The translations under genes were made by a program, and so were the position numbers. A model generated the notes under the pieces. That model was not told where the DNA came from. It saw nothing but the letters and a program-made list of their open reading frames with translations, and made no database searches. This document shows positions 1 through 64,000 of a stretch of DNA of 64,000 nucleotides, in pieces. The stretch comes from Chitinophaga vietnamensis (GTDB lineage: Bacteria; Bacteroidota; Bacteroidia; Chitinophagales; Chitinophagaceae). The stretch spans positions 62,001 to 126,000 of the forward strand of contig NZ_CABHMS010000009.1 of NCBI RefSeq assembly GCF_902167635.1, in the 5' to 3' direction. How positions within the stretch are numbered: position 1 is the first letter of the stretch; the number at the start of each line of letters is the position of its first letter.

Positions 1-293
1 GTTCCCGCTGCATCGTGGTAGAAGGAGTTGTGGTAGAGAAAGAAGCGGTGCTGGGCGCCAACGTGGTGCTGACACAATCCACCAAGATCATCGACGTAAG
101 CGGCAGCGAGCCTAAAGAATACAAAGGCCGCGTGCCCGCGCGCAGCGTGGTGATCCCGGGTACTTATACCAAGAAATTCCCTGCGGGCGAATACCAGGTG
201 TCTTGCGCGCTGATCATTGGCCAGCGTAAGGCTTCCACTGATCTGAAAACAAGTTTGAACGATACGCTGCGCGAATTTAACGTGGCTGTTTAA
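1..293 (+). CDS. dapD: Tetrahydrodipicolinate N-succinyltransferase, C-terminal part
   Basis: This is the 3' end of a gene that begins before the window; the reading frame is open back to base 3, so the GTG at 15 is an internal codon and not the start. The visible residues show the end of a left-handed beta-helix (CIVVEGVVVEKEAVLGANV) and the DapD-type tail with an SVVIPG turn, a KKFPAGEYQVSCALIIG strand and a final helix. DapD transfers succinate from succinyl-CoA to tetrahydrodipicolinate in lysine and diaminopimelate synthesis in the cytosol. The identification rests on recognised family sequence; only about 97 of roughly 270 residues are present. Confidence 0.88.
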   Translation, partial: SRCIVVEGVVVEKEAVLGANVVLTQSTKIIDVSGSEPKEYKGRVPARSVVIPGTYTKKFPAGEYQVSCALIIGQRKASTDLKTSLNDTLREFNVAV

Positions 294-323
294 TCGCATG
301 CTGCAAGGGTAAGCGAATATTTA

Positions 324-354
324 TTTGGTAAATTAAAAAAAGCGCTTACCTTTG
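324..354 (+). promoter_or_regulatory. Bacteroidota-type promoter of tRNA-Leu
   Basis: TTTG at 324-327 and TACCTTTG at 347-354 are separated by 19 bases. This matches the known Bacteroidota -33 (TTTG) and -7 (TAnnTTTG) elements and their usual spacing. The predicted start point is near 361, about 14 bases before the tRNA. Confidence 0.75.
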
Positions 355-374
355 CAATCCCTTTACGGGAAGAT

Positions 375-458
375 GCCCAGATGGCGAAATTGGTAGACGC
401 ACTGTGTTCAGGTCGCAGCGTTCGCAAGGATGTGCTGGTTCGAATCCAGTTCTGGGCA
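375..458 (+). tRNA. tRNA-Leu (anticodon CAG)
   Basis: The acceptor stem is GCCCAGA paired with TCTGGGC (375-381 and 451-457). The anticodon arm is CTGTG-TTCAGGT-CGCAG, which puts CAG at the anticodon. A long variable arm and the T arm GCTGG-TTCGAAT-CCAGT identify a class II leucine tRNA. The CCA end is not encoded (ACTT follows). A second copy with the same anticodon lies at 25943. Confidence 0.95.
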
Positions 459-462
459 CTTG

Positions 463-500
463 GAGAAAGCCGGAGATAATATCTCCGGCTTTCTCGTTTT
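463..500 (+). terminator. Rho-independent terminator after tRNA-Leu
   Basis: A perfect 15-base stem (463-477 with 481-495) with a 3-base loop is followed by GTTTT. It starts only a few bases after the tRNA 3' end. Confidence 0.8.
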
Positions 501-548
501 AATATAGTTTCCAGGCAGCGTGCGTCTGTGGGGGACAGGCTTGGGTTT

Positions 549-1577
549 TTATTTCTCCAGGATTAAGAGTTCTCTTCTGTTATCGATAGTCCACCGGCTG
601 AATTTATTGAGAAAGCTTTTCCCCAACAGGTATTCCTGCACATCTGGCGAGGTAGCTAACATGATATTATCAATAGTAAATTTGCCAATCTGAACATTGT
701 TGATCTTATAAACCTTGCAATTCACCTGTTTACCATTCGCCATATTGTAAGTAGCATTTCCCAGGAAATCTTTTTCAGTGAAAAGATGCTGTCCCATCAT
801 TTGTGTGGCAAGCGAGTCGGAGATCAGCAGATCTGTTGCGCCACTGTCCAGCAACCAGACATGCACAAAAGAACCGATTTTCACTTTCAGCTTTGTCATC
901 GCATTAACAGTAATAATGTTCACAGTATCAATACCCGATACACTATGTACATCTGCTGCCAGAGAAGGTTTCCAGCCTGTGGTTTCCGACACTTTCTTCA
1001 CTGGCACACCGCCACAACGATAAGCAATTTCATTGTATAGAAAAGAGTTTGGATCAGATAATTCTTCCATTCTTTTAGCTGGCACCTTCCTCTCTTTCAT
1101 TACATTCACAGCACAATCGCAGTATGCGTCCAGCTTCTTTTCATCCAATGAATCCTTAACACTCTTCTTCAGGTTTTCCTTCATACCTTCCTTTACAGAT
1201 CTCACCTGCGCATCAGAAAAGAAAACATTTCTATTCCACGCTGCCTGAAAACAATTTTGAAGATCTGCTTTTAATACTGAATCCTGGTCAATCAGGAAGT
1301 TCAACCAGTCGTCGCCGGCGACATTCAATGCTTGCCGATATTGCTTATTGGTAAAATAGCCATCCAGCTTCTGTGCATTGCAGGCGCAAAGCTCCAGCGC
1401 CTCCTGGCTATCCGCCCCCTTTTTGATCTTCTCCCTGCATTTTGCAATGAATAACCTTTTGCCGACGAGCGGCATTCCTTCCTTTGTATTGATGAAGTTA
1501 TCTTTTAGAAACGACTGGCTGTTGGCAGTAAAGGATAGGGACAAAAATATCAGTATTAATAAATTACGCATAGCCAC
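549..1577 (-). CDS. Secreted retropepsin-like aspartyl protease
   Basis: This 342-residue protein has an N-terminal signal peptide (hydrophobic stretch ending near TANSQS, residues 20-22). The middle part has paired cysteines (LCACN near 63-67, YCDCA near 152-156). The C-terminal 130 residues look like a clan AA retropepsin-type domain with one catalytic motif, LLDSGATDLLIS, placing Asp at about 244. Such single-motif enzymes normally act as dimers. The start could be Met1 or Met3; both keep the signal peptide. It stands alone, facing away from the nuclease gene to its right. The family is inferred from the DSGA motif and the strand pattern around it; the substrate is unknown. Confidence 0.6.
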   Translation of the reverse strand: MAMRNLLILIFLSLSFTANSQSFLKDNFINTKEGMPLVGKRLFIAKCREKIKKGADSQEALELCACNAQKLDGYFTNKQYRQALNVAGDDWLNFLIDQDSVLKADLQNCFQAAWNRNVFFSDAQVRSVKEGMKENLKKSVKDSLDEKKLDAYCDCAVNVMKERKVPAKRMEELSDPNSFLYNEIAYRCGGVPVKKVSETTGWKPSLAADVHSVSGIDTVNIITVNAMTKLKVKIGSFVHVWLLDSGATDLLISDSLATQMMGQHLFTEKDFLGNATYNMANGKQVNCKVYKINNVQIGKFTIDNIMLATSPDVQEYLLGKSFLNKFSRWTIDNRRELLILEK

Positions 1578-1785
1578 GCAAAAGTAATAAATAATAGTAA
1601 ACGCCTGCTAGTTGAGGACTTGCGATATTCGCCGTTATCTTGTAAGGATATTAAAAGATGAATTGCGTGTGCAAATTTATTTTATCTACATTCATATCCT
1701 GCCGTTAACGTCTAATTAACGCTTGCCATACTCTCATTATCTAATTTCCGAGCTGTTCATTTAATGTATCTAGACAGCACAAAGA

Positions 1786-2817
1786 ATGAGATTAATGGCA
1801 AAAAGAAAAACCGCAATATCAAGCGAACACTCCTTATTCAATGAACTTTCGCAGCTTATCGAGCAAAGCCGGCGGCAGGTATTTTCACAGACTAACAGCA
1901 CTCTTACTATACTTTTCTGGCAAATAGGCCGGCGCATCAACGATGAAGTCCTTAAAAATAAGCGAGCGGAGTACGCAAAACAGATTGTGTCGACACTGTC
2001 GACACAATTAAAGCAGCAATATGGGAAAAACTTTGAGGTTAGAAATTTAAGGAGAATGATGCAATTTGCTGAGCAGTTTACTGATCCTGATATTATCCTA
2101 TCGCTATCGCGTCACCTGAGTTGGTCGCATTTCGTTGAATTGTTACCACTGAAACAGCAGGATGCAAAGTTGTTTTATGCGCGGATAGCTGTTAGTCAGG
2201 CTTTGGGGATCAGGGATTTGCGAAAACAAATATCAACCAAAACATTTGAACGGACAGGTATTGCAAATATTCAAAACACCAGTAAGCATCCAGCCATCAA
2301 CGATAATTTCAAAGATCCTTATTTTCTGGACTTTTTAGGATTACAAAATACTTATCTGGAAAGAGATCTTGAAGAAGCTGTATTGCGGGAACTGGAGGCA
2401 TTCATATTGGAACTGGGTAAGGGATTTGCTTTTATAGAGCGTCAGAAAAGGATGATCATTGACGGAGAAGATTTTTATTTGGATCTTTTATTCTACCATC
2501 GCAACCTAAAACGCCTGGTGGCAGTAGAGCTAAAACTGGGAAAATTTGAAGCCCAACACAAAGGGCAAATGGAATTGTATTTAAAATGGCTGGATAAATA
2601 CGAAAGGAAAAAAGAAGAACACGCTCCAATAGGTTTAATTCTATGCGCAGAAAGCAGGCGAGAACAAGTTGAGCTACTGGAAATGCACAAGGATGGGATT
2701 ATGGTGGCAGAGTACTGGACAGAACTTCCGCCTAAAAAAGAATTGGAGAAAAAGATACATAATATCTTCCTTGAGGCTAAGGAAAGGATGCGACGGAAGG
2801 AGCTGCTTGGGAAATAA
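1786..2817 (+). CDS. DUF1016/YhcG-type PD-(D/E)XK nuclease
   Basis: This 343-residue protein has the layout of DUF1016 (YhcG) proteins. The N-terminal helical domain (about 15-150) carries a WQIGRRI segment and the conserved LSWSHFVELL block. The C-terminal nuclease domain (about 175-340) shows the PD-(D/E)XK signature: Asp233 in the YLDLLFYH strand and E248-L-K250 in the next strand. It is presumed to cut nucleic acid, but family members have no firmly known role and often sit in mobile or defence regions. It has no restriction-modification or toxin partner here. Met1 (1786) and Met4 (1795) are both possible starts. The gene is AT-richer than the core genes nearby. Confidence 0.8.
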   Translation: MRLMAKRKTAISSEHSLFNELSQLIEQSRRQVFSQTNSTLTILFWQIGRRINDEVLKNKRAEYAKQIVSTLSTQLKQQYGKNFEVRNLRRMMQFAEQFTDPDIILSLSRHLSWSHFVELLPLKQQDAKLFYARIAVSQALGIRDLRKQISTKTFERTGIANIQNTSKHPAINDNFKDPYFLDFLGLQNTYLERDLEEAVLRELEAFILELGKGFAFIERQKRMIIDGEDFYLDLLFYHRNLKRLVAVELKLGKFEAQHKGQMELYLKWLDKYERKKEEHAPIGLILCAESRREQVELLEMHKDGIMVAEYWTELPPKKELEKKIHNIFLEAKERMRRKELLGK

Positions 2818-2858
2818 GTTTGTCGTTTTTATCCAAACGTAGAACAAGCACCATACAA

Positions 2859-2866
2859 TATCTTTG
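2859..2866 (+). promoter_or_regulatory. -7 element for the VOC gene
   Basis: TATCTTTG fits the TAnnTTTG consensus and lies 17 bases before the start codon of the VOC gene. No clear -33 TTTG lies at the expected distance, so this is a partial match. Confidence 0.45.
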
Positions 2867-2883
2867 TAAAAAAGAAACTATCT

Positions 2884-3249
2884 ATGGCAAACACTCCGGC
2901 TAACAACAAGTACAAACACGAACAGGTACAATACATCGAGTTCCTTAGCGAAAATATCGAGCGCGCCAGGAAATTCTATTTCAGCAGCTTTGGCTGGAAA
3001 TTCAGCGACTACGGTCCCGACTATACGGCATTTGGCGGTGAGTATGTTGATGGCGGTTTCATGAAAGGCAAGCCGGTAAAAGGCTCTGTACTGGTGGTAC
3101 TCTACTCCAACGATCTGGATAAAACCAAAGAAAAGGTGATCGCTGCCGGCGGTACCATCGCAAAAGATATCTTCACTTTCCCCGGTGGCAGACGTTTCCA
3201 TTTTACAGATCCCGATGGTTACGAACTGGCCGTTTGGACGGTGGAATAA
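2884..3249 (+). CDS. VOC (glyoxalase/dioxygenase-fold) family protein
   Basis: This 121-residue protein is a single vicinal-oxygen-chelate unit of the usual length. It has an N-terminal strand VQYIEFLSENIERARKFY, a middle FGGEYVDGGFMKG segment and the closing motif FTDPDGYELAVW, typical of the subgroup annotated as VOC or glyoxalase-like proteins. The fold normally binds a divalent metal in a betaalphabetabetabeta pair, and this one would need to dimerise or use its two half-repeats. The substrate cannot be read from the sequence. It is cytosolic, with no signal peptide, and is followed at once by a strong hairpin that separates it from the convergent permease gene. Confidence 0.8.
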   Translation: MANTPANNKYKHEQVQYIEFLSENIERARKFYFSSFGWKFSDYGPDYTAFGGEYVDGGFMKGKPVKGSVLVVLYSNDLDKTKEKVIAAGGTIAKDIFTFPGGRRFHFTDPDGYELAVWTVE

Positions 3250-3250
3250 C

Positions 3251-3280
3251 AAAAAGGGTGAGCATGGCTCACCCTTTTTT
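3251..3280. terminator. Bidirectional terminator between convergent genes
   Basis: The sequence AAAAAGGGTGAGC-ATG-GCTCACCCTTTTTT is a near-perfect stem with A and T runs on both sides. It can serve the VOC gene on the plus strand and the FtsX permease on the minus strand. Confidence 0.85.
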
Positions 3281-3292
3281 GTTATATCTGCA

Positions 3293-5749
3293 TTACTCCA
3301 TCCGCAAACTCTTCACCGGATTGGTCAACGCGGCTTTCACCGCCTGGAAGCTGATCGTGGCCAGAGCAATGAAAATAGACAAGACGGCGGCCACCACAAA
3401 TATCCATATGCTGATATTGATACGGTAAGCAAAATCACTCAGCCAGTTGTTCATAACCAGCCCGGCTACCGGCGCAGCGATCAGGAAGGCGATGAGCACC
3501 AGTTTCACGAAATCTTTTGACAGCAATACAATGATATTGGAGATAGATGCGCCCATCACTTTCCGCACGCCGATCTCTTTGGTGCGTTGGGTAGTAGTGA
3601 ACAAGGACAATCCCAGTAATCCCAGGCAGGCAATGGAAATGGCCAGGGCAGAGAAGATGCCGAATATCTTGCCGAACAACTGATCATTGGCATATTGCTG
3701 GTTAAACCGCGCATCCACGAAAAAATAATCAAAGAGATTACCGGGAAAATAAGCATCATATTGTGCCTGGATCGCTTTCATGGTAGCAGTGATATCCTTG
3801 GTGTCTACCTTTATGGAGATGGCGCTGTTGGTGCTGTACAGCGGCATCAGGATCAGTGGTTCCAGCGGGTAACGTAAGGATTTCTGATGAAAATCAGCGA
3901 TCACGCCAATCACATCCCACTGTTGCCCTTCCACGTGAATAGTCTTGCCCACTGCATCTTCGGGCTTTGCAAAGCCCAGCAGCTTTGACACATTCTGATT
4001 CAACAGGATATTATGTACTTTCCTTCTGTCTGCATGATAATCTGTTACATCGAAATTCCTTCCGGCGAGCAGCTTGATACCATATACCTGTAAGAACTCC
4101 GGGCTGATCGCTACTTTACGGGTAGTGAAGCGCGGCGCATGTTCGTCGCTGCTCAGGCTCAGGTCAAAATCGCGGCCCATTTCATCGGCGGCCACGCTCC
4201 ATGAATTGGCCACGTTTTTCACGTGGGGTATCTTCCTTAGTTCATCTTTGAAAGCGTCTGAACGGGTGATGAAAGTGGAATCAAACTGTGAGAGGCTCGG
4301 GCCTCTGATCACCAGCACCTGTGAGAGGTTGATGCCCAGGTCTTGTTTGCTGATATAACGCATCTGGCTATACACCACAAATGAGCCGATGATCAGCGCA
4401 ATGGTAATGGCAAACTGACTTACCACCAGGATCTTGCGCAGATGGATACCATTTGAGGAAGCGATGTATTTTCCTTTTAATACCATTATCGGTTTGAAGG
4501 AAGACAATACAAACGCTGGATAAAATCCGGATACAAAAATACCTGCCACTAATACGCCCAACAGGAGCGCCACTACATTCCATCCACGCAATCCGTTATG
4601 GAAGAGATAAGATAAAGAGAGATGATGTTGAATGAGACGATTAAAGGCAGGCTGCAACAAGGTCACCAGCATGATAGCCAATCCGAATGCGATCATGTTC
4701 ACCATAAAAGATTCTGTCAGGAACTGCCTGATCAGTTGCGACCTGGTAGCGCCGCTTACTTTCCGCACGCCCACTTCTCTGGCCCTGTCGGCAGATTTGG
4801 CGGTAGAGAGATTGATATAATTTACCCAGGCGATGGAGATGATGAGCGCAGCGATGATCAGCATCGACCACACAACAGTGGCGCTGCCGGTATTGGCCAG
4901 CTCATATTCATAATCGGAATACAGGTGCACGCTGGTTAAGGGTTGCAGATGGAATTTTTCCACGCTGCCGGATATCTTGTTCCCCTGAAAATGCCGGTCG
5001 CTAAAGGCGGGCAGCTTGGCTTCCAGGGTTTTATAATCTGTTCCGGGCCTCAGCTGAATATAGTGCCAGAAATCGGAATCAGTGAAATCATAATCAGCCG
5101 CTTTCCATGAATCCGGGCCACTGTAAAGCGAATTGTACGACAGCAGGAATTTGAAATTCAGATGGGAGTTTTCCGGCGGATCGGCGCAAATGGCGGTAAC
5201 CTTGCAGGGGCGGCCTTCAAAGCGGATCACTTTCCCGATGATATCCGCATCATTGCTATGCTTGTCAAACAGCGTATTGGCGAGCGTCCGGGAGAGCACC
5301 AGCGAAAAAGGCGCCGCGAGTGAAGCAGATTTATCACCAGCTATCAACGGATAGGAGAACATATTGAAGAAGGCATTATCAACAAAATAACCTTGCTGGT
5401 CGCCGATCTTTTTATCATCATTCATCATGATGCCGAATGCGGGCCGCATGCGGGTATGGTTGATCACTTCCGGGAAATCGTCCTGCATGGCTTTTCCCAC
5501 GGCGGAGTAGGTAATGGTACCATGTTGTATCAGTTTCCCGTTCTGATAGCGATCGTTAGTGACACGATAAATATCTGCAGCATTTTTATTGAACCTGTCA
5601 AAGCTCAGCTGGAAACTTACATATTGCAGGATCAGCAGGCAGGCCGCGATGCCAATAGATAACCCTGTAATATTGATGATGGAAAAAACCTTGTTCTTGT
5701 TGAGGTTTCTCCACGCTGTTTTGAAATAGCTTCTGAACATAGGGCGCAT
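3293..5749 (-). CDS. FtsX-like ABC transporter permease (MacB type)
   Basis: This 818-residue membrane protein has the duplicated MacB_PCD/FtsX layout. A first transmembrane helix (about 20-45, after the WRNLNKNKVFSIINITGLSIG opening) is followed by a large periplasmic domain, then three helices (about 285-420). The second half repeats this: a periplasmic domain to about 660, then three C-terminal helices. RTKEIGVRKVMGAS and REVGVRKVSGAT are the two cytoplasmic coupling loops typical of the family. Such permeases work with a LolD/MacB-type ATPase in lipoprotein transport, efflux or signalling. No ATPase gene is near, so a shared ATPase encoded elsewhere is likely. It is the last gene of its strand run. 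Confidence 0.88.
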   Translation of the reverse strand: MRPMFRSYFKTAWRNLNKNKVFSIINITGLSIGIAACLLILQYVSFQLSFDRFNKNAADIYRVTNDRYQNGKLIQHGTITYSAVGKAMQDDFPEVINHTRMRPAFGIMMNDDKKIGDQQGYFVDNAFFNMFSYPLIAGDKSASLAAPFSLVLSRTLANTLFDKHSNDADIIGKVIRFEGRPCKVTAICADPPENSHLNFKFLLSYNSLYSGPDSWKAADYDFTDSDFWHYIQLRPGTDYKTLEAKLPAFSDRHFQGNKISGSVEKFHLQPLTSVHLYSDYEYELANTGSATVVWSMLIIAALIISIAWVNYINLSTAKSADRAREVGVRKVSGATRSQLIRQFLTESFMVNMIAFGLAIMLVTLLQPAFNRLIQHHLSLSYLFHNGLRGWNVVALLLGVLVAGIFVSGFYPAFVLSSFKPIMVLKGKYIASSNGIHLRKILVVSQFAITIALIIGSFVVYSQMRYISKQDLGINLSQVLVIRGPSLSQFDSTFITRSDAFKDELRKIPHVKNVANSWSVAADEMGRDFDLSLSSDEHAPRFTTRKVAISPEFLQVYGIKLLAGRNFDVTDYHADRRKVHNILLNQNVSKLLGFAKPEDAVGKTIHVEGQQWDVIGVIADFHQKSLRYPLEPLILMPLYSTNSAISIKVDTKDITATMKAIQAQYDAYFPGNLFDYFFVDARFNQQYANDQLFGKIFGIFSALAISIACLGLLGLSLFTTTQRTKEIGVRKVMGASISNIIVLLSKDFVKLVLIAFLIAAPVAGLVMNNWLSDFAYRINISIWIFVVAAVLSIFIALATISFQAVKAALTNPVKSLRME

Positions 5750-5841
5750 TTTTCAAAGGCTTCATTTACAAGAACATGCCAGAACCTGATCCGTTGATTT
5801 TCAAGGGGCGGCGCCGTGATGAATGTGCGCAATCGGTACAG

Positions 5842-7017
5842 CTATTGTCCGTTTACGGACACCGTCCTGAATATTTTCCACAGCTTTATCTTCAATGCCA
5901 GCCAACCGAGGAAAGCGTATACCAGCAACAGGACAGCGAGGTGCTGGATATATGGATAGATGAGTTCCACGGCGCCTTTCTGGATCAGCAATATTTTAAA
6001 CGCCTGTAAGAATGGCGTGAGCGGGATGATGTTGGCGATAAACTGTACGAAGGCCGGCATGGCGCTGAGCGGCCAGGTGAAGCCACTGATGATGAATGCG
6101 GGCGAAGCGATCACCATCAATATCTGTGTGGCTTTCAAGGCATCGGGAATCAGGATGCTCACAAACACGCCCATGAAAGATACCGAGCCAACAAAGAAAG
6201 CGGTGAGCCAGACGAAATGCAGGATGTTCTGCGGCATGGGCACATTGAACAGCATGTGCATCACGTAAAACACGGAAACGATAAGGATAGAGAATGCCCA
6301 GATGGGAATCACTTTGATAAGCATGATAGGAAAGGCCCGGCGGCGCATGCTGCGGTATTCTTCCACAAATGACCCGCGCTGGAACTCTGCCGCAAAGCTT
6401 ACGGCCATGGCCAGCAATATCACCTGTTGTAGTACCACGGCCAGCATGGCGGGCCACATAAAGATGAGATAATTGCTGGTGGTGTTGAACAGCGTAATAT
6501 AGTTGGCTTTAAACGGCTCATACTGTGTAACAGCCCTGGCGGCGGGCATCCCCATCTTTTGCAGGCCCTTGATAGATACGCCGGCAGAGAAAGTGCCAAT
6601 GGTCAATTGTAAGGCTTTGGAGGCGAAGTTGGCGGTGAGCACATTGCCGGTGTTGACATACACATTTACTTCCGGGTATTTCTTTTGCAGGATGCTGGCC
6701 TCAAAACGAGCAGGGATCACTACCGCAGCTGCGGCCTCTTTCCGGATCACTTCATCGTTCACGCTCGATGGCTCCTGCAAGTATTTGAGCACTTTGATGC
6801 TCTTGTTATCTGCCAGCATCTCCACCAGTTGATTGGATAGCGGTGTGTTATCTTTATCGATCACTACAACGGGAATATCTTCTACCTTACCGCTTTTATA
6901 TACAAAGCCCAGCAGCGTGGCATAGAATACCGGCGCCAAAAAAAATACGGTGCGCAATGTAGCATTGCCAACGAACAGTTTGAACTCACGTTTCAACAAT
7001 CGGAAAAATTCTCTCAT
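5842..7017 (-). CDS. ABC-2 type transporter permease (YhhJ/YbhR-like)
   Basis: This 391-residue inner-membrane protein has a first helix at about 20-42, a periplasmic domain to about 175 (IPVVVIDKDNTPLSNQLVEML is typical of this group), then five further helices and a basic C-terminus. ABC-2 permeases of this kind form the channel of exporters that link to an HlyD adaptor and TolC. The gene starts 6 bases after the stop of the HlyD gene, so the two are translated together. The ATP-binding subunit, normally next to it, is missing from the operon. The exported substrate is unknown. Confidence 0.85.
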   Translation of the reverse strand: MREFFRLLKREFKLFVGNATLRTVFFLAPVFYATLLGFVYKSGKVEDIPVVVIDKDNTPLSNQLVEMLADNKSIKVLKYLQEPSSVNDEVIRKEAAAAVVIPARFEASILQKKYPEVNVYVNTGNVLTANFASKALQLTIGTFSAGVSIKGLQKMGMPAARAVTQYEPFKANYITLFNTTSNYLIFMWPAMLAVVLQQVILLAMAVSFAAEFQRGSFVEEYRSMRRRAFPIMLIKVIPIWAFSILIVSVFYVMHMLFNVPMPQNILHFVWLTAFFVGSVSFMGVFVSILIPDALKATQILMVIASPAFIISGFTWPLSAMPAFVQFIANIIPLTPFLQAFKILLIQKGAVELIYPYIQHLAVLLLVYAFLGWLALKIKLWKIFRTVSVNGQ

Positions 7018-7023
7018 GCCTGT

Positions 7024-7980
7024 TTATTTCAAAATAACACTCGCGTTTACCAGTATATCTTTGGTTTTGCTTTTATCTTTGGGTTGCACCTTGATCTCGT
7101 ATACCGCGTCCTGTGGCTGGAAATCAGGGTAGGCCGTGGTGATATCTGCGTAGCGTGTCAGTTGTTTGATGTAGGCGATAGTGCCATCCAGTTCTTCCTT
7201 GTTATAGATCACTTGCAGTTTTACGTCCTGCCCTTTCTGATATTTTGCGATCTTGCTTTCTGGTATGGTAAACCGGAAATAGGTGCTGCCGGGGATATAG
7301 CCGTTGAACAGCGCAAAGCCTGCTGTGGCCAGCTCTCCGGGATTGAGGCTGATGGTTTCTATTTCCATATCGCTGGTGGCGATCACATAACGCTCGGAGT
7401 AGGCCACATTAGCTTCCTGCAAAGCGCCTTTGGCCTGAGATGCTTGTCCTGCAGCCATTTGCACCCTTTCTACGCGGGTGCCTTTTTTCACGTCATCGAG
7501 TTCGGCTACCACCGCATCGTATTGCGCTTTTGCGCCCTGCATTTTGGCATAGATCTCATCGTAAGCCTGCGGCGACATGAGGCTGTCGTTGAACATGTTG
7601 GTGGCGCGGTCAAATGATTTCCTGGCGAAGTCGTATTGTTCTTTCAGGCCTTTGTATTTGGCCTGTAATTGTTTCATCTGGTCGGCGGTGGCGCCGTTGC
7701 GCGCCATCTGTTCCTGTGCCGTGGCGGCATTCACCGCGCCTTGCGCCTGCGCAATTTTCGCCGACACTTCCGGGATGTCCAGCAGGGCCAGCGTATCGCC
7801 TTTTTGTACGGTTTGTCCTTCCGCTACATAAATTTTCAGTATCCTGCCCGTAACTTTTGGTGCAAAGGAGATAACATCCTTTTTTGATTTCCCTTCGAAA
7901 TTATCTGCTCCCCGTTTCTGCGGGCCACAACTTGTTAGCGCCAGTAAACTGATAAAGCATATGCGGGTAATTATTTTCAT
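7024..7980 (-). CDS. HlyD-family periplasmic adaptor lipoprotein
   Basis: This 318-residue protein has a lipoprotein signal (LALTSCGPQ, Cys19). It has the biotinyl-lipoyl half motif VTGRILKIYVAEGQTVQKGDTLALLD, then a long coiled-coil hairpin rich in Ala, Gln and Lys (about 75-185), then the second half motif and a beta-barrel domain. It bridges the inner-membrane permease and the TolC channel in an export complex. It lies between tolC and the permease gene in one operon, which supports the role. The C-terminal residues form the membrane-proximal domain usual for the YbhG/EmrA type. Confidence 0.88.
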   Translation of the reverse strand: MKIITRICFISLLALTSCGPQKRGADNFEGKSKKDVISFAPKVTGRILKIYVAEGQTVQKGDTLALLDIPEVSAKIAQAQGAVNAATAQEQMARNGATADQMKQLQAKYKGLKEQYDFARKSFDRATNMFNDSLMSPQAYDEIYAKMQGAKAQYDAVVAELDDVKKGTRVERVQMAAGQASQAKGALQEANVAYSERYVIATSDMEIETISLNPGELATAGFALFNGYIPGSTYFRFTIPESKIAKYQKGQDVKLQVIYNKEELDGTIAYIKQLTRYADITTAYPDFQPQDAVYEIKVQPKDKSKTKDILVNASVILK

Positions 7981-8006
7981 CTTATAGCGATTAAGTTTAG
8001 CAATGA

Positions 8007-9413
8007 TTAGTACAGTTTGCTCACATCGAGTTCCTGTGTGGAGCGCATCAGTTCAATGGCGGCCCTGCGTTGATTGAAGATGGCATTTTGATAATCCAGT
8101 TCCGCCGCTTCCAGGTCGTTCTCTGCTTCTATCAGCTGTGTAGATTTTGACAGTCCGTACCTGAACTCCTTTTCTGCCGTTACCAATGCATCTCCTGCCA
8201 TCTCCTTCTGTTTTTTCTTCAGCGCAATTTGCGCGTTGGCAATATCATAGTTGGATTGGTTGTTGGCCTGGTTGAGTGTGAGCTTGCGTAATGCATCATA
8301 CTTCTGGTTCTGTAGCAGTTCCTGGTCGATGCGTGCAGTTGCTATCGCGTGCTTGCCTTCTCTGCCATCAAATATCTCCCATTTAAATCCTACGCCGGCG
8401 GTGAGCAGGGGGAAGATATTGAGATTGGTAGGCCGCCAGTCCAGCTTTCGGCCGGGGTAACCGATGGCCGGTATCGGCGGGATAATATTATCAGATGATT
8501 TGATATGCGTGCCATACAGGCCGATGTAATAGGTAGATGCCATCAGCTGTACTTTGGGAATCCACCAGGTTTGTTCCGCCTTGACCTTATAGCTGGATGC
8601 ATTGATGCCGTGGTTCAGTGCACGGATCTCGGCGCGGTCTTCAATTGTTTTTTGCGGCGTGGTGGGCACCACCGGCAGCAGCACCGGATTGATCTGCCGG
8701 AGACGGTCTTTGCTGATGCCCGTCAATACTTCCAGTTGCGTGAGCAGCAATTCCTTTTTGCCTTCATACTCTGCTACTTTGGCGTCCAGCGTGGCTTGCG
8801 CCAGTTCTATTTTTTTATGATCGTATGGTGTGATCAGGCCGTATTGCAGGGCTTTGTCGGCAGTTTTGCGGTTTGCATCGAGCCTTCGTTTGCCTTCATC
8901 CAATACTTTCTTTGATTGATATACCAATGCCAGCTGGTCATAGGCGCGGGAGATCAGGGCCACCACTTCATCGCTGGTTTTCTCGAGCAGCATATTTTCC
9001 GAGAGCTTTTTTTCTGCGAGGGCTTTGCCGAGATATTTCACCTTTCCGCCGGAATATAGCAGCATCCTGGCATCTGCCTTTGCCAGTCCTGAAAATCCGG
9101 ATACGTTGATATTATTATTGTATTTACCTTCCGGAATATTCAGAAAAGGTTGGAGGTTCAGCTCCGGGGAGATCACACGTGCGGTAGCATTGAGATAGCC
9201 GGCCATACCACTTACTTCCAGTGTGGGGAGGTACACATCTTTCAGTTTATGCTGATCGAGGCCAGTGAGCTTGTTTTTGGTAAGTTGCGCCCTGAGGTCT
9301 GCATCCCTTACCATCGCGCTATCCAGCAGCTCCCTGAATCCAGGGGCCGTTTGTGCGTTACCGTAGTGAAAGCATATCAGCGACAGCAGCAGGAATAACA
9401 ACTTACGGTTCAT
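8007..9413 (-). CDS. TolC family outer membrane efflux channel
   Basis: The protein is about 468 residues from the Met at 9413, which gives a normal signal peptide (MNRKLLFLLLSLICFHYGNAQ). An upstream in-frame Met at 9446 would put 11 residues before it, which is less likely. The body shows two long helical repeats with coiled-coil character and short strands, as in OEP/TolC proteins, including ARAYDQLALVYQSKK and the C-terminal EAENDLEAAELDYQNAIFNQRRA. TolC trimers form the outer-membrane exit duct. It is the first gene of the operon tolC-hlyD-permease, with 26 bases to the adaptor gene. Confidence 0.88.
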   Translation of the reverse strand: MNRKLLFLLLSLICFHYGNAQTAPGFRELLDSAMVRDADLRAQLTKNKLTGLDQHKLKDVYLPTLEVSGMAGYLNATARVISPELNLQPFLNIPEGKYNNNINVSGFSGLAKADARMLLYSGGKVKYLGKALAEKKLSENMLLEKTSDEVVALISRAYDQLALVYQSKKVLDEGKRRLDANRKTADKALQYGLITPYDHKKIELAQATLDAKVAEYEGKKELLLTQLEVLTGISKDRLRQINPVLLPVVPTTPQKTIEDRAEIRALNHGINASSYKVKAEQTWWIPKVQLMASTYYIGLYGTHIKSSDNIIPPIPAIGYPGRKLDWRPTNLNIFPLLTAGVGFKWEIFDGREGKHAIATARIDQELLQNQKYDALRKLTLNQANNQSNYDIANAQIALKKKQKEMAGDALVTAEKEFRYGLSKSTQLIEAENDLEAAELDYQNAIFNQRRAAIELMRSTQELDVSKLY

Positions 9414-9525
9414 TGGCGAAATATATTTAAATCCGACACGGTTCATTCTTCAAATTAACAACAAAAAGAACGAATGGTTGATTTCCTGCGTAAAATCGAT
9501 CATTTATATATGAAGGAAAAGCATA

Positions 9526-10167
9526 TTATTCATAAGCTTTCATCTCTTCCAACAACTCCATCGACTTCAACACCGGTGTCCATTCTGTTCCCCTGAAAAT
9601 AAAGCGGAACCATTTTTCCTCCCTGTTCTCATAACGGATATGGATGAACAGCCAGATGGCCAGGGCCGTAAAAGCCAGTGTGATGGCGACTGACAGCGCA
9701 CACCGCATCGGGCTTGACCCATCAAACATGTTGCCGTTCCAGTAAAAGGTGGTCCAGAAAGGCATTTGCAGAAAAAGTATCCGGGTAATCCAGAAAGTGG
9801 AAGACCGTAAGCGGGCCAACTTCTCCTGCGTAGCGAATACGGGTTCGGTGATATCCACCTGCCGGATCAGTATCACCTGGTAGCCGTATATGCCGATCGC
9901 AAGTTTGTTAAACAGGGAAATGATGATCATCGATACCAGGAAGAATGGGCTGGCGGCATGAAACAGGCGGATAACCAAAACGTCCAGGAAGCCCGCCCAC
10001 AACAGGCCTGCTATGATGGCAAATATTTTCAATGGTGTCATGGAACGCAGGAGCGATTGTATTTTCATATGCGTGATATCGGCTGCATTTTTTTTATTGA
10101 GAGAAAGAGATGCATCGAGCCGCTGGCTGTATGATCTCCATAGATCAAGCAATTCTATATCTTCCAT
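9526..10167 (-). CDS. Membrane protein paired with an ECF sigma factor
   Basis: The likely start is the Met at 10167 (MEDIELLDLWRSYSQRLDASL), giving 213 residues; the longer frame from 10239 runs into the sigma-factor gene. A soluble helical N-terminus of about 50 residues precedes four probable transmembrane helices (about 48-65, 72-100, 130-150 and 165-185) and a charged C-terminus. The start lies 4 bases after the stop of the sigma gene. By position it could be the anti-sigma factor, with the N-terminal helices holding the sigma factor. It has no zinc motif. I do not recognise a named family, and the anti-sigma role is inference. Confidence 0.6.
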   Translation of the reverse strand: MEDIELLDLWRSYSQRLDASLSLNKKNAADITHMKIQSLLRSMTPLKIFAIIAGLLWAGFLDVLVIRLFHAASPFFLVSMIIISLFNKLAIGIYGYQVILIRQVDITEPVFATQEKLARLRSSTFWITRILFLQMPFWTTFYWNGNMFDGSSPMRCALSVAITLAFTALAIWLFIHIRYENREEKWFRFIFRGTEWTPVLKSMELLEEMKAYE

Positions 10168-10171
10168 AATA

Positions 10172-10672
10172 CTATTTTTGAAGGGTAGAGAATTTCTGTT
10201 GAAGCAGTTTTTTAATACGGGCAATACGGGTGCTGACATTCGTCACTGAGATACCGGTGATCTCTGCTATTTCCTTTTGACTTTTTTCTTCCAGGTACAG
10301 GAGCAGGAGCGCCTTGTCCAATTCCTTCAGTTCAGTGATAAAACGTTGCAGTAAGCGGAGCTGCTCTGCATTTTCAGGCGGCGCCTCTTTATCAGACAGG
10401 CTCAGGATACCCTCAGATAGCGGGCTGGCGATCTCTTTCCGCCGCCTTTCCTTACGGTAGAAAGAAATAGCAACGTTCAGGGCTATACGATATATCCAGG
10501 TGGAGTACTGATAGGCATCGTTGTAGCTGCTGAACGACCGCCACAACTGTACACTGATTTCCTGAACCAGGTCTTTCCTGTCTTCCGGATCGTGGCAATA
10601 GGCGTTGGCCACCTTGTAGATGATGCCTTTGTGTGCCTGCAGGATGGCCAGGAAATGATCCGTTGCGTTCAT
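10172..10672 (-). CDS. ECF-type RNA polymerase sigma factor
   Basis: This 166-residue protein has sigma region 2 (about 15-80, with the DRKDLVQEISVQLWRSF and STWIYRIALNVAISFYRK blocks) and region 4 (about 110-160, with the helix-turn-helix KSQKEIAEITGISVTNVSTRIARIKK). The length is normal for ECF sigma factors. It would direct RNA polymerase to a small regulon. The gene after it encodes a small membrane protein that may control it. No promoter that it recognises could be picked out. Confidence 0.88.
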   Translation of the reverse strand: MNATDHFLAILQAHKGIIYKVANAYCHDPEDRKDLVQEISVQLWRSFSSYNDAYQYSTWIYRIALNVAISFYRKERRRKEIASPLSEGILSLSDKEAPPENAEQLRLLQRFITELKELDKALLLLYLEEKSQKEIAEITGISVTNVSTRIARIKKLLQQKFSTLQK

Positions 10673-10740
10673 GTTGCGCTTACTGTTTCTTCATTATTCG
10701 CACCACCGCTCAAAAAATCACACAGCAATTTACAAAATGC

Positions 10741-10810
10741 AAAAAAAAATGCCGGCCAAGAAAAGCCGGCTGTGATTAGTAGCTGAATTACCCGGCCGAG
10801 GGAAGGCCGG
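10741..10810 (-). terminator. Tandem terminator hairpins after the LEA-like gene
   Basis: Two GC-rich hairpins lie downstream of the LEA-like lipoprotein gene. One is CCGGCC with GGCCGG (10792-10810). The other is GCCGGC with GCCGGC (10751-10770), followed on the minus strand by a run of nine T. Both are read on the minus strand, the second having the shape of an intrinsic terminator. Confidence 0.7.
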
Positions 10811-10816
10811 TTCCTG

Positions 10817-11281
10817 TTAGAAGGTTATATCCAGGGCATGTTTGCCCTGATAATGAATATTGATCTTTTTTGAAAACCACCCTACCCTGCCCGACATAGT
10901 GCCGGCGAAGGATATCTCCACGGAATCACCGAGGTTGATACCGCTGTTGCCCAGCGCGGCAAAATCAGGTTCCAGCACTACCGGAATGGAAAAGGTGGCA
11001 TGCGCCGGCACGATCATCACCGTATCGATCCTGACATGACCGAGATGGAAGGTATCCAGCTTCATGTCCAGCTCTCCGCCAGTGAAGGTGAAACCATAAT
11101 TGTTAGGATTATAGTAAACCCCTGTTACGCGCAGTGCGGGCTTATTGGGCGTTACGTTAAAAACCTTGACGCTCAGCCTACGGGGCAAGCGGGCCTCCGG
11201 CGTTTTAAAAAAGGAGCATGACGACAGGAACAAAGCAAGCAGCAATAGTCCCCATGCGCTGCGGTGATTAAAGTAGCTCAT
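10817..11281 (-). CDS. LEA14-like lipoprotein
   Basis: With the start at 11281 the protein has 154 residues and a lipoprotein signal (LLALFLSSCSFF). The longer frame from 11341 would put a charged 20-residue extension before the signal and deep inside the upstream gene. The mature part is one beta-sandwich of the LEA type 2 kind: LSVKVFNVTPNKPALRVTGVYYNPNNYGFTF and the later strands are typical. Such proteins are periplasmic or outer-membrane anchored, with no known catalytic role. Its start overlaps the end of the thioredoxin gene by 14 bases, so it is probably translated after it. Confidence 0.7.
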   Translation of the reverse strand: MSYFNHRSAWGLLLLALFLSSCSFFKTPEARLPRRLSVKVFNVTPNKPALRVTGVYYNPNNYGFTFTGGELDMKLDTFHLGHVRIDTVMIVPAHATFSIPVVLEPDFAALGNSGINLGDSVEISFAGTMSGRVGWFSKKINIHYQGKHALDITF

Positions 11282-12254
11282 CCAGTTTTTTTTCCAATTG
11301 ATCTTTTTTATAGGAATCGAGTGAAGCGGCAATCTTTCCATCTTTGCCCATCACGATCACGTGAGGGATGTAGAAGATGTGCAATGCTTCCTTCACGCCT
11401 TTACCGTCCTGAAACCCGCCATCTGCCAGCGTTTGCGGCCATTCCATTCCCAGCTCTTTCATGGCTTTCTGCCAATTTGCTTTTTCATCGTCTACAGAAA
11501 CACTTACGAACACCACGCCTTTATCTTTATATTTTTTGTAGTGCTCACGCAGCGTGGGGATATAGGCACGGCATGGCGCACACCAGCTGGCCCAGAAATC
11601 AAAGACTACGATTTTACCGGCGAGACTTTTCACAGTGAAGGGTTGTCCTTTTGCATCCGTCATTTTCAGATCCGGGAAAGCATTACCGGCGCTGGCTTTC
11701 GTAAGCGCGGCAATTGCAGCGTCCAGGCGTTGGCCAGACCAGCTATTTAAAGCGTCGGGGCCTAACAAGGCGCGGGCGGCGGTAGCCTTTTCCAGCGTAG
11801 CGGTATTTTCGCGGAGCGCCAGGTAGGCAGCTATTTCCGTATTGGGATGTTGCTGAATGTATTCCAGCGAAGGTGCAGGCTTGCTCATGTATGCCTGCCA
11901 TTCGTCGTTCAGCTTGCCTCCTTTCAGTTGGGTGGCAGACAAGGAATCCAGGCTGCAATCAATGGTATAGTTGGTATTCTCCAGGTACACATACAAATAC
12001 CTGGTGCTGATCTTCAACTCCACCAGTGCCGGGTGTTCCAGCTTGCCGCTGTAAATGAACTCGCCATTCATGATGCGCGCTTTCGTTGGTATCGCTTCTT
12101 CTTTTTCATCCTGCGTAAGATGCACAAAACGGGCGATCACCACGGAACCACTGATAACGCCGCTCACTCTTCCCTTGATCACAAATCCTTCTTCTGCCAT
12201 GCCCAGCATAGGTAACAGCAGCAGGAAAGCAATTTTCAACAGTTGTTTTCTCAT
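11268..12254 (-). CDS. TlpA-family thioredoxin with DUF4369 domain (copy 1)
   Basis: The start at 12254 gives 328 residues with a clean signal peptide (MRKQLLKIAFLLLLPMLGMA); the longer frame from 12398 runs into the upstream gene. The N-terminal half is a DUF4369-type beta domain (FVIKGRVSGVISGSVVIARF). The C-terminal half (about 190-328) is an AhpC/TlpA thioredoxin fold with the redox centre WCAPC in VVFDFWASWCAPCRAYIP. It would act in the periplasm in disulfide exchange, perhaps in cytochrome maturation or protein repair. It follows a second such gene (12328-13512) with the same domain order, suggesting duplication. Confidence 0.85.
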   Translation of the reverse strand: MRKQLLKIAFLLLLPMLGMAEEGFVIKGRVSGVISGSVVIARFVHLTQDEKEEAIPTKARIMNGEFIYSGKLEHPALVELKISTRYLYVYLENTNYTIDCSLDSLSATQLKGGKLNDEWQAYMSKPAPSLEYIQQHPNTEIAAYLALRENTATLEKATAARALLGPDALNSWSGQRLDAAIAALTKASAGNAFPDLKMTDAKGQPFTVKSLAGKIVVFDFWASWCAPCRAYIPTLREHYKKYKDKGVVFVSVSVDDEKANWQKAMKELGMEWPQTLADGGFQDGKGVKEALHIFYIPHVIVMGKDGKIAASLDSYKKDQLEKKLDELL

Positions 12255-12327
12255 AATAGCAATCTTGTTAAACAGCGGCCACGCCTGTGGCGCGGCCTGC
12301 TGTAAGGGTTTTTTAATGGCGGTTTTC

Positions 12328-13512
12328 TTATTGTATTGTGGCTGACAGTTTTTTGTCGAGATTATCATCGTAAAGATCCATCGCCAGCACTTTACCATCC
12401 GGGCCTACCAGTATGTTAGACGGAATGTAGGTAACGCCATATGCTGCTGCCGCAGCGTCGGCCCAGCCTTTCAGCTCGGATATCTGGAGCCAGGTCAGTT
12501 GTTCTTTCTGGATCGCTTTTACCCAGGCTTCTTTTTTGGAATCGAGGGAAACACCGAGGAGCACAAAGTTTTTGTCTTTATACTTTTCGTTAGCGGCCTT
12601 CAGGAAAGGTACCTGGCCTTTGCAGGGGCCGCACCAGCTGGCCCAGAAATCGATCAGCACATACTTTCCTTTGAAATCCGCCAGGGATACCTGTTTGCCG
12701 TCTACGTCAGCAAGGGTGAAGTTGGGCGCGTCAGCGCCTACTTTAGGACGGTTGGATGGATCGGCAGACTTCTCATCGCTCATTTGCAGAGAAATCGGAG
12801 AAGGATCAATTTTGCCGGGATATTTATAGCGCATCAGGATGCGGGATGCTTTCGCATGTTCGCCAAGGCCTTCATACAGCTGCTCCCGTTCTTTCGCGTT
12901 GCTGATGAAGCAGGTCAGGAGATAGCCGCTAAGACCTGAATTCGGATGGTCTTTGATCCATTTTACATACTGCTTGTGCATGATGCTGTCCAGTACGCCA
13001 GCTCTCTTCGATACAGAATCGGCTTTATCTTCATCTCCCAGCTTTACCGCTGCATTATAGGCCTGGCGCAGTTCTTCCAGCTCTTTGCCCATTCCTCTCT
13101 CGCTGCTTACCATCGCCATCACTTCTTCGTTTTCCTTTACCCAGGGAGCGCCGCTGAACTTCGCGCCGGTGAGGCCATCGCCTTTACCCGTGATAGTCAT
13201 CTTCCCGTCTTCCACGTACATTACAGCAGTGCGATTGGCATTATAAGTAGTGCCGATGATGAGGATATACATGCTGCCGCCTTTGGGCATGGGCATCTTC
13301 AGGTTGAAGCCATGGTTTTTAGTGCGCGTGCTGTCGATATCGCCGGAGTAGGGCTCATAGAGGTACACCACGGAATCATTCGGCAACCGGTCGATCTTCG
13401 CGGAGATCTCCGCTACCTTGTTATTATCATTTTTGAAAGTGATCTGTTGTTCCTGCGCCAGTGCTTGCAGACTGCCGGCGCAAAAGAGCAACACAAGAAG
13501 TTTTTTAATCAT
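12328..13512 (-). CDS. TlpA-family thioredoxin with DUF4369 domain (copy 2)
   Basis: This 394-residue secreted protein has a signal peptide (MIKKLLVLLFCAGSLQALAQ), an N-terminal DUF4369-type domain, a helical middle (about 140-230) and a C-terminal TlpA thioredoxin domain. The redox centre is WCGPC in VLIDFWASWCGPCKGQVP. It is about 65 residues longer than copy 1, mainly in the helical linker. It probably works in the periplasm as a thiol-disulfide oxidoreductase. It lies 47 bases after the S41 protease gene and 73 bases before copy 1, so the three may be cotranscribed. Confidence 0.87.
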   Translation of the reverse strand: MIKKLLVLLFCAGSLQALAQEQQITFKNDNNKVAEISAKIDRLPNDSVVYLYEPYSGDIDSTRTKNHGFNLKMPMPKGGSMYILIIGTTYNANRTAVMYVEDGKMTITGKGDGLTGAKFSGAPWVKENEEVMAMVSSERGMGKELEELRQAYNAAVKLGDEDKADSVSKRAGVLDSIMHKQYVKWIKDHPNSGLSGYLLTCFISNAKEREQLYEGLGEHAKASRILMRYKYPGKIDPSPISLQMSDEKSADPSNRPKVGADAPNFTLADVDGKQVSLADFKGKYVLIDFWASWCGPCKGQVPFLKAANEKYKDKNFVLLGVSLDSKKEAWVKAIQKEQLTWLQISELKGWADAAAAAYGVTYIPSNILVGPDGKVLAMDLYDDNLDKKLSATIQ

Positions 13513-13559
13513 GATGTAATGCTTTTAGTGATTTTAAAGTGTGACAACGGGATATGCAA

Positions 13560-15731
13560 CTATAAGCGGTTCGACAGCATATCTTCCAGTACAGATACTG
13601 TTTGATCTAAATAAATATCCTTGCTGAGTTTCTCCAGCCAGGCCTTGCTGCGGAGCTCTTCACCGGGCGTTGTTTTAAGCGTAGCCGGATTGACGCTGCG
13701 CAGCAGCGCAGGCGCTACAAGCAGGGTATGACCGGCGGGCAGTTCCCTGTCTTGCTGGATGCGCTTTTCACAGCTGTGCGCCGCGCTGTATGCTTTCCTG
13801 AAATCTTCCAGGTTGAGCAGCATTGTTTTATTACGCAGTGTTTTCAGTTGCGCCATGTTGTTGTCGATATCTGCGAGTGCGGGCGTAGCTTTGATACGTG
13901 CATTGGCCAGCTGGATCACTTTTTTGAGATCGTAGCCGCTTTTCACTTTATCGAAGGGCAGCAGTTTCAGGGTATCGTTGGGCAACGCTGAGCTGAAATC
14001 CTTTTCCATAATGGATTCCAGCGACATGCGGTTTTGCAGGACGATATCAGGAGTAACGCCATTCAATTGTGTAGCGGCACCTGTGATGCGATAGAATTTT
14101 TGCAGCGTAAGACGCAGGGTGCCGTAAACGGTATCCGGTATATTTTTGGCCACATCGCCGGATTTGCCCAGGCTGAAACCCGATTGCGCAGTGCCTTTAC
14201 CGAAGGTGGAAGCCGTACCGATGATGATGCCACGGCCCAGGTCCTGCATGGCGGCAGAGAATATTTCAGAAGCAGAAGCACTGCCTTCATCTACCATCAC
14301 GGTGAGCGGACCATCATAGAGCGGGCCCATAGCGGGAGAGGTATAACGTTGCAGGCTATCTTTTGAACGCAGCCAGGAGATGGGGCTGGCGGGCACAAAG
14401 CCGGCGCACATGCGCACTACTTCGTCGAGCGCACCGCCGGGGTTACCGCGGAGATCCATGATGATGCCATCTACTTCATTCTCTTTCAGCTTTTCTATTT
14501 CTGTCCATACGTCGCCGGCGCAGCCTTTGAGGCCCGTTCCACTTGCATCTACGTAGAAGGTGGGCAGATAGATATAACCAAATTTTTTCCCGTTCTTCTC
14601 AATCAACGCACTCTTGGCCCTGTTCTCGGTATCGATCACCTCATCTCTTTTCAGGGTAACGGTTCTGGCCTGTTCGCCGGGCTGCTGCAATTTCAGGGTG
14701 ATGGAAGTGCCTTTATCACCACGGATCATAGCGGTAACATGTGTGGCGTCCATGCCGTTGATGGGCACCATTTCACCTTTGCTGTCCATGATGGCAACGA
14801 TGATATCGTTTTCTTTCACTACGCCGCTTTTATAGGCAGTGCCACCGGGCATCATCCTTTTCACAAAGAAGTCAGATTCTTTAATACCCAGCTCGATGCC
14901 GAGACCGTAGTAACGTTTGGTGAGCATCTCGTTGAAAGAGCGGTCGTCCGGCGCAATGTAGGCAGAATGCGGGTCTACCTCTCCTATCATTACTTCCATG
15001 AACTGCGTGAATTTCTCTTTCATCGCATCTTTCGAGGTACTCTGACGGAAATATTCTGCATACCATTTGCGTACGTTTTCGCGCGCCTTGGCTTCGATGG
15101 CGGGGTTGAATGTTTTCTTCGCCGCTGTAGCCGCGGTATCCATTTCCATGTAATGACGCAGCGTGTAATATTTGAGGAACCGGCGCCAGCTGTTTTCGCG
15201 GGCCTGTTCATTGGCAGGGAATGGCCAGTTTTTATTCCAGGCTACCTCCACGGATTCATGCTGCTGCATATCGAAAGGCTGTTGCAGGATACGCATGCAG
15301 ATGCTTTCTGCTTCCCTGATACGCTTGCTGTAGATGGCATAGGCCGCATCGAAGAAGGCGCTGGAACCATCGTTGATGGCTTCATCGATCTTGTCTTTAT
15401 AGGTAGATAATTGTTGGATATCTTCCTGTAAAAAAATATCATTGTTAGGATCCAGTACATGCATGAATTTCTCCCACACTTCGCGGCTGTAGGCGTCATC
15501 TACTCCATGATAATTGAAATGGTCTTTCTTTATTTTTTTGAATGCGGAGGCGATGGCGGCGCCGCGATAACCAGGCTGACTCACATCTGTCATGGGTGGT
15601 ATGGTAGGCGTTGATGGCTGAGCTGGCATGTTCATCGGTATCGGCGGCCGTGACTGAGCTATCGCGCGGGGTCCTGTGAATGCCGCAGCAGCGGCCAGCA
15701 GCAGGATTTTCGTTCCCTGGCAAACTTTCAT
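13560..15731 (-). CDS. Prc/Tsp-like carboxy-terminal processing protease (S41)
   Basis: From the Met at 15731 the protein has 723 residues and a signal peptide (MKVCQGTKILLLAAAAAFTGPRAIAQ); the frame upstream to 15887 crosses a terminator and lacks a signal, so it is rejected. A helical N-terminal domain precedes a PDZ domain (about 255-350) and the S41 core. The catalytic dyad is Ser486 in GSASASEIFSAAMQD and Lys512 in TFGKGTAQ, as in E. coli Prc. A C-terminal DUF3340-type region follows. It trims or degrades proteins in the periplasm from their C-termini. The next genes downstream are secreted thioredoxins, consistent with envelope protein quality control. Confidence 0.88.
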   Translation of the reverse strand: MKVCQGTKILLLAAAAAFTGPRAIAQSRPPIPMNMPAQPSTPTIPPMTDVSQPGYRGAAIASAFKKIKKDHFNYHGVDDAYSREVWEKFMHVLDPNNDIFLQEDIQQLSTYKDKIDEAINDGSSAFFDAAYAIYSKRIREAESICMRILQQPFDMQQHESVEVAWNKNWPFPANEQARENSWRRFLKYYTLRHYMEMDTAATAAKKTFNPAIEAKARENVRKWYAEYFRQSTSKDAMKEKFTQFMEVMIGEVDPHSAYIAPDDRSFNEMLTKRYYGLGIELGIKESDFFVKRMMPGGTAYKSGVVKENDIIVAIMDSKGEMVPINGMDATHVTAMIRGDKGTSITLKLQQPGEQARTVTLKRDEVIDTENRAKSALIEKNGKKFGYIYLPTFYVDASGTGLKGCAGDVWTEIEKLKENEVDGIIMDLRGNPGGALDEVVRMCAGFVPASPISWLRSKDSLQRYTSPAMGPLYDGPLTVMVDEGSASASEIFSAAMQDLGRGIIIGTASTFGKGTAQSGFSLGKSGDVAKNIPDTVYGTLRLTLQKFYRITGAATQLNGVTPDIVLQNRMSLESIMEKDFSSALPNDTLKLLPFDKVKSGYDLKKVIQLANARIKATPALADIDNNMAQLKTLRNKTMLLNLEDFRKAYSAAHSCEKRIQQDRELPAGHTLLVAPALLRSVNPATLKTTPGEELRSKAWLEKLSKDIYLDQTVSVLEDMLSNRL

Positions 15732-15832
15732 ACTCTTGCTAATTAAGGCTGATAATTGATTAAGGCGTTTCTGTATAAAAGGCAACAACTGCGGAAAAAA
15801 GGGTGAAGCGGATGTAAGAAAAAATAATGCAG

Positions 15833-15864
15833 AAAAAAAAGAAACCTCCTGAACAGGAGGTTTC
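15833..15864 (-). terminator. Terminator of the SusC/SusD operon
   Basis: The stem GAAACCTCCTG with CAGGAGGTTTC (15841-15864) is followed on the minus strand by eight T. It lies after the last lipoprotein gene of the uptake locus and before the S41 protease gene, so it separates the two units. Confidence 0.82.
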
Positions 15865-15910
15865 TCATTTGGGGATAACAACACCAATAAATCTAATGGA
15901 GACGGATATT

Positions 15911-16738
15911 TTAAGGGAGGTTACCAATAGCTTGCAAATCGACACCATACATGTTAATGAAATAATTCACAACGATGGTATATCGTTTCATCACTAATCC
16001 ATTCACATCTACATCCGGGCTGAGCGGATGACCGGGCGAGCTCAGTTCATCATAAGAATGACCGGTGATCATTTGCACATATCCCAGGAGGTCCGTAGCC
16101 ACATTGAGTTCCGAGAATTGCGCCACGGAATCCACTACGCCAAGGGCATACCTGTTATCGTTGCCCACGGAGCCATAGGATGATGGCGCTGTGCTCATAA
16201 AATCATCCGGTATGGCGATATTTGCCACGCGATAAGCTCTTTCCATATAGTTGCGGTGCGCCAGCCCGCGCAGTTGCCTTAACTGTTCAGGTGTTTGCTG
16301 TGGCAGCGTGCTGTTGGCATAACCGAAAGCCAGCATGCTGCCGGTGGCGGCAAAGGCTTTGGTTGCTCCAATGGTATCAACGATCTGCCTGGCGAGCAGT
16401 ATTTTAAACGGTAATGTTTTTTGTAAAAAAGATTCCGGATAACAATTGAACAGTTGTGATTTCAGAAATGCCAATGCCTGTGGAATGTAGGCGGTATCGG
16501 CCACATAGGCGGTATCTGTTCTTCTGTCGATATAGTTATAATCGAAATCGTGTTGTGTAAATTTATAGAGGATATAGCTGCCGTATTGCTTGTGAAAGGC
16601 AACGATGGAATCATCATAGCTTTGATGGCCCTGCGGCAATATATAGATGGGCCGCACTGGATCGGGCGTGATCGCTGCTTCTTTATGGCAGGCAGATAAT
16701 ATCGCGAGCGTTGCTATCAGGAAATATATTCTCATCAC
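15911..16738 (-). CDS. SusCD-associated metallohydrolase-like lipoprotein without HExxH
   Basis: This 275-residue lipoprotein has a lipobox (LAILSACHK, Cys17). Its opening (YDDSIVAFHKQYGSYILYKFTQHDF) and its place after SusD resemble the family named substrate import-associated zinc metallohydrolase lipoprotein. However, no HExxH motif is present; the best candidate position reads HRNYM, in LAHRNYMERAYRV. It could be a catalytically dead binding protein, or a member of another family. It begins 24 bases after SusD and ends the operon. I see the lipobox and the missing motif directly; the family link is from memory of the group. Confidence 0.55.
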   Translation of the reverse strand: MMRIYFLIATLAILSACHKEAAITPDPVRPIYILPQGHQSYDDSIVAFHKQYGSYILYKFTQHDFDYNYIDRRTDTAYVADTAYIPQALAFLKSQLFNCYPESFLQKTLPFKILLARQIVDTIGATKAFAATGSMLAFGYANSTLPQQTPEQLRQLRGLAHRNYMERAYRVANIAIPDDFMSTAPSSYGSVGNDNRYALGVVDSVAQFSELNVATDLLGYVQMITGHSYDELSSPGHPLSPDVDVNGLVMKRYTIVVNYFINMYGVDLQAIGNLP

Positions 16739-16762
16739 TGATTTTTTTTACGATTGAAGATT

Positions 16763-18250
16763 TTATTCCGGCTTCCTTGTGCCGTTGTATAACGGATTTT
16801 GTTCCAGTGCTGTATTGCGGGCAATAGCAGCATCCGGGATAGGCAGCACATAGGCAGGATCATGTGCTTTGAGCCTGAACACCTGTGTGGTGACGGCATC
16901 TGGCATATAGATATGTTTGATGGAAGGCATACCATAGCGGCGGAGGTCCATCCAGCGGTGGTTTTCTTCCATGAACAGTTCCCTTCTGCGTTCTGTGCGG
17001 CACATCTGTAGCAGCGCATCGGCGGGGCCTATGGTCCAGGGCTGGAAAGCTGATTTATCAATCCTGTTTGCGCGCAGGGTGTTGAGGCTGGTCAATGCCT
17101 TACCAGCGGCGGCGGTATTGCCGGTGGCCTTGTATTGCTGGATGTACGCCTCTGCCCTGTTGAGATAGGCTTCCGCGCTGCGCCAGGAAATGCCATCAGC
17201 CGAATTCGAACTGTTGATTGTCATTTTTGACATTTGATAGTCCGGGGCAATCCATTGTTTCAGCACACCAGGAATAGGATTAAAGGTGATCAGCGTACGC
17301 AGATCGGAGCTATCGAAACAATTGACCAGGTCATGTGACACATCAAAGGTGAGCGACATCCCTGCCGGGCTATACTCAATGGAACTTGCATAGGTAAACA
17401 GGCTCTCGATGCAATTGGCGCCGGTAACCGGTTTGCCGGGATCCGGTGCGCCGCCCCAGGTGTTGAGGTCCATGAGCTGCGGGTGATACATGAGTACGAT
17501 ATCTGCATGTTGAATGGCCTTGTCCCATTTTTCCATATAGAGATAAATCCTGCTGGCCAGCAGATGCGCTGCCACAAAAGAAATGCGGTAAGGAGAGGTG
17601 TTGGATTTAACTTTATCCAGCAGATAGGTAGCACTGTCTATATCACTGCTGATCTGGTCATACACCTCCTTCACCGAATTTCTTGGCATGGGCGCATCCG
17701 TGAGGTTGGCAGATGTTCTGATGGGAATGCCCGGGCTTTTATCAGGCGTGGTGCTGGAATCATTGTATGGCTTTGCATAGAGGTTCACGAGCATAAAATG
17801 ATAGAATGCCCGCAATGCATATGCTTCTCCTTTGAACTGGTCTTTTTGTGTTTGTGAGCCTGTTGCATGATCGATGTATTGCAGCGTTACGTTAGCGCCC
17901 AGCAAGAGGTGATAATATTTTTCCCAGGTATTGAGCTGATCGCCAGCATAGCCTGCTGCGGCGGCCCTTGCAAAGAAATCAGGTTGCCATTGAAATATGG
18001 ATGAGGGAGTGATGCGATCAGAGAGGCTGACAGCATTTGCAGCACTTACATAACACTGAATGTCATCATCCAGAAAAAGTCTCCAGGTTTGAATAGCACT
18101 ATTCAGGCCCGGATAGCCATCCGAATATAATATCTCTCCATAATCGGCAGCTGATTTGGGCACCAGGTCGGTCTGGGAATATTCCTGCAGGAATTTTTTG
18201 CAAGACATCAAGCACAGGGCGCCTGCTATAACGATCAATATCTTTTTCAT
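16763..18250 (-). CDS. SusD/RagB family nutrient-binding lipoprotein
   Basis: The start at 18250 gives 495 residues and a lipobox (MKKILIVIAGALCLMSCKKFL, Cys17); the longer frame reaches back into the SusC gene. The body shows SusD hallmarks: four TPR-like helical pairs, the segment WEKYYHLLLGANVTLQYIDH, ALRAFYHFMLVNLYAKPYND, and the C-terminal RTERRRELFMEENHRWMDLRRYG. SusD proteins sit on the outer membrane as a lid of the SusC channel and hold the ligand. It follows SusC with 22 bases between them. The ligand cannot be told; no glycosidase gene accompanies the pair. Confidence 0.92.
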   Translation of the reverse strand: MKKILIVIAGALCLMSCKKFLQEYSQTDLVPKSAADYGEILYSDGYPGLNSAIQTWRLFLDDDIQCYVSAANAVSLSDRITPSSIFQWQPDFFARAAAAGYAGDQLNTWEKYYHLLLGANVTLQYIDHATGSQTQKDQFKGEAYALRAFYHFMLVNLYAKPYNDSSTTPDKSPGIPIRTSANLTDAPMPRNSVKEVYDQISSDIDSATYLLDKVKSNTSPYRISFVAAHLLASRIYLYMEKWDKAIQHADIVLMYHPQLMDLNTWGGAPDPGKPVTGANCIESLFTYASSIEYSPAGMSLTFDVSHDLVNCFDSSDLRTLITFNPIPGVLKQWIAPDYQMSKMTINSSNSADGISWRSAEAYLNRAEAYIQQYKATGNTAAAGKALTSLNTLRANRIDKSAFQPWTIGPADALLQMCRTERRRELFMEENHRWMDLRRYGMPSIKHIYMPDAVTTQVFRLKAHDPAYVLPIPDAAIARNTALEQNPLYNGTRKPE

Positions 18251-18272
18251 GTCAGCAATTTGAATGTTTATA

Positions 18273-21200
18273 TTAGAAAGCAGCACTGAGGGAGAACGCG
18301 TAGGTTCTGGCCATGGGCAAGGCATTATAGCCAGAATTAAAATCGCTGATCTCCGGATCTTGTCCATGCAATTGACGATTGGCGATCGTGAAAAGATTGC
18401 TCACATTAAAGCCCACCGTGATATTTTTCAAAGTTTTTGTTGCCAGATACCTGGTTGGAATAGTATAGTTCACGGCGAACGAATTGCAACGGAGGTAATT
18501 ATTGGTGATCGTTCTGATATCCGACAGGATGTAGGCCTGGTAAGGATTCACCCGGATATACTGTCCTGCTGTATTTGATGAGTTGATCTGCATGTAATAA
18601 GGCACATTCAACCAATTGCTGTAAGGAATATCACTGACGATACCCGGAATATTGGTTTTTGTTTCGTCGCCTGGTTTGCGCCAGCGGTCGAAATAAGTAA
18701 CAGGCACATTGGCGTATGGCGATGGCACAGAGTTATAATCACTGTTCAATACAAAGGGGCTGTTCAAGCGCTTGGTACTACCAAGGCTGAGATAGAAGCC
18801 GGCATTTACTGACAGTGATTTGTAGCGGAAAGTGGGCGAAAAACTCAGGTAAACCCTGGGTTCACTTTGTCCTGAATACACGAGGATATCATCGGGATTA
18901 TAAGTTTTGTTTTTCTGATCGAGCTTATCGAACAACGGAGTACCATCCGTATGGCTCAGGCCTGCAAACTTATAGGAATAGAAACCGCTCACAGGCCTGC
19001 CAGGCAAGTGTCCTGTGCCATCAAACAAATTGAAAAAAGCAGGCTGGCTTACGGTACTTGCCAGCTTGCTCATCGTTCTTGAAGCCGATGCCGTAATGGA
19101 GAGCTCCGTATTGGGCCTTCTTATCGGCACTACTGTCGCGGACAGTTCCCATCCGCTGCCATCTATTACGCCCTTGTTTCTGTACATCGAGTTCATACCG
19201 TATTCATATGGGATCGTGACGTTGTCCAGCAGGTCTACGGAGTGTTTAGTGTAGTAGTCAAACGCTACTGAAAGACGGTTATCAAAGAAGCCGATCACAC
19301 CACCGGCATCCCATTGAGTGGTTTTTTCCCAACGCAGATCCGGATAAGGCAGTGTTTTGATGTGCAGGTAGGGCATCTGTGTACGGGCATTGTCAACATT
19401 GCTGCCGTTATAACCGGCTATCAGGTTAGGCCCCACTGAAGTCACGGCATTTCCTTGTGTGCCATAGGAAGACTTCAGCTGTAATGCGCTGATCCCCTTG
19501 GTGGGAAACCATTTCTCCGCGGATACATTCCATTGCCCGGAGAGGGTCCAGGTGGGCAGGAACCTGGAATTGGTGTACTGGCCAAAACGGTTGGTACCAT
19601 CTGCCCTGATCGAGCCATACAAGGTATAGCGATTGGCCATGTTGTAGGCTGCCGTTGCAAAAATACCTACCCTATTGTTACGCGTGTCCAGCAGTGAATT
19701 GTAATTGATATATTTTCTGCCATTATCAGAAGCAAAGAAGGTTTTTCCTCTTTCCGGGAAATACCCGGCCTGGATAGAAGTAGATCCATCTGCCTTGGTG
19801 GAACTTATTTCTTCATTTAAACTAACGCTGAACAGGTCGCGGTCCTTGAACAGGCCAAGGCTATAATCAATGCTGTTGGTGATAGACAAGGTAACCCCGC
19901 GTTGATTGTTAGCAGTCAGCACACCGCCGGCAGGTAAATAGGATAGTTTGATATACTCTTCAGTGGGCGTCCAGTCCAGGTTCCATTGACGTTGCTTGGC
20001 AGCTGCATAAGACTGCTGATCAAAACCTGTTTGCCCTTCTGCGCTATTGATCACGGCACTGGCATTACTGCGCAGGCTCAGCCCCCTCAACAATTTGTAT
20101 TCGAGTTGTACAGCCATTGCCGTGTTCTGTGTTTTGGCGTTGTTGAAAGTATGCTGCAGATCATTCAACATATTAAACTGAAGCGGCGGATTGATGACAG
20201 GCCTCAGCTGCTGGCCTTGCCCTAACACTTCGCCATTCACCACTAAACCGCGCGACAGTGGATAGAATACATCAGGACTAAAGCCCCGGTTGGTTTGTAT
20301 CGCATAGGCCAATGGAGATATTGTGGGATAAAAGCTGTTGATCTCTTTATAGTTTTCCTGCAGGGATACATAAATATTCAGTTTCTTGCCCAGCTGGGTC
20401 TGCAAGTTGAATAATGCGCCATAACCTTTGTTGTTATCGCCGACAGCGCTGGACTTACTATCAGCATAGCTCAGCGAAACACGATAGGTAGTTTTACCTA
20501 CCCCACCGCTCATGGCCAGGTTGTGTTGCATGCTGACTGCATCCCGAAATAATAATTTGAACCAGTCTGTATTACGTGTTTCCATCTGCCCCACCTTGGC
20601 GTTAAACTCCGCTTCTGTGATCTGCCTTGCATACAAGGCACGCAGCAAGCCTTCATAAGAAACGGTTTCAGGGAATCCGCTAAATTGGTCAGAGAAAGTA
20701 GCGCCATCTTCCTGCAGCTGCCTGGAAAGCTCCACGCGCTGCTTTGAGTTCATGAGGTTGAGACGATTATAATTAGGGCGTTGCTGAAACGAGCAATTCG
20801 TATTGTAGCTGATCTGCAAGGGGCCGGCCTTTCCCATCTTGGTGGTCACCACGATCACCCCGTTGGCAGCGCGCGTACCATAGATAGAAGTGGCGGCCGC
20901 ATCTTTCAGGAAGGTGATGCTTTCCACATCATAAGGGCTCAAACCACTGATAGCATTACCCATCAGGTCAAAGTTGGATTGTGCGACGCCCGCGCCATCG
21001 ATCAGGTTATTGACGATCGCATTGGAGAGCTCTACTGGTTCGGGGCGGATCACGCCATCTACCACCCACAGCGGGGAAGCGTTACCCAGCAAAGTGGAGG
21101 TTCCCCTGATACGCAGTTTAGGCTTGGCATTCACGCCACCGGAAGTATTCAGTACCATCAGGCCAGGCACCTTGCCCTGCAACATTTTATCGATGGTAGG

Positions 21201-21941
21201 CATACCTGGTTGCATCATTTCCGCAGCAGTGAGTTTGGTAACAGCGCCGGTAAACAAGCGTGGGTCCATCTTCTGGTAACCATTTACAATCACTTCTTTT
21301 ATCCCCTGTGCAACGGTATCCATTTTAAAAACCAACGGCGATGCTACGTCCTTACCAATCTTGTAAGTGATCGTTTTCATACCAACGCGTGAAAGGCTGA
21401 TCTGCTCATTCACCCAGGGGATGAGCAGAAACGTGCCATCCGCCTGAGTGACTGTCATCTCTTTGGAAGTAAGGCCCTGAATACTTACGCCCGACAAAGG
21501 GTTGCCGTTGTTGTCAGTAACGCGGCCCTGTATCACTCTTCCTTCTTTATTCTTCCCTGTTTTTCTGTCGGTTTCGTAGATCACTACCCCTTGCATGGCT
21601 ACACTGAAAGACAGGCCCGTATTGGCTAATACCTGTTTCAGCAAGGCTTCCAGCGTTACGTTATCCATTTTCACCGTAACGGCCGGCTGGCGGTCGATCA
21701 CCTCCGTATTGTAAGTGAAACGCACTTTCGTTTTTTCACGGATGTCTTTCAACACCTTGCTCAATGGTGCATGATTGGCTTCGTACGATATTCGTTTCGA
21801 CAAGATCTCCTGATCGGCATTATCCTGTGCATATAAACCGGTAGCGGTGTGCAACAGTAAAAGCAATAGCAGCAAGGGACCATACAAGACAAAGCTTTTC
21901 ACCTCCTTCCCAAGGAAGGATCGCGCGGTTAGTTTTCTCAT
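18273..21941 (-). CDS. SusC/RagA TonB-linked outer membrane transporter with STN domain
   Basis: The protein has about 1222 residues. A signal sequence is followed by an STN (secretin/TonB short N-terminal) domain (LSKRISYEANHAPLSKVLKDI and YNTEVIDRQPAVTVKMDNV), a carboxypeptidase-like beta domain (VIQGRVTDNNGNPLSGVSIQGL), a TonB plug (MQPGMPTIDKMLQGKVPGL and GTRAANGVIVVTTKMG) and a large beta-barrel ending in SLSAAF. The STN domain implies signalling to FecR, whose gene lies 71 bases upstream. The start at 21941 is preferred to 21971, as the signal then begins near the Met. It imports its ligand with TonB energy; the ligand is unknown. Confidence 0.93.
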   Translation of the reverse strand: MRKLTARSFLGKEVKSFVLYGPLLLLLLLLHTATGLYAQDNADQEILSKRISYEANHAPLSKVLKDIREKTKVRFTYNTEVIDRQPAVTVKMDNVTLEALLKQVLANTGLSFSVAMQGVVIYETDRKTGKNKEGRVIQGRVTDNNGNPLSGVSIQGLTSKEMTVTQADGTFLLIPWVNEQISLSRVGMKTITYKIGKDVASPLVFKMDTVAQGIKEVIVNGYQKMDPRLFTGAVTKLTAAEMMQPGMPTIDKMLQGKVPGLMVLNTSGGVNAKPKLRIRGTSTLLGNASPLWVVDGVIRPEPVELSNAIVNNLIDGAGVAQSNFDLMGNAISGLSPYDVESITFLKDAAATSIYGTRAANGVIVVTTKMGKAGPLQISYNTNCSFQQRPNYNRLNLMNSKQRVELSRQLQEDGATFSDQFSGFPETVSYEGLLRALYARQITEAEFNAKVGQMETRNTDWFKLLFRDAVSMQHNLAMSGGVGKTTYRVSLSYADSKSSAVGDNNKGYGALFNLQTQLGKKLNIYVSLQENYKEINSFYPTISPLAYAIQTNRGFSPDVFYPLSRGLVVNGEVLGQGQQLRPVINPPLQFNMLNDLQHTFNNAKTQNTAMAVQLEYKLLRGLSLRSNASAVINSAEGQTGFDQQSYAAAKQRQWNLDWTPTEEYIKLSYLPAGGVLTANNQRGVTLSITNSIDYSLGLFKDRDLFSVSLNEEISSTKADGSTSIQAGYFPERGKTFFASDNGRKYINYNSLLDTRNNRVGIFATAAYNMANRYTLYGSIRADGTNRFGQYTNSRFLPTWTLSGQWNVSAEKWFPTKGISALQLKSSYGTQGNAVTSVGPNLIAGYNGSNVDNARTQMPYLHIKTLPYPDLRWEKTTQWDAGGVIGFFDNRLSVAFDYYTKHSVDLLDNVTIPYEYGMNSMYRNKGVIDGSGWELSATVVPIRRPNTELSITASASRTMSKLASTVSQPAFFNLFDGTGHLPGRPVSGFYSYKFAGLSHTDGTPLFDKLDQKNKTYNPDDILVYSGQSEPRVYLSFSPTFRYKSLSVNAGFYLSLGSTKRLNSPFVLNSDYNSVPSPYANVPVTYFDRWRKPGDETKTNIPGIVSDIPYSNWLNVPYYMQINSSNTAGQYIRVNPYQAYILSDIRTITNNYLRCNSFAVNYTIPTRYLATKTLKNITVGFNVSNLFTIANRQLHGQDPEISDFNSGYNALPMARTYAFSLSAAF

Positions 21942-22012
21942 TTTGGTTGATATTATGGTTTGGCCAGGCAACGGACAAATTGCCTGTGATCTACATGACG
22001 GCTGATCTTTTA

Positions 22013-23146
22013 TTATTTACTATTACTGTTATTTTTCATTGTTACATGTACGGTTCTATCTTCCACTCTAAATTGAATATCGTTACTGCTCCGGTTGATC
22101 TGTGTCAGCACATCCTGTAAATAGGAAGGCTTGTGCATGCCCAATGTGAATCTCATTTTTCCCGCGGCGGGATCATCGAATATAAAGTTGTAATCGTAGT
22201 TGCGCGATAATACTTTGGCGATATCCGTGAGTGGCGCATCATCGAAGAACAGTTCCCCGTCTTTCCAGGCGGTGTACATGTTTACATCAACAGCATGCTT
22301 GCTCAGGGCGTCCTTGCCGGAAACAGATTGTTCCCCTTCCTGCAACACCACCTGATCGTTGTTGACAGTCACCAGCAGCTTACCATTGGCGAGGGTGGTC
22401 ACTACATCCATTTCATAGGTATTCACATTGAAAGCTGTTCCCAGTACTTTCATCGACACTTTCCCTGCATGCACAATAAATGGCCGTTGCGGATCCTGTG
22501 CCACGTCGAAAAATGCTTCTCCCGTTACATACACCTCACGTGTGCTGCCACTGAATGTTTCAGCGTAAACGATCGTGGTGGCAGCATTCAGCGACACATT
22601 GGTACCATCGGATAATTGCAGGCCGTATTGACGGCCCGCAGGTACATGGAGCGTATCCTGCACAGGCGCTGCCTCATGGCTGTTATTTTTCGTATAGGTG
22701 ATAAGGGTAGAATCGGATTGTATCTGCGCGCCGGCAGTTTGTGCTATCTTTTGTTCGCTGGCGCCGAGGGTGAATATGTTGCCGCCATGCTTCAGCGTTA
22801 CATTGCCGGATGGCGTGGCGGTGGCCAGTTCGCTGCGATGATGCCTGCGCCAGGGCGCCAGCATCCATATTCCGGCGCCGATGGTGAGCACCAGTAATGC
22901 GGCCACGAGCTGCCTTACGATCACCATACGGCGGATGCGGCGCTGTTCTCTTGCTGCTACAAATCTCTCCCATCCGGCGTCTTCAGAGAATTTACCTGCA
23001 TGTAACCTTGCCTGCATTTCCCTGGCGGCAGCCAGCATCCCCCGCTCCTCTTCATTGAGCGACTCCGGGGCAGCGTTGCCATCCAGGACTTCCAACAGCT
23101 TGTCCCAGTCTATCCGTATATCATCATTATCGTTTGTATGCATCAT
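22013..23146 (-). CDS. FecR-family anti-sigma factor
   Basis: This 377-residue protein has a cytoplasmic N-terminus with an ECF-binding FecR_N-like helix set (about 10-75), one transmembrane helix (RQLVAALLVLTIGAGIWML, about 85-105), and a periplasmic FecR domain. Its core is YVTGEAFFDVAQDPQRPFIVHAGKVSMKVLGTAFNVNTY (split here for length: the block lies at about 212-255). A C-terminal STN-like domain follows (DIAKVLSRNYDYNFIF). It keeps the sigma factor inactive until the STN domain of SusC signals. It sits between the sigma gene and susC, with 24 bases to the first. Confidence 0.92.
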   Translation of the reverse strand: MMHTNDNDDIRIDWDKLLEVLDGNAAPESLNEEERGMLAAAREMQARLHAGKFSEDAGWERFVAAREQRRIRRMVIVRQLVAALLVLTIGAGIWMLAPWRRHHRSELATATPSGNVTLKHGGNIFTLGASEQKIAQTAGAQIQSDSTLITYTKNNSHEAAPVQDTLHVPAGRQYGLQLSDGTNVSLNAATTIVYAETFSGSTREVYVTGEAFFDVAQDPQRPFIVHAGKVSMKVLGTAFNVNTYEMDVVTTLANGKLLVTVNNDQVVLQEGEQSVSGKDALSKHAVDVNMYTAWKDGELFFDDAPLTDIAKVLSRNYDYNFIFDDPAAGKMRFTLGMHKPSYLQDVLTQINRSSNDIQFRVEDRTVHVTMKNNSNSK

Positions 23147-23170
23147 AACTTATAATTAGGGCAAACAATT

Positions 23171-23740
23171 TTAAAAAAGGGTGAAGGAAGTAAGTAATTT
23201 GAAAAATAAAATCAGGAAAGCCGCTTTTATCATCCAGCCGCACTCTTTCCTTAAAAACTGCAAAGCCAGTTTGATCTGTGTTTTTACCGTGTTGATGGAA
23301 ATGCCGAGCGTATCGGCGATATCCTTGTATTTCAGGCCGTCGCGGTTACTGAGCAGGAATATGCGGCGCCTTTGTTCCGGCAGGCGGGCAATGGCATCCC
23401 ATAGCGCTTTATTACGCTTCTCCTCATCGGTATATTCCTCTCCTGGAAAATATTTTATCAGTTCTTCTATCAAATGAACCTCCTGTAAAGTTGTTTTACC
23501 GGATTTTTTGAGATAATTAAGGGACGCATTACGGATAGCGCGAACGGCATAACTCTTGAAGTTATGCGTGATGTGCAGCACTTCCCGCTTGCTCCAGCAA
23601 TAGAGAAAAAAATCCTGCACGATGTCCATGGCGGCATCTTCATCTTCCACCATATAATACGCGATCGTGCACAAAAATTTATAGTGAAGCCTGAACTGCT
23701 CCTCAAAAGAAACGGCTTCTACAGATCCTGGTTGACGCAT
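23171..23740 (-). CDS. ECF sigma factor of the FecR/SusC system
   Basis: The start chosen is Met at 23740 (MRQPGSVEAVSFEEQFRLHY), giving 189 residues, the usual length. The frame continues to 23827, but the extra 29 residues do not look like sigma region 2. Region 2 is at about 14-75 (YMVEDEDAAMDIVQDFFLYCWSK), region 4 at about 115-165 with the helix-turn-helix YKDIADTLGISINTVKTQIKLALQFL. The C-terminus is hydrophobic (AAFLILFFKLL), a feature of this FecR-linked group. It probably drives transcription of the SusC/SusD genes. It stands first in the sigma-fecR-susC-susD order. Confidence 0.88.
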   Translation of the reverse strand: MRQPGSVEAVSFEEQFRLHYKFLCTIAYYMVEDEDAAMDIVQDFFLYCWSKREVLHITHNFKSYAVRAIRNASLNYLKKSGKTTLQEVHLIEELIKYFPGEEYTDEEKRNKALWDAIARLPEQRRRIFLLSNRDGLKYKDIADTLGISINTVKTQIKLALQFLRKECGWMIKAAFLILFFKLLTSFTLF

Positions 23741-23929
23741 AGTGCACTTTGTATCTTCATTGTTTCCCGTACAAAGTATTGATAAATCCGGAATTATTTC
23801 CATCGATGGTAGCCAGCTGTTTTCCAAATAACTCTTAATTTATATATATAGGCTGGTTGTTCTTTCTTGTAAAAGATAAGACAACAGGGAGACGAAAACG
23901 GGTGAAGCCTCCCGCGCTTTTTTTTGGAT

Positions 23930-23937
23930 TATCTTTG
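23930..23937 (+). promoter_or_regulatory. -7 element next to the helicase start codon
   Basis: TATCTTTG matches TAnnTTTG and ends four bases before the ATG at 23942. Transcription would begin at or next to the start codon, which suggests a leaderless or very short leader mRNA and rules out the upstream ATG at 23924. No clear -33 element is visible. Confidence 0.45.
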
Positions 23938-23941
23938 CGCG

Positions 23942-25846
23942 ATGGATTATTTCAAGAAGCTGCTTGACCTATTAAAGACAGAACGGGAAGAAGACCGGCG
24001 CGCCTACCAGGAACTGACAGAACGCTCTTCTGTAGCGGATCGCAGGGCCAATGGCCTTAGCTGGTACCCTATCGCCATCCGTGGCTCCGAGATGAGCCGC
24101 GGCGATTACCTCACCGTAGAAGTAGAACGCACCACCCATCATGATATCCCGCACCAGCTGCGTTTCGGCGTGGCGGCAGTATTGTTCTCCAACCACGACC
24201 GCCAGCAGGACCAGGTAGCGGGTGTGATCACCCATCAGAGCGGCAACCGCCTGAAGATCACGCTGCGCACCGACGAGCTGCCGGAATGGGCCAGTAACGG
24301 CAAACTGGGCATCGACCTGCTCTTCGACGATAACAGTTACGACGAAATGCAGCACGCGCTGAAACAGGCCACAGCGCTGAAAGACAAGCCCGCGGAGGGC
24401 CGCCTCATCAGGGTGCTCACCGGCGAAGCCGCTCCCGCCTTCCGGGATGATATCCCCGCATTCACGCATCCACGGCTCAATGCCTCGCAACAGGCCGCCG
24501 TACAAAAAATATTATCCGCCAATGATGTGGCCATCGTACATGGCCCTCCCGGCACCGGTAAAACCACCACGCTGGTACAGGCCATCAAAGCCCTGATCCG
24601 GCAGTCGCCGCAACAGGTGCTCGTAGTGGCGCCCAGTAATACCGCCGTAGACCTGCTCAGCGAAAAGCTCGCTGAAGAAGGCCTCAACGTGTTGCGCGTA
24701 GGCAACCCTGCCCGCGTATCCGACAGGCTCATGGCCCTCACCCTCGATAGCAAAATGTCGGAACACACCAGCACGAAGGAGATCAGCCGACTGAAGAAGC
24801 AGGCCAACGAATTCAGGAACATGGCCCACAAATACAAACGCAACTTCGGCAAGGCAGAAAGAGAACAACGCAAAGCCCTCTTTGATGAAGCCCGCAATAT
24901 CATGAAGGCGGTAGAAAATACCGAACAGTATGTTATTGACGATGTGATCTCGAAAGCACAGGTGATCACCGCCACATTGGTAGGCGCCAACCACTATACC
25001 GTGCGTAACCTGAAATACCAGACGGTTGTGATCGACGAGGCCGGCCAGGCGCTGGAACCCGGCTGCTGGATACCCATCCTGAAAGGAGAGAAAGTGATAT
25101 TGGCGGGAGATCATTGCCAGCTGTCGCCCACCATCAAATCTACCGAGGCCGCACAGCAGGGCCTGGCTACTACCCTGCTTGAAAAATGCGCCACCCGGTA
25201 TCCGGAAGCAGTAGTGCTGCTGGAAGAACAATACCGCATGCATGCCGATATCATGGGCTATTCATCGCGCATCTTTTATGCCGACAAACTCAGAGCGCAC
25301 GCCTCTGTAGCCGGCCATCTGCTGCATGCCGCCGATACGCCGCTGTCATTCATCGATACCGCCGGCTGTGGCTTTGAAGAGCAATCCGAAGGCACCAGCA
25401 CCACCAACCCGGAAGAAGCGGCCTTCCTCTTCCGCCACCTCAGCCGGATGGCAGCGGAACTGAGCCAGCATTACAGCAGCGCCGATTTCCCTACCATCGC
25501 GGTGATCTCTCCCTATAAACAACAGATACAGGTACTGAAAGAACAGCTGGAACACGCCCCAGCCCTGCATCCTTACGGCGACAAGATATCCGTTAATACC
25601 ATCGACAGTTTCCAGGGACAGGAACGCGATATCGTATACATCAGCATGACGAGAAGCAATGCCGACAATAAAATCGGCTTCCTTTCGGAGATACGCCGCA
25701 TGAACGTAGCCATGACGCGGGCCCGCAAGAAACTGGTCGTAATCGGCGATAGCGCTACGCTGTCGCAACTCCCGTTCTATGCGGATTTCATCAGTTATAC
25801 CGAGCAGCGGAATGCGTATCAGAGTGCCTGGGAATTTGCAGAGTAA
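23942..25846 (+). CDS. SF1 DNA/RNA helicase (IGHMBP2/Upf1-like)
   Basis: The start at 23942 gives 634 residues; the in-frame ATG at 23924 lies before the -7 promoter element. An N-terminal beta-rich domain (about 20-140) is followed by two RecA-like domains. Motif I is GPPGTGKTTTL, motif Ia VVAPSNTAVDLL, motif II VIDEAGQA, motif III GDHCQLSPT, motif IV/V EEQYRMH and TIDSFQGQERDIV, and motif VI VAMTRARKKL. These are the full set for Upf1-like SF1B helicases that move 5' to 3'. The cellular role in bacteria is not settled; repair or RNA handling is possible. It stands alone and is GC-rich like core genes. Confidence 0.88.
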   Translation: MDYFKKLLDLLKTEREEDRRAYQELTERSSVADRRANGLSWYPIAIRGSEMSRGDYLTVEVERTTHHDIPHQLRFGVAAVLFSNHDRQQDQVAGVITHQSGNRLKITLRTDELPEWASNGKLGIDLLFDDNSYDEMQHALKQATALKDKPAEGRLIRVLTGEAAPAFRDDIPAFTHPRLNASQQAAVQKILSANDVAIVHGPPGTGKTTTLVQAIKALIRQSPQQVLVVAPSNTAVDLLSEKLAEEGLNVLRVGNPARVSDRLMALTLDSKMSEHTSTKEISRLKKQANEFRNMAHKYKRNFGKAEREQRKALFDEARNIMKAVENTEQYVIDDVISKAQVITATLVGANHYTVRNLKYQTVVIDEAGQALEPGCWIPILKGEKVILAGDHCQLSPTIKSTEAAQQGLATTLLEKCATRYPEAVVLLEEQYRMHADIMGYSSRIFYADKLRAHASVAGHLLHAADTPLSFIDTAGCGFEEQSEGTSTTNPEEAAFLFRHLSRMAAELSQHYSSADFPTIAVISPYKQQIQVLKEQLEHAPALHPYGDKISVNTIDSFQGQERDIVYISMTRSNADNKIGFLSEIRRMNVAMTRARKKLVVIGDSATLSQLPFYADFISYTEQRNAYQSAWEFAE

Positions 25847-25889
25847 TGCGGCTATATTGCGGCAATTTTCAAATTTTCTTCAAAAAAAA

Positions 25890-25920
25890 TTTGGTGAAAT
25901 CCTTTGTGTGCTTATCTTTG
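25890..25920 (+). promoter_or_regulatory. Bacteroidota-type promoter of the second tRNA-Leu
   Basis: TTTG at 25890-25893 and TATCTTTG at 25913-25920 are 19 bases apart, the same layout as the promoter of the first tRNA-Leu. The predicted start is near 25927, about 16 bases before the tRNA. Confidence 0.78.
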
Positions 25921-25942
25921 CACCCCTGACACATCAAAAGAT

Positions 25943-26029
25943 GCCCAGATGGCGAAATTGGTAGACGCACTGTGTTCAGGTCGCAGCGCCTGCAAGGGTG
26001 TGCTGGTTCGAATCCAGTTCTGGGCACCA
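25943..26029 (+). tRNA. tRNA-Leu (anticodon CAG), second copy
   Basis: The acceptor stem is GCCCAGA with TCTGGGC, the anticodon arm CTGTG-TTCAGGT-CGCAG, and the T arm GCTGG-TTCGAAT-CCAGT. All are identical to the copy at 375. The only changes are in the long variable arm: GCCT/GGGT here, GTTC/GGAT there, which keep the pairing. Here a CCA end follows the discriminator base (26027-26029). The AT-rich lasso cluster lies directly downstream. Confidence 0.95.
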
Positions 26030-26066
26030 AAAAGGCTTGTAAGTTAAAACTTGCAAGCCTTTTTCT
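26030..26066 (+). terminator. Terminator after tRNA-Leu; left copy of a flanking repeat
   Basis: The stem GGCTTGTAAGTT with AACTTGCAAGCC is flanked by A and T runs and ends the tRNA transcript. A copy with one difference lies in the same orientation at 33505-33541, on the other side of the lasso cluster. Confidence 0.8.
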
Positions 26067-26143
26067 TTTAAAGCATCATATGAAACCTTCATTGAGCACA
26101 TCTATTATTGATCATTTATCGTAAGTTAAAATAAATGACATAA

Positions 26144-26335
26144 GTGTCTGTCCAAAACGCCTTAAAAATAATACAGCAGTACAGAGAGCAGGAACGCGAA
26201 GATTGTCAGGTCCCTTTAACGCTTGAAGATATCGTTGATATGTCTGTCGAAGAAAATCTCCCTTTTTCTTTAGAAGAACTTAAGAAAGCTTTCCAGATTG
26301 ATTGGGATATGCGTTGGCTTAAGTATTCCTGGTAA
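26144..26335 (+). CDS. Nif11-like small protein
   Basis: This 63-residue protein starts at GTG (an ATG at 26135 is closed by a stop after two codons). The sequence fits the Nif11 pattern: an ALKIIQQYREQ helix, then LTLEDIVDMSVEENLPFSLEELKKAF and the closing DWDMRWLKY. Nif11 domains serve as leader peptides of RiPPs in cyanobacteria and others. Here almost nothing follows the domain, and there is only one Cys (Cys21), so it has no obvious core. It lies 11 bases before the nucleotidyltransferase gene and is convergent to the lasso operon. A small accessory or regulatory role is equally possible. Confidence 0.6.
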   Translation: MSVQNALKIIQQYREQEREDCQVPLTLEDIVDMSVEENLPFSLEELKKAFQIDWDMRWLKYSW

Positions 26336-26346
26336 CACATTTTTGT

Positions 26347-27531
26347 ATGCTGAATATCGAGACATTAAAATGTTCCTATACAAATGAGGAAACATTGCTT
26401 ATCCTGTTGACGCGTTTATACTTCGGAACACAGGATATTGAAGCTGTACATGCTTTCCTGGATAAAGAGGTTATTGACTGGAGTTCCTTTTATAAACTTA
26501 TTCTGCATAATGATATCAGAGGGTTCATTTATGACATTATTACCACATTTCCAGTAGCAATCGATAAACAAATCCATGATACGCTAAAGAAGGACGCCAT
26601 GGCGATCACTTTGGTAGGAGCTTACCAGGCCCGTTTGATAAGTCAATTGAAGATCGCTTTTGAAAAGTCGGGAATAACCGTGATTCCACATAAAGGAAGC
26701 GCACTGGCCGCGCGGTATTACAGAGCTCCCCTGTTAAGAGAAAGCTCGGATATAGATTTTTTAATAAATAAGGATGACCTACCTGAATTAAGAAAGTGCC
26801 TTCATGAAAACGGTTATGAGCAAAGATATTCTATCTCTGCACATCAGATGGGGTTCCTCCTGCGCTTTCACAGAGAGCTCTCTTTTAAAGCTCCCAAAGA
26901 CAGGATGGGCATTACCTGCTCTGTAGAACTGCAATGGAAGCTGCTGGAACGTTACTGGGGGAAATTTTTCGAGTATGATTTTTTTGTTCAGCACCTGCAA
27001 CCCTATATGGCCATGGACGGTACTTCACAGGTGGGCTTGGCTCCTACCTACGATTTTTTATGTGTAGCTTCCAACCACCTGATCAGAGAGCCGCTGTTGA
27101 AATTTAAGTATTTAATTGACTTAGCCTGTATGATTCAAATTTCTTCCAGTGAGTTGGATTGGGAAGAGATAAATTCACGTTTCAAGTTATACAACTATAC
27201 TGCTTTCTTATGGTCCGGCATGAATGCTTTAATTGATATAGTAGGGCTTCAACTCCCTGTACCAGGCCTTCCGCCAGTGGCCTATCATTTATTTACGGCT
27301 ACAGAAATCCAGATTGGCCGCAAAGCATTTTTCAATAAAATCAGGCTGACAAATTTAAAGCGATCATTTCTGGGAAAGATAAAATTCAGCGTGAAAGCCC
27401 GTTTATCTATCCTATTAGTACCTAACGTAAACGATTTGTCCATGACGAATGCGCCTGCATGGACCATCCCACTCATTATTCCCATGAAATCGTTCCGGCT
27501 CCTGTATTCATATATTACCAGGAAACATTAA
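26347..27531 (+). CDS. PF14907-type nucleotidyltransferase family protein
   Basis: This 394-residue cytosolic protein shows the signature of the uncharacterised nucleotidyltransferase family: HKGSALAARYY (about 115-125) followed by RESSDIDFLI, where the D-x-D (135-137) would bind metal and nucleotide. The rest is mostly helical. From known clusters, this family recurs beside lasso-peptide genes and HPr-kinase-like genes, where it may modify the peptide or a phosphate added to it. Its 3' end overlaps the end of the cyclase-like gene on the other strand by 17 bases. Its target is not known. Confidence 0.75.
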   Translation: MLNIETLKCSYTNEETLLILLTRLYFGTQDIEAVHAFLDKEVIDWSSFYKLILHNDIRGFIYDIITTFPVAIDKQIHDTLKKDAMAITLVGAYQARLISQLKIAFEKSGITVIPHKGSALAARYYRAPLLRESSDIDFLINKDDLPELRKCLHENGYEQRYSISAHQMGFLLRFHRELSFKAPKDRMGITCSVELQWKLLERYWGKFFEYDFFVQHLQPYMAMDGTSQVGLAPTYDFLCVASNHLIREPLLKFKYLIDLACMIQISSSELDWEEINSRFKLYNYTAFLWSGMNALIDIVGLQLPVPGLPPVAYHLFTATEIQIGRKAFFNKIRLTNLKRSFLGKIKFSVKARLSILLVPNVNDLSMTNAPAWTIPLIIPMKSFRLLYSYITRKH

Positions 27532-29590
27532 GCCGGGCATACTTATTCAATGCATCCAATATGGTAACAGTAGCGAAGTTCTTTCTTTCGTCTGTTGTCA
27601 CAAATATGTTTTCTCCATTTTCGTGATCGGTGTTGTAAGTCTCGGGAATTCTCAATTCTGCAGAAGGGTTCCAGTATCCTGCGGGCTGTTGAGCATGGAG
27701 GAGATCATTCAGCATTGCTTTTACCAATTCATGGTGCTGTTCACTATCGTATGAACATGATATTATTTTCAATAGAAGTGCTATTTTAAAATCGTTTGGA
27801 ACGGGCTTATCCAGCTCTTTCCGGGCTTTATTGCAAGCCCAGCCTACGGCCATATCAATTTCCTTCTTATACTTGTCTGCATCTTTATTAAACAGGGCTT
27901 CCACGGTAAGTGCGGTGGCATATTCAGGGCCGTTCCACCAGTAGCTGTACCAATATCCTTCGGTATGCTGGTTCGCCAATAAGTAATCAATGGCATCCTG
28001 CTGGCCGGCCAGGGCATATGCGGCAGTAACGCAGTGATGCGGTATTTGCCAACCATTAAAATGTTGCCCATCGGTTTTCATGTTGTATTTTCCAACAGGT
28101 ACATTTGGATCGTACGTGATAACACCGCCGTTTGCAGCAACATATCTGTTCATCATATCAAAACCAGGTTCCGGAAATTCATCAGCGAATGTTGCAGTAT
28201 TTGCAAAAAGCCAGGTCCAGATAGTACTGTCTGCATCTGCTCTGTTCAAAACATTATACCCCCATCCTTCTTGTTCTCTATACCTGGTTTTCAAAATTCG
28301 CCAGGCGCGGTCCAGTGCTTCACTGATTCCAGGGTGCTTCAAACGTGCCAGATGACAGGCTACATAGGCCGTTACCCACTCATCGCTGATGCCGGTCTTT
28401 ACATAAAAATCCTTCCACCATCCTGATTGTTGCTGGTTCGAAAGCAAATGATCAATTCCTTTAGCAATAGCTTGTTGAATAGCAGAAAGGGATACATGTT
28501 CCCGGTGCGCTTTCTTTTCCGTTTTAAGCCCCAGGTTTTTTTTCACCATCCATAAACTTCCATAACCCAGATAAGCCTTTAACGCTATCTCTTTATCAGG
28601 ACAATAAGATAATTTCAAATGAGAGAGCTTTCTCTTTAAAAAAGTGAATTCGTTTTCCGGCTTTCTTAAAGATGCTATCCACAAATGTTCGGGCCAGTCA
28701 TTCGTTTGCCCGGGGAATATCTCTTTATCCCAGTTTAATATGGCTTCTATCTTATCTTTTTTATAATGATGACACGTATTGATCTTCTCTATAAAAAAAC
28801 GCCAGTAAGTATCGATAGGCGGTTGTTTGTCCCAAAAGCATTCAAAGCCAATCTTCGGAAAAACATTTTTTCCAATGTCGATACATAAAGTTACCCGGTC
28901 CGCATAGCTGTGTACGAATGATATCCAACGGTCGAGTGTCGGCCCCGTCCAGGCATAGCCTATTTTTTCCAGGAAGGGGGCTACTGCAGCCATAGGTAAT
29001 TTTTTGATGTTTACCCGCAGCACGTCCACATCTCTGGAAAACATGATCCCCAAATATGCGATATAAGCCGGAGGCGGGCAAGCGTGAAAGATCGTTTCGA
29101 AAAGATCATAAAAGGACCGGTCTTCTCCCAATGTTTCTTTCAAAACAGTAAAACAGACATCCTTCCGGTCGATATCATCTAAACCTGGCTGCAATTCAAA
29201 AAACAATAAAGGAGTTTTTACGCCGGAGGGAAGCACATCTAATTCCAGAAAAACTTCCGTGATATTTTTATGATAAGAAGATAATTGATCCGCCCAGGTT
29301 TTAAAAAAATGGGAGATATGCTCATGCTCCAGATTTCCTGCAAACTTATTTTGCACCCAGTCTGAAAGTGCCGGCAGGTCATCTTCGTCTCTACGTATGC
29401 AGAGTTGCAGGTCTACTTGTTCGTGATGGTCAAGACGGCATTCCAATCCAAAGCGGATGAGTGGAGGAAAAAAATCCGCCGCAGTTTTTAACAAAGGCAG
29501 CTGCGCTGGTGATACCAGTGCCTGTGGAAGCGAATCACAAAAATCCCCTGTCGCTTTTAAAAGCGAGTATTCATCGAATGCTTGTTTCAT
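27515..29590 (-). CDS. Squalene/terpene-cyclase-like protein of the lasso operon
   Basis: This 691-residue soluble protein has two parts. The first 330 or so residues are mixed alpha/beta and not recognised. Residues about 375-690 show prenyltransferase/squalene-oxidase-type alpha-alpha repeats: HLLSNQQQSGWWKDF, EQEGWGYNV, DYLLANQHTEGYWYSYWW and LHAQQPAGYWNPS. A motif D452-A-D454-S-T-I-W resembles the DxDD acid motif of class II terpene cyclases but has Ser in the fourth place. The gene starts 6 bases after the kinase gene, so it belongs to the lasso operon. A tailoring role, such as acting on an isoprenoid for the peptide, is a guess; the repeats might only bind protein. Confidence 0.65.
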   Translation of the reverse strand: MKQAFDEYSLLKATGDFCDSLPQALVSPAQLPLLKTAADFFPPLIRFGLECRLDHHEQVDLQLCIRRDEDDLPALSDWVQNKFAGNLEHEHISHFFKTWADQLSSYHKNITEVFLELDVLPSGVKTPLLFFELQPGLDDIDRKDVCFTVLKETLGEDRSFYDLFETIFHACPPPAYIAYLGIMFSRDVDVLRVNIKKLPMAAVAPFLEKIGYAWTGPTLDRWISFVHSYADRVTLCIDIGKNVFPKIGFECFWDKQPPIDTYWRFFIEKINTCHHYKKDKIEAILNWDKEIFPGQTNDWPEHLWIASLRKPENEFTFLKRKLSHLKLSYCPDKEIALKAYLGYGSLWMVKKNLGLKTEKKAHREHVSLSAIQQAIAKGIDHLLSNQQQSGWWKDFYVKTGISDEWVTAYVACHLARLKHPGISEALDRAWRILKTRYREQEGWGYNVLNRADADSTIWTWLFANTATFADEFPEPGFDMMNRYVAANGGVITYDPNVPVGKYNMKTDGQHFNGWQIPHHCVTAAYALAGQQDAIDYLLANQHTEGYWYSYWWNGPEYATALTVEALFNKDADKYKKEIDMAVGWACNKARKELDKPVPNDFKIALLLKIISCSYDSEQHHELVKAMLNDLLHAQQPAGYWNPSAELRIPETYNTDHENGENIFVTTDERKNFATVTILDALNKYARLNVSW

Positions 29591-29596
29591 ATCAGG

Positions 29597-30526
29597 CTAT
29601 CTTATCGTTTCAAGTATCGCATCGTACACTTCATGGATACGCATGATATTATCCGGAGCATGTATGCTATAGGATGGTACAATTTCCAGGAAGGTCATTG
29701 CTGATTGGAAGTAAGTCTTCAAGTACTGCTTGGAATTAAGCCCCGGAAGTAATATCTCATCCATCAACACTGAAAGTGCATCTGTTTTTTTTATGGTGGT
29801 GATCAGCCTTTCCGGCTCGGGCGTTCTTGATTTTATAAAGAACACGGCGGCGACTTGTCGTGGAAGAATATCTACGGCAGGTGCTTGTTGATTGAAATAA
29901 TATTTACGGGTGATAATATCCGATGCTGCCGTTTCTTTCCAGTCAGGGGGCAATTCAAAAACCCGCTGAAGGTTGCCGTGTGGAATATCCAGCACAGCTG
30001 CTATGTCTGGATTGATCTTCAATGATGTTTCCCCTTGTGATACAAAAAAAGCTTGCTCTTCCTCGTGCAGCATTGCATAGTCATCGCACCATATTTCATG
30101 TCCTCTGAGGTGAAAATAGGTAGCCAGCGTAGATTTGCCGGCTCCCTTTCTGCCCATAAATAAAATCGCTTTCTCATCAACACGCATGGCGGATGCATGT
30201 AAGCAAAAATAGCCTTGTTCCTGCAGGCAAAACTTGGTAACGTTACCCCGGATCAGCGACTGGACAGATTGTTGTGAAGTGCCGCTTACGACGTGATAGA
30301 AAACGTTTTTACCTGCTGAAAAGATAAGAAAGCTCACTTTTATTGTTTGGTCATCATAATATTCAAAGAGGAAACACTTCTTGTTTTCAGAAGTGTTCCC
30401 TGCATAAATATTCTCACCAAAAGTTGCTGAAGAAGGAGCAATTTTAAACGGATTAAATACGATCGCTTTCTTCAGCCCAACAAAATCTGCATGATTCAGC
30501 TTAGTGAATTGGATAGCAAAATGCAA
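29597..30526 (-). CDS. HPr-kinase-like lasso peptide kinase
   Basis: This 309-residue protein carries the HprK-type nucleotide site. LHASAMRV (about 109-116) precedes the P-loop GRKGAGKST (125-133), then CDDYAML (147-153). It lacks the full N-terminal domain order of genuine HPr kinase and no HPr gene is near. Such kinases in lasso clusters (for example the paeninodin type) phosphorylate the C-terminal Ser of the precursor. The precursor 14 bases upstream does end in Ser, which supports this. It is followed after 6 bases by the cyclase-like gene. Confidence 0.82.
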   Translation of the reverse strand: MHFAIQFTKLNHADFVGLKKAIVFNPFKIAPSSATFGENIYAGNTSENKKCFLFEYYDDQTIKVSFLIFSAGKNVFYHVVSGTSQQSVQSLIRGNVTKFCLQEQGYFCLHASAMRVDEKAILFMGRKGAGKSTLATYFHLRGHEIWCDDYAMLHEEEQAFFVSQGETSLKINPDIAAVLDIPHGNLQRVFELPPDWKETAASDIITRKYYFNQQAPAVDILPRQVAAVFFIKSRTPEPERLITTIKKTDALSVLMDEILLPGLNSKQYLKTYFQSAMTFLEIVPSYSIHAPDNIMRIHEVYDAILETIR

Positions 30527-30540
30527 AATTGTTCAATTAA

Positions 30541-30687
30541 TTATGAGTTATAATTTGGTGTGGTGCCCCCGTCAGTCCCATGTCCGGAAGTAGTAGTGTT
30601 CGTTATCTCGCCAATTTTTCCGAGATCTTTTAATTCAGGGGTTTGATAAACCTTTTTTTCCTCGTGTGCAGTTAATTCTTTTTGCAT
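30541..30687 (-). CDS. Lasso peptide precursor
   Basis: This 48-codon gene was read by hand between the cyclase and the kinase genes. The leader, residues 1-30, contains Y14-x2-P17-x-L19-x3-G23-x5-T29, the exact lasso leader motif bound by the B1 protein, with Thr at position -2. The predicted core is TTTSGHGTDGGTTPNYNS (31-48). Asp at core position 9 would form a 9-membered macrolactam with Thr1. The tail of nine residues ends in Ser, the expected target of the kinase. Thr as the ring amine is uncommon; Gly is most frequent. The start lies 19 bases after the cyclase stop. Confidence 0.88.
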   Translation of the reverse strand: MQKELTAHEEKKVYQTPELKDLGKIGEITNTTTSGHGTDGGTTPNYNS

Positions 30688-30705
30688 GATGTTAATCTTT
30701 TAAGA

Positions 30706-32529
30706 TTAGTGAAATGATTGATGATGGTAATTCTTCCATGACAGAACATGTAAAACAGGTAAAACGTGGTTGTAGTGTAACGATGAATGTCTGGCCCCCC
30801 GCACAGCTTCCAACAGCTGCGGTATGTTTATTTTGCCGGAAAGGAAGTCGCCCGATTCTGATAACCTTTTCTCTACCATGTCTTGTATCTCCTGTATTTT
30901 CAGGTTCTGGGAAAGAGGATTTCCGAAAAGAGACGTTTTAGGCCTTCTTATGATCTCTCCGGGCAGGTAAGGGATCATAGCCATACGTAGCAAAGCCTTT
31001 TGATACAATAGATGTGGGGGGAGCGCTAATATGAAAAGGAATAGTTCCAGTGAAAAAAATGGTTGTCTTATCTTTATTTTATTGCCGGTAAAGCCTGGGT
31101 GGGAGGTTTCAAATAGCCAGGACCAGAAAGCGTTTCCGGACATAGCAAAATTTGACCTTGTGGAAGTGCCGTCTTTATTGGGTTTAAATGGCGTATAATC
31201 TTCCGGAAAGAAAGCGGGATCGTACCATGGCGGCAAAGACATATTTGTGTCGGGCGCTTTCTTCACCCACTTCCTTATTCTTTGCCGGATCGTCCGGAAG
31301 AGATGGCCGAATGTTCTAAAGAAGGCCAGATCATCCAGATAGGGCTGTATCAGGTATCCCTGGGCCGCAAGCCTGCGACGCGAGCGCTGCTCATACTCAA
31401 ACAAGGGATCTCCTCCGAAGCCCGCTAATAATACTCTTGAAAAAGCCGCGGCATCAGCAACCATCCGGGATTCAGCAGTGGCATCCGGTATGGCGGCCGG
31501 CTCTGGAATCCAGAAGCTCATGGGCTGGGCGACATTTTTAATATAATCCTCTGCAATGTATTGTTTGATCGGTATTTTAAGATGGCCGGCTGTGAGCTTC
31601 CCGAAATATCCTTCCATTTCATTTACAAGATGCCGGTAGCTGATATTAAAAGATATCAATGTGTGGTCGTCGCCATAGCTGTCATCAAGCACCTTCTTTG
31701 CCGTTGCCGTTATGGACGAACTATCCATGCCGCCGCTCAATGTGCAGGCAACTTTATTGGTACGGGTACGGTCTTTAATAGATTGTTCAAACAAACGATG
31801 AAAATGACTGACATATTCCTTTGTTGCTTTATAGCGTACAGGTTTGATATCGGAGGGAATTTGCCAATAGCAGCTGATATGAATTTCCCCGTCTTTGTAA
31901 ATCAATTTATGAGCCGGTGGAAGTTTTTTAATCTTTTTATAAATCGTTTGACCGAAGCTTCCGTTTCTACCACTCATCAGGTAGTCGCGCAATACATCGT
32001 CATCCAGTTCAGACTTCAGCTGGGGTATATCTTGAAGGGAACGGTAAAAATTTGTAAAAAGAAGCCGGTTATCATATTGGGCATAATAAAACGGGATCAG
32101 GCCGAAATGATCGCGGGCGCAAAAAAGGTGGTTCGTTTGTTCGTTCCAGATGGCAAAAGCAAAATCTCCGGCAATGTGTTGCAGGCAGTCTTCTCCCCAG
32201 TGTTTATAGGCGTAGAGGACCAGGTAGGAATCAGGGGTGCTATTACTGATGGCGCTGAAGTATGCGCCAAGTTCCCTCACCAGTTCCTCCCGTTTATCCA
32301 GCCGTACGTCTCCCACGATCCGGAGATTTTCATCCACGGTGAAGGGTAGCCGCTCTGTTACAGTATCTTCACAGGTTCTAAGCCAGCCAAACCGCAAATC
32401 GGCCCTGGCGCTGCTCCATGCGCCCTGGTAGTCATCACAGCAAGCGGCAATGACTGCCGTTGAAACGTCCAGCAATACAGTATCGGCTTTCTGAAGCTGA
32501 GAAGATACTATGCCAATGAATCCGCTCAT
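30706..32529 (-). CDS. Lasso peptide cyclase (asparagine-synthetase-like, C protein)
   Basis: This 607-residue protein has the two-domain layout of asparagine synthetase B. The N-terminal glutaminase-like domain starts MSGFIG, so the catalytic Cys2 is missing and no glutamine would be used. GDFAFAIWNEQTNHLF (121-136) is typical of the fold. The ATP site is SGGMDSSS (265-272). Lasso cyclases adenylate the side chain of Asp or Glu in the core and join it to the core N-terminus. It overlaps the B2 gene by 4 bases upstream and the precursor gene follows by 18 bases. Confidence 0.9.
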   Translation of the reverse strand: MSGFIGIVSSQLQKADTVLLDVSTAVIAACCDDYQGAWSSARADLRFGWLRTCEDTVTERLPFTVDENLRIVGDVRLDKREELVRELGAYFSAISNSTPDSYLVLYAYKHWGEDCLQHIAGDFAFAIWNEQTNHLFCARDHFGLIPFYYAQYDNRLLFTNFYRSLQDIPQLKSELDDDVLRDYLMSGRNGSFGQTIYKKIKKLPPAHKLIYKDGEIHISCYWQIPSDIKPVRYKATKEYVSHFHRLFEQSIKDRTRTNKVACTLSGGMDSSSITATAKKVLDDSYGDDHTLISFNISYRHLVNEMEGYFGKLTAGHLKIPIKQYIAEDYIKNVAQPMSFWIPEPAAIPDATAESRMVADAAAFSRVLLAGFGGDPLFEYEQRSRRRLAAQGYLIQPYLDDLAFFRTFGHLFRTIRQRIRKWVKKAPDTNMSLPPWYDPAFFPEDYTPFKPNKDGTSTRSNFAMSGNAFWSWLFETSHPGFTGNKIKIRQPFFSLELFLFILALPPHLLYQKALLRMAMIPYLPGEIIRRPKTSLFGNPLSQNLKIQEIQDMVEKRLSESGDFLSGKINIPQLLEAVRGARHSSLHYNHVLPVLHVLSWKNYHHQSFH

Positions 32530-32993
32530 TTAAATCTGAGAATAACGTTTAGTTTATCTGCTGGTAAAACGAAATAATTAGCAATTACCGAAGGATGGTC
32601 ATTTAAAAGAACGCCCTCTTTTTCCAACCATGCGTGGGCATCAAACCTGCCCATATGCTGACTCACGCCAATTTTCAGCTCCGCATCAATACCTTTTCTT
32701 CTTAATAGTAAACGCATGACCAGCGATTGAGATAAACACCTTCCTTTCAAAAATGGTAATTGGTTCATTTGATGAAAGAGCGTTGCATATTTGTCGAGCG
32801 TCACAATAGTTTCGTTATGGTCCGGTGGCGGAACATTCTTCGTAAAAAAAGAAAGTAGCTTTTCGGTTGTTTTTAAGCTCGTAAAACGAAGACTTGCTTC
32901 TGTCAGGATGGTAAGAATGCGCGCTCTAACAAACAGCCGATCGTATGCCCTTAAACATCTGTTTAAGGTAATTAAATCGCGATCTGTATACAT
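32526..32993 (-). CDS. Lasso peptide leader peptidase (B2, transglutaminase-like)
   Basis: This 155-residue protein has the lasso B2 layout. The catalytic triad reads Cys86 (FLKGRCLSQSLVMRLLL), His120 (GRFDAHAWLE) and Asp132 (VLLNDHPSV). It cuts off the leader after the residue following Thr-2, together with the B1 protein that holds the leader. Its start overlaps the B1 stop by one base, and its stop overlaps the cyclase start, so the three are translated together. Confidence 0.9.
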   Translation of the reverse strand: MYTDRDLITLNRCLRAYDRLFVRARILTILTEASLRFTSLKTTEKLLSFFTKNVPPPDHNETIVTLDKYATLFHQMNQLPFLKGRCLSQSLVMRLLLRRKGIDAELKIGVSQHMGRFDAHAWLEKEGVLLNDHPSVIANYFVLPADKLNVILRFK

Positions 32994-33268
32994 CAGTCAA
33001 TGACAATTAATTCTGCATTTTTAAGGCTCTCAATTAATCTGGGGATATCCTCTTGAAGTCGTTCTATGCTTACTTCATATTCATCTTGCAGTATATGGAG
33101 CGCAGATGCGTATTCCTGGTCATCAGATAATAATTCCCAAAATCGCTTCCCGACTTCATTGAGTTCATAAAAGCGCTCCGTGTTCAAATTCAGGATGACA
33201 AAGCCTGCACCCATTTCCCGAACAATACTATTTTCCGATATTTTAATTTTTTTTCCTGAGAAGATCAT
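32993..33268 (-). CDS. PqqD-like RiPP recognition element (lasso B1)
   Basis: This 91-residue protein is a PqqD-type RiPP recognition element: ENSIVREMGAGFVILNLNTERFYELNEVGKRFWELL gives the beta-strands and helix that bind the leader (shown here as the block at about 12-47), followed by two helices. It is the first gene of the lasso operon and overlaps B2 by one base. In split-B systems it delivers the leader to the B2 peptidase. Confidence 0.88.
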   Translation of the reverse strand: MIFSGKKIKISENSIVREMGAGFVILNLNTERFYELNEVGKRFWELLSDDQEYASALHILQDEYEVSIERLQEDIPRLIESLKNAELIVID

Positions 33269-33504
33269 TAATATTTTGGCGGTTTTTTGAGACTTAAATA
33301 GGTAAGGACCTGTCCATAGATAAATGTTAAGAACAAATTACGTGTCGAATATGAATATTAACACCTTTTGGAAGTCAATTTATCTTCTGACTACAAGTTT
33401 ACAGCAAATAGTAGAGTTAAACAAGCCTGGATTAATTTTTTTTTCTGAAACGCAGCTACTTGAGTATAACCACCTATAACATTCCTGCCTGTGAAAAGGT
33501 TCAA
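33269..33504. other. AT-rich upstream region of the lasso operon
   Basis: About 236 bases between the B1 start and the hairpin at 33505 are strongly AT-rich. No TAnnTTTG element at correct spacing to TTTG was found on the minus strand. The promoter of the lasso operon must lie here but cannot be assigned. A 42-codon frame at 33351 on the plus strand has no gene-like features. Confidence 0.5.
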
Positions 33505-33541
33505 TAAAAAGGCTTGCAAGTTAAAACTTGCAAGCCTTTTT
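33505..33541 (-). terminator. Hairpin after the PNGase-like gene; right copy of a flanking repeat
   Basis: The stem GGCTTGCAAGTT with AACTTGCAAGCC and flanking A/T runs sits 13 bases after the stop of the lipoprotein gene on the minus strand. It is nearly identical (one base difference over about 36) to the hairpin at 26030-26066, in the same orientation. Confidence 0.78.
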
Positions 33542-33554
33542 TCATTTATACTAC

Positions 33555-34739
33555 TTAATTAACAGTCCCTGTCAGATAAGCCGCATAGTTCACATTCCCG
33601 CTGATCGGCTGCACCGTATTCGACAATACAGGACTTATACCCGATACCTGGTATTCAAGTTTGCTCAGATCAAACTTGAACGTATGCGTACCCGCAGAGA
33701 GATTTCCCACACTTACCATCAGGGGGCTGAGCGCGCCGCCCTGGCACCAGTTCCTTACAGGATACCTCCAGGTGGAGTAAGGGCCTTTGGCGCCATTGGG
33801 ATTGATGCCATCATAATAAGAAGCCGGTGTGCAGAAGATGCGGGTACTTACGCTGGTCTTCTGAACGTTGTCAACAGAAACGACATTGATGCGTGAGCGG
33901 CCTTCTTCATTGCCATGGCCGGTAGTGAAGATGGTCAACATACCGTTGGCGACAGCTTTCGGCAATGTTACCGTAGCGGTGAATATGCCGTTAGTAGTAT
34001 TCTCGGCATTGATCACATTTGTAGCGAACTTCGTGGAATCGTTAGCAGTGCTACCAGAAGTTACGAGTGAAGCATCCAGCTGGAAGCCGATATTATCGCA
34101 GAAGCTCAATCCGGCGGCGGTAGGTTCGCCATAGTCAACGTTAGCGCCTATGTTAACGTATATCCAGGCATCCTGGTCGGTACGACGTAATTGCTGGGCG
34201 AGTGAGCTGAGATTATAACTGTTATAATTGATCGTATTAGGCGTTTGTGATTTGAGGAAATACGGCGTCATGATCCAGCCCACTTTAGCGCGCTGACTGA
34301 GCAGCGACGACAGACTATCTTTTGGCGTGTTCAAAGGCGTATTGAGAACGGCTACCTCAAAGGTTCTGTCCCATCCATCGTATTGCGCATACAATTTCAG
34401 ATTGAGCGTAACCGTGGAGCCGATCTGTGTTTTTTCTGTTGCGGTGAGTTTTCGCAAATAGGTAAACCCGTTGAGTTTAACGGCAGCGCCCACCGGCGCT
34501 ACATTCGGGTCGGTGCAGGAAGTCCATTGGCCGGTGCTGCCTGCGGATGAATAGATCCCGTAGAAGCGGGCGCCTTTCAACAAACTGATGGTGCCCGCCA
34601 GTTCTGTTTGAGGCTTGTGTTCATTCTTCCCGACCGATTGGTCGCTGATGGCGTTTTTAGTACAGGAGTTGAGCAGGAACAGGGCCATGGCCGCAGCCTG
34701 CATTTGCCGGATAGACGGCACTTTGATGTTCTGGATCAT
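33555..34739 (-). CDS. PNGase F-like secreted lipoprotein
   Basis: This 394-residue protein has a lipoprotein signal (ALFLLNSCTKN, Cys26) and looks like two jelly-roll domains. GWDRTFEVAVLNTP (about 117-130) and the C-terminal block TWRYPVRNWCQGGALSPL with LSAGTHTFKFDLSKLEY recall the two domains of peptide-N-glycosidase F, which removes N-glycans from glycoproteins. I cannot confirm the catalytic Asp and Glu residues by eye. It is anchored at the outer membrane or in the periplasm. The resemblance is a recollection of family features, so the activity is uncertain; a carbohydrate-binding role is possible. Confidence 0.45.
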   Translation of the reverse strand: MIQNIKVPSIRQMQAAAMALFLLNSCTKNAISDQSVGKNEHKPQTELAGTISLLKGARFYGIYSSAGSTGQWTSCTDPNVAPVGAAVKLNGFTYLRKLTATEKTQIGSTVTLNLKLYAQYDGWDRTFEVAVLNTPLNTPKDSLSSLLSQRAKVGWIMTPYFLKSQTPNTINYNSYNLSSLAQQLRRTDQDAWIYVNIGANVDYGEPTAAGLSFCDNIGFQLDASLVTSGSTANDSTKFATNVINAENTTNGIFTATVTLPKAVANGMLTIFTTGHGNEEGRSRINVVSVDNVQKTSVSTRIFCTPASYYDGINPNGAKGPYSTWRYPVRNWCQGGALSPLMVSVGNLSAGTHTFKFDLSKLEYQVSGISPVLSNTVQPISGNVNYAAYLTGTVN

Positions 34740-35057
34740 ACAAACATGTTTTATTGAAGTGATAAATACTCACTTTTGTACATGCAAAACATTCTCTCTA
34801 CGATAAAATGCATTTATCGTGTTTACCGCTACAGTTAAAATTTTGTTTTGCATATGGCATGCAGCACGTGCACAGATTGGGCTAACGGCGTACAATAAAT
34901 CTGATTTGCTCTTTACTATTAGTGCTCGTGGCAAGGTTTCATAATGAAGATAGATAAAATATTTGAGGATTTTTTGATTTACGGATTTTTTGATTTGTGA
35001 CAAAACTGAAATCCGCCACAAATCAAAAAATCCGTCAATCAAAAAATTCGCAAATTC
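34740..35057. other. Intergenic region with a long inverted repeat
   Basis: This 318-base space lies between the lipoprotein gene and the stop of the NAD(P)-binding gene. Its left part holds the upstream region of the lipoprotein gene; no clear promoter was found. Its right third is a long hairpin listed separately. No coding frame looks real. Confidence 0.6.
34961..35055. repeat. Long imperfect inverted repeat (ATTTACGGATT family)
   Basis: Arms of 39 bases (34961-34999 and 35017-35055) pair with three mismatches around a 17-base loop. The arms contain GATTTACGGATTTTTTGATT and end in GATTTGTG. It begins two bases from the stop codon of the NAD(P)-binding gene and may also end its transcript. 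The same core sequence recurs at 59399-59540 and 63750-63786. Confidence 0.8.
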
Positions 35058-35945
35058 TCACTGGTAGGCTAAGGCAAATTCTTTGGAAAAATCCTGCAAG
35101 GTGGTGCCGCCAACAGACAGGGATCTGTGCTTGTTGTAGTCTTCCATGAAACTGCCATCCCGCAAGGCTTCGCCGATTTCCACCATATATACTTTTGCCA
35201 TCTGTTCGGAGAATCCGCTTGCTGTCAGGGCATGCAAAAGTTGTTCATCGGAAAACTCGATCCAATGTACATCCGACTTCCCTACTGCGCTGCTCAGGGT
35301 TTCCGCCACCTCAAAACCATTCTTTTCATCACTAACGATGTATTGAATTTGCTTGCCGGAAAATGAGCGGTTGTGCAAGGCGCTGAATGCCGCTGCAGCA
35401 ATATCTTTGGGATGCGTAAGCGGTAAATTAACAGTACCACTGAAATTATTCCCCAGCATGTGCTGGTACTTGATCATGGGGATAGCGCCATAAAAATTCG
35501 TCAGGAACATGCCCGGGCGCAGATGCAACACATTCACATCCTGCAATTCATTCAACTTTTGCTCTACGTAGAAATTTGAACCTGTGGGGCCTAAACCATT
35601 TTCCAGGTGAGCGCCTATGCTGCTCAGGTTCACCACATACTTTACGCCGGCTTCTTTCACCGCCTGGGCGTATTGTTCACCCACCGTTTTAATATATTCT
35701 TTTAAGTTGGCCGTCCTGAAATTGGGCGGTATCATCAGGTATGCCGCTTCTCTTCCTTCAAATGCCTTTTTTACAAACGCAAGATCCTCTATGGAACCTA
35801 CCAGCGGAATAGCATTTAATTGTTCAATCTCTTTTACCCTGTCGGAGTTAGAAGTGATGACGCTTACTTCATGGCCGTTTGCTACTAATTTGTCGATGAG
35901 CACGCGGCTGATGTTTCCCAGAGAACCTGTTACTGTTACTTTCAT
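35058..35945 (-). CDS. NmrA-like NAD(P)-binding oxidoreductase
   Basis: From the Met at 35945 the protein has 295 residues. The longer frame to 35984 adds 13 residues that run across the promoter. It is an atypical short-chain dehydrogenase of the NmrA/HSCARG kind: MKVTVTGSLGNISRVLIDKL is the Rossmann nucleotide loop, and VKYVVNLSSIGAHLENGLGPTG is the following strand and turn. Such proteins bind NAD(P) and act as redox sensors or quinone reductases. It is divergent from a HxlR regulator, a common pairing in which the regulator senses electrophiles and controls the reductase. Confidence 0.82.
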   Translation of the reverse strand: MKVTVTGSLGNISRVLIDKLVANGHEVSVITSNSDRVKEIEQLNAIPLVGSIEDLAFVKKAFEGREAAYLMIPPNFRTANLKEYIKTVGEQYAQAVKEAGVKYVVNLSSIGAHLENGLGPTGSNFYVEQKLNELQDVNVLHLRPGMFLTNFYGAIPMIKYQHMLGNNFSGTVNLPLTHPKDIAAAAFSALHNRSFSGKQIQYIVSDEKNGFEVAETLSSAVGKSDVHWIEFSDEQLLHALTASGFSEQMAKVYMVEIGEALRDGSFMEDYNKHRSLSVGGTTLQDFSKEFALAYQ

Positions 35946-35964
35946 ATGTCTCGTTTTAAATTTC

Positions 35965-36007
35965 TTGTACAAAAGTAAAATCATACTTACTTTTGTATAA
36001 GTACTTA
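35965..36007 (+). promoter_or_regulatory. Divergent promoter and HxlR operator candidate
   Basis: On the plus strand TTG (35965-35967) and TACTTTTG (35988-35995) are 20 bases apart, a promoter for the HxlR gene. On the minus strand CAAAAGTA (35970-35977) is a -7 element for the reductase. The palindrome TAAGTACTTA (35998-36007) covers the predicted HxlR start point and is a candidate operator. The assignment is by inspection only. Confidence 0.45.
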
Positions 36008-36026
36008 CCCTATAGTATGTATAGAT

Positions 36027-36425
36027 ATGACAACAGTAAAAGCAAATTCAGTAATACAGGAGAATAAAAACAATGCGTTTGCAAATTGCCCGGTCACCTT
36101 TGTGATGGAGCGGATTGGCGGATATTGGAAACCGATCATTCTTTTCAATTTACTTACCGGCATCAAACGGTACAGTGAACTTAAAAAATCGATTCCGGAC
36201 ATCACCGAAAAAGTGCTGATACAGCAATTGAAACAATTGGAGGTGGATGAATTGATCATCCGGAAGTCAAAGCCGGTAGTGCCGCCGCATGTAACCTATC
36301 AGCTTTCAAAAAAAGGTAAGGAATTAAGACCGGTGCTGCATGCAATGGCTGCATGGGCGGTGAATAATGGGGGAAGACAATCGAAGCAATTTTTAAAACA
36401 GATGGAAGATTTTCCGGAGGAGTGA
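36027..36425 (+). CDS. HxlR-family transcriptional regulator
   Basis: This 132-residue protein is a winged helix of the HxlR type. It has a Cys at residue 21 (FANCPVTFVMERIGGYWKPIILFNLL), the place of the redox-active Cys in family members, followed by the recognition part ELKKSIPDITEKVLIQQLKQLEVDELI. HxlR proteins sense electrophiles or oxidants through this Cys and control nearby oxidoreductase genes. It is divergent from the NmrA-like reductase, with 81 bases between the starts. Confidence 0.88.
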   Translation: MTTVKANSVIQENKNNAFANCPVTFVMERIGGYWKPIILFNLLTGIKRYSELKKSIPDITEKVLIQQLKQLEVDELIIRKSKPVVPPHVTYQLSKKGKELRPVLHAMAAWAVNNGGRQSKQFLKQMEDFPEE

Positions 36426-36433
36426 CGATATAA

Positions 36434-36464
36434 AAAGATTGCAGGCAATGCGCCTGCAATCTTT
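36434..36464. terminator. Hairpin between convergent genes
   Basis: AAAGATTGCAGG pairs with CCTGCAATCTTT around a 7-base loop. The minus-strand side is followed by TTTTT, the plus-strand side by TTTAT. It lies between the HxlR gene and the serine hydrolase gene and may serve both. Confidence 0.75.
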
Positions 36465-36470
36465 ATGATA

Positions 36471-37577
36471 CTATTTCTTCACCGCACTCAGTATTTCATT
36501 TGTCAGTACGGTATTGGCGATATCTGTTACATCGTTGTAATCACCCGCGGTCATTACTACTTCCAGGTCGAGGGCGGGGATCATAGAGATCATCTGGCCG
36601 CCATTCCCTTCTGCCTGGGCCATCTCTACATCCTGGCCGCCCACCTGGCGATGTGCGCACCAGAACTGAAAACCGTAACCCCATCCGGCTTCGTCGGTAT
36701 TGATAGTCCAGCGGGTAGCATCGCTGATCCAGGACGCCGGCAATATTTGCTGGCCTTGCCACTGCCCTTTCTGCATATAAAGCCGGCCCACCTTTGCCAT
36801 ATCCAGCGGGCGCATACGCAGGCCGGAAGGCATCCAGGCGATACCGTCAGCACGGGTAGTCCAAAAGAATTGCGATATGCCCAATGGCTGGAAAAGATAG
36901 CGGCTAACAAATTCCCGTATATTCATACCCGTACTTTTTTCTACGATCTGTCCGAGCAAATGGGTATTACCACCGCTGTAGTTGAAAACAGTGCCTGGCT
37001 TGGCAACGCTTTTACATTGCAATACGAAATCAGTAGGGTCTTTTGCTTCCAGCATCTGTCTTTCGCTGTTGGCAGGATCTGCATAGCTTACGCGTTCGTT
37101 CCATGCCAGCCCTGAGCTCTGGGTAAGCAGGTCGTGAATGGTGATATTGGCTTTGTCGCCGGTAGCATATTGCTTGTAGTCAGGAAAATAATCGAATATC
37201 CTGTCATTCACACTCTTGATCTTTCCTTGCGCCAGTGCAAGTGCTACGCAGGTAGATACAATACTCTTGGTAACGCTACGGCAGTCGTGCAGGCTATCCC
37301 TGGTATGAGGCACTCTGCCAACGGGCGTCGGGAACACCGCATCATCTCCGGTGAAATAATGTTCGTATATGAGCTTGTTCTTGCGAAGGATGATCAGACT
37401 GTGAATATTGTATTTACCACTGTCGATCTTACTTTCGAGCTGGAGGATCTTGTCTTTATCTATATTAGCTTCTTCGAAGGTCCCCGTTTCCTGGCCGGGT
37501 ATTTCCGGAGCCGGGTCATCATTTTTATGACAGGAGCAACATAAAACTACCAGCAGCATGGGAATAATGATTCTCAT
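36471..37577 (-). CDS. Beta-lactamase-fold serine hydrolase lipoprotein (class C like)
   Basis: This 368-residue protein has a lipobox (LLVVLCCSCHK). The catalytic Ser is S101 in the S-x-x-K motif RSVTKS, and the second motif Y-x-N-like reads NYSGGN. The third, KTG-like, motif is in the C-terminal part (EGNGGQMI). The order and spacing fit the beta-lactamase/DD-peptidase group (PF00144) rather than a true resistance enzyme. It probably acts on a peptide or ester in the periplasm. It stands alone, with a hairpin on its 3' side. Confidence 0.82.
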   Translation of the reverse strand: MRIIIPMLLVVLCCSCHKNDDPAPEIPGQETGTFEEANIDKDKILQLESKIDSGKYNIHSLIILRKNKLIYEHYFTGDDAVFPTPVGRVPHTRDSLHDCRSVTKSIVSTCVALALAQGKIKSVNDRIFDYFPDYKQYATGDKANITIHDLLTQSSGLAWNERVSYADPANSERQMLEAKDPTDFVLQCKSVAKPGTVFNYSGGNTHLLGQIVEKSTGMNIREFVSRYLFQPLGISQFFWTTRADGIAWMPSGLRMRPLDMAKVGRLYMQKGQWQGQQILPASWISDATRWTINTDEAGWGYGFQFWCAHRQVGGQDVEMAQAEGNGGQMISMIPALDLEVVMTAGDYNDVTDIANTVLTNEILSAVKK

Positions 37578-37664
37578 AATAAATCAGGTTTTTAATAATG
37601 ATAATGGGAATTCCCGGTCAATACATGCATGCAGGAATACGACGTGCAGAGAAAAACTTACCCC

Positions 37665-37703
37665 TATCAGAAAAAAATAAAAAAGCCGGAAATTTATTCC
37701 GGC
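37665..37703 (-). terminator. Terminator after the tail-like surface protein
   Basis: GCCGGAA with TTCCGGC (37685-37703) is followed on the minus strand by a long T-rich run. It lies 7 bases after the stop of the gene at 37710. Confidence 0.78.
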
Positions 37704-37709
37704 CGTTTT

Positions 37710-38684
37710 CTATTTTTTATTCAATCGTTTTTGCAGGGTGCTGATCTGCCGTTGCTGGTGATCCAGCTGCTCCTGTTGGCGGATCAGATGCAAGGTAAGC
37801 TCTTCTACTTTCTGTAATAGTTGTTTATTCATTTCTGCTATATCCATCCCGTCCCGCGCTACATCTGCCGCGACGGGAATACCCGGCAGATGTTGATGTC
37901 GTTTGATAAATGCCTGCATCTCTTTCACCGAGGGGAGTTGATAATTTTCGGCAAATACAAAGTCGGGCCAGTTGCTCCGTAATTTCACCCGCACGCCTTC
38001 CGCGATGATGCCGCCGGCAACAGCCAGTTTATATCCTTTGGTATCTGTGGTACCAATGCCAACATTACCATAAAAAGCAGCGGAGGAGTCGGGCGCCAGT
38101 TTCATCACCGGGTAAGTAACCTGGCCATCGCTGTATTCAAAGAAGAATGGTTTATACTGCGCACTATATCTTTTCTGCAACCTGATGCCGAAAGAATGAT
38201 TCTGCGGGTAGCTCATGTTATACAGGTCCATGATCTCTTCTTCATTATCTCCATTCACCAATGCGAGCGTTGCTTCGTACGCGTTTTTACTGGCCCTGGG
38301 AGACCATATTTTCATGATCGTAAAATCGTGGCCATCCCGGCGGTAATACGGGATACCCGAATTACCATAGTTAAATAACAAGGAAGAAGCAGTGCCGTTG
38401 TAATTGTTCACTTCATAAACATCATTGGTAACATCCCAGCGGTCGGCGCCGTTTGTTCGTACCAGTGCGGCGCCATCCAGGTTACCTTTTACAACGAGGG
38501 GATCATTATAATTCATCGTTCCGCCATCGACCACCAGGTTACTATTGGTGATCAGGGCGCCTTTCTGCAGGCGGGTGCGAACGGTGGTACTGTCGCCACG
38601 TTGTGTAACAGTTTGTAAACTTTCCTGTGCCATGCCGTGCAGGGAAAACAGCGACAGGAGCGCGAATGCGGCAATAAATTTCAT
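37710..38684 (-). CDS. Secreted tail-fibre-like protein with coiled-coil C-terminus
   Basis: This 324-residue protein has a signal peptide (MKFIAAFALLSLFSLHGMAQ). The middle is beta-rich with repeats like those of phage tail fibres. NVGIGTTDTKGYKLAVAGGIIAEGVRVKL (about 207-235) and the end DMDIAEMNKQLLQKVEELTLHLIRQQ are a well-known conserved tail in Bacteroidota surface proteins. It closes with a coiled coil (about 275-320, rich in Gln and Leu). The region YQLPSVKEMQAFIKRHQHLPGIP often ends in a self-cleaving or trimerising domain. Its role is unknown; a surface or extracellular structure is likely. Confidence 0.65.
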   Translation of the reverse strand: MKFIAAFALLSLFSLHGMAQESLQTVTQRGDSTTVRTRLQKGALITNSNLVVDGGTMNYNDPLVVKGNLDGAALVRTNGADRWDVTNDVYEVNNYNGTASSLLFNYGNSGIPYYRRDGHDFTIMKIWSPRASKNAYEATLALVNGDNEEEIMDLYNMSYPQNHSFGIRLQKRYSAQYKPFFFEYSDGQVTYPVMKLAPDSSAAFYGNVGIGTTDTKGYKLAVAGGIIAEGVRVKLRSNWPDFVFAENYQLPSVKEMQAFIKRHQHLPGIPVAADVARDGMDIAEMNKQLLQKVEELTLHLIRQQEQLDHQQRQISTLQKRLNKK

Positions 38685-38842
38685 AGCGGTTTCTTTTAAT
38701 TATTCAGGGTTGAAATGTGGTTAATAAAATCTACAGATGACGGGTTACTTAGGCGAGCATTCACAGGTGTTGCCACAGTTGTTACTTACATCTAAAGATG
38801 GAATATCAAGATACAAAAAAATATTATCCTCAAAATATGCTT

Positions 38843-38850
38843 TATGTTTG
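38843..38850 (+). promoter_or_regulatory. -7 element next to the GNAT start codon
   Basis: TATGTTTG fits TAnnTTTG and ends four bases before the ATG at 38855, the same arrangement as in front of the helicase gene. It favours the later start for the acetyltransferase. Confidence 0.4.
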
Positions 38851-38854
38851 CCCC

Positions 38855-39427
38855 ATGATCCAGGCATCCCTTGCTGATAAACCCATGGCCACCGCTATAC
38901 TGGCGAAGGCTTACGAAAAAAATGATACCATCAATGAAACCATACTGCCAGGCAAGTTGCAATGGCTGATGGATTACTCATTTGAAGTTGCCCTGCATGC
39001 CGGCGCCGTCTATCTCTCTGATGATAAAAAAGCAGTGGCCCTGCTCCTCTTCCCCGAAAAAATGAAGGTCTCTTTTAAAAGTATCCTGCGGGATCTCCAT
39101 TTCCTTTTTTTCATCGGCGGCTTCAAAAGGGCTATGACAGCCCTTTCGCGGGAACGTGCTGTCAGGGATGCACATCCCGCAGGCCGTATCTCTCATTTGT
39201 GGTACCTCGCTACAGATCCCGCCCATGCGGGCCAGGGTATTGGCGCCACGCTGATGCAGGAACTGATCCGGCTGGCGCAGCAACAGCAACGTATCCTTTG
39301 CGTGGAATCCCGGATCGAAAAAAATACCATTTGGTATCAAAAGCGCGGACTGCTTCCCTACCGGGAACTGGTACATCAAAACCGGCGCTGGACCTGCCTG
39401 CGCACTGCTCCCAATTATCTTGCGTAA
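38855..39427 (+). CDS. GNAT-family N-acetyltransferase
   Basis: The start at 38855 (MIQASLADKPMA) gives 190 residues and is preferred to 38798, because a -7 element lies just before it and the protein then starts in the usual GNAT way. The acetyl-CoA loop is DPAHAGQGIGATLM, with the strand ISHLWYLATDPA before it and the helix QELIRLAQQQ after it. GNAT enzymes transfer an acetyl group to an amine. The acceptor is unknown. The gene lies 12 bases upstream of the hypothetical gene at 39440, so the two may be cotranscribed. Confidence 0.8.
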   Translation: MIQASLADKPMATAILAKAYEKNDTINETILPGKLQWLMDYSFEVALHAGAVYLSDDKKAVALLLFPEKMKVSFKSILRDLHFLFFIGGFKRAMTALSRERAVRDAHPAGRISHLWYLATDPAHAGQGIGATLMQELIRLAQQQQRILCVESRIEKNTIWYQKRGLLPYRELVHQNRRWTCLRTAPNYLA

Positions 39428-39439
39428 ATTCGCGGCAAC

Positions 39440-40162
39440 ATGTCAGATCTCTCTTCCGCATTCATGATCGACCCGGCCGTATTGCATCGCCTGGTACAGG
39501 CTTATACCAGCTATGCCGCTTACCTGCAATCGGGCAACAGCGCAGATACCGGCAAGATCGCGGCTTGTTTTATGCATGCGGCATCCTACCAGCTGCTGCT
39601 CGATCAGGCGGCGTCAAAGCGACTGTTTTCAAGGGCCGCGCAGTACTATGCGCAAGCCAACCTGCCTTATGGCGTGATCGCAAGCATTTGTTGTGACGAG
39701 ATTTCCTACCTGGGATATGTGGAGTATAAAGAGAAACGGAACACCGCGCCCGACCTGCAATTTTATCAACTGCTCAATATGTATTTCGTCGGTGAAAGCG
39801 TGATCACCAGCGCCCGGCAGGAACCGGTGGGAAAGCTGCAGCTCCCCTTCTCCCTGTATGCCGATACGCTCGAACAAACCGCCGATTTCAGCTGGGAACA
39901 AAAGGCCGGTCAATTACCCAAGGCCTGGACACCGCTGCTGTCAAGCATCTACAGCCACCTGCAAACTTTGCAAAGCAATACGGAACAATGGCGGCAACTG
40001 CAAGGCACGCCCGTTCCTGTTGAGCCGGAAACCCTGGCTACCTGTATTACTTTATTGAAGATCACGGATAGGAACGGCATCCCGCGGGAAGTCGTTCAGG
40101 CATTGATAAAGCAACAAAAGAGCGCCGCCTTTCTTCCGCTGAAGATCGCGCTGCTGCTATGA
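39440..40162 (+). CDS. Hypothetical helical protein
   Basis: This 240-residue soluble protein is almost wholly helical, with no signal peptide, and I recognise no family. The part TSYAAYLQSGNSADTGKIAACFMHAASYQLLLDQAASKRLFSRAAQYYAQANLPYG (residues about 22-78) looks like one or two TPR-like repeats. The gene is 12 bases after the acetyltransferase gene. Its stop is one base away from the stop of the acyl-CoA dehydrogenase gene on the other strand. Its function cannot be told. Confidence 0.55.
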   Translation: MSDLSSAFMIDPAVLHRLVQAYTSYAAYLQSGNSADTGKIAACFMHAASYQLLLDQAASKRLFSRAAQYYAQANLPYGVIASICCDEISYLGYVEYKEKRNTAPDLQFYQLLNMYFVGESVITSARQEPVGKLQLPFSLYADTLEQTADFSWEQKAGQLPKAWTPLLSSIYSHLQTLQSNTEQWRQLQGTPVPVEPETLATCITLLKITDRNGIPREVVQALIKQQKSAAFLPLKIALLL

Positions 40163-40163
40163 T

Positions 40164-41810
40164 TCAGGACCACAGATGCGTGCGGTCGATCACTTCTTTG
40201 AGCACCAGCTCATGTGCCAATGCGCCCCAGGTGAGATTACGTTTTTCAGACAAGCGCGCTTCACAGAACAGCCGGGCCACTGCCGGCGGCGCTACCTGTA
40301 TCATTTCAATGGCCTGCATGGCCAGCGCCATTTTCTCTACAACGATGCGCGCCTTCAGCTCCAGGTCCGCAGGATGCGCGAGCAATGCCTCCAATGCCTG
40401 CAGTTGCCCGTCCAGCGCAGGATCGAGGCCTTTGGCCTTACGGAAATAATTCATCAATGCTTCCATGCTGGCAGGCTCTTTATGCATGGCGCGCAGTACA
40501 TCCAAAGCCTGTATGTTACCAGAGCCTTCCCAGATGGCGTTTACAGGGATATCGCGGTACAGGCGTGGCAAAATCGACTCTTCCACATAGCCATTACCAC
40601 CCATGCATTCGATGGCTTCTCCCAATACCAGCACGGCTCTTTTGGTGTTCCAGAATTTACCTACGGCAGTGGCAATGCGGGTGAAATGCAGCGCTTCTTC
40701 ATCATGCAGGGCATCATCGAAACCTTTGGCCAGCCGCATACTGAGGAGGGTGGCGGCCTGCGATTCCAGGCAGAGATCGGCCAGCACATTTTTCATCAGG
40801 GGTTGTTCAATCAACCTTTTGCCGAAGGCATGACGGTGATGACAATGGTGGATCACTTCCGCCAGCGCGCGTTGCATGGTGGCGGCAGAGCCTACGGCGC
40901 AGTCGAGCCGCGTGTGGCGCACCATCTCCATAATATTGGCAATGCCACGCCCCTCTTCTCCGATGATCCTGCCCCAGGCTTCGTGGAACTCTACTTCGCC
41001 GGATGCGTTGGAACGATTGCCCAGCTTGTCTTTCAGCCTTTGGAACCAGATTTTATTCTGCACGCCGTCGGGCGTAAACCGGGGCACGAGGAAACAGGTA
41101 AGACCTTTATGCGTTTGTGCCAGCACAAGGAAAGCATCGCTCATCGGCGCGCTGCAAAACCATTTGCGGCCGGTGATCTTATAAATGCCGTTGCCTACAG
41201 GAATGGCAAAGGTGATATTGGCGCGTACATCGCTGCCGCCTTGCGGCTCCGTCATAGCCATCCCGAAGGTAACGCCCTTCTTCTCGAAATACGGGATATG
41301 CCTTTCATCATACTCCCTGGAAAGTACGCGTGGCAGCCATTCTTCAGCGATTGCAGGTTCTATTTTCAGAGAGGGCACTACGGCGAAGGTCATCGTCAGC
41401 GGGCAGCTGCTGCCCTCATCGGTTTGTTGTTTGAGGAAAGATAATATACTGTGGGCGAGATAACCGTGTTGGGAAGAAGTCCATGCAATGGAATGTACCT
41501 GGTGGCGGATCGCCATGTCCATCAGCTGGTGGTAAGCGGGATGATATTCTACCACATCCAGCCGGTTGCCAAAGCGGTCGTGGGTTTTAAGAACAGGCGA
41601 CTGCTTATTGGCGAGCATACCGGCGTTGATCATGTCGCGACTGCCAGTAATTTTACCGAAAGCTGTTGCCTGTTCGCTGATCCAGTTGGTACCGAAAGCA
41701 TCCGTCACTTCCTGCAGGGCGCCATGGGTAGTGAATGCGTTATAGTTTTCCAGCACTGGCGGCTGGTTGAACGCTTTTTGAAAATCAAAACCGTGATACG
41801 ACATACGCAA
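40164..41810 (-). CDS. AidB-like acyl-CoA dehydrogenase
   Basis: This 548-residue protein is the same length as E. coli AidB (541) and has its layout: an N-terminal extension, the FAD-binding middle domain (GMAMTEPQGGSDVRANITFA, then the beta domain ITGRKWFCSAPMSDAFLVLA), and the helical C-terminal domain with RLDCAVGSAATMQRALAEV and IPVNAIWEGSGNIQALDVLRAM. The final 100 residues form the AidB-type tail. AidB binds FAD and DNA in the alkylation response; some relatives are true acyl-CoA dehydrogenases. The start could be Met1 or Met3. Confidence 0.85.
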   Translation of the reverse strand: MRMSYHGFDFQKAFNQPPVLENYNAFTTHGALQEVTDAFGTNWISEQATAFGKITGSRDMINAGMLANKQSPVLKTHDRFGNRLDVVEYHPAYHQLMDMAIRHQVHSIAWTSSQHGYLAHSILSFLKQQTDEGSSCPLTMTFAVVPSLKIEPAIAEEWLPRVLSREYDERHIPYFEKKGVTFGMAMTEPQGGSDVRANITFAIPVGNGIYKITGRKWFCSAPMSDAFLVLAQTHKGLTCFLVPRFTPDGVQNKIWFQRLKDKLGNRSNASGEVEFHEAWGRIIGEEGRGIANIMEMVRHTRLDCAVGSAATMQRALAEVIHHCHHRHAFGKRLIEQPLMKNVLADLCLESQAATLLSMRLAKGFDDALHDEEALHFTRIATAVGKFWNTKRAVLVLGEAIECMGGNGYVEESILPRLYRDIPVNAIWEGSGNIQALDVLRAMHKEPASMEALMNYFRKAKGLDPALDGQLQALEALLAHPADLELKARIVVEKMALAMQAIEMIQVAPPAVARLFCEARLSEKRNLTWGALAHELVLKEVIDRTHLWS

Positions 41811-41824
41811 TGGTATTTGATTCT

Positions 41825-41853
41825 CAAATTTAACTTATTTACTGCAATGGCAA
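41825..41853 (-). promoter_or_regulatory. Candidate promoter of the AidB-like gene
   Basis: On the minus strand TAAATTTG (41825-41832) is a -7 match, with TTG (41851-41853) 18 bases upstream. It lies within the 3' end of the lipase gene and about 15 bases before the start of the dehydrogenase gene. Confidence 0.4.
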
Positions 41854-42819
41854 CTCCGTGGAAGTGGCCATTGGCGGGCGGCCGGAGGCGGCCAGTGTGG
41901 AAGGTAAGGGAGTGGCCCCCAGCAACTCCAGGTAGGTTTGGTGGCCATGTTGATAGGCCAGCCAATTACCGATATGTGGGGGCCACCATATAGGCGGCGG
42001 GGGTAAATAGGCAGGGATATCTCCTACATTGTTCAGCACAACCGGCGTACTTACCTGCATATATTGCAGGCCTCGTTCATTGAGCTGCTGCTGTGCGCCA
42101 TTGATCACGCCTTTGATCACATCATAGGCGATACCTTCCGAGGCCACGGGGATGCCCTGTTGCAGGGCATATTCCAGGCTCGCGAATGCGCAGGGCACCA
42201 GGTCGCAGTTGTTATAGATACGGTAGGCAGATGAAATACCGTCGGAAAATTCGTTGTTATAATAGCTCACAAAGCCCTGGTCGCCCACGCTGGGCGAAGC
42301 AAACGTATATACGGACCAGTTAGCCGGATATACGATGCTCGTTTTCAGGTGCAGCGCAAAAACAGATGCGAGCGCGCCACCGAGGCTGTGGCCTGTAATA
42401 AAGATCTGTGGCGGGTTTACGTCCGCCAGGTACTGCAATATATAATTGAGCAGCGTACTTCCATCTTCTCCTTCGAGGTGTATGAGGTTTTGTAATCCCG
42501 TATAGATACCCTGCGATATATAGCCGCCCATCCAGTTCACGGTATGTAATACGTCGAGGTCTTCAAATACATTTTTGAGGTCTTTCCACACAGTGCCCCT
42601 GATCACGATAGCCAGCTGCCCTGTTTTCTTCTGACGCGCCACGAACAACAGGTTTTCGTTCTGCGCGCCGTACCAGCAAAGGTCCCAGAGGCCCTGCGTT
42701 GCATAGCTGTTATCTTTCAACAGTTTCCTGAGATCTTTTTTTGAGCCGGCATAAGCCATACCAGAGAGTGTCATGCAAATGCGTGCATCCTCCTGCTGAT
42801 ATCCATCTAGCACTGTCAT
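41839..42819 (-). CDS. Class 3 lipase-like alpha/beta hydrolase
   Basis: This 326-residue protein is a fungal-type (class 3) lipase homologue. The nucleophile elbow is GHSLGG (ITGHSLGGALASVFALHL), the catalytic Asp is probably in NNCDLVPCAF, and His lies near the C-terminal HGHQTYLEL segment. The oxyanion part IVIRGTVWKDLKNVFEDLDVL is typical. There is no signal peptide, so the location is unclear. It would hydrolyse an acylglycerol or other ester. It lies 28 bases upstream of the dehydrogenase gene on the same strand. Confidence 0.8.
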   Translation of the reverse strand: MTVLDGYQQEDARICMTLSGMAYAGSKKDLRKLLKDNSYATQGLWDLCWYGAQNENLLFVARQKKTGQLAIVIRGTVWKDLKNVFEDLDVLHTVNWMGGYISQGIYTGLQNLIHLEGEDGSTLLNYILQYLADVNPPQIFITGHSLGGALASVFALHLKTSIVYPANWSVYTFASPSVGDQGFVSYYNNEFSDGISSAYRIYNNCDLVPCAFASLEYALQQGIPVASEGIAYDVIKGVINGAQQQLNERGLQYMQVSTPVVLNNVGDIPAYLPPPPIWWPPHIGNWLAYQHGHQTYLELLGATPLPSTLAASGRPPMATSTELPLQ

Positions 42820-42932
42820 AGGAAATAATTGATGATTAAAACTTTTGCGAAAGTATCAATATGATACGCGTTGTAAAAGGCTGAAAAGGGCTTTATCAGT
42901 ACCTCTTTTACACCTTTCCCGGGAAATGAAAA

Positions 42933-42957
42933 GCCCTTCGCCGGGAGGGCGAAGGGC
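42933..42957 (-). terminator. Terminator of the two-component operon
   Basis: GCCCTTCGCC pairs with GGCGAAGGGC around a 5-base loop, followed on the minus strand by TTTTCATTT. It lies downstream of the response regulator gene. Confidence 0.75.
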
Positions 42958-42981
42958 AGGCAGATAAAGATATAGCGGAGA

Positions 42982-43638
42982 TCAGGCGAGGGTGATCAGT
43001 TCGTTTTTGATGGCGAACAATACCAGGCCGGTCCTGGATTTGATGTTCAGCCGCTGGAACAGTTCCTGCCTGTAATTATCGATTGTATGCGGACTTAAAT
43101 TCATCTGATCGGCGATCTCTTTATAGGTTAGCTCGGAACAGCAGAGTTGCAGGAAGCGGATCTCGTTGCTGCTCAGCTGCTGTGCCAGCGGGTTTTCGGC
43201 TGTGCTGCCCTGGATATTGCGCAGCAGTTTCGCAGATACAAGCTCATTGAGAAAGTAGCCGTGCTCGTGAATGGTTTTGATAGCATTTACCACATCGCCG
43301 GTTTTGGATTCTTTGAGCAGATAGCCGCCAGCGCCGTTCTTCAGCATTTTGATGATCTCTTTGTCTTCCTCAAACATACTCAGTGCGAGCACGCGCACCT
43401 GTGGATAATGCTGACGCAGCCAGGAGGTGGCGGCAAAGCCGTCCATCACGGGCATGCTCACATCCATCAATACCACTTCCGGCGTAGTGCTGCCGCTGAT
43501 CTTCTTCATCATATCGGCCCCGTTACAGGCTTCAAAAACGATCTCTATCTCTTTAAATTCAGACAACAGGCTGATCAGTCCCTGCCTGAACAGGGTATGA
43601 TCATCTACGATAGCCACTGGTATTCGGTGATGCAGCAT
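42982..43638 (-). CDS. NarL/LuxR-type response regulator
   Basis: This 218-residue protein has a receiver domain (about 5-125) with the phosphorylation site Asp59 in VVLMDVSMPVMDG, the acid pair in VAIVDDH, and the Lys in LLKESKTGD. The C-terminal LuxR helix-turn-helix (about 150-215) reads LTYKEIADQMNLSPHTIDNYRQELFQRLNI. It binds DNA when phosphorylated by the kinase whose gene overlaps it by one base (ATGA type). It is the last gene of the operon lipoprotein-membrane protein-kinase-regulator. Confidence 0.92.
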   Translation of the reverse strand: MLHHRIPVAIVDDHTLFRQGLISLLSEFKEIEIVFEACNGADMMKKISGSTTPEVVLMDVSMPVMDGFAATSWLRQHYPQVRVLALSMFEEDKEIIKMLKNGAGGYLLKESKTGDVVNAIKTIHEHGYFLNELVSAKLLRNIQGSTAENPLAQQLSSNEIRFLQLCCSELTYKEIADQMNLSPHTIDNYRQELFQRLNIKSRTGLVLFAIKNELITLA

Positions 43639-44432
43639 TAGGAATGATTGTAAGGAATAGTAAAAGTTATTTTGGTACCGGCGCCGGGTACTGAATCGAT
43701 TACCGCGTGGCCACCTATCATCCCGGCTCTTTTTTGGATGTTCTGCAATCCCAGTCCTTTGTGCATCTTCATGGTTTCGGCCACATCGAAGCCGATGCCA
43801 TTATCTGCGATCGAGAGGGATAGCAGGTCATTCTCCAGCGCTAAATTAATCAGTATTTCTTTAGCCTGCGCATGCCGGATAATATTGTTGAGGGTTTCCT
43901 GGAAAAGCCGGAACAGGATGGTTTCTTTATCGGGATGTGAATGCAGGGTCTCGATATTGCGGTGGTAGGTGACCTGGAAGAAGCCTCCTTTCTCCAGCCA
44001 TTCCAGTTCAAAGGCGATGGCGGTGATGAGGCCTCTGCTCACCAGCTCTTCGCCGTGCAGCAGGCGGGCCAGCGCACGGATCTCGCGGGCAGACTTTTTG
44101 GTGAGGTCTTCCGCGGCAGCGATCTTCTCGGCAGCCCTTTCTTTTTCATCCATGTTGATAGAGCTCAGCGTGAGGATGGTAAGCCCCAGCAACTGCCCGA
44201 TGTTGTCATGGAGATCATAAGCAATGGTTTTGAGGGTCTGCTCCTGCACTTCCATCTGCGACTTCAGCAATTCATGCTCAAAAGCTTGCTTCAACAGCTC
44301 CACCTCTTCCTGGTGGCGCTTTTTACGGCGATTATAAGTATTGATATACACGATAAGGAACAGGGGTGCAGTCAGAAAAATAATTGTTATCAAACTGATA
44401 AGGATGTAGACCTCCTTTGACGATATCTGCAT
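43638..44432 (-). CDS. DesK/NarX-type sensor histidine kinase
   Basis: The start at 44432 (MQISSKEVYILI) gives 264 residues. One transmembrane helix (about 8-34) is followed by a short linker. A HisKA_3 domain with the phospho-acceptor His75 (YDLHDNIGQLLGL) and a HATPase domain with ETLNNIIRHAQ, DNGIGFD and GLGLQNIQKRAG complete it. There is almost no periplasmic sensor domain, so it may sense through the neighbouring membrane protein. The stop overlaps the regulator start. Confidence 0.9.
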   Translation of the reverse strand: MQISSKEVYILISLITIIFLTAPLFLIVYINTYNRRKKRHQEEVELLKQAFEHELLKSQMEVQEQTLKTIAYDLHDNIGQLLGLTILTLSSINMDEKERAAEKIAAAEDLTKKSAREIRALARLLHGEELVSRGLITAIAFELEWLEKGGFFQVTYHRNIETLHSHPDKETILFRLFQETLNNIIRHAQAKEILINLALENDLLSLSIADNGIGFDVAETMKMHKGLGLQNIQKRAGMIGGHAVIDSVPGAGTKITFTIPYNHS

Positions 44433-45052
44433 ATAAAGGCGTATGACCAACAGCAATATAACAATACATTAAGAATGTTGAAAATAATATATCGTATAGA
44501 ATAGGGAAAGGCGGCTATCTGGTCGTGGATCAGGAAATCAAAAAAGAAATTGGTGGCCGTACTGCCGAAATAGTATAGCAGCGTGCCATTCACCCACCAG
44601 AAAGGCGCATAACTTCCGAGCTGAAAATATTTTTCATCTTTCAATATCAGGTAATAATAATACAGGCTTGCCAGTACGAATACGATCGACATCACAGTGG
44701 CGGTATTGTTTGCAAAGGCAGCCAGTCGATGCGTGTATATCTCCGTAATATATAATGCCAGGAACAACGCTATCCATCCCGGCAGCAGGTAACGAACCGA
44801 TATATATTGTTTGTAGAGATAAGAGAAGAATGTGGTAATAATACCACATTCTATTAGCATAAAAAGATTGTAAATAGGGATATTGGATAGATGTAATACT
44901 TTGCGGATGTAGATCCCTGCTGCTTCTACGGTACATACTACCAGCAGATAGGGAATGAAAAGCCTCCATGCGGGCTCCTTGTCACGGTACAAACAAAAGG
45001 AGCCCACGAGGAAACAGATCAATTCCGAAACGGTATTTACGGTAAGATACAT
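44390..45052 (-). CDS. Polytopic membrane protein of the two-component operon
   Basis: This 220-residue protein has about six or seven hydrophobic helices with short polar links and many aromatic residues, for example YLYKQYISVRYLLPGWIALFLALYITEIYTHRL (about 78-110). I do not recognise the family. Its 3' end overlaps the start of the histidine kinase gene by about 43 bases, so they are translated together. Because the kinase has almost no sensor domain, this protein may provide the membrane sensing part; this is inference. Confidence 0.6.
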   Translation of the reverse strand: MYLTVNTVSELICFLVGSFCLYRDKEPAWRLFIPYLLVVCTVEAAGIYIRKVLHLSNIPIYNLFMLIECGIITTFFSYLYKQYISVRYLLPGWIALFLALYITEIYTHRLAAFANNTATVMSIVFVLASLYYYYLILKDEKYFQLGSYAPFWWVNGTLLYYFGSTATNFFFDFLIHDQIAAFPYSIRYIIFNILNVLLYCCWSYAFICRYRQRRSTSLSV

Positions 45053-45061
45053 GCGTTTTTA

Positions 45062-45685
45062 TTATTGTGCCGCTGTAATGAGCGTTGCACCGATATCGTT
45101 ACAGTTAGCAGGCGGTGGACACATCTCGCCGCGGTTTTCAATTACGGCGGAGATGATGATACCTCCCTGGCGCAACTTGCTCAATTCAGGTTTGTCATTG
45201 GTGTAATAATCCCAGTGCAGGTGCTTGCCATCCGACATCGTACTATCGAAGGTAGACACCATCAACAGAGTGTTGTGGCCCCAGTAAACGGAATCCGGAA
45301 TATGTACGCCGAGCGTATCAGGTACATAGTTTTTGTTATACGCCGCCAGGTAGAAACGTACGCCATCGCCGCCTTCCGCCTTGATCTTGGCCACCAGGGC
45401 TTCCAGCCGGCTCAACTTGAACCATACGCAACGGGTATTCTTGTTCTTCTTCTTTCTGCCATCTTCCGATAAATCCTCATCTGCCGGGCTGGCAAATGTG
45501 CCGCCTACCGGATTAGGAATGTAGTTCAATACATACTGCTGCGCCGCTTTCACAGACAAGGTATCATTACTACCCAATGAAGGTGGTTGAGGGTCAGTAG
45601 CCTTACTGTTGGACGGTGCCTGCTGACAAGCCACCATGGCAATTGCCATCGATGCCAGGGAAAGTGTAAAGTTTTTGAAATTCAT
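45062..45685 (-). CDS. Secreted lipoprotein of unknown function
   Basis: This 207-residue protein has a lipoprotein signal (MAIAMVACQQAP, Cys20), a Ser/Pro-rich linker and a single globular domain. Notable parts are a basic run DGRKKKNKNTRCVW and the end MCPPPANCNDIG, where two Cys could form a disulfide or bind a metal. No known family is recognised. It lies 9 bases upstream of the membrane protein gene and probably opens the two-component operon, so it may be a ligand-binding partner. Confidence 0.55.
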   Translation of the reverse strand: MNFKNFTLSLASMAIAMVACQQAPSNSKATDPQPPSLGSNDTLSVKAAQQYVLNYIPNPVGGTFASPADEDLSEDGRKKKNKNTRCVWFKLSRLEALVAKIKAEGGDGVRFYLAAYNKNYVPDTLGVHIPDSVYWGHNTLLMVSTFDSTMSDGKHLHWDYYTNDKPELSKLRQGGIIISAVIENRGEMCPPPANCNDIGATLITAAQ

Positions 45686-45873
45686 AAGTATAGTTATTAG
45701 TTGTCTTCAAAGATAATCATACTGCACTTAGATAACATCGTTTTTTCCAGGGACAACATCTCCTGCAAAGTTGTCTGGAAAAAAGCCGAAAATAGCTTTT
45801 GCAAGAAATGAGAAATGTTTTATAACCAGGCCAGGCAAAAATATTTATTTAGTATCTTCCCTGCTCAAATAAT

Positions 45874-46743
45874 ATGGAAGAACAAGAGAAATATGAGGGC
45901 TTACCGCATGATGAGCTGGGAATAAAAATCCGCTCAAACGATAATCCCTATCTATCTCCCGATATTCAAAAAAAACTGCTGCAACCCCGCAGATTATCTT
46001 CTTATTTTATTGTATTGATCGAAAGCGGCTCAATCACCTACAATCTGGACCTGCAAGACTTTACGCTGACTGACGGGCATCTCCTTTTTGCCATGCCCAA
46101 TCAAATTTTCATACCACCCGCTAAAACAGCGCATCTCAAATATTTCAAGCTGCTGTTTGATGAAAATACATTGGCATTGCTGCCACAACAATTTCCCTTT
46201 CTGGTCAACCCTTTAAACACACAAACCATAGTGCTTGACAGCGCTGCAAAAGAAAGGGTCGTAAAGGTTTTTGGAATCTTAAACCAGCTGCTCTACCTGG
46301 ATAAATACGAGACCGACACCGAAATAATATTGGCTTATCTGAACTCATTGCTCTCAGAATTAAACAGCGCTTATTTCAAAAAGAAAGAACCCGTCAATGC
46401 CTTAAACGCTAACCTTTCAAAGTTCATCGAGTTCAAATTAGTTGTGGAAACGCATCTTACAGAACAGCCTTCTATCAACGCCATCGCAGAAAAATTAGCT
46501 TTATCTACCAACAGCTTGTATCGGATTGTAAAAGAATATGCCGGCACATCGCCAAAAGATTATTTTATTAACCGCTTGATGACGGAAGCGCAGCGAAAAC
46601 TGCGCTATTCTAATATTTCCGTCAAAGAACTGGCCTATGAATTAGGCTTTAATGACCCCGATTATTTTTCAAGGCTCTTCAAAAAAAGCACCGGGAAGAG
46701 TGCCAGTGATTTTTTGCCCAGGCAAGATTTGTCGGGGAAATAA
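45874..46743 (+). CDS. AraC-family transcriptional regulator
   Basis: This 289-residue protein has an N-terminal cupin-like effector domain (about 30-150, with the LFAMPNQIFIPPAKTAHLKYFKLLF strands) and a C-terminal pair of helix-turn-helix motifs (about 185-283): SINAIAEKLALSTNSLYRIVKEYAGTSP and ISVKELAYELGFNDPDYFSRLFKKSTGKSASDF. It lies 64 bases upstream of a short-chain dehydrogenase gene on the same strand. AraC regulators of this kind often control the next oxidoreductase gene. Confidence 0.88.
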   Translation: MEEQEKYEGLPHDELGIKIRSNDNPYLSPDIQKKLLQPRRLSSYFIVLIESGSITYNLDLQDFTLTDGHLLFAMPNQIFIPPAKTAHLKYFKLLFDENTLALLPQQFPFLVNPLNTQTIVLDSAAKERVVKVFGILNQLLYLDKYETDTEIILAYLNSLLSELNSAYFKKKEPVNALNANLSKFIEFKLVVETHLTEQPSINAIAEKLALSTNSLYRIVKEYAGTSPKDYFINRLMTEAQRKLRYSNISVKELAYELGFNDPDYFSRLFKKSTGKSASDFLPRQDLSGK

Positions 46744-46807
46744 AATGAATTGTCCATTTCCCCCGTTTTTTAGCCCGCTACTTTTGCTTCATAAAATTCA
46801 TACAAGA

Positions 46808-47545
46808 ATGAAATATGCATTAGTAACAGGAGCTAACAAAAGCATTGGCCTCGAAGTGGCACAGCAGCTCGCTCAAAAAGGAATATATGTTTACCTCGGC
46901 AGCCGTAATTTGGAAAATGGCGCTGATGCCCTTGGTAAATTAAAAGCAAAGGGATTGAACAATGTAGAAGTGATTCAGCTCGACATTACAGATGATGAAT
47001 CGGTAAGTAAAGCCCGTAAAGAAATAGGTAAAAAAACAAAGGTGCTGGACATACTCATCAATAATGCGGGTATTTATGGCGGCTATCCACAAACAGCGCT
47101 CGACGCAACGATCGACCAGTTTAAAGCAACTTATGATGCAAATGTTTACGGCGTGGTGCGGGTTACACAGGCATTTATTGATTTATTGAAAAAGTCCTCA
47201 GCGCCTCGCATTGTGAATGTAAGCTCCAGCCAGGGTTCTATTACCCTCCACAGCAACCCGACATATAAATACTACGACTACAAAGGCGTTGTATACCTTT
47301 CTTCAAAATCAGCCTTGAACATGTATACCGTTGTGCTGGCATACGAATTAAAAAATACCAACTTCAAAATAAATGCAGTTTGCCCGGGATATACAAAAAC
47401 AGATTTCAACGGGCACCGTGGGTCCGGAACGGTGGAAGATGCCGGAAAACGGATAGTAAAATATGCGCTGATCGACAATGATGGCCCAACAGGAAAGTTT
47501 TTTAGTGAAGAGAATAATCCTGAAACAGGAGAAATACCCTGGTAA
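46808..47545 (+). CDS. Short-chain dehydrogenase/reductase (SDR)
   Basis: The start at 46808 gives 245 residues with the Rossmann loop at the front (MKYALVTGANKSIGLEVAQQL); the longer frame from 46652 lies inside the AraC gene. The cofactor motif is TGANKSIG, the NNAG motif is ILINNAGIYGG, the catalytic Ser is in VNVSSSQGS, and the Y-x-x-x-K is probably YLSSKSALNMY (Tyr then Lys). The end PGYTKTDFNG is typical. It would reduce a carbonyl compound with NAD(P)H. The substrate is unknown. Confidence 0.9.
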   Translation: MKYALVTGANKSIGLEVAQQLAQKGIYVYLGSRNLENGADALGKLKAKGLNNVEVIQLDITDDESVSKARKEIGKKTKVLDILINNAGIYGGYPQTALDATIDQFKATYDANVYGVVRVTQAFIDLLKKSSAPRIVNVSSSQGSITLHSNPTYKYYDYKGVVYLSSKSALNMYTVVLAYELKNTNFKINAVCPGYTKTDFNGHRGSGTVEDAGKRIVKYALIDNDGPTGKFFSEENNPETGEIPW

Positions 47546-47561
47546 GGAATGATCTCAAATA

Positions 47562-47597
47562 AAAAGGGAAATCAGCTTTAACACTAATTTCCCTTTT
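47562..47597. terminator. Hairpin after the SDR gene
   Basis: AAAAGGGAAAT (47562-47572) pairs with ATTTCCCTTTT (47587-47597) around a 14-base loop. It lies between the SDR gene and the tRNA-Phe gene, which face each other, and may end both transcripts. Confidence 0.7.
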
Positions 47598-47605
47598 CTG
47601 TGGTG

Positions 47606-47678
47606 TGGTGCGGGGCGGGATCGAACCGCCGACACAAGGATTTTCAGTCCTTTGCTCTACCAACTGAGCTACCGCACC
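47606..47678 (-). tRNA. tRNA-Phe (anticodon GAA)
   Basis: On the minus strand the acceptor stem is GGTGCGG with CCGCACC, the anticodon loop CTGAAAA places GAA at the anticodon, and the T arm GGCGG-TTCGATC-CCGCC follows. It has 73 bases to the discriminator A; CCA is not encoded. A -7-like element lies at 47698-47705. Confidence 0.95.
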
Positions 47679-47697
47679 CTTTTGCAGCTATGCCATG

Positions 47698-47705
47698 CAA
47701 AAGTA
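47698..47705 (-). promoter_or_regulatory. -7 element of tRNA-Phe
   Basis: On the minus strand TACTTTTG fits TAnnTTTG and lies 19 bases before the tRNA 5' end. No TTTG was seen at the usual -33 distance. Confidence 0.45.
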
Positions 47706-47726
47706 ATATAAGTTCTGAAATTACCA

Positions 47727-48752
47727 TCAGTATTTTTTGTAATATACCAGCTCTCCTGCTTCGCCGCTCCCCGCGCCCTCACTGGGTATAAACAGCGTGA
47801 TGAGTATCGCCGGTTGCCCGCCTATTGTGAGGTTGGTAATGGTAGGATTTGCGAAAGCAGTGCTGTGATTATCTGTTACGATATGCAAGGTGTCTGCATT
47901 GCCGGTCTGATAATCGTAGAGGTAAGTGCGCCAGCTGCCGAAGTCGCCTTTTATGCCTTGTCCCTCTATCACACCGAATTGGTAGCCTTTGAAATTATCA
48001 GCATCCCTGTCGCCGATGTTACCTTTCACACCCCAGTACAGCAGCGCATTGTCGAAGTTCAGTTGCTTTTGTGTGGACCAGCTGTTGAAATTGATGAGGG
48101 TACCACGGGCTTGTCTGTCCACATCACAATTGGAGTAGTAGTGATGGCCTACATCAATGCGCGCGATGCTGGCGGAATAGAGATTGGGCGTGCCTTCTGC
48201 ACAGGAAGAGAGCGTGCGCGGCGCATCAAAACTTTTGGATACCACGCCGTTCTTCAGGTTGGTCCAGCTGCTGAAGTAAGTGAACTTGAGATGGTTGCTG
48301 GGCTCCTGCTCCCAGGCCATGATGAAGCCGCCTTCGGATGCTACCGCAATGGTAGGCTGCGATGCGCTACCAGTATTGCTGCCAGCCAGTTCCCGGATCC
48401 AGGTCCAGTTGAGCACATCGGTAGAAGAGGCCAGATTTACTTTGGCAGCGCCATTTACATAAGTGTGGTAAACAGCGATGTAGCCGCCTTCAGGATTGGC
48501 GATGATCTTGGCGCAATCCATAGTATGCCCGACATTATCTTTAAGGCTGTACCGGCGGGCATCGGCGCCGGTCACGTTTTCGATATAGCCCCTGAGGATC
48601 GCGCGGGTAGGGTCCGATGGCGCGCCAGCCGCTACCACAGCGGTTTTGGAACTACCGGGTTTATTGATGCTGGCCTGGTCGTGCAGCGCAGCTTTGCTGC
48701 ATGCCATCAATAGCAGGCATGCCAGGCCGATGCGGGTTGCTGTGAATACCAT
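47727..48752 (-). CDS. Secreted beta-propeller lipoprotein, glycosidase-like
   Basis: This 341-residue protein has a lipobox (LLLMACSKA, Cys18). The body shows repeated strands with S-x-D-x-x-N-W turns, for example LASSTDVLNWTWI, FSSWTNLKNGVV and INFNSWSTQKQLNF. This fits a five-bladed propeller of the sialidase or GH43 type. I cannot assign the catalytic acids, so it could be a binding protein. It lies 54 bases after the GH20 hexosaminidase gene on the same strand, which points to glycan breakdown. Confidence 0.5.
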   Translation of the reverse strand: MVFTATRIGLACLLLMACSKAALHDQASINKPGSSKTAVVAAGAPSDPTRAILRGYIENVTGADARRYSLKDNVGHTMDCAKIIANPEGGYIAVYHTYVNGAAKVNLASSTDVLNWTWIRELAGSNTGSASQPTIAVASEGGFIMAWEQEPSNHLKFTYFSSWTNLKNGVVSKSFDAPRTLSSCAEGTPNLYSASIARIDVGHHYYSNCDVDRQARGTLINFNSWSTQKQLNFDNALLYWGVKGNIGDRDADNFKGYQFGVIEGQGIKGDFGSWRTYLYDYQTGNADTLHIVTDNHSTAFANPTITNLTIGGQPAILITLFIPSEGAGSGEAGELVYYKKY

Positions 48753-48806
48753 AACGGGAAAGAGGGTTTTAATGAAGAATAGGTTTTCACTGGAAGATAA
48801 TAAATC

Positions 48807-50375
48807 TCAGTCAATATAACCTTTTTCATCGGTTACTTTCCCGGTTTCTGCATGCCTGCCTTTATGGAAGGGATCAAAATAATAGAGGTCCGCCTGCTGA
48901 TACAGCAGCAGGTGCTGTTTCAGACGTGGCACAAACTGATCGAAATTACGCTGCGCCGGGGCCGTCCATGCGGCTTCGGCCAGGGCCGACAAGCGCGGGA
49001 AGATCATGAAATCGAAGCGGTTATTGTTGTTGACCGTCTCCGTCCAGAGGCATCCTTGTATGCCCAGCACCTGTGGCTGTTGTGCAGGTGCGAACTCATA
49101 TACGCCACGGAGCGTATTGAACTCTCCTACTTTCCAGCGGCGACCGGAATGATGCGAACTATCCTGCACAAAATCGAAATACATCGGGATGCGCGGGCAC
49201 AGGATCACCTGGTAGCCTTTGTCCAGCGCCATTTTCAGCGCTTCGGGCTTGTCGTGACGCCACCAGCATACAATGGTTTTGTTTGTCGGGAAAGAGCCTG
49301 TGGCAATTTCATCCCAGGCTATCACCTTGCTGTTTAACTGGTATACGCTGTCGGCCATTCTTTGTAAGAAATAATCTTCTACCTGTTTTTTATCAGTGAA
49401 GCCCTGGTTGCGCATCAGGCGCACAACGCCGGAATCGCTGTCCCAGCTTTTGTTACCGAAGCTCACCTCATCGCCGCCAAGGTGTATCATGCCTGCGGGG
49501 AAGAGCGCATTTACTTCACGCAATACATTCGTGAGGAACTGGTAAGTGATGGCTTTACCGGGGTTGAAGGTAAACCCGGCATATTTACCCGTGCCGCCGC
49601 CGCTGATCTCAGGATAGGCCCTGCTGGCCGCGCTGGCATGTCCGGGCATATCTATCTCGGGAATCACGGTAATATAACGTTCACGCGCATACGTAATAAT
49701 TTCGGCGATATCTTTCTGTGTGTAATAGGTCGCCGGGGCGGTGCTGTCGCTGAAGTTACCGATACCGCCAACAGTGGTCAGCAAGGGATATTGTTTAATT
49801 TCCAGCCGCCAGCCATTCATATCAGTGAGATGCCAGTGAAAGCGGTTCAGTTTATAGAAGGCCATCCAGCTCAGTAAGGCCTTCACTTTTTCTTTGCCAA
49901 AGAAGTGACGGGATTCATCCAGCATAAACCCGCGCCAGGCGTATTGCGGTGCATCGGTGATCTGCCAGCCCGCAATGGTACGATGGTCCGGGGTGGCAGC
50001 CAGCAGCTGCAGCAGCGTGGTGATGCCATTGAAAACGCCTTCCGCATCGCTGCCGGAGATGACCACTTTTTTACCGCTCACCTGTAACGTGTATGCTTCC
50101 GGCTGGGCGCTGGCGGCTGTTTTACGCAACTCAATACTGCCGGTGGCGGATGCTCCGCGGTGCAAACTGATATGATAACGTGCTTGTAATTCCTTTTGCA
50201 GGTAAGCTGCCAGCGGCTCCATGCCTGCCGCCGCCACGATGGTAGTATGATCCGTAATACCGAAGGTAGCCGCTGTTTTCACTGCTTTCACCGGTAAGGG
50301 GATCACAGGGCACACGGTCTGTGCAAACGTTTGCTGGCAGCACAGCAGTAATACTGCGGTAATGATTTTTTTCAT
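48807..50375 (-). CDS. GH20 beta-N-acetylhexosaminidase
   Basis: This 522-residue protein has a signal peptide (MKKIITAVLLLCCQQTFAQ). A GH20b-type N-terminal domain (about 25-140) precedes the catalytic barrel. The pair Asp-Glu of GH20 is in IHLGGDEVSF, and YAWRGFMLDESRHFFGKEKVKALL, IPEIDMPGHASAA and CWWRHDK are typical. It removes terminal N-acetylhexosamine from chitin or glycan fragments by substrate-assisted catalysis, most likely in the periplasm. No other chitin gene is nearby. Confidence 0.92.
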   Translation of the reverse strand: MKKIITAVLLLCCQQTFAQTVCPVIPLPVKAVKTAATFGITDHTTIVAAAGMEPLAAYLQKELQARYHISLHRGASATGSIELRKTAASAQPEAYTLQVSGKKVVISGSDAEGVFNGITTLLQLLAATPDHRTIAGWQITDAPQYAWRGFMLDESRHFFGKEKVKALLSWMAFYKLNRFHWHLTDMNGWRLEIKQYPLLTTVGGIGNFSDSTAPATYYTQKDIAEIITYARERYITVIPEIDMPGHASAASRAYPEISGGGTGKYAGFTFNPGKAITYQFLTNVLREVNALFPAGMIHLGGDEVSFGNKSWDSDSGVVRLMRNQGFTDKKQVEDYFLQRMADSVYQLNSKVIAWDEIATGSFPTNKTIVCWWRHDKPEALKMALDKGYQVILCPRIPMYFDFVQDSSHHSGRRWKVGEFNTLRGVYEFAPAQQPQVLGIQGCLWTETVNNNNRFDFMIFPRLSALAEAAWTAPAQRNFDQFVPRLKQHLLLYQQADLYYFDPFHKGRHAETGKVTDEKGYID

Positions 50376-50450
50376 ATGTCACTATCTAAGCTTTTGCAAG
50401 ATAATAAGCGCGGGAGGATTTTCTTAATTTTCCGGGAGCTAAGGAAATAT

Positions 50451-50816
50451 TCAAATGGCCAGGGGCTTCTTCTGACATAGCGCCAGATGCTGCACGCCCC
50501 ATTCATACACGGGTTTCAATGCAGCCATGAGTGAGACGCCGGCAGGCGTAACGCTGTACTCCACCCGTGGCGGCGTTTCTGCAAATATCTGCCGCGTCAG
50601 CAATTGATCCTGCTCCAGCTCACGCAATTGCGTAGCCAGCACTTTCTTGCTGATGCCAGGTAAATGTTTTTCCAGCAAACTGAATCGGTTCACACCTTCG
50701 GATACCAGGTGCACGATCAAAGGCTTCCATTTACCACCAATGATGTTCAAGGTGAGCGCAAACGGACATAACGCCGGCGCATATATCAAAACTTCTTCCA
50801 GCACTTCTTTTCTCAT
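50451..50816 (-). CDS. HxlR-family transcriptional regulator
   Basis: This 121-residue winged-helix protein has the HxlR layout. A Cys near the N-terminus (IYAPALCPFALTLNIIGGKWKPLIVHLV, Cys17) is the expected redox sensor; then come LLEKHLPGISKKVLATQLRELEQDQLLTRQIF and a C-terminal helix. It is divergent from the membrane protein and DinB genes, and GTAAC repeats lie in the space between, so it probably controls those genes and itself. Confidence 0.88.
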   Translation of the reverse strand: MRKEVLEEVLIYAPALCPFALTLNIIGGKWKPLIVHLVSEGVNRFSLLEKHLPGISKKVLATQLRELEQDQLLTRQIFAETPPRVEYSVTPAGVSLMAALKPVYEWGVQHLALCQKKPLAI

Positions 50817-50836
50817 ATCGCTTGATTTTCAAAAAA

Positions 50837-50899
50837 GTAACCTGAAAGTTACCCTGGTGAGCTACAGGTAACCAATGATTTTTTCTATCTGCAAGTAAC
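50837..50899. promoter_or_regulatory. GTAAC repeats, candidate HxlR operator
   Basis: Between the divergent genes there is an inverted pair GTAAC-N6-GTTAC (50837-50852), a GGTAACC (50867-50873) and another GTAAC (50895-50899). The repeated half-site suggests a regulator binding region for the HxlR protein encoded next to it. Confidence 0.4.
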
Positions 50900-50920
50900 A
50901 ACTTTGCTAAAAATAAAACA

Positions 50921-51388
50921 ATGAAAACATTACAACGCACTACCTTGTTTACCACGCTGCTTTTGCTGCTCACCTCCATCCATCATCTGTATGGCGCCAT
51001 TATCTACCATTCTCACTGGCGCCTGCATATCCTCTTCATCAGCTTGCCGCTGCTGTTCATCATATGGCTGCTCGATAAACGCTACCGCGCCACACACAGC
51101 AACAGCCTGCGGCTCACGTATCTGCTGGCCGTAGGCATCTTCCCGATGATCGTCATCGGCGTATACGAAGGCGTGTATAATCATCTCTTCAAAAATATTA
51201 TTTACTTCGCCGGCGTTGATGACCACATCTACCACATGCTGTTCCCCGCGCCTCTGTATGAAAAGCCGAATGATTGGCTGTTCGAGCTCACCGGCATTTT
51301 ACAGGCATTTTTCGTATATCCGTTACTGGTAAATTTTATGAAGATGTGCAGACGGACTATCTTTGTGCAACAATCACAGGAGCTATGA
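50921..51388 (+). CDS. Small membrane protein
   Basis: This 155-residue protein has about four transmembrane helices (about 8-28, 35-52, 64-84 and 120-140) and no known domain. ATHSNSLRLTYLLAVGIFPMIVIGVYEG shows one hydrophobic part. The stop overlaps the DinB gene start by ATGA, so the two are coupled. It is divergent from the HxlR regulator. Its function is unknown. Confidence 0.65.
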   Translation: MKTLQRTTLFTTLLLLLTSIHHLYGAIIYHSHWRLHILFISLPLLFIIWLLDKRYRATHSNSLRLTYLLAVGIFPMIVIGVYEGVYNHLFKNIIYFAGVDDHIYHMLFPAPLYEKPNDWLFELTGILQAFFVYPLLVNFMKMCRRTIFVQQSQEL

Positions 51389-51825
51389 TAACAACCGCAT
51401 TAGACCGACTGCAATACCTCTGCGAAGTTATTCCGCCTTTACTGCAACAGATCGACGAAGCAAGCTTTACCTTCAAACCGCAACCTGCGAAATGGAGCAA
51501 GAAAGAGATACTCGGGCATCTGATAGACAGCGCCGCCAACAACCATCAACGTTTTGTAAGAACGCAGTTTGAAGAAGCGCCGGCTATCGCCTATGATCAG
51601 AACCAGTGGAATACTTTCAGCTATCACCAGCAGATAGATACGCAGCAGCTGATCAGCTTCTGGACGGCTTATAACAAACAATTGCTGGCGCTGGCAAGCC
51701 TGATCCCTGCCTCCCTGCTGGGCCGTGAGTGTAACGTGAAAGGAACCATGTTTACATTGGAATTCATCATTACCGATTATGTGAGTCACCTGGAGCATCA
51801 CCTGCGGCAAATAGTAGCATACTAA
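51385..51825 (+). CDS. DinB-family protein
   Basis: The start at 51385 (MITTALDRLQYLCEVIPPLL) overlaps the previous stop and gives 146 residues. The four-helix DinB/YfiT fold shows the metal-binding His residues in HLIDSAANNHQRF and the C-terminal DYVSHLEHHLRQI. Such proteins bind zinc or nickel and may carry out thiol-dependent transfers. The substrate is unknown. The gene is coupled to the membrane protein gene. Confidence 0.82.
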   Translation: MITTALDRLQYLCEVIPPLLQQIDEASFTFKPQPAKWSKKEILGHLIDSAANNHQRFVRTQFEEAPAIAYDQNQWNTFSYHQQIDTQQLISFWTAYNKQLLALASLIPASLLGRECNVKGTMFTLEFIITDYVSHLEHHLRQIVAY

Positions 51826-51830
51826 GGCCG

Positions 51831-51865
51831 AAGCCCTTGAAGCGCTTTGAGCACTTCAAGGGCTT
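51831..51865 (+). terminator. Terminator after the DinB gene
   Basis: AAGCCCTTGAAG pairs with CTTCAAGGGCTT around an 11-base loop; the T run is weak (TTCTCC). It lies 6 bases after the stop of the DinB gene and ends before the convergent NTF2-like gene. Confidence 0.65.
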
Positions 51866-51884
51866 CTCCGTTTCCATCCGCCAT

Positions 51885-52244
51885 TTACATAAAAAATTGC
51901 TCGGCAACGATCTTTCCGTCTTTCACATTGTACACACACAGCTCGCTCATCTTCATACGTCCACGGCCTTTCATGGTGATATCCATCGTTAGCACGGTAG
52001 CGAAAACATTATCAGCCACAATAGGTTTGCTGGCGCTGCATTCATGCACCTGCTCGGTCATGTTTTCAAATTTGTGACCCTTTTCAATGATAGCGGGCAA
52101 GCCCTTCGTTTCCTTCTCAAAATCAGGTGTTGCATAAGGCTCAATGCTGATCGCATCTTCGGCGAACAATTCTTTTTGAGCAGTTTCGAAATCGCCTTTG
52201 GCGCATAATTCAACCAGGCGGTCTGCGATTTGTTGTACGGTCAT
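51885..52244 (-). CDS. SnoaL/NTF2-like protein
   Basis: The start at 52244 (MTVQQIADRLVELC) gives 119 residues; the longer frame to 52295 adds 17 residues without gene-like features. It is a single cone-shaped NTF2/SnoaL fold: an N-terminal helix pair, FAEDAISIEPYATPDF, then strands ending DGKIVAEQFFM. Such proteins are small binding or isomerase-type units. The ligand is unknown. Confidence 0.72.
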   Translation of the reverse strand: MTVQQIADRLVELCAKGDFETAQKELFAEDAISIEPYATPDFEKETKGLPAIIEKGHKFENMTEQVHECSASKPIVADNVFATVLTMDITMKGRGRMKMSELCVYNVKDGKIVAEQFFM

Positions 52245-52351
52245 GGTGGTAAAGTTTGAGTTGGATTTGGAAAAGAGAAGCGTTAAAATTTCCACATTTA
52301 AGGTACGTAAATTTCAGCACTTCACAGATTATGCCGCCTAGATGATGAAAT

Positions 52352-52388
52352 AAAAAAACCGGCGCCTGCTTCACGCATTGCACCGGTT
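52352..52388 (-). terminator. Terminator after the PepSY-like gene
   Basis: On the minus strand AACCGGTGC pairs with GCGCCGGTT (one G-T pair) and is followed by seven T. It lies 19 bases after the stop of the gene at 52407. Confidence 0.72.
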
Positions 52389-52406
52389 GCTGTCTCCCTC
52401 AATACA

Positions 52407-52838
52407 TCAGTCTTTATCTTCCTTCATCTCTTTCAAAAACTTTCCATTGGCATCAAAGATCAGGTCCTTCTTTTTCACTTCTGCTTCGTAATTCACTTCT
52501 CCTCCGGCTTTGATGATCTTTGCCGCTTCTGTGATGGCTGCGCCTTTGTAATGTTGCTTTACATAGTCCGCTACGCCGGCCGGCAGCTCTTCAGTTTTGA
52601 TCACTTCTTCGGTTTGTTCCAGTGCGCCTTTGGCATCATAAACTACAGACAAATGTTTACCGCCCTGTACAAAAGTGGCTTCATAACCGGTTTTGCCTTC
52701 TTTGCTCCAGGTTACATAGGAAACATTGCTATAGGCCTTTTCAAAGGCAGATTTCACAGTTGCAGGTACTTTGACCTGTGCATAGCCGGCCAGGCTGAAA
52801 CCCATGCCCGCCAACAGTAACAGGATATACTTCTTCAT
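52407..52838 (-). CDS. PepSY-like secreted protein
   Basis: This 143-residue protein has a signal peptide (MKKYILLLLAGMGFSLAGYAQ). The mature part is a PepSY-like domain of the Bacteroidota kind: VPATVKSAFEKAYSNVSYVTWSKEG and then LPAGVADYVKQHYKGAAITEAAKII, ending with an acidic tail. These small periplasmic proteins have no known enzyme activity. The gene stands alone. Confidence 0.8.
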   Translation of the reverse strand: MKKYILLLLAGMGFSLAGYAQVKVPATVKSAFEKAYSNVSYVTWSKEGKTGYEATFVQGGKHLSVVYDAKGALEQTEEVIKTEELPAGVADYVKQHYKGAAITEAAKIIKAGGEVNYEAEVKKKDLIFDANGKFLKEMKEDKD

Positions 52839-53012
52839 AAAATAAATATTTATAACAGCAAGCTAATACCTGATTCTGTTATCAATCTGTACCAAAACTG
52901 TCGCAAAACTGTAGAATCGTGGAATTTTCCCCACATCCTTACACACCCGTCCGCTCTCCGCCGCTATGGCATCCTGTTTGCGTTGATGTGATTGGTTGCT
53001 AAAAATTTTTTT

Positions 53013-53444
53013 ATGAATAACAGTATCGCCCAGATCCTGGTGGCGGACGACGACCCTGAAGATCTGTTCCTGATGCGGATGATGTGCAGTGAACTCGCCT
53101 TTGCCGATATCATCCATTTTGTAGAAGATGGAAAAAATGTGCTGGACTACCTCGAAGGCATATACGAAATAACATTACCGGAGCTGATCGTGCTTGACCT
53201 TAACATGCCACGGATGTCGGGCACACAAACATTGGAAGCACTACACCACGATCCCCGCTTCCAGCGCATACCGGTGATCATCTACTCCACCTCTCTCAAT
53301 GAATACCAGCGCAAACGCTGTATGGAACTAGGCGCCAAAGCCTATGTGATCAAGCCAAGCACCTATGCGGAAGGCCTGCTGGTGATGCAGCATTTTCATG
53401 AGTATAGCAAAGGCCATTACTCCTTCCCTGCCCTTAGTGCATAG
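53013..53444 (+). CDS. Single-domain response regulator (CheY-like)
   Basis: The start at 53013 gives 143 residues; the frame upstream to 52992 is short. It consists only of a receiver domain: DDDPEDLF, the phosphorylation site Asp62 in LIVLDLNMPRMSG, and the Lys in AYVIKPS. It resembles Rcp1-type regulators, which act with hybrid kinases or phytochromes. No kinase gene is next to it. Its 3' end overlaps the AraC gene on the other strand by 11 bases. Confidence 0.88.
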   Translation: MNNSIAQILVADDDPEDLFLMRMMCSELAFADIIHFVEDGKNVLDYLEGIYEITLPELIVLDLNMPRMSGTQTLEALHHDPRFQRIPVIIYSTSLNEYQRKRCMELGAKAYVIKPSTYAEGLLVMQHFHEYSKGHYSFPALSA

Positions 53445-54273
53445 CAGCTGCCTGCTGCTTGCGGAAGGCCGAAGGGTTCATCCCCTTGTATTTTTTGAAC
53501 AGGCGGTTAAGATGGCTTTCATCTGTAAAGCTCAGCTCCCAGGCAATTTCATTGATGCGCATATCACTGTGCCGGAGCCGCGTTTCCACAAGTTTCATTT
53601 TGTATTGCATGATATAATCCTGCATGTTCTCACCCGTATGCTTTTTGAAATAGCGCCCGAGATAACTCACCGAAATCCCCGCATGCTTTGCCACTGCCTC
53701 TGCTTTCAACAGTTCCGGCGTATAGATATGTTCCTGTATATAACGGATGATGTCCATCACGATCATGCCGCTGTTGTCGTTGATACGCGCGGGCAGCTTC
53801 ATCGCAATGTTGCGCGCTACAATGGTGATGAAGGTATTCACCAGTTGCTGTATCACTTCGCGATGATAGAGCTGCTGCTGGTTCCGCTCCCTGACCAGCG
53901 AAGTCACAATGGCCTGTACAATGGGCTTGTCGTCTGCATTGAATAATATACATCCCGGTTGATGCGAGGCATGTTGCAGGATGAACTCCATGCGCTGCGC
54001 ATTCACAGTAGCAGATTTTATGTAGATGTCATTGAAGCGTAGAAAGAAAAAACTGGTGGTTTGATGGGGCCGGAAAAAATGCGCGTCTTCCGGTGTTACC
54101 AAGAACAGATCTCCCGGGCGGTAGTGAAAAACATTGTCATTCACCACCTGTTCCCCTGTTCCATTCCGTATAAATATCAGCTCAAAAAAATTATGCCGCT
54201 GCGCCGTGACCGGGCACACATCGGTTTCGCAGGTATGCACCTCAAATGGTTCATACAAATTATTCCTGCTCAT
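53434..54273 (-). CDS. AraC-family transcriptional regulator
   Basis: This 279-residue protein has an N-terminal cupin (about 20-130; FRPHQTTSFFFLRFNDIYI) and C-terminal helix-turn-helix pair (about 175-275): KAEAVAKHAGISVSYLGRYFKKHTGENMQDYI and MRINEIAWELSFTDESHLNRLFKKYKGMNPSAF. It is divergent from the NAD(P)H oxidoreductase gene, with AAATTGTACA repeats between them, so it probably controls that gene. Confidence 0.88.
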   Translation of the reverse strand: MSRNNLYEPFEVHTCETDVCPVTAQRHNFFELIFIRNGTGEQVVNDNVFHYRPGDLFLVTPEDAHFFRPHQTTSFFFLRFNDIYIKSATVNAQRMEFILQHASHQPGCILFNADDKPIVQAIVTSLVRERNQQQLYHREVIQQLVNTFITIVARNIAMKLPARINDNSGMIVMDIIRYIQEHIYTPELLKAEAVAKHAGISVSYLGRYFKKHTGENMQDYIMQYKMKLVETRLRHSDMRINEIAWELSFTDESHLNRLFKKYKGMNPSAFRKQQAAAMH

Positions 54274-54305
54274 GACGATAGTTTTGATCTTACAAAAGAA
54301 ACGAA

Positions 54306-54345
54306 AAATTGTACAGGGATCAGGACGACAAAATTGTACAATTTT
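54306..54345. promoter_or_regulatory. Candidate AraC operator
   Basis: AAATTGTACA occurs at 54306-54315 and 54331-54340, 25 bases apart. The second is the left half of a 16-base palindrome, AAAATTGTACAATTTT (54330-54345). Direct repeats of this spacing are typical of AraC-type binding sites. The site lies between the AraC gene and the oxidoreductase gene. Confidence 0.5.
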
Positions 54346-54370
54346 ACGTCATCAAAATTAAAGGATAATC

Positions 54371-55117
54371 ATGAAAGTCTTGATCGTTTTTGCACACCCG
54401 GAATTACGCTCGCTCAACGGCAGCCTGAAAACCGCTGCTGTACAATATTTGCAGGAAGCGGGCCATGAAGTGGCCGTATCAGACCTCTATCGCCAGCAAT
54501 GGAAATCCGCGGCCGATGGCTACGATTTCCAGCACTTCGACCCTGCCGCACGGCTCTATTATAACCACGCCTCTAAAAAGGCTTTCCTTGAAGGCGCCCA
54601 AACCATCGACATCAGCACGGAACAGGAGAAAGTGAGATGGGCAGATGTGGTCATCTTCCAATTCCCGCTGTGGTGGTTCGGTATGCCCGCCATCCTCAAA
54701 GGCTGGGTAGACCGTGTATTTACCAACGGCTTTGGTTATGGCACCGGCCAGCGTTACGGCCACGGTGCGCTGGAAGGCAAACGGGCCATGCTCATCATTA
54801 CAGCCGGCGCAGCGCCCGAACAGTTCCTGGAAACCGGCATCAACGGATCGATCAACGATCTGCTGTTCCCCATCCACCACGGCATCTTCTGGTATACCGG
54901 CATGTCGGCATTACCGCCCTTCGTTGTTTACAATGCCAACCACATCGCCGAAACCGAGGTAGACGCTTTGCTGCCATCGCTGAAAGACCGATTGCTATCG
55001 CTGGATAGCACCGCGCCTATTCCGTTCCGCTATTTCAGCAAAGACTATGATGAAGCAGGTGTGTTGAAAGACCATTTCCAGGGAGATAAAAAAGGCTTTG
55101 CCTTACACCTGCATTAG
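54371..55117 (+). CDS. NAD(P)H-dependent quinone oxidoreductase (NQO1/MdaB-like)
   Basis: This 248-residue protein has the flavodoxin fold of the MdaB/NQO1 family. VLIVFAHPELRSLNGSLKTAAV is the FMN/FAD phosphate loop, and FQFPLWWFGMPAILKGWVDRVFTNGFGYG is the conserved flavin-binding segment. It reduces quinones or other electrophiles with NAD(P)H in the cytosol. It is divergent from an AraC regulator. Its stop overlaps the stop of the DoxX gene on the other strand by four bases. Confidence 0.9.
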   Translation: MKVLIVFAHPELRSLNGSLKTAAVQYLQEAGHEVAVSDLYRQQWKSAADGYDFQHFDPAARLYYNHASKKAFLEGAQTIDISTEQEKVRWADVVIFQFPLWWFGMPAILKGWVDRVFTNGFGYGTGQRYGHGALEGKRAMLIITAGAAPEQFLETGINGSINDLLFPIHHGIFWYTGMSALPPFVVYNANHIAETEVDALLPSLKDRLLSLDSTAPIPFRYFSKDYDEAGVLKDHFQGDKKGFALHLH

Positions 55118-55539
55118 CGCTTCTCCAGAGAACGATCAATGGAAACCCTGCCCGCGCCATACACCAGCAAGGTGAATAACATCAGGATATAATACAACGG
55201 GATCTCAAAACCATTATCACCGGCCTCGAAGCCGTTGGCCCAGTGTACGGTGATAATGGCCACCACCATACTGAAGATCAGCGGCAGCGTGATGTAACGC
55301 ACCCACAGCCCCAGCGTGAGCAATACCACACCCAGTGCCTCTGTAGTGCCCACCACGTAAGCATTTACATAAGGCAGCGGAATATGCATCTGCGCAAACC
55401 AATCGCCGATGGCGTGCATATCTTTCCATTTCATCATGGCAGGATGATAGAATCCGTACGCCAATACCAGCCGCATGAGCAGCAATGGGAGGTCTTTGAG
55501 CGCCGACAGTCGCCGGGCCCAGGAAGCATATGTTTTCAT
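55114..55539 (-). CDS. DoxX-family membrane protein
   Basis: This 141-residue protein has four transmembrane helices (about 15-35, 50-72, 75-95 and 105-127) of the DoxX kind. RLVLAYGFYHPAMMKWKD opens the first and AYVVGTTEALGVVLLTLGL the second. It is the last gene of the MNIO RiPP operon. In Hvf-type operons a DoxX protein (HvfD) accompanies the modified peptide; its role is unknown, perhaps electron transfer or export. It lies 5 bases after the HvfC-type gene. Confidence 0.8.
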   Translation of the reverse strand: MKTYASWARRLSALKDLPLLLMRLVLAYGFYHPAMMKWKDMHAIGDWFAQMHIPLPYVNAYVVGTTEALGVVLLTLGLWVRYITLPLIFSMVVAIITVHWANGFEAGDNGFEIPLYYILMLFTLLVYGAGRVSIDRSLEKR

Positions 55540-55544
55540 TGATT

Positions 55545-56294
55545 TCAGGATTGAAAGCCTAAGACGAAGCCCTCCTGCTGCATATGCCGCAGGAAAGCAA
55601 TGGTATCATGTTGTAGTGTATCCGTACCCGTTATACCCAGTCGTGGGGCAAATTCGAGTATATCCGTTACCGTTAGTCCGTGTACCAGCTGCTCGCTCAC
55701 AAAGGCCAGCCAGGGCGACAAATCAGTAAATTGTACATTACCGGTGGCGGCATCGCGGTAGAGCAATACAAAATAAACGCCCTTGCGTTTCACCAGTTTG
55801 CGTGCGTCCGCTTCGGTATGCACCGGGTACGAGAGCGATAGCAGGCGATGCTCAGGATTCAGCACCAGCGGGGTTTGCAGCCAGTCGCCCTTCTTGTTGA
55901 AAGATGGCGCCGCTATATCTTCCATATTATATACTTCCATCTCGGCCCATTCAAAACCGAGCAAATCGTTGAGGTAGGGAATGCCATAGGCCTCTTCCCA
56001 GTTATGTTCTACCGCATAAGTGTAAAACTCAAGCGGCAGCTTCCACACCTGGTATGACTGACAAGCATGGTTGGCGAAAAATGTTTTCACCATACTGCTC
56101 CATTTACGGGCAGGAATATTTTTAAAGGCAATGGGAAATGCGCCTTCCATCGTGTCTTTGATCACGTTGAAAACCAGCTCACGGTAGTATTTCAGGCGCT
56201 GTTGCGATGCGCCGGGGAGCTTCACTTTTTCCCCGGTGCGGCAGTAGTGCGAAAACGACTGCTGGATATGATAAGTGTCAGGCGACAAGTTCAT
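55545..56294 (-). CDS. HvfC/BufC-type partner of the MNIO enzyme (DUF2063)
   Basis: This 249-residue protein has the DUF2063 N-terminal part (about 8-100): a helical bundle with AFPIAFKNIPARKWSSMVKTFFANH and LPLEFYTYAVEHNW, followed by a beta-rich C-terminal part. In Hvf and bufferin operons this protein binds the precursor and the MNIO enzyme. Its start overlaps the MNIO gene by 17 bases, so it is coupled. It lacks a signal peptide, as expected for a cytosolic partner. Confidence 0.82.
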   Translation of the reverse strand: MNLSPDTYHIQQSFSHYCRTGEKVKLPGASQQRLKYYRELVFNVIKDTMEGAFPIAFKNIPARKWSSMVKTFFANHACQSYQVWKLPLEFYTYAVEHNWEEAYGIPYLNDLLGFEWAEMEVYNMEDIAAPSFNKKGDWLQTPLVLNPEHRLLSLSYPVHTEADARKLVKRKGVYFVLLYRDAATGNVQFTDLSPWLAFVSEQLVHGLTVTDILEFAPRLGITGTDTLQHDTIAFLRHMQQEGFVLGFQS

Positions 56295-57105
56295 TTTTTG
56301 AAGTCCATTGTTGGTGACAGATCTGTTTCAGTTTGGTCAGCTCGCCTTGCAGCGCTTCCATCTCCGGGATATTGAAATCCCTTTCTAGCAGCACCGGCAC
56401 GGGTTTCAGGTATTGCAATGTCCATTCAAAAAGCTCATATACCGGATCGATGATCGCTTCGCCATGTGTGTCGATGATGAGGTCCGGCGCCACCTGTTCG
56501 TGGCCCGCCATATGAATATAGGCTACTTTATCCAATGGCAGCTGCCGTATAAAATCTTTCGCATTGTACTGATGATTGAAGGCATTTACATAGATGTTGT
56601 TCACATCCAGTAAGAGCTGGCAGCCCGACTGCCGCACGATTTCACAGATGAAATCCGCTTCGCTCATCTCTGCCGCTACCGGCGTATAGTAGGAAACAAT
56701 TTCCATCGCGATCGGCCGCCGGAGATAGTCCTGCACCTGCCGGATGCGGCCTGCAATATGTTTCACGGCATCCATCCGGAAAGGAATGGGCAGCAGATCA
56801 TACATATGTGCGTTGTCGCATTTGGAATAGCTGAGATGTTCGGAATACAGCTGTACTTTGTATTCATCCAGAAAAGCCTTCACATACTGCAGGAAAGCGC
56901 GGTCCAGCTCCTCCGGACTGCCGATGGAAAGGGACAATCCGTGGCATAGCACCGGATATTTTTCCACAACCTGGTGCAATATTTTCTTCCAGTAACCGCC
57001 GATGCCCATCCAGTTCTCTGGCGCAAACTCAATGAAATCGGGCTTGATAAGGGATCCTTCAATTATTTCGCCGGCAAATTCACGCCGGAATCCTATACCT
57101 ACCAT
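56278..57105 (-). CDS. MNIO enzyme (DUF692, HvfB/BufB-like)
   Basis: This 275-residue protein has all hallmarks of the multinuclear non-heme iron oxygenases of the DUF692 family. It begins with IGFRREF; the metal ligands lie in LCHGLSLSIGS, YSEHLSYS, LLLDVNNIYVNA, IHMAGHE, DTHGEA and LLERDFNIP. Such enzymes convert Cys residues of precursor peptides to oxazolone-thioamide and related groups. It lies 63 bases after the precursor gene, with a hairpin between, and is followed by its partner. Confidence 0.92.
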   Translation of the reverse strand: MVGIGFRREFAGEIIEGSLIKPDFIEFAPENWMGIGGYWKKILHQVVEKYPVLCHGLSLSIGSPEELDRAFLQYVKAFLDEYKVQLYSEHLSYSKCDNAHMYDLLPIPFRMDAVKHIAGRIRQVQDYLRRPIAMEIVSYYTPVAAEMSEADFICEIVRQSGCQLLLDVNNIYVNAFNHQYNAKDFIRQLPLDKVAYIHMAGHEQVAPDLIIDTHGEAIIDPVYELFEWTLQYLKPVPVLLERDFNIPEMEALQGELTKLKQICHQQWTSKNELVA

Positions 57106-57123
57106 AACAGGAGATTTAAGATA

Positions 57124-57157
57124 GAAAGGCCGGTACTGCTGTATTTACCGGCCTTTC
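57124..57157 (-). terminator. Hairpin between the RiPP precursor and the MNIO gene
   Basis: GAAAGGCCGGTA (57124-57135) pairs perfectly with TACCGGCCTTTC (57146-57157) around a 10-base loop. The minus-strand side is followed by TATCTTAAAT, a weak T run. It may act as an attenuator that gives more precursor than enzyme transcript. Confidence 0.6.
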
Positions 57158-57168
57158 AGATGATGAGA

Positions 57169-57513
57169 TTACTGGCCGGCTTTGGTGCTGTCTTTTTTAG
57201 CTTTGTGGCCTTTGCCACCTTTGCCTTTTTTGTCGCCACATTTGCCTTCGCCGCATTTGCCTTGGCCGCATTTACCTTCTTTGGATTTACCGCCTACGGC
57301 AGCAGAATCTTTTTTCGCACCGCATGCCAGCTCTATAGCATTAGCAGCAGTGTGGTTGCCTGTCAGCGCATCTCTTACAGCGGCGCCGGTGCCCAGGTTC
57401 GTGTAACTTGCAGGATTGGCATTTACATGCAGGCTCGCCAGGCCCAGGATAGCGCCGGCTACGAGAGAGCCTGAAAACAATACTTTCTTGTTAATTGATT
57501 TGTTGTTTTCCAT
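57169..57513 (-). CDS. HvfA/bufferin-like RiPP precursor with GKCG repeats
   Basis: This 114-residue protein has a signal peptide (KKVLFSGSLVAGAILGLASLHVNA, cut near 32), a helical middle and a Lys/Gly-rich end. The repeats EGKCG (79-83), QGKCG (84-88) and EGKCG (89-93) hold Cys82, Cys87 and Cys92; Cys64 lies apart. EGKCG is the motif modified by HvfB-type MNIO enzymes. The peptide would be exported by Sec and bind metal, probably copper. It lies 68 bases after the anti-sigma gene in the same operon. Confidence 0.88.
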   Translation of the reverse strand: MENNKSINKKVLFSGSLVAGAILGLASLHVNANPASYTNLGTGAAVRDALTGNHTAANAIELACGAKKDSAAVGGKSKEGKCGQGKCGEGKCGDKKGKGGKGHKAKKDSTKAGQ

Positions 57514-57581
57514 GTTTCAAGTGTTTAAAAGACTGAGTGAAATATGATTGTTGGAAATAAGACGCAGCTTACAGGTAATCC

Positions 57582-57878
57582 TTACAGGTTTTCTCCATTA
57601 TTTTTTTTCATGTTTTCGGCGATCATGTTTTCCCAGGCCTGTTTGATGTTTTCATCGAGGACATCATTTGTTGCGGAGGGCTGCTGTTCCTGGCTTTCAT
57701 GTACGGCGGCATCAATGATGCTGCTTTGTTTTGCATACCGTCTGCAATATTTACATATCAGCAGATGCAATGCTAGTCCCATTCTTTCAATAAAGGAGAC
57801 GGGCTGCTGCAAGCGCTTTTCCACCAGCATAGTGGCGTCTTTACAGCTAGGCATCCATGAATGTTTGTGTTTCTTCAT
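57582..57878 (-). CDS. Zinc-binding anti-sigma factor (small, ZAS type)
   Basis: This 98-residue protein has a ZAS-like zinc motif H38-x3-C42-x2-C45 (HLLICKYC), with Cys12 near the N-terminus as a fourth ligand. No transmembrane helix is seen, so it is soluble. It lies one base after the sigma gene. Thiol-based release of the sigma factor by metal or oxidants is likely, from other ZAS systems. Confidence 0.78.
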   Translation of the reverse strand: MKKHKHSWMPSCKDATMLVEKRLQQPVSFIERMGLALHLLICKYCRRYAKQSSIIDAAVHESQEQQPSATNDVLDENIKQAWENMIAENMKKNNGENL

Positions 57879-57879
57879 C

Positions 57880-58470
57880 TCAATTACTGAACCAGTTTTT
57901 ATCCAGGCAGGCCCTCATTTGCAATTTGGCCCGGTGCATGAGCACCCAGTAGTTTGACGCGCTGATGGAAAGATCCTTACAAATTTCTTCAGATTTTTTT
58001 TCTTCGAGATGTTTGAGGTTAAATACGGCCTGGCCCAAGCCTTTCAATTTCCTGATACAAGCGTGTAGTATACGGTAAAATTCATGCTGTTCCTGGGGAG
58101 AATGAGACATTGGCGCCCAAGGCTGCGGCGCCATATTCTTGCGCCAGTGGCCCTTTTCATCGAAGAAAAAATGATGCGGGTCGCTGTCGCCGGTATGCTC
58201 TTCATCTATACTTACCGTTATCCCGCTACGTCTGGATTTACGGTAATGGTCAATGATCTTGTTCTTGAGGATGGCCGTCAGCCAGCTTTTTTCGCTGCTC
58301 TCGCCCTTGAACTGCGCCTGTGCCTGTAAAGCCGCCAGGAAGGTTTCCTGCACAAGGTCCTGCGCAAGCGCATTATCTCCCGTACGGGAAAGGGCAAAGC
58401 GGTACAGATCATCTGCATAACGCTGTACCCAGGCGCTGGGCTGAACGGTAACTAGTCGCTCCTCTGGCAT
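57880..58470 (-). CDS. ECF sigma factor of the MNIO RiPP operon
   Basis: This 196-residue protein has region 2 (about 15-75; ALSRTGDNALAQDLVQETFLAAL) and region 4 (about 130-185; FNLKHLEEKKSEEICKDLSISASNYWVLMHRAKLQMRACL). The extra loop (about 80-125) and the CLDKNWF end are typical of a group of ECF factors linked with small ZAS anti-sigma proteins. It is the first gene of the six-gene operon. It probably controls the RiPP genes and responds through the anti-sigma factor. Confidence 0.88.
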   Translation of the reverse strand: MPEERLVTVQPSAWVQRYADDLYRFALSRTGDNALAQDLVQETFLAALQAQAQFKGESSEKSWLTAILKNKIIDHYRKSRRSGITVSIDEEHTGDSDPHHFFFDEKGHWRKNMAPQPWAPMSHSPQEQHEFYRILHACIRKLKGLGQAVFNLKHLEEKKSEEICKDLSISASNYWVLMHRAKLQMRACLDKNWFSN

Positions 58471-58685
58471 ATATTCCGGTTTACATAAAAAGCATACGGA
58501 AAGTTAAAGGTTTTAGTTTGCCGAACACACCCAAAAAAATGTTAATAAATAAAATGTCCTATTTTTGAGGCGCAGTAACTAATCTATTTTTAAAGGCTTT
58601 TTAAGCGGTCTTTAATATAACGTACATCCATATACTATACCTTGCGGATAGTTTCGGTGACCTACAATAACATAACAGACGGCCC

Positions 58686-59399
58686 ATGAAAAAAAACATG
58701 CCTCCTGTAACATCCACCTACTTTGTTACATTGGTGAAGGCGTATCTAAACGGAACTAAAACGAGCGCAGAAGTGACGCAGGAGCTGATACCGCTACACG
58801 ATACCAACACAACATACAGAGGTGACATTACGCAGGTAATCCTTGATACCGCGCGGGATGTGAATGAAAATTATTACGAAGAGATCGTTCATACATTGGC
58901 TGATGCCGCTGATACCGCACCCACCCGTGCCGGCATGATTCATCAGCTGGAAGCCTTGCTGGCAGGCCGTATCAGCAAGGACGACTTTTTCCGTTGGGCT
59001 ACCTGGCACAACGAACCCGGCAATGATGCCGGCGAAGGTTTCTTCGACGATATTGCAGTAGACTACTTTTGTTCACAACTGCTGCCACAACATCACAGCG
59101 TGCTCACCAACGCCCACTACGAGCAGGCACTCGAAATTTTTCAATCAAACCGCCATCATCCGCTGAAAGATAAGATCGCCCTCGTACTGCTCACCGACAA
59201 CGAACAACAACGTTTCCTTTTTTATATATCTGATTATATCCAGGGCCGCACCGCACCGGAACAACTGGATGTATACCTGCTGAACCGCTTCGGCATGGAT
59301 CATCATTCCTTCCCATACATGCCCGCCATTGCCGCCATCATGCACGAACCCGCCAAACTGCCGGCATTGCTGCAGCTGGCCAAAGGCATTGTGAAATAG
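58686..59399 (+). CDS. Hypothetical helical protein
   Basis: This 237-residue protein has no signal peptide and no recognised family. It is mostly helical with polar loops; KDDFFRWATWHNEPGNDAGEGFFDDIAVDYFC (about 98-130) is the most distinctive part. It lies 215 bases after the sigma gene and is divergent from the RiPP operon. A -7-like TATTTTTG lies at 58560-58567, far upstream of the start. Its function is unknown. Confidence 0.55.
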   Translation: MKKNMPPVTSTYFVTLVKAYLNGTKTSAEVTQELIPLHDTNTTYRGDITQVILDTARDVNENYYEEIVHTLADAADTAPTRAGMIHQLEALLAGRISKDDFFRWATWHNEPGNDAGEGFFDDIAVDYFCSQLLPQHHSVLTNAHYEQALEIFQSNRHHPLKDKIALVLLTDNEQQRFLFYISDYIQGRTAPEQLDVYLLNRFGMDHHSFPYMPAIAAIMHEPAKLPALLQLAKGIVK

Positions 59400-59540
59400 A
59401 TTTACGGATTTATTGATTTACGGATTTTCGTATTTACGGATTTGTGGAAACTGAAATACTTCAAAAGCAAGGTATTGCCGTTTCCACAAATCCGTAAATA
59501 CGAAAATCCGTAAATCCGTAAATCAATAAATCCGTAAATC
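59399..59540. repeat. Long inverted repeat built of ATTTACGGATTT units
   Basis: The left arm (59399-59451, 53 bases) pairs with the right arm (59480-59540) around a 28-base loop. The right arm has one extra 8-base unit, CGTAAATC, repeated in tandem. It begins at the last base of the stop codon of the gene before it and ends 6 bases before the stop of the LuxE-like gene, so it fills the convergent space. It shares its core with 34961-35055. Confidence 0.88.
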
Positions 59541-59545
59541 CCTCA

Positions 59546-60529
59546 CTATGATACCATCAGGCTGCACCCACGCAAAGCTGAATTATCCAATCGGCCCAAC
59601 ACTTCAAAGCGGCCATCATCATGCATCTTCCCGATATCTTCTGTGGCGATAAAAGCGCAGGACCAGATATTGGCCAGGTCGATGACGTTGATTACCCCGG
59701 CGCCTTTGCCAGCGCGGATATCGAAAGGGTCGTTCTCATCGCGCAGCAGCACCTGCATCCAGGGCGGCGTCTGGAAAAGGCCATTGCCTTTGGAATAGGC
59801 CTGCGACAGCAGTTCCGTCATGCCGTATTCCGCATGGATCACCGGCACGCCCAGTTTTTCCTGCAGGAAGGCATGCACTTCCTGGCGGGTCCATTCTTCC
59901 CGGCGTCCTTTCATGCCGCCGGTTTCCATTACAATGGTATGTGATAACTGCAAGGAATATTTTTCTGCAAAATCCAGCAGGCCAAAGGTTACGCCGATCA
60001 GCAACACCCGCTGTCCGCGAGCCTCCAGGGCTTGTAGCTGATGGAATAATTTATCATGCTCATATAAATAGAAGCCGCTCTCCTCACGTCCGCTCCGCAC
60101 AATCATCTCCTGTACCATACACACCAGCGATGAATGCTGGCGTTCCAGGTACGAGGGCAACAGGCCTACCACCACATAATCGCTCACCGGGCCATAAAAT
60201 TGCTCAAAGGCCGTCATGAAACTCTGTGTGTAAATGGCGGCATCTTTCACGAGGTGACGGCTATTGACCGTTTGCGTAGTGCCGCTGCTCTCAAAGATCA
60301 GCTGCGGCTCAAACGTACCACAAACCACCTGGTGTGTTTTAAAGAACTGTATTGGCAGATAGGGAATCTCCAATATACTTTTCACCTGGTCCGGCTGTAT
60401 GTGCAGCGCATCGGTATAGGCCCGGTAAAGGGCATTTTCGCGGTACTGGAAGCGGAAAAGCTCCAGTGCAGCGACTTCCAGGCCGCCTGGCTGTAGAGAG
60501 AAAATATATTCCGGAGAAACTTTGTTCAT
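59546..60529 (-). CDS. LuxE-like acyl-protein synthetase
   Basis: This 327-residue protein belongs to the LuxE family of the adenylate-forming enzymes: FKTHQVVCG and then IFESSGTTQTVNSRHLV give the AMP loop, and HAEYGMTELLSQAY is the second motif. LuxE activates a fatty acid and passes it on as an acyl-protein in aldehyde formation, but here no LuxC or acyl reductase gene is next to it. It would be cytosolic. It lies next to the long inverted repeat. Confidence 0.82.
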   Translation of the reverse strand: MNKVSPEYIFSLQPGGLEVAALELFRFQYRENALYRAYTDALHIQPDQVKSILEIPYLPIQFFKTHQVVCGTFEPQLIFESSGTTQTVNSRHLVKDAAIYTQSFMTAFEQFYGPVSDYVVVGLLPSYLERQHSSLVCMVQEMIVRSGREESGFYLYEHDKLFHQLQALEARGQRVLLIGVTFGLLDFAEKYSLQLSHTIVMETGGMKGRREEWTRQEVHAFLQEKLGVPVIHAEYGMTELLSQAYSKGNGLFQTPPWMQVLLRDENDPFDIRAGKGAGVINVIDLANIWSCAFIATEDIGKMHDDGRFEVLGRLDNSALRGCSLMVS

Positions 60530-60643
60530 CTTGATCGATCTTTAAAACCGCACAAAGTTAGGGAGAAGAATAAATTTCCCCACAGCAAGTAACAATTGCT
60601 ATAAAAAAACGTTTTGTAGGAGATACATGGAGATAGCCGATAA

Positions 60644-60674
60644 TTTGTATATTACCTAAATTAATGTACGTTTG
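60644..60674 (+). promoter_or_regulatory. Bacteroidota-type promoter of the lipoprotein gene
   Basis: TTTG (60644-60647) and TACGTTTG (60667-60674) are 19 bases apart, the consensus spacing. The predicted start point lies at about 60681, at the ATG of the lipoprotein gene. This excludes the upstream ATG at 60664. Confidence 0.75.
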
Positions 60675-60678
60675 TTTT

Positions 60679-61125
60679 ATGAAGAAATTCCTGATACTGA
60701 TCCTTTTAACCGGCCTTTTTTACGCTTGTAAAAAAGATAATTACGGCTCAAAACCCATCCTTACCTTCAAAGGCTACTCTACATCCGCGCTTACCACTGC
60801 TACTACCAATCTCGATATTATATTAAATGTAAAAGATGGCGATGGCGATATTGAAGATACCATCGCCTGGGAAAGACATTATTATATTCCACCTGCCACC
60901 GTACCGGTATTCCAGGTATGGAAGATGCCCAATATCGGCCAGCATGAAGGTCATAGCGTAGATGCTGAAGTGAGCCTGCACCTGGGCACCTCCGATTTCC
61001 GCGGATGGGTGGAAGGCACCGGCACCCGCCCGGACAGCATCTGGTTCAGGGTTTTCATTGTAGATAAAGCCGGGCATCACAGCGATACTATTATCACGCC
61101 TAAACTACCTATCATCAAACAATAG
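60679..61125 (+). CDS. Small lipoprotein of unknown function
   Basis: The start at 60679 (MKKFLILILLTGLFYACKK) gives 148 residues; the ATG at 60664 lies inside the promoter. The lipobox is FYACKKD, Cys17. The mature part is beta-rich with LNVKDGDGDIEDTI, a sequence common in Bacteroidota surface lipoproteins, and FRVFIVDKAGHHSDTI. It would be anchored in the outer membrane or periplasm. A hairpin follows the stop. I do not recognise a named family. Confidence 0.68.
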   Translation: MKKFLILILLTGLFYACKKDNYGSKPILTFKGYSTSALTTATTNLDIILNVKDGDGDIEDTIAWERHYYIPPATVPVFQVWKMPNIGQHEGHSVDAEVSLHLGTSDFRGWVEGTGTRPDSIWFRVFIVDKAGHHSDTIITPKLPIIKQ

Positions 61126-61152
61126 CCAAAAACCTTTACATTTACATCATAT

Positions 61153-61190
61153 AAAGGATTCCTTTTAACATAAGGAATCCTTTTATTTTT
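61153..61190 (+). terminator. Terminator after the lipoprotein gene
   Basis: AAAGGATTCCTT pairs with AAGGAATCCTTT around an 8-base loop and is followed by a T-rich run. It ends the lipoprotein transcript before the carboxylase gene. Confidence 0.82.
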
Positions 61191-61212
61191 AGATCATCAT
61201 ATTTTTCCGCGC

Positions 61213-62751
61213 ATGAATAAAATAGAGGAATTACAGTCGAAGATGGCCGAAGCGATGCTGGGCGGTGGTGAAGTACGTATCGCATCACAACACAAGAAAG
61301 GCAAGCTCACAGCCCGCGAACGCCTACAGCTGTTGCTGGATGAAGGATCTTTCGAAGAACTGGATATGTTAGTCACCAACCGTAACCGCGGCCTCACCAC
61401 CGATCAGGAACAATTTCCCGGCGACGGCGTAGTGACCGGCTTCGGCGCCATTAACGGACGCCTGGTATATGTGTTCTCCCAGGATTTCACCGTTTACGGC
61501 GGCAGCCTGTCGGAACCCCACGCCCGCAAGATCTGCAAGATCATGGACCTCGCCATGAACAATGGCGCACCGCTCATTGGCCTGAACGACAGTGGCGGCG
61601 CACGTATACAGGAAGGGGTGGTAAGTCTTGGCGGATATGCTGATATCTTCTACCGCAACACCCGCGCCTCCGGCGTGATCCCGCAGATCAGCGCCATCAT
61701 GGGGCCTTGTGCCGGCGGCGCTGTATATTCTCCCGCTATCACCGATTTCATCATGATGGTGGAACAAACTTCCTACATGTTCGTAACAGGTCCCAACGTG
61801 GTGAAAACCGTTACCCATGAAGAAGTAACCTCGGAAGAACTGGGCGGCGCACAAACGCATGCTACCAAAAGCGGCGTTACACATTTCTCCTGCGCCAACG
61901 AAGTGGAATGTATCCAGAACATCAAAAGGCTGCTGAGCTATATCCCGCAGAACTGTGAAGAAACCGCGCCGGTATACCCTTACGAGGCAGCCAATGAAGT
62001 GAGGGAAACGCTCAATCAACTGATTCCCGCCAATCCCAACCAGCCTTATGATATGAAGGAAGTGATCGAACAGATCACGGATGCTGATAGTTTTTTTGAA
62101 GTACATAAAGATTTTGCGGAAAACCTGATCGTAGGCTTTGCCCGCATCGCCGGCCGCAGCATCGGTATTGTAGCCAATCAGCCGGCTCACCTGGCGGGCG
62201 TATTGGATATACACGCTTCTGTAAAAGGCGCGCGCTTCACCCGTTTCTGCGATGCCTTCAATGTGCCGCTGCTTGTACTAGTGGATGTTCCCGGCTTCCT
62301 GCCCGGCACCGACCAGGAATGGAATGGCATCATCACCAATGGCGCCAAACTGCTCTATGCCCTCTGCGAAGCCACTGTGCCGAAGATCACCGTCACCACC
62401 CGCAAAGCCTATGGCGGCGCCTATTGCGTGATGAACTCCAAACATATCGGCGCCGATCTCAACTTCGCATTTCCGCAAGCTGAAATCGCTGTAATGGGCG
62501 CCAAAGGCGCTGTAGAGATCCTCTTCAAAAAAGAGATCGATACCGCCGCCGATCCGGAAACGCGCATGAACGAGCTCGTGAACGATTACACCGAAAGATT
62601 CGCCAACCCTTACCTGGCAGCCGAAAAAGGATATATCGACGAAGTGATCATCCCCGATCAAACACGCATCAAACTCATCAAAGGGTTCAGCATGCTGGAA
62701 AATAAAGTGGTAAACATGCCGAGAAAAAAACACGGCAACATACCTTTGTAG
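61213..62751 (+). CDS. Acyl-CoA carboxylase beta subunit (propionyl/methylmalonyl type)
   Basis: This 512-residue protein has the crotonase-like carboxyltransferase pair. The N-terminal half has [28 protein letters not shown] and the acyl-CoA loop [12 protein letters not shown] with [20 protein letters not shown]. The C-terminal half has [14 protein letters not shown] and [18 protein letters not shown]. It moves carboxyl groups from biotin to propionyl- or acetyl-CoA, or the reverse in decarboxylases. No biotin carrier or carboxylase subunit is in the window. It is GC-rich like core genes. Confidence 0.92.
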
Positions 62752-62758
62752 AAGGTCT

Positions 62759-62871
62759 CACGCAAAGCAGCGTAAGCAGCAGAGCAGCAAAGGCGGGCTA
62801 CGCCCGCGATCTCTATGGTGCATTTGCGCGCAGCGCTCTTTGCTGCTCTGCTGCTTACGCTGCTTTGCGTG
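62759..62871. repeat. Long inverted repeat with 34-base perfect arms
   Basis: The arms CACGCAAAGCAGCGTAAGCA (first 20 of 34, 62759-62792) and their perfect complement (62838-62871) enclose 45 bases. Inside are further hairpins: GCGGGC-TAC-GCCCGC, and a GC-rich GCGCGCAGCGC part. It lies 7 bases after the carboxylase stop. It may end transcription, but its length suggests a mobile intergenic element. Confidence 0.88.
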
Positions 62872-62891
62872 TAATCTTCAAATTCAGCTCC

Positions 62892-63737
62892 ATGCTCAGA
62901 ACTGCTTTCAATTATTTTCTCTTTACCTCTGTTTATATCTCACTGTGCGCACTGCTCATGATATGGCAGACTGACCAGGTGCTGCATCTCTATTATTATG
63001 ATCGCCACGATTTTTACTGCTTCGTATTTTTCTCCACTATATGCAGTTATAATTTTCATTGGTACCTTACGCCTGGCAGCTATTCCTCTTCTGAAAGGTT
63101 GATGTGGGGAGAACGTCACCGGCTGCTGATGCTGGTGCTATGCGGCATTGGGCTGCTGGGCGCCCTGTATTTCTTCTGGCCGCTGCGCGGCCACTGGCTG
63201 GCATTGAGTGGCGCGGCCATCCTCACGTTCCTCTATTCTGCGCCCAAGGTGCCGCATAAAACTTTTATGTGGCTGCGCCGCATTGCGATAGGAAAAACAT
63301 TGTTCCTCACCTTCGTATGGACCTACGTCACCACGCTGCTGCCCGCACTGATAGCAGATCAGCGGATAAACGCCCCGGTGGTCCTCTTCACGCTGCACCG
63401 CTTTGCACTCATCTATGCCATCTGCATCCTCTTCGATTACCGCGATCTGGAGTCCGATAAAAAGGAAGGTATCCGCAGCCTCATCACCTATCTCAACGAA
63501 AAAGACCTGAACCGGCTGTATTATCTTTCCCTGCTGACGGCCGCACTCAGCGCGGTTTTCCTCTACCCTTACACCTCCTGGCCGGTGATCGGCACACTGC
63601 TGTTTGCCTCTGCCGCCACCGCGCTCATCACCCGCAAGGCGCAGCAGACCCGCTCTGATTATATGTTCTACTTCGTGCTCGACGGTTTCATGATGCTCTC
63701 TGCCCTGCTGCACCTCGCCTGGCTCCTCATCTCATAA
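62892..63737 (+). CDS. UbiA-like membrane protein
   Basis: The start at 62892 (MLRTAFNYFLFTSVY) gives 281 residues; the ATG at 62865 lies in the inverted repeat. It has seven to nine hydrophobic helices. The second UbiA motif is clear: FDYRDLESDKKEGIRSL (D-x3-D-x3-D). The first motif, usually N-x3-D-x3-D, is not present; the place reads CSYNFHWYLTP. It may be a prenyltransferase with a different first site or an inactive relative. It would sit in the inner membrane. Confidence 0.65.
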   Translation: MLRTAFNYFLFTSVYISLCALLMIWQTDQVLHLYYYDRHDFYCFVFFSTICSYNFHWYLTPGSYSSSERLMWGERHRLLMLVLCGIGLLGALYFFWPLRGHWLALSGAAILTFLYSAPKVPHKTFMWLRRIAIGKTLFLTFVWTYVTTLLPALIADQRINAPVVLFTLHRFALIYAICILFDYRDLESDKKEGIRSLITYLNEKDLNRLYYLSLLTAALSAVFLYPYTSWPVIGTLLFASAATALITRKAQQTRSDYMFYFVLDGFMMLSALLHLAWLLIS

Positions 63738-63749
63738 AACCTTCTCCCT

Positions 63750-63786
63750 CAAATCCCAAAATCAAAAAATCAAAAAATCCGTAAAT
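63750..63786. repeat. Half-copy of the ATTTACGGATT repeat family
   Basis: AAATC units lead into CAAAAAATCCGTAAAT, the same sequence as one arm of the elements at 34961 and 59399. No opposite arm is nearby. It lies 12 bases after the UbiA-like gene and just before the promoter of the M42 gene. Confidence 0.65.
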
Positions 63787-63790
63787 ATTC

Positions 63791-63798
63791 TACATTTG
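63791..63798 (+). promoter_or_regulatory. -7 element of the M42 peptidase gene
   Basis: TACATTTG fits TAnnTTTG and lies 23 bases before the ATG at 63822. No clear TTTG was found at the -33 distance. Confidence 0.5.
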
Positions 63799-63821
63799 TC
63801 CGGTCACAATCGGAAAAAACT

Positions 63822-64000
63822 ATGTCTAAAAAGCAGAAATCCATACTGGGCAAGGAATCACTGGCATTCCTGAAAGACTACCTGAACAATCCGTCTCCTA
63901 CCGGCTTCGAGAAAGAAGGGCAAAAGCTCTGGCTGAAATATATCACCCCTTATATCGACGAACATTTCGTGGATGCCTATGGCTCCGTTGTGGGCGTGAT
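63822..64000 (+). CDS. M42-family metallopeptidase, N-terminal part
   Basis: Only the first 59 codons are in the window. The sequence LAFLKDYLNNPSPTGFEKEGQKLW followed by YITPYID and DAYGSVVGV matches the start of M42 (glutamyl aminopeptidase/endoglucanase-type) enzymes, which use two metals and form large shells. The catalytic residues lie outside the window. The start is supported by the -7 element upstream. Confidence 0.72.
   Translation, partial: MSKKQKSILGKESLAFLKDYLNNPSPTGFEKEGQKLWLKYITPYIDEHFVDAYGSVVGV

Follow-up and report, generated by a model that had tools for sequence, protein, structure and literature searches.

The window analysed here, a 64,000-nt stretch of the Chitinophaga vietnamensis genome (contig NZ_CABHMS010000009.1), carries a cassette of eight genes (26144-33268) that combines a complete lasso peptide system of the kinase/nucleotidyltransferase (paeninodin/pseudomycoidin) type with a protein, PC, whose predicted fold joins an ABBA prenyltransferase to a terpene cyclase of the MstE type. 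At roughly even odds (a probability of about 0.5), the product would be a phosphorylated lasso peptide with a cyclised isoprenoid on Tyr16 of the core. Each of the three elements has precedent: lasso peptides, their phosphorylation and glycosylation, and the isoprenoid tailoring of other RiPPs by PC-type enzymes. In the portions of the literature that were searched we found no cassette that combines them, with an invariant Tyr as the likely acceptor, and no PC fusion in a lasso cluster; the primary papers (Hubrich 2024, Harris 2024, Zhu 2016, Zyubko 2019) may mention one. Genes B1, B2, C, A, K and PC lie on the reverse strand, and the nucleotidyltransferase gene N and a gene for a 63-aa protein are convergent to them (Table 1).

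Table 1. Features of the lasso cassette and its edges in the window.
Feature	Position	Strand	Remarks
tRNA-Leu(CAG)	25943..26029	+	left edge of cassette
Left 36-nt direct repeat	26029..26064	+	hairpin; starts at last base of tRNA-Leu
Nif11-like small protein, 63 aa	26144..26335	+	GTG start; invariant DW..RW near end; assigned via homologues
N, nucleotidyltransferase, 394 aa	26347..27531	+	PF14907, 4e-34, over cut-off; convergent to main operon
PC, 691 aa	27515..29590	-	predicted fold: ABBA-fold prenyltransferase (~1-350) and MstE-type class II terpene cyclase (~361-688)
K, HPr-kinase-like precursor kinase, 309 aa	29597..30526	-	TTG start; PF07475, 1.3e-4, under cut-off
A, lasso precursor, 48 aa	30541..30687	-	leader 1-30; predicted core 31-48, TTTSGHGTDGGTTPNYNS
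C, lasso cyclase, asparagine-synthetase-like, 607 aa	30706..32529	-	PF00733, 2.9e-25; lass_lactam_cya, 7.5e-79
B2, leader peptidase, transglutaminase-like	32526..32993	-	NF033537, over cut-off
B1, PqqD-like leader-binding protein	32993..33268	-	PF05402, 1.1e-13, over cut-off
Right 36-nt direct repeat	33506..33541	+	97% identical to left copy

Gene A, flanked by the genes of the lasso cyclase and of the kinase-like protein, starts with ATG, comprises 48 codons and a stop, and is translated as MQKELTAHEEKKVYQTPELKDLGKIGEITN|TTTSGHGTDGGTTPNYNS (the bar separates leader and core). The initial annotation had read this ORF as a lasso precursor with an exact YxxPxLx3Gx5T leader, which we confirm: the motif is formed by Y14, P17, L19, G23 and T29, and Thr occupies position -2, as is characteristic of class II lasso leaders. 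The YxxPxL motif of lasso leaders spans positions -17 to -12 (PMC10368454, in the part available), and the Tyr at -17 in A sets +1 at T31, which supports both the identity of the precursor and the start of an 18-residue core, whose single acidic residue, Asp9, falls within the core positions 7-9 where class II peptides have their Asp or Glu. The ORF is more than a chance one, because a homologous precursor is found in the same place in nine cassettes, that of the window included, and because in a 19-codon block of the leader of these nine precursors pS (mean 0.84) exceeds pN (mean 0.10) in 36 of 36 pairs; the leader codons are under strong purifying selection. No Pfam family matched A, and its scores against two NCBIfam lasso precursor models (18.1 vs 33 bits and 14.0 vs 19) remain under the curated cut-offs. 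The additional statement that the gene is too short for common gene finders is doubtful: its 147 nt exceed the minimum gene length of Prodigal, usually 90 nt.

As judged from Pfam and NCBIfam matches and from motifs, the class II set of B1, B2 and C is present with its catalytic residues. Protein C scores below the cut-off of lass_lactam_cya (266 vs 525 bits); it starts with MSGF, without the glutaminase Cys, and contains the SGGMDS ATP motif, both of which recur in all nine cassettes. In B2 the Cys of GRCL and the His of HAW are likewise found in 9/9, and the following Asp in eight (Glu in Pedobacter arcticus).

To the genus search, with the cyclase as query against 79 genomes (E <= 1e-60), we owe seven clusters in six genomes, including the window (one genome, G308, has two), while a scan of genome contigs with an alignment of PC gave six loci, four of them already found (two in C. 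dinghuensis, one each in C. varians and C. rhizosphaerae) and two new, in Pedobacter cryoconitis and P. arcticus; altogether this makes nine distinct cassettes in Chitinophaga and Pedobacter. The same kind of contig scan with the kinase as query revealed no relative. The order B1-B2-C-A-K-PC, followed by the nucleotidyltransferase and the 63-aa gene on the other strand, is retained in all nine, and the flanking genes differ. The tree of joined proteins places P. cryoconitis next to the window (local support 0.81) and apart from P. arcticus, as does the nucleotidyltransferase tree (0.96), but the kinase tree pairs both Pedobacter species (0.87), and the other single-gene trees differ again. On these partly discordant trees, transfer of the cassette between families is likely.

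Outside these nine, the components are found separately. Among 294 genomes evenly sampled from the family (six of them of the genus) the kinase matched in eight at E <= 1e-5, with 1.2e-210 for the window's own genome and values from 2.7e-13 to 2.8e-6 for the other seven; among 395 genomes sampled from the class, only the window's own genome matched at 1e-30. The nearest kinase/B2 loci in the family sample (L029-L038) are lasso-like clusters with no PC match, most of which have other leaders (that of L037 is similar); a nucleotidyltransferase match is present in eight of the ten. In L037 (G136, 7405-7979) we observed two nearly identical genes of 54-aa lasso precursors, with the core FNPGVGSDGGIADCSLS by alignment and Val at the place of -2. 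Seven of these loci yielded a candidate precursor (L031, L033 and L036 gave none), and a kinase match occurs in 6/7. All seven candidates end in Ser, although they were picked by eye, which perhaps favoured Ser ends, and in one of them, L029, the third-last residue is Tyr. With PC as query 7/294 genomes of the Chitinophagaceae sample matched; in the six genomes other than that of the window the match covers only the part from residue 233 onwards, and one of them has internal stops. Compared with the cassette proteins, loci L040-L045 contained a PC-like gene only, and no lasso genes were recognised among eight proteins of L042 and L044 searched against Pfam. A side observation from L042 (G114, 6839-8779) concerns a 646-aa protein with a squalene-hopene cyclase C-terminal part and a weak polyprenyl-synthetase match in its N-terminal part (0.0039, under cut-off), which has an ABC transporter and a TonB-dependent receptor nearby and may be a ChrPC-type fusion.

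The motif of K, H-x14-GxxGxGK[ST]-x15-DD, has exactly the spacing printed for BsfK and is present in 9/9 cassettes, as is, by alignment, the D-x-D motif of N; kinase and nucleotidyltransferase occur together in all nine, as in the pseudomycoidin type. The precursor ends in Ser in every cassette, in good agreement with the earlier suggestion that the neighbouring kinase acts on the C-terminal Ser, while residue 3 of the core is not conserved. The closest analogues are pseudomycoidin (PsmK, PsmN) and paeninodin (PadeK), which share with the window cassette an HPr-like kinase and a terminal Ser. For pseudomycoidin the available part of the report (PMC9266682) also describes an annotated nucleotidyltransferase, which we compared by annotation; there the C-terminal Ser is the target of the kinase, and hexoses on the same residue are due to the nucleotidyltransferase homologue, with an alternative route being possible. 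By this analogy our best guess is that K would phosphorylate the C-terminal Ser and N would add a hexose there. The window cassette differs from both systems by Thr1, PC and the Nif11-like gene, by having no exporter gene within the cassette, and by the position of Asp, which varies from 9 to 11 in its family. The bsf lasso cluster of Bradymonas (PMC10368454, in part) comprises B1, B2, C, a kinase with the same motif spacing and a predicted nucleotidyltransferase, but also an ABC transporter, its precursor has Ile at -2, and no prenyltransferase is mentioned in the accessible text. As BsfK acts on Ser3 of the core and not on the C-terminus, this analogy argues against phosphorylation of the terminal Ser, though residue 3 is unconserved here.

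Since the search with the whole model of PC (pTM 0.49) covers the C domain alone, the P domain was folded and searched separately. The C domain is predicted to have the same fold as MstE (6sbb, E 3.6e-58 in the structure search), and the acidic Asp of the cyclase lies in DADT/DADS, as in MstE (Asp454 in the window protein); matches of this domain to Pec_lyase and to epimerase/GH105, which are other alpha/alpha toroids, scored well below MstE and were set aside. For the P domain, the predicted model assumes the ABBA fold in Foldseek, with an rmsd near 8 A and a TM score of about 0.5, while its sequence has no match in Pfam and no credible one in PDB (best 0.15). MstE is a single-domain protein, solved with prenylated dihydroxybenzoates, whereas the cyclase of the window is fused to a prenyltransferase-fold domain. 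In this respect it resembles NctPC, with its ABBA-type P domain and MstE-like C domain (PMC13290415, in part), a likeness to NctPC and ChrPC at the level of domain descriptions. According to the same source, NctPC and ChrPC serve RiPP pathways and act on Trp; PC of the window belongs to a lasso cassette with a Trp-free core.

Alignment of the nine precursors suggests which residue could replace Trp as the acceptor. Invariant in the leader are K12, Y14, P17, E18, L19, K20, L22, G23, K24, G26, E27, T29 and N30, while the core has just two invariant residues, the Tyr two places before the C-terminus and the C-terminal Ser, so that all sequences end in Tyr-x-Ser. Trp, the acceptor of characterised PC fusions, is absent from all nine cores, and the Tyr third from the end is the sole aromatic residue other than His in six of them (of the other three, two contain another Tyr and one contains Phe). 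From the genes, their conservation, the motifs and the predicted folds we infer the following chemical steps and their order, as well as the Tyr acceptor and the role of its substituent. B1 would bind the YxxPxL leader, and K would phosphorylate Ser48 at the C-terminus, where N may extend the phosphate by a sugar or nucleotide. Next, the invariant Tyr46 (Tyr16 of the core) would receive a long prenyl chain, C15 or C20, from the P domain, perhaps with the Nif11-like protein as a recognition partner, and the C domain of PC would protonate the chain through Asp454 and cyclise it. Finally, B2 would cut after Thr29-Asn30, and the lasso cyclase C would close the ring between the Thr1 amine and Asp9. 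With the exception of His6, Pro14 and Tyr16, the core of A consists of small or polar residues only, so a polycyclic isoprenoid on Tyr could act as the stopper and prevent the tail from unthreading. If true, this would be a seven-gene system for amphiphilic terpenoid lasso peptides. The initial annotation did not mention the PC fusion, the nucleotidyltransferase, the Nif11-like gene or the flanking repeats, so the product mass that it predicted, namely that of the core less water and either with or without 80 Da, probably lacks some modifications.

Within this scheme, ring size is not uniform across the family. Thr-Asn occurs at a fixed spacing from the leader motif in 9/9 precursors and is followed by Thr in eight and by Ser in one. 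With cleavage after Thr-Asn, the Asp of the ring region falls at position 9 in five members (the window, G343, P. cryoconitis, C. varians and G361), at position 10 in three (both C. dinghuensis cassettes and C. rhizosphaerae), and at position 11 in P. arcticus, which has an additional Asp5, so that four of nine have no acid at core positions 7-9. For the window peptide, in which Asp9 is the sole acid, the Thr1-Asp9 ring proposed earlier remains the simplest reading; for the whole family it does not, and the relatives with Asp10 (3/9) or Asp11 (1/9) make it uncertain. Reported lasso rings close at positions 7-9 (PMC10368454, in part), and therefore Asp at 10 or 11 in four members implies either larger rings in some of them or shifts of the cleavage site. 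The former explanation, a fixed cut with rings of 9, 10 or 11 residues tolerated by virtue of a large Tyr-isoprenoid stopper, accounts for the constancy of Thr-Asn and for Thr or Ser at +1, and we regard it as possible, if on the doubtful side. It is opposed by the range of reported rings, by the significant reduction in production when ring size is altered by one residue (PMC13352647, in part), and by the fact that moving the cut by one or two residues within the Thr/Asn/Ser run restores a 9-membered ring in each of the four cases. That the isoprenoid stopper explains the tolerance of larger rings is speculation; if the proposed reading is right, the family would allow one to test directly whether the 7-9 limit is relaxed by a bulky group on the tail. 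The most extended form of the proposal, a family of terpenoid lasso peptides with a PC-built polycyclic isoprenoid on the tail Tyr as a rotaxane stopper, rings of up to 10-11 residues and a phosphorylated or glycosylated C-terminus, we put forward only tentatively and consider somewhat less probable still.

Relatives of the P domain bear on the choice of its substrate. In a sample of 395 genomes drawn evenly from the phylum the domain matched (E <= 1e-5) in four, the window's own, G394, G666 and G427, and a plasmid collection searched with the 691-aa PC gave five records, four of which matched over the P part (Nostoc, Acaryochloris, Pseudanabaena and Azospirillum); in the fifth, a Deinococcus plasmid, only the cyclase half matched, so it was not counted as a relative. 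A RiPP setting was recognised in four of the seven distant P-domain loci examined. L108 (G394, 8270-11324) contains B1, a lasso-like precursor ending in Ser, a kinase, a stand-alone P domain and a convergent Nif11 gene, with no cyclase, peptidase or nucleotidyltransferase match within 20 kb. Its precursor core is rich in Trp and has no Tyr, and the association of a P domain with such a precursor argues against prenylation of Tyr. In cyanobacteria, too, P-domain relatives adjoin RiPP precursors: in L111 (Nostoc sp. UHCC 0926 plasmid, 4544-9053) the relative lies downstream of three Gly-Gly ORFs, which we take to have nitrile-hydratase-like leaders, and whose short cores have one Tyr apiece and lack Trp (the last of the three ORFs is short, and the record lists no genes for this stretch), and in L112 (Acaryochloris) and L113 (Pseudanabaena) it adjoins annotated Nif11 precursors. 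The neighbourhoods examined in L109, L110 and L114 presented no clear RiPP context. Two structural peculiarities were seen among these loci: in L112 (7826-8693) the prenyltransferase-like gene, next to the Nif11 precursor and a RiPP radical SAM methyltransferase, is in two ORFs, and in L110 (G427, 9137-11232) two diverged prenyltransferase-domain genes are in tandem.

The 63-aa protein of the window has no Pfam match, but one of the nine family members (L091) matches Nif11 (PF07862) at 0.0036, under cut-off, and its distant homologue in L108 has a Nif11 domain at 3e-9, over cut-off; weak Pfam matches of the family to SAM_DprA, DUF4633, DED and the like were set aside as chance. The profile of the family matches in the nine cassettes and L108 and in none of the ten PC-less lasso loci L029-L038, so the gene seems to travel with the prenyltransferase domain, and its product may either act in trans as a guide of the P domain or provide the Trp substrate of that domain. 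Because characterised PC fusions act on Trp and W54 and W58 are invariant in all nine aligned members, the Nif11-like protein could be the substrate instead of the lasso core: the lasso peptide would then be of the ordinary kinase type (Thr1-Asp9, with a phosphorylated and perhaps glycosylated Ser), and PC would prenylate and cyclise on an invariant Trp to give a separate product. The annotated Nif11 precursors beside the P-domain relatives of L112 and L113 are in keeping with this, but the profile matched none of them, nor anything else in L109-L114, where P-domain relatives are present. Furthermore, the tail of the protein is more conserved than its middle, unlike the usual precursor with a variable core, no Gly-Gly site or dedicated protease was seen, this reading offers no explanation for the Tyr conserved in every lasso core, and in each of the nine cassettes PC follows immediately after A and K. 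We therefore regard a Nif11-like substrate as unlikely, and retain the prenylated lasso peptide as the preferred reading. Quite improbable is a cut one residue later throughout the family (after Thr-Asn-Thr/Ser), with rings of 8, 9 or 10: it would bring 8/9 members, that of the window included, into the known range, but at the price of Asn at -2 in place of the usual Thr (PMC10368454, in part) and of a variable +1 residue (Thr, Ala or Asn).

The cassette of the window is enclosed by two direct repeats of 36 nt, the left one overlapping the end of the tRNA-Leu(CAG) gene. A search of all of the 6.3-Mb genome for the repeat, with up to 3 mismatches allowed, gave no sites other than these two, each of which matches on both strands owing to the hairpin. 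The repeats and the tRNA-Leu suggest that the cassette may be mobile, which remains an inference, as no integrase was identified and no empty site demonstrated. None of the eight other cassettes has direct repeats like those of the window, and one (G343) lies beside tRNA-Leu(CAG); the right-hand neighbours of the window were sought in six helicase loci of relatives (four matched via the tRNA), none of which carries them. Across the cassette the G+C content is 0.38-0.46, down from 0.54-0.58 immediately left of the tRNA; with 0.42-0.49 as far as 37 kb the right flank is low as well, which makes composition a weak sign of foreign origin. Just outside the right repeat (33555-34739) lies a gene for a 394-aa protein with a peptide-N-glycosidase F C-terminal domain (PF09113).
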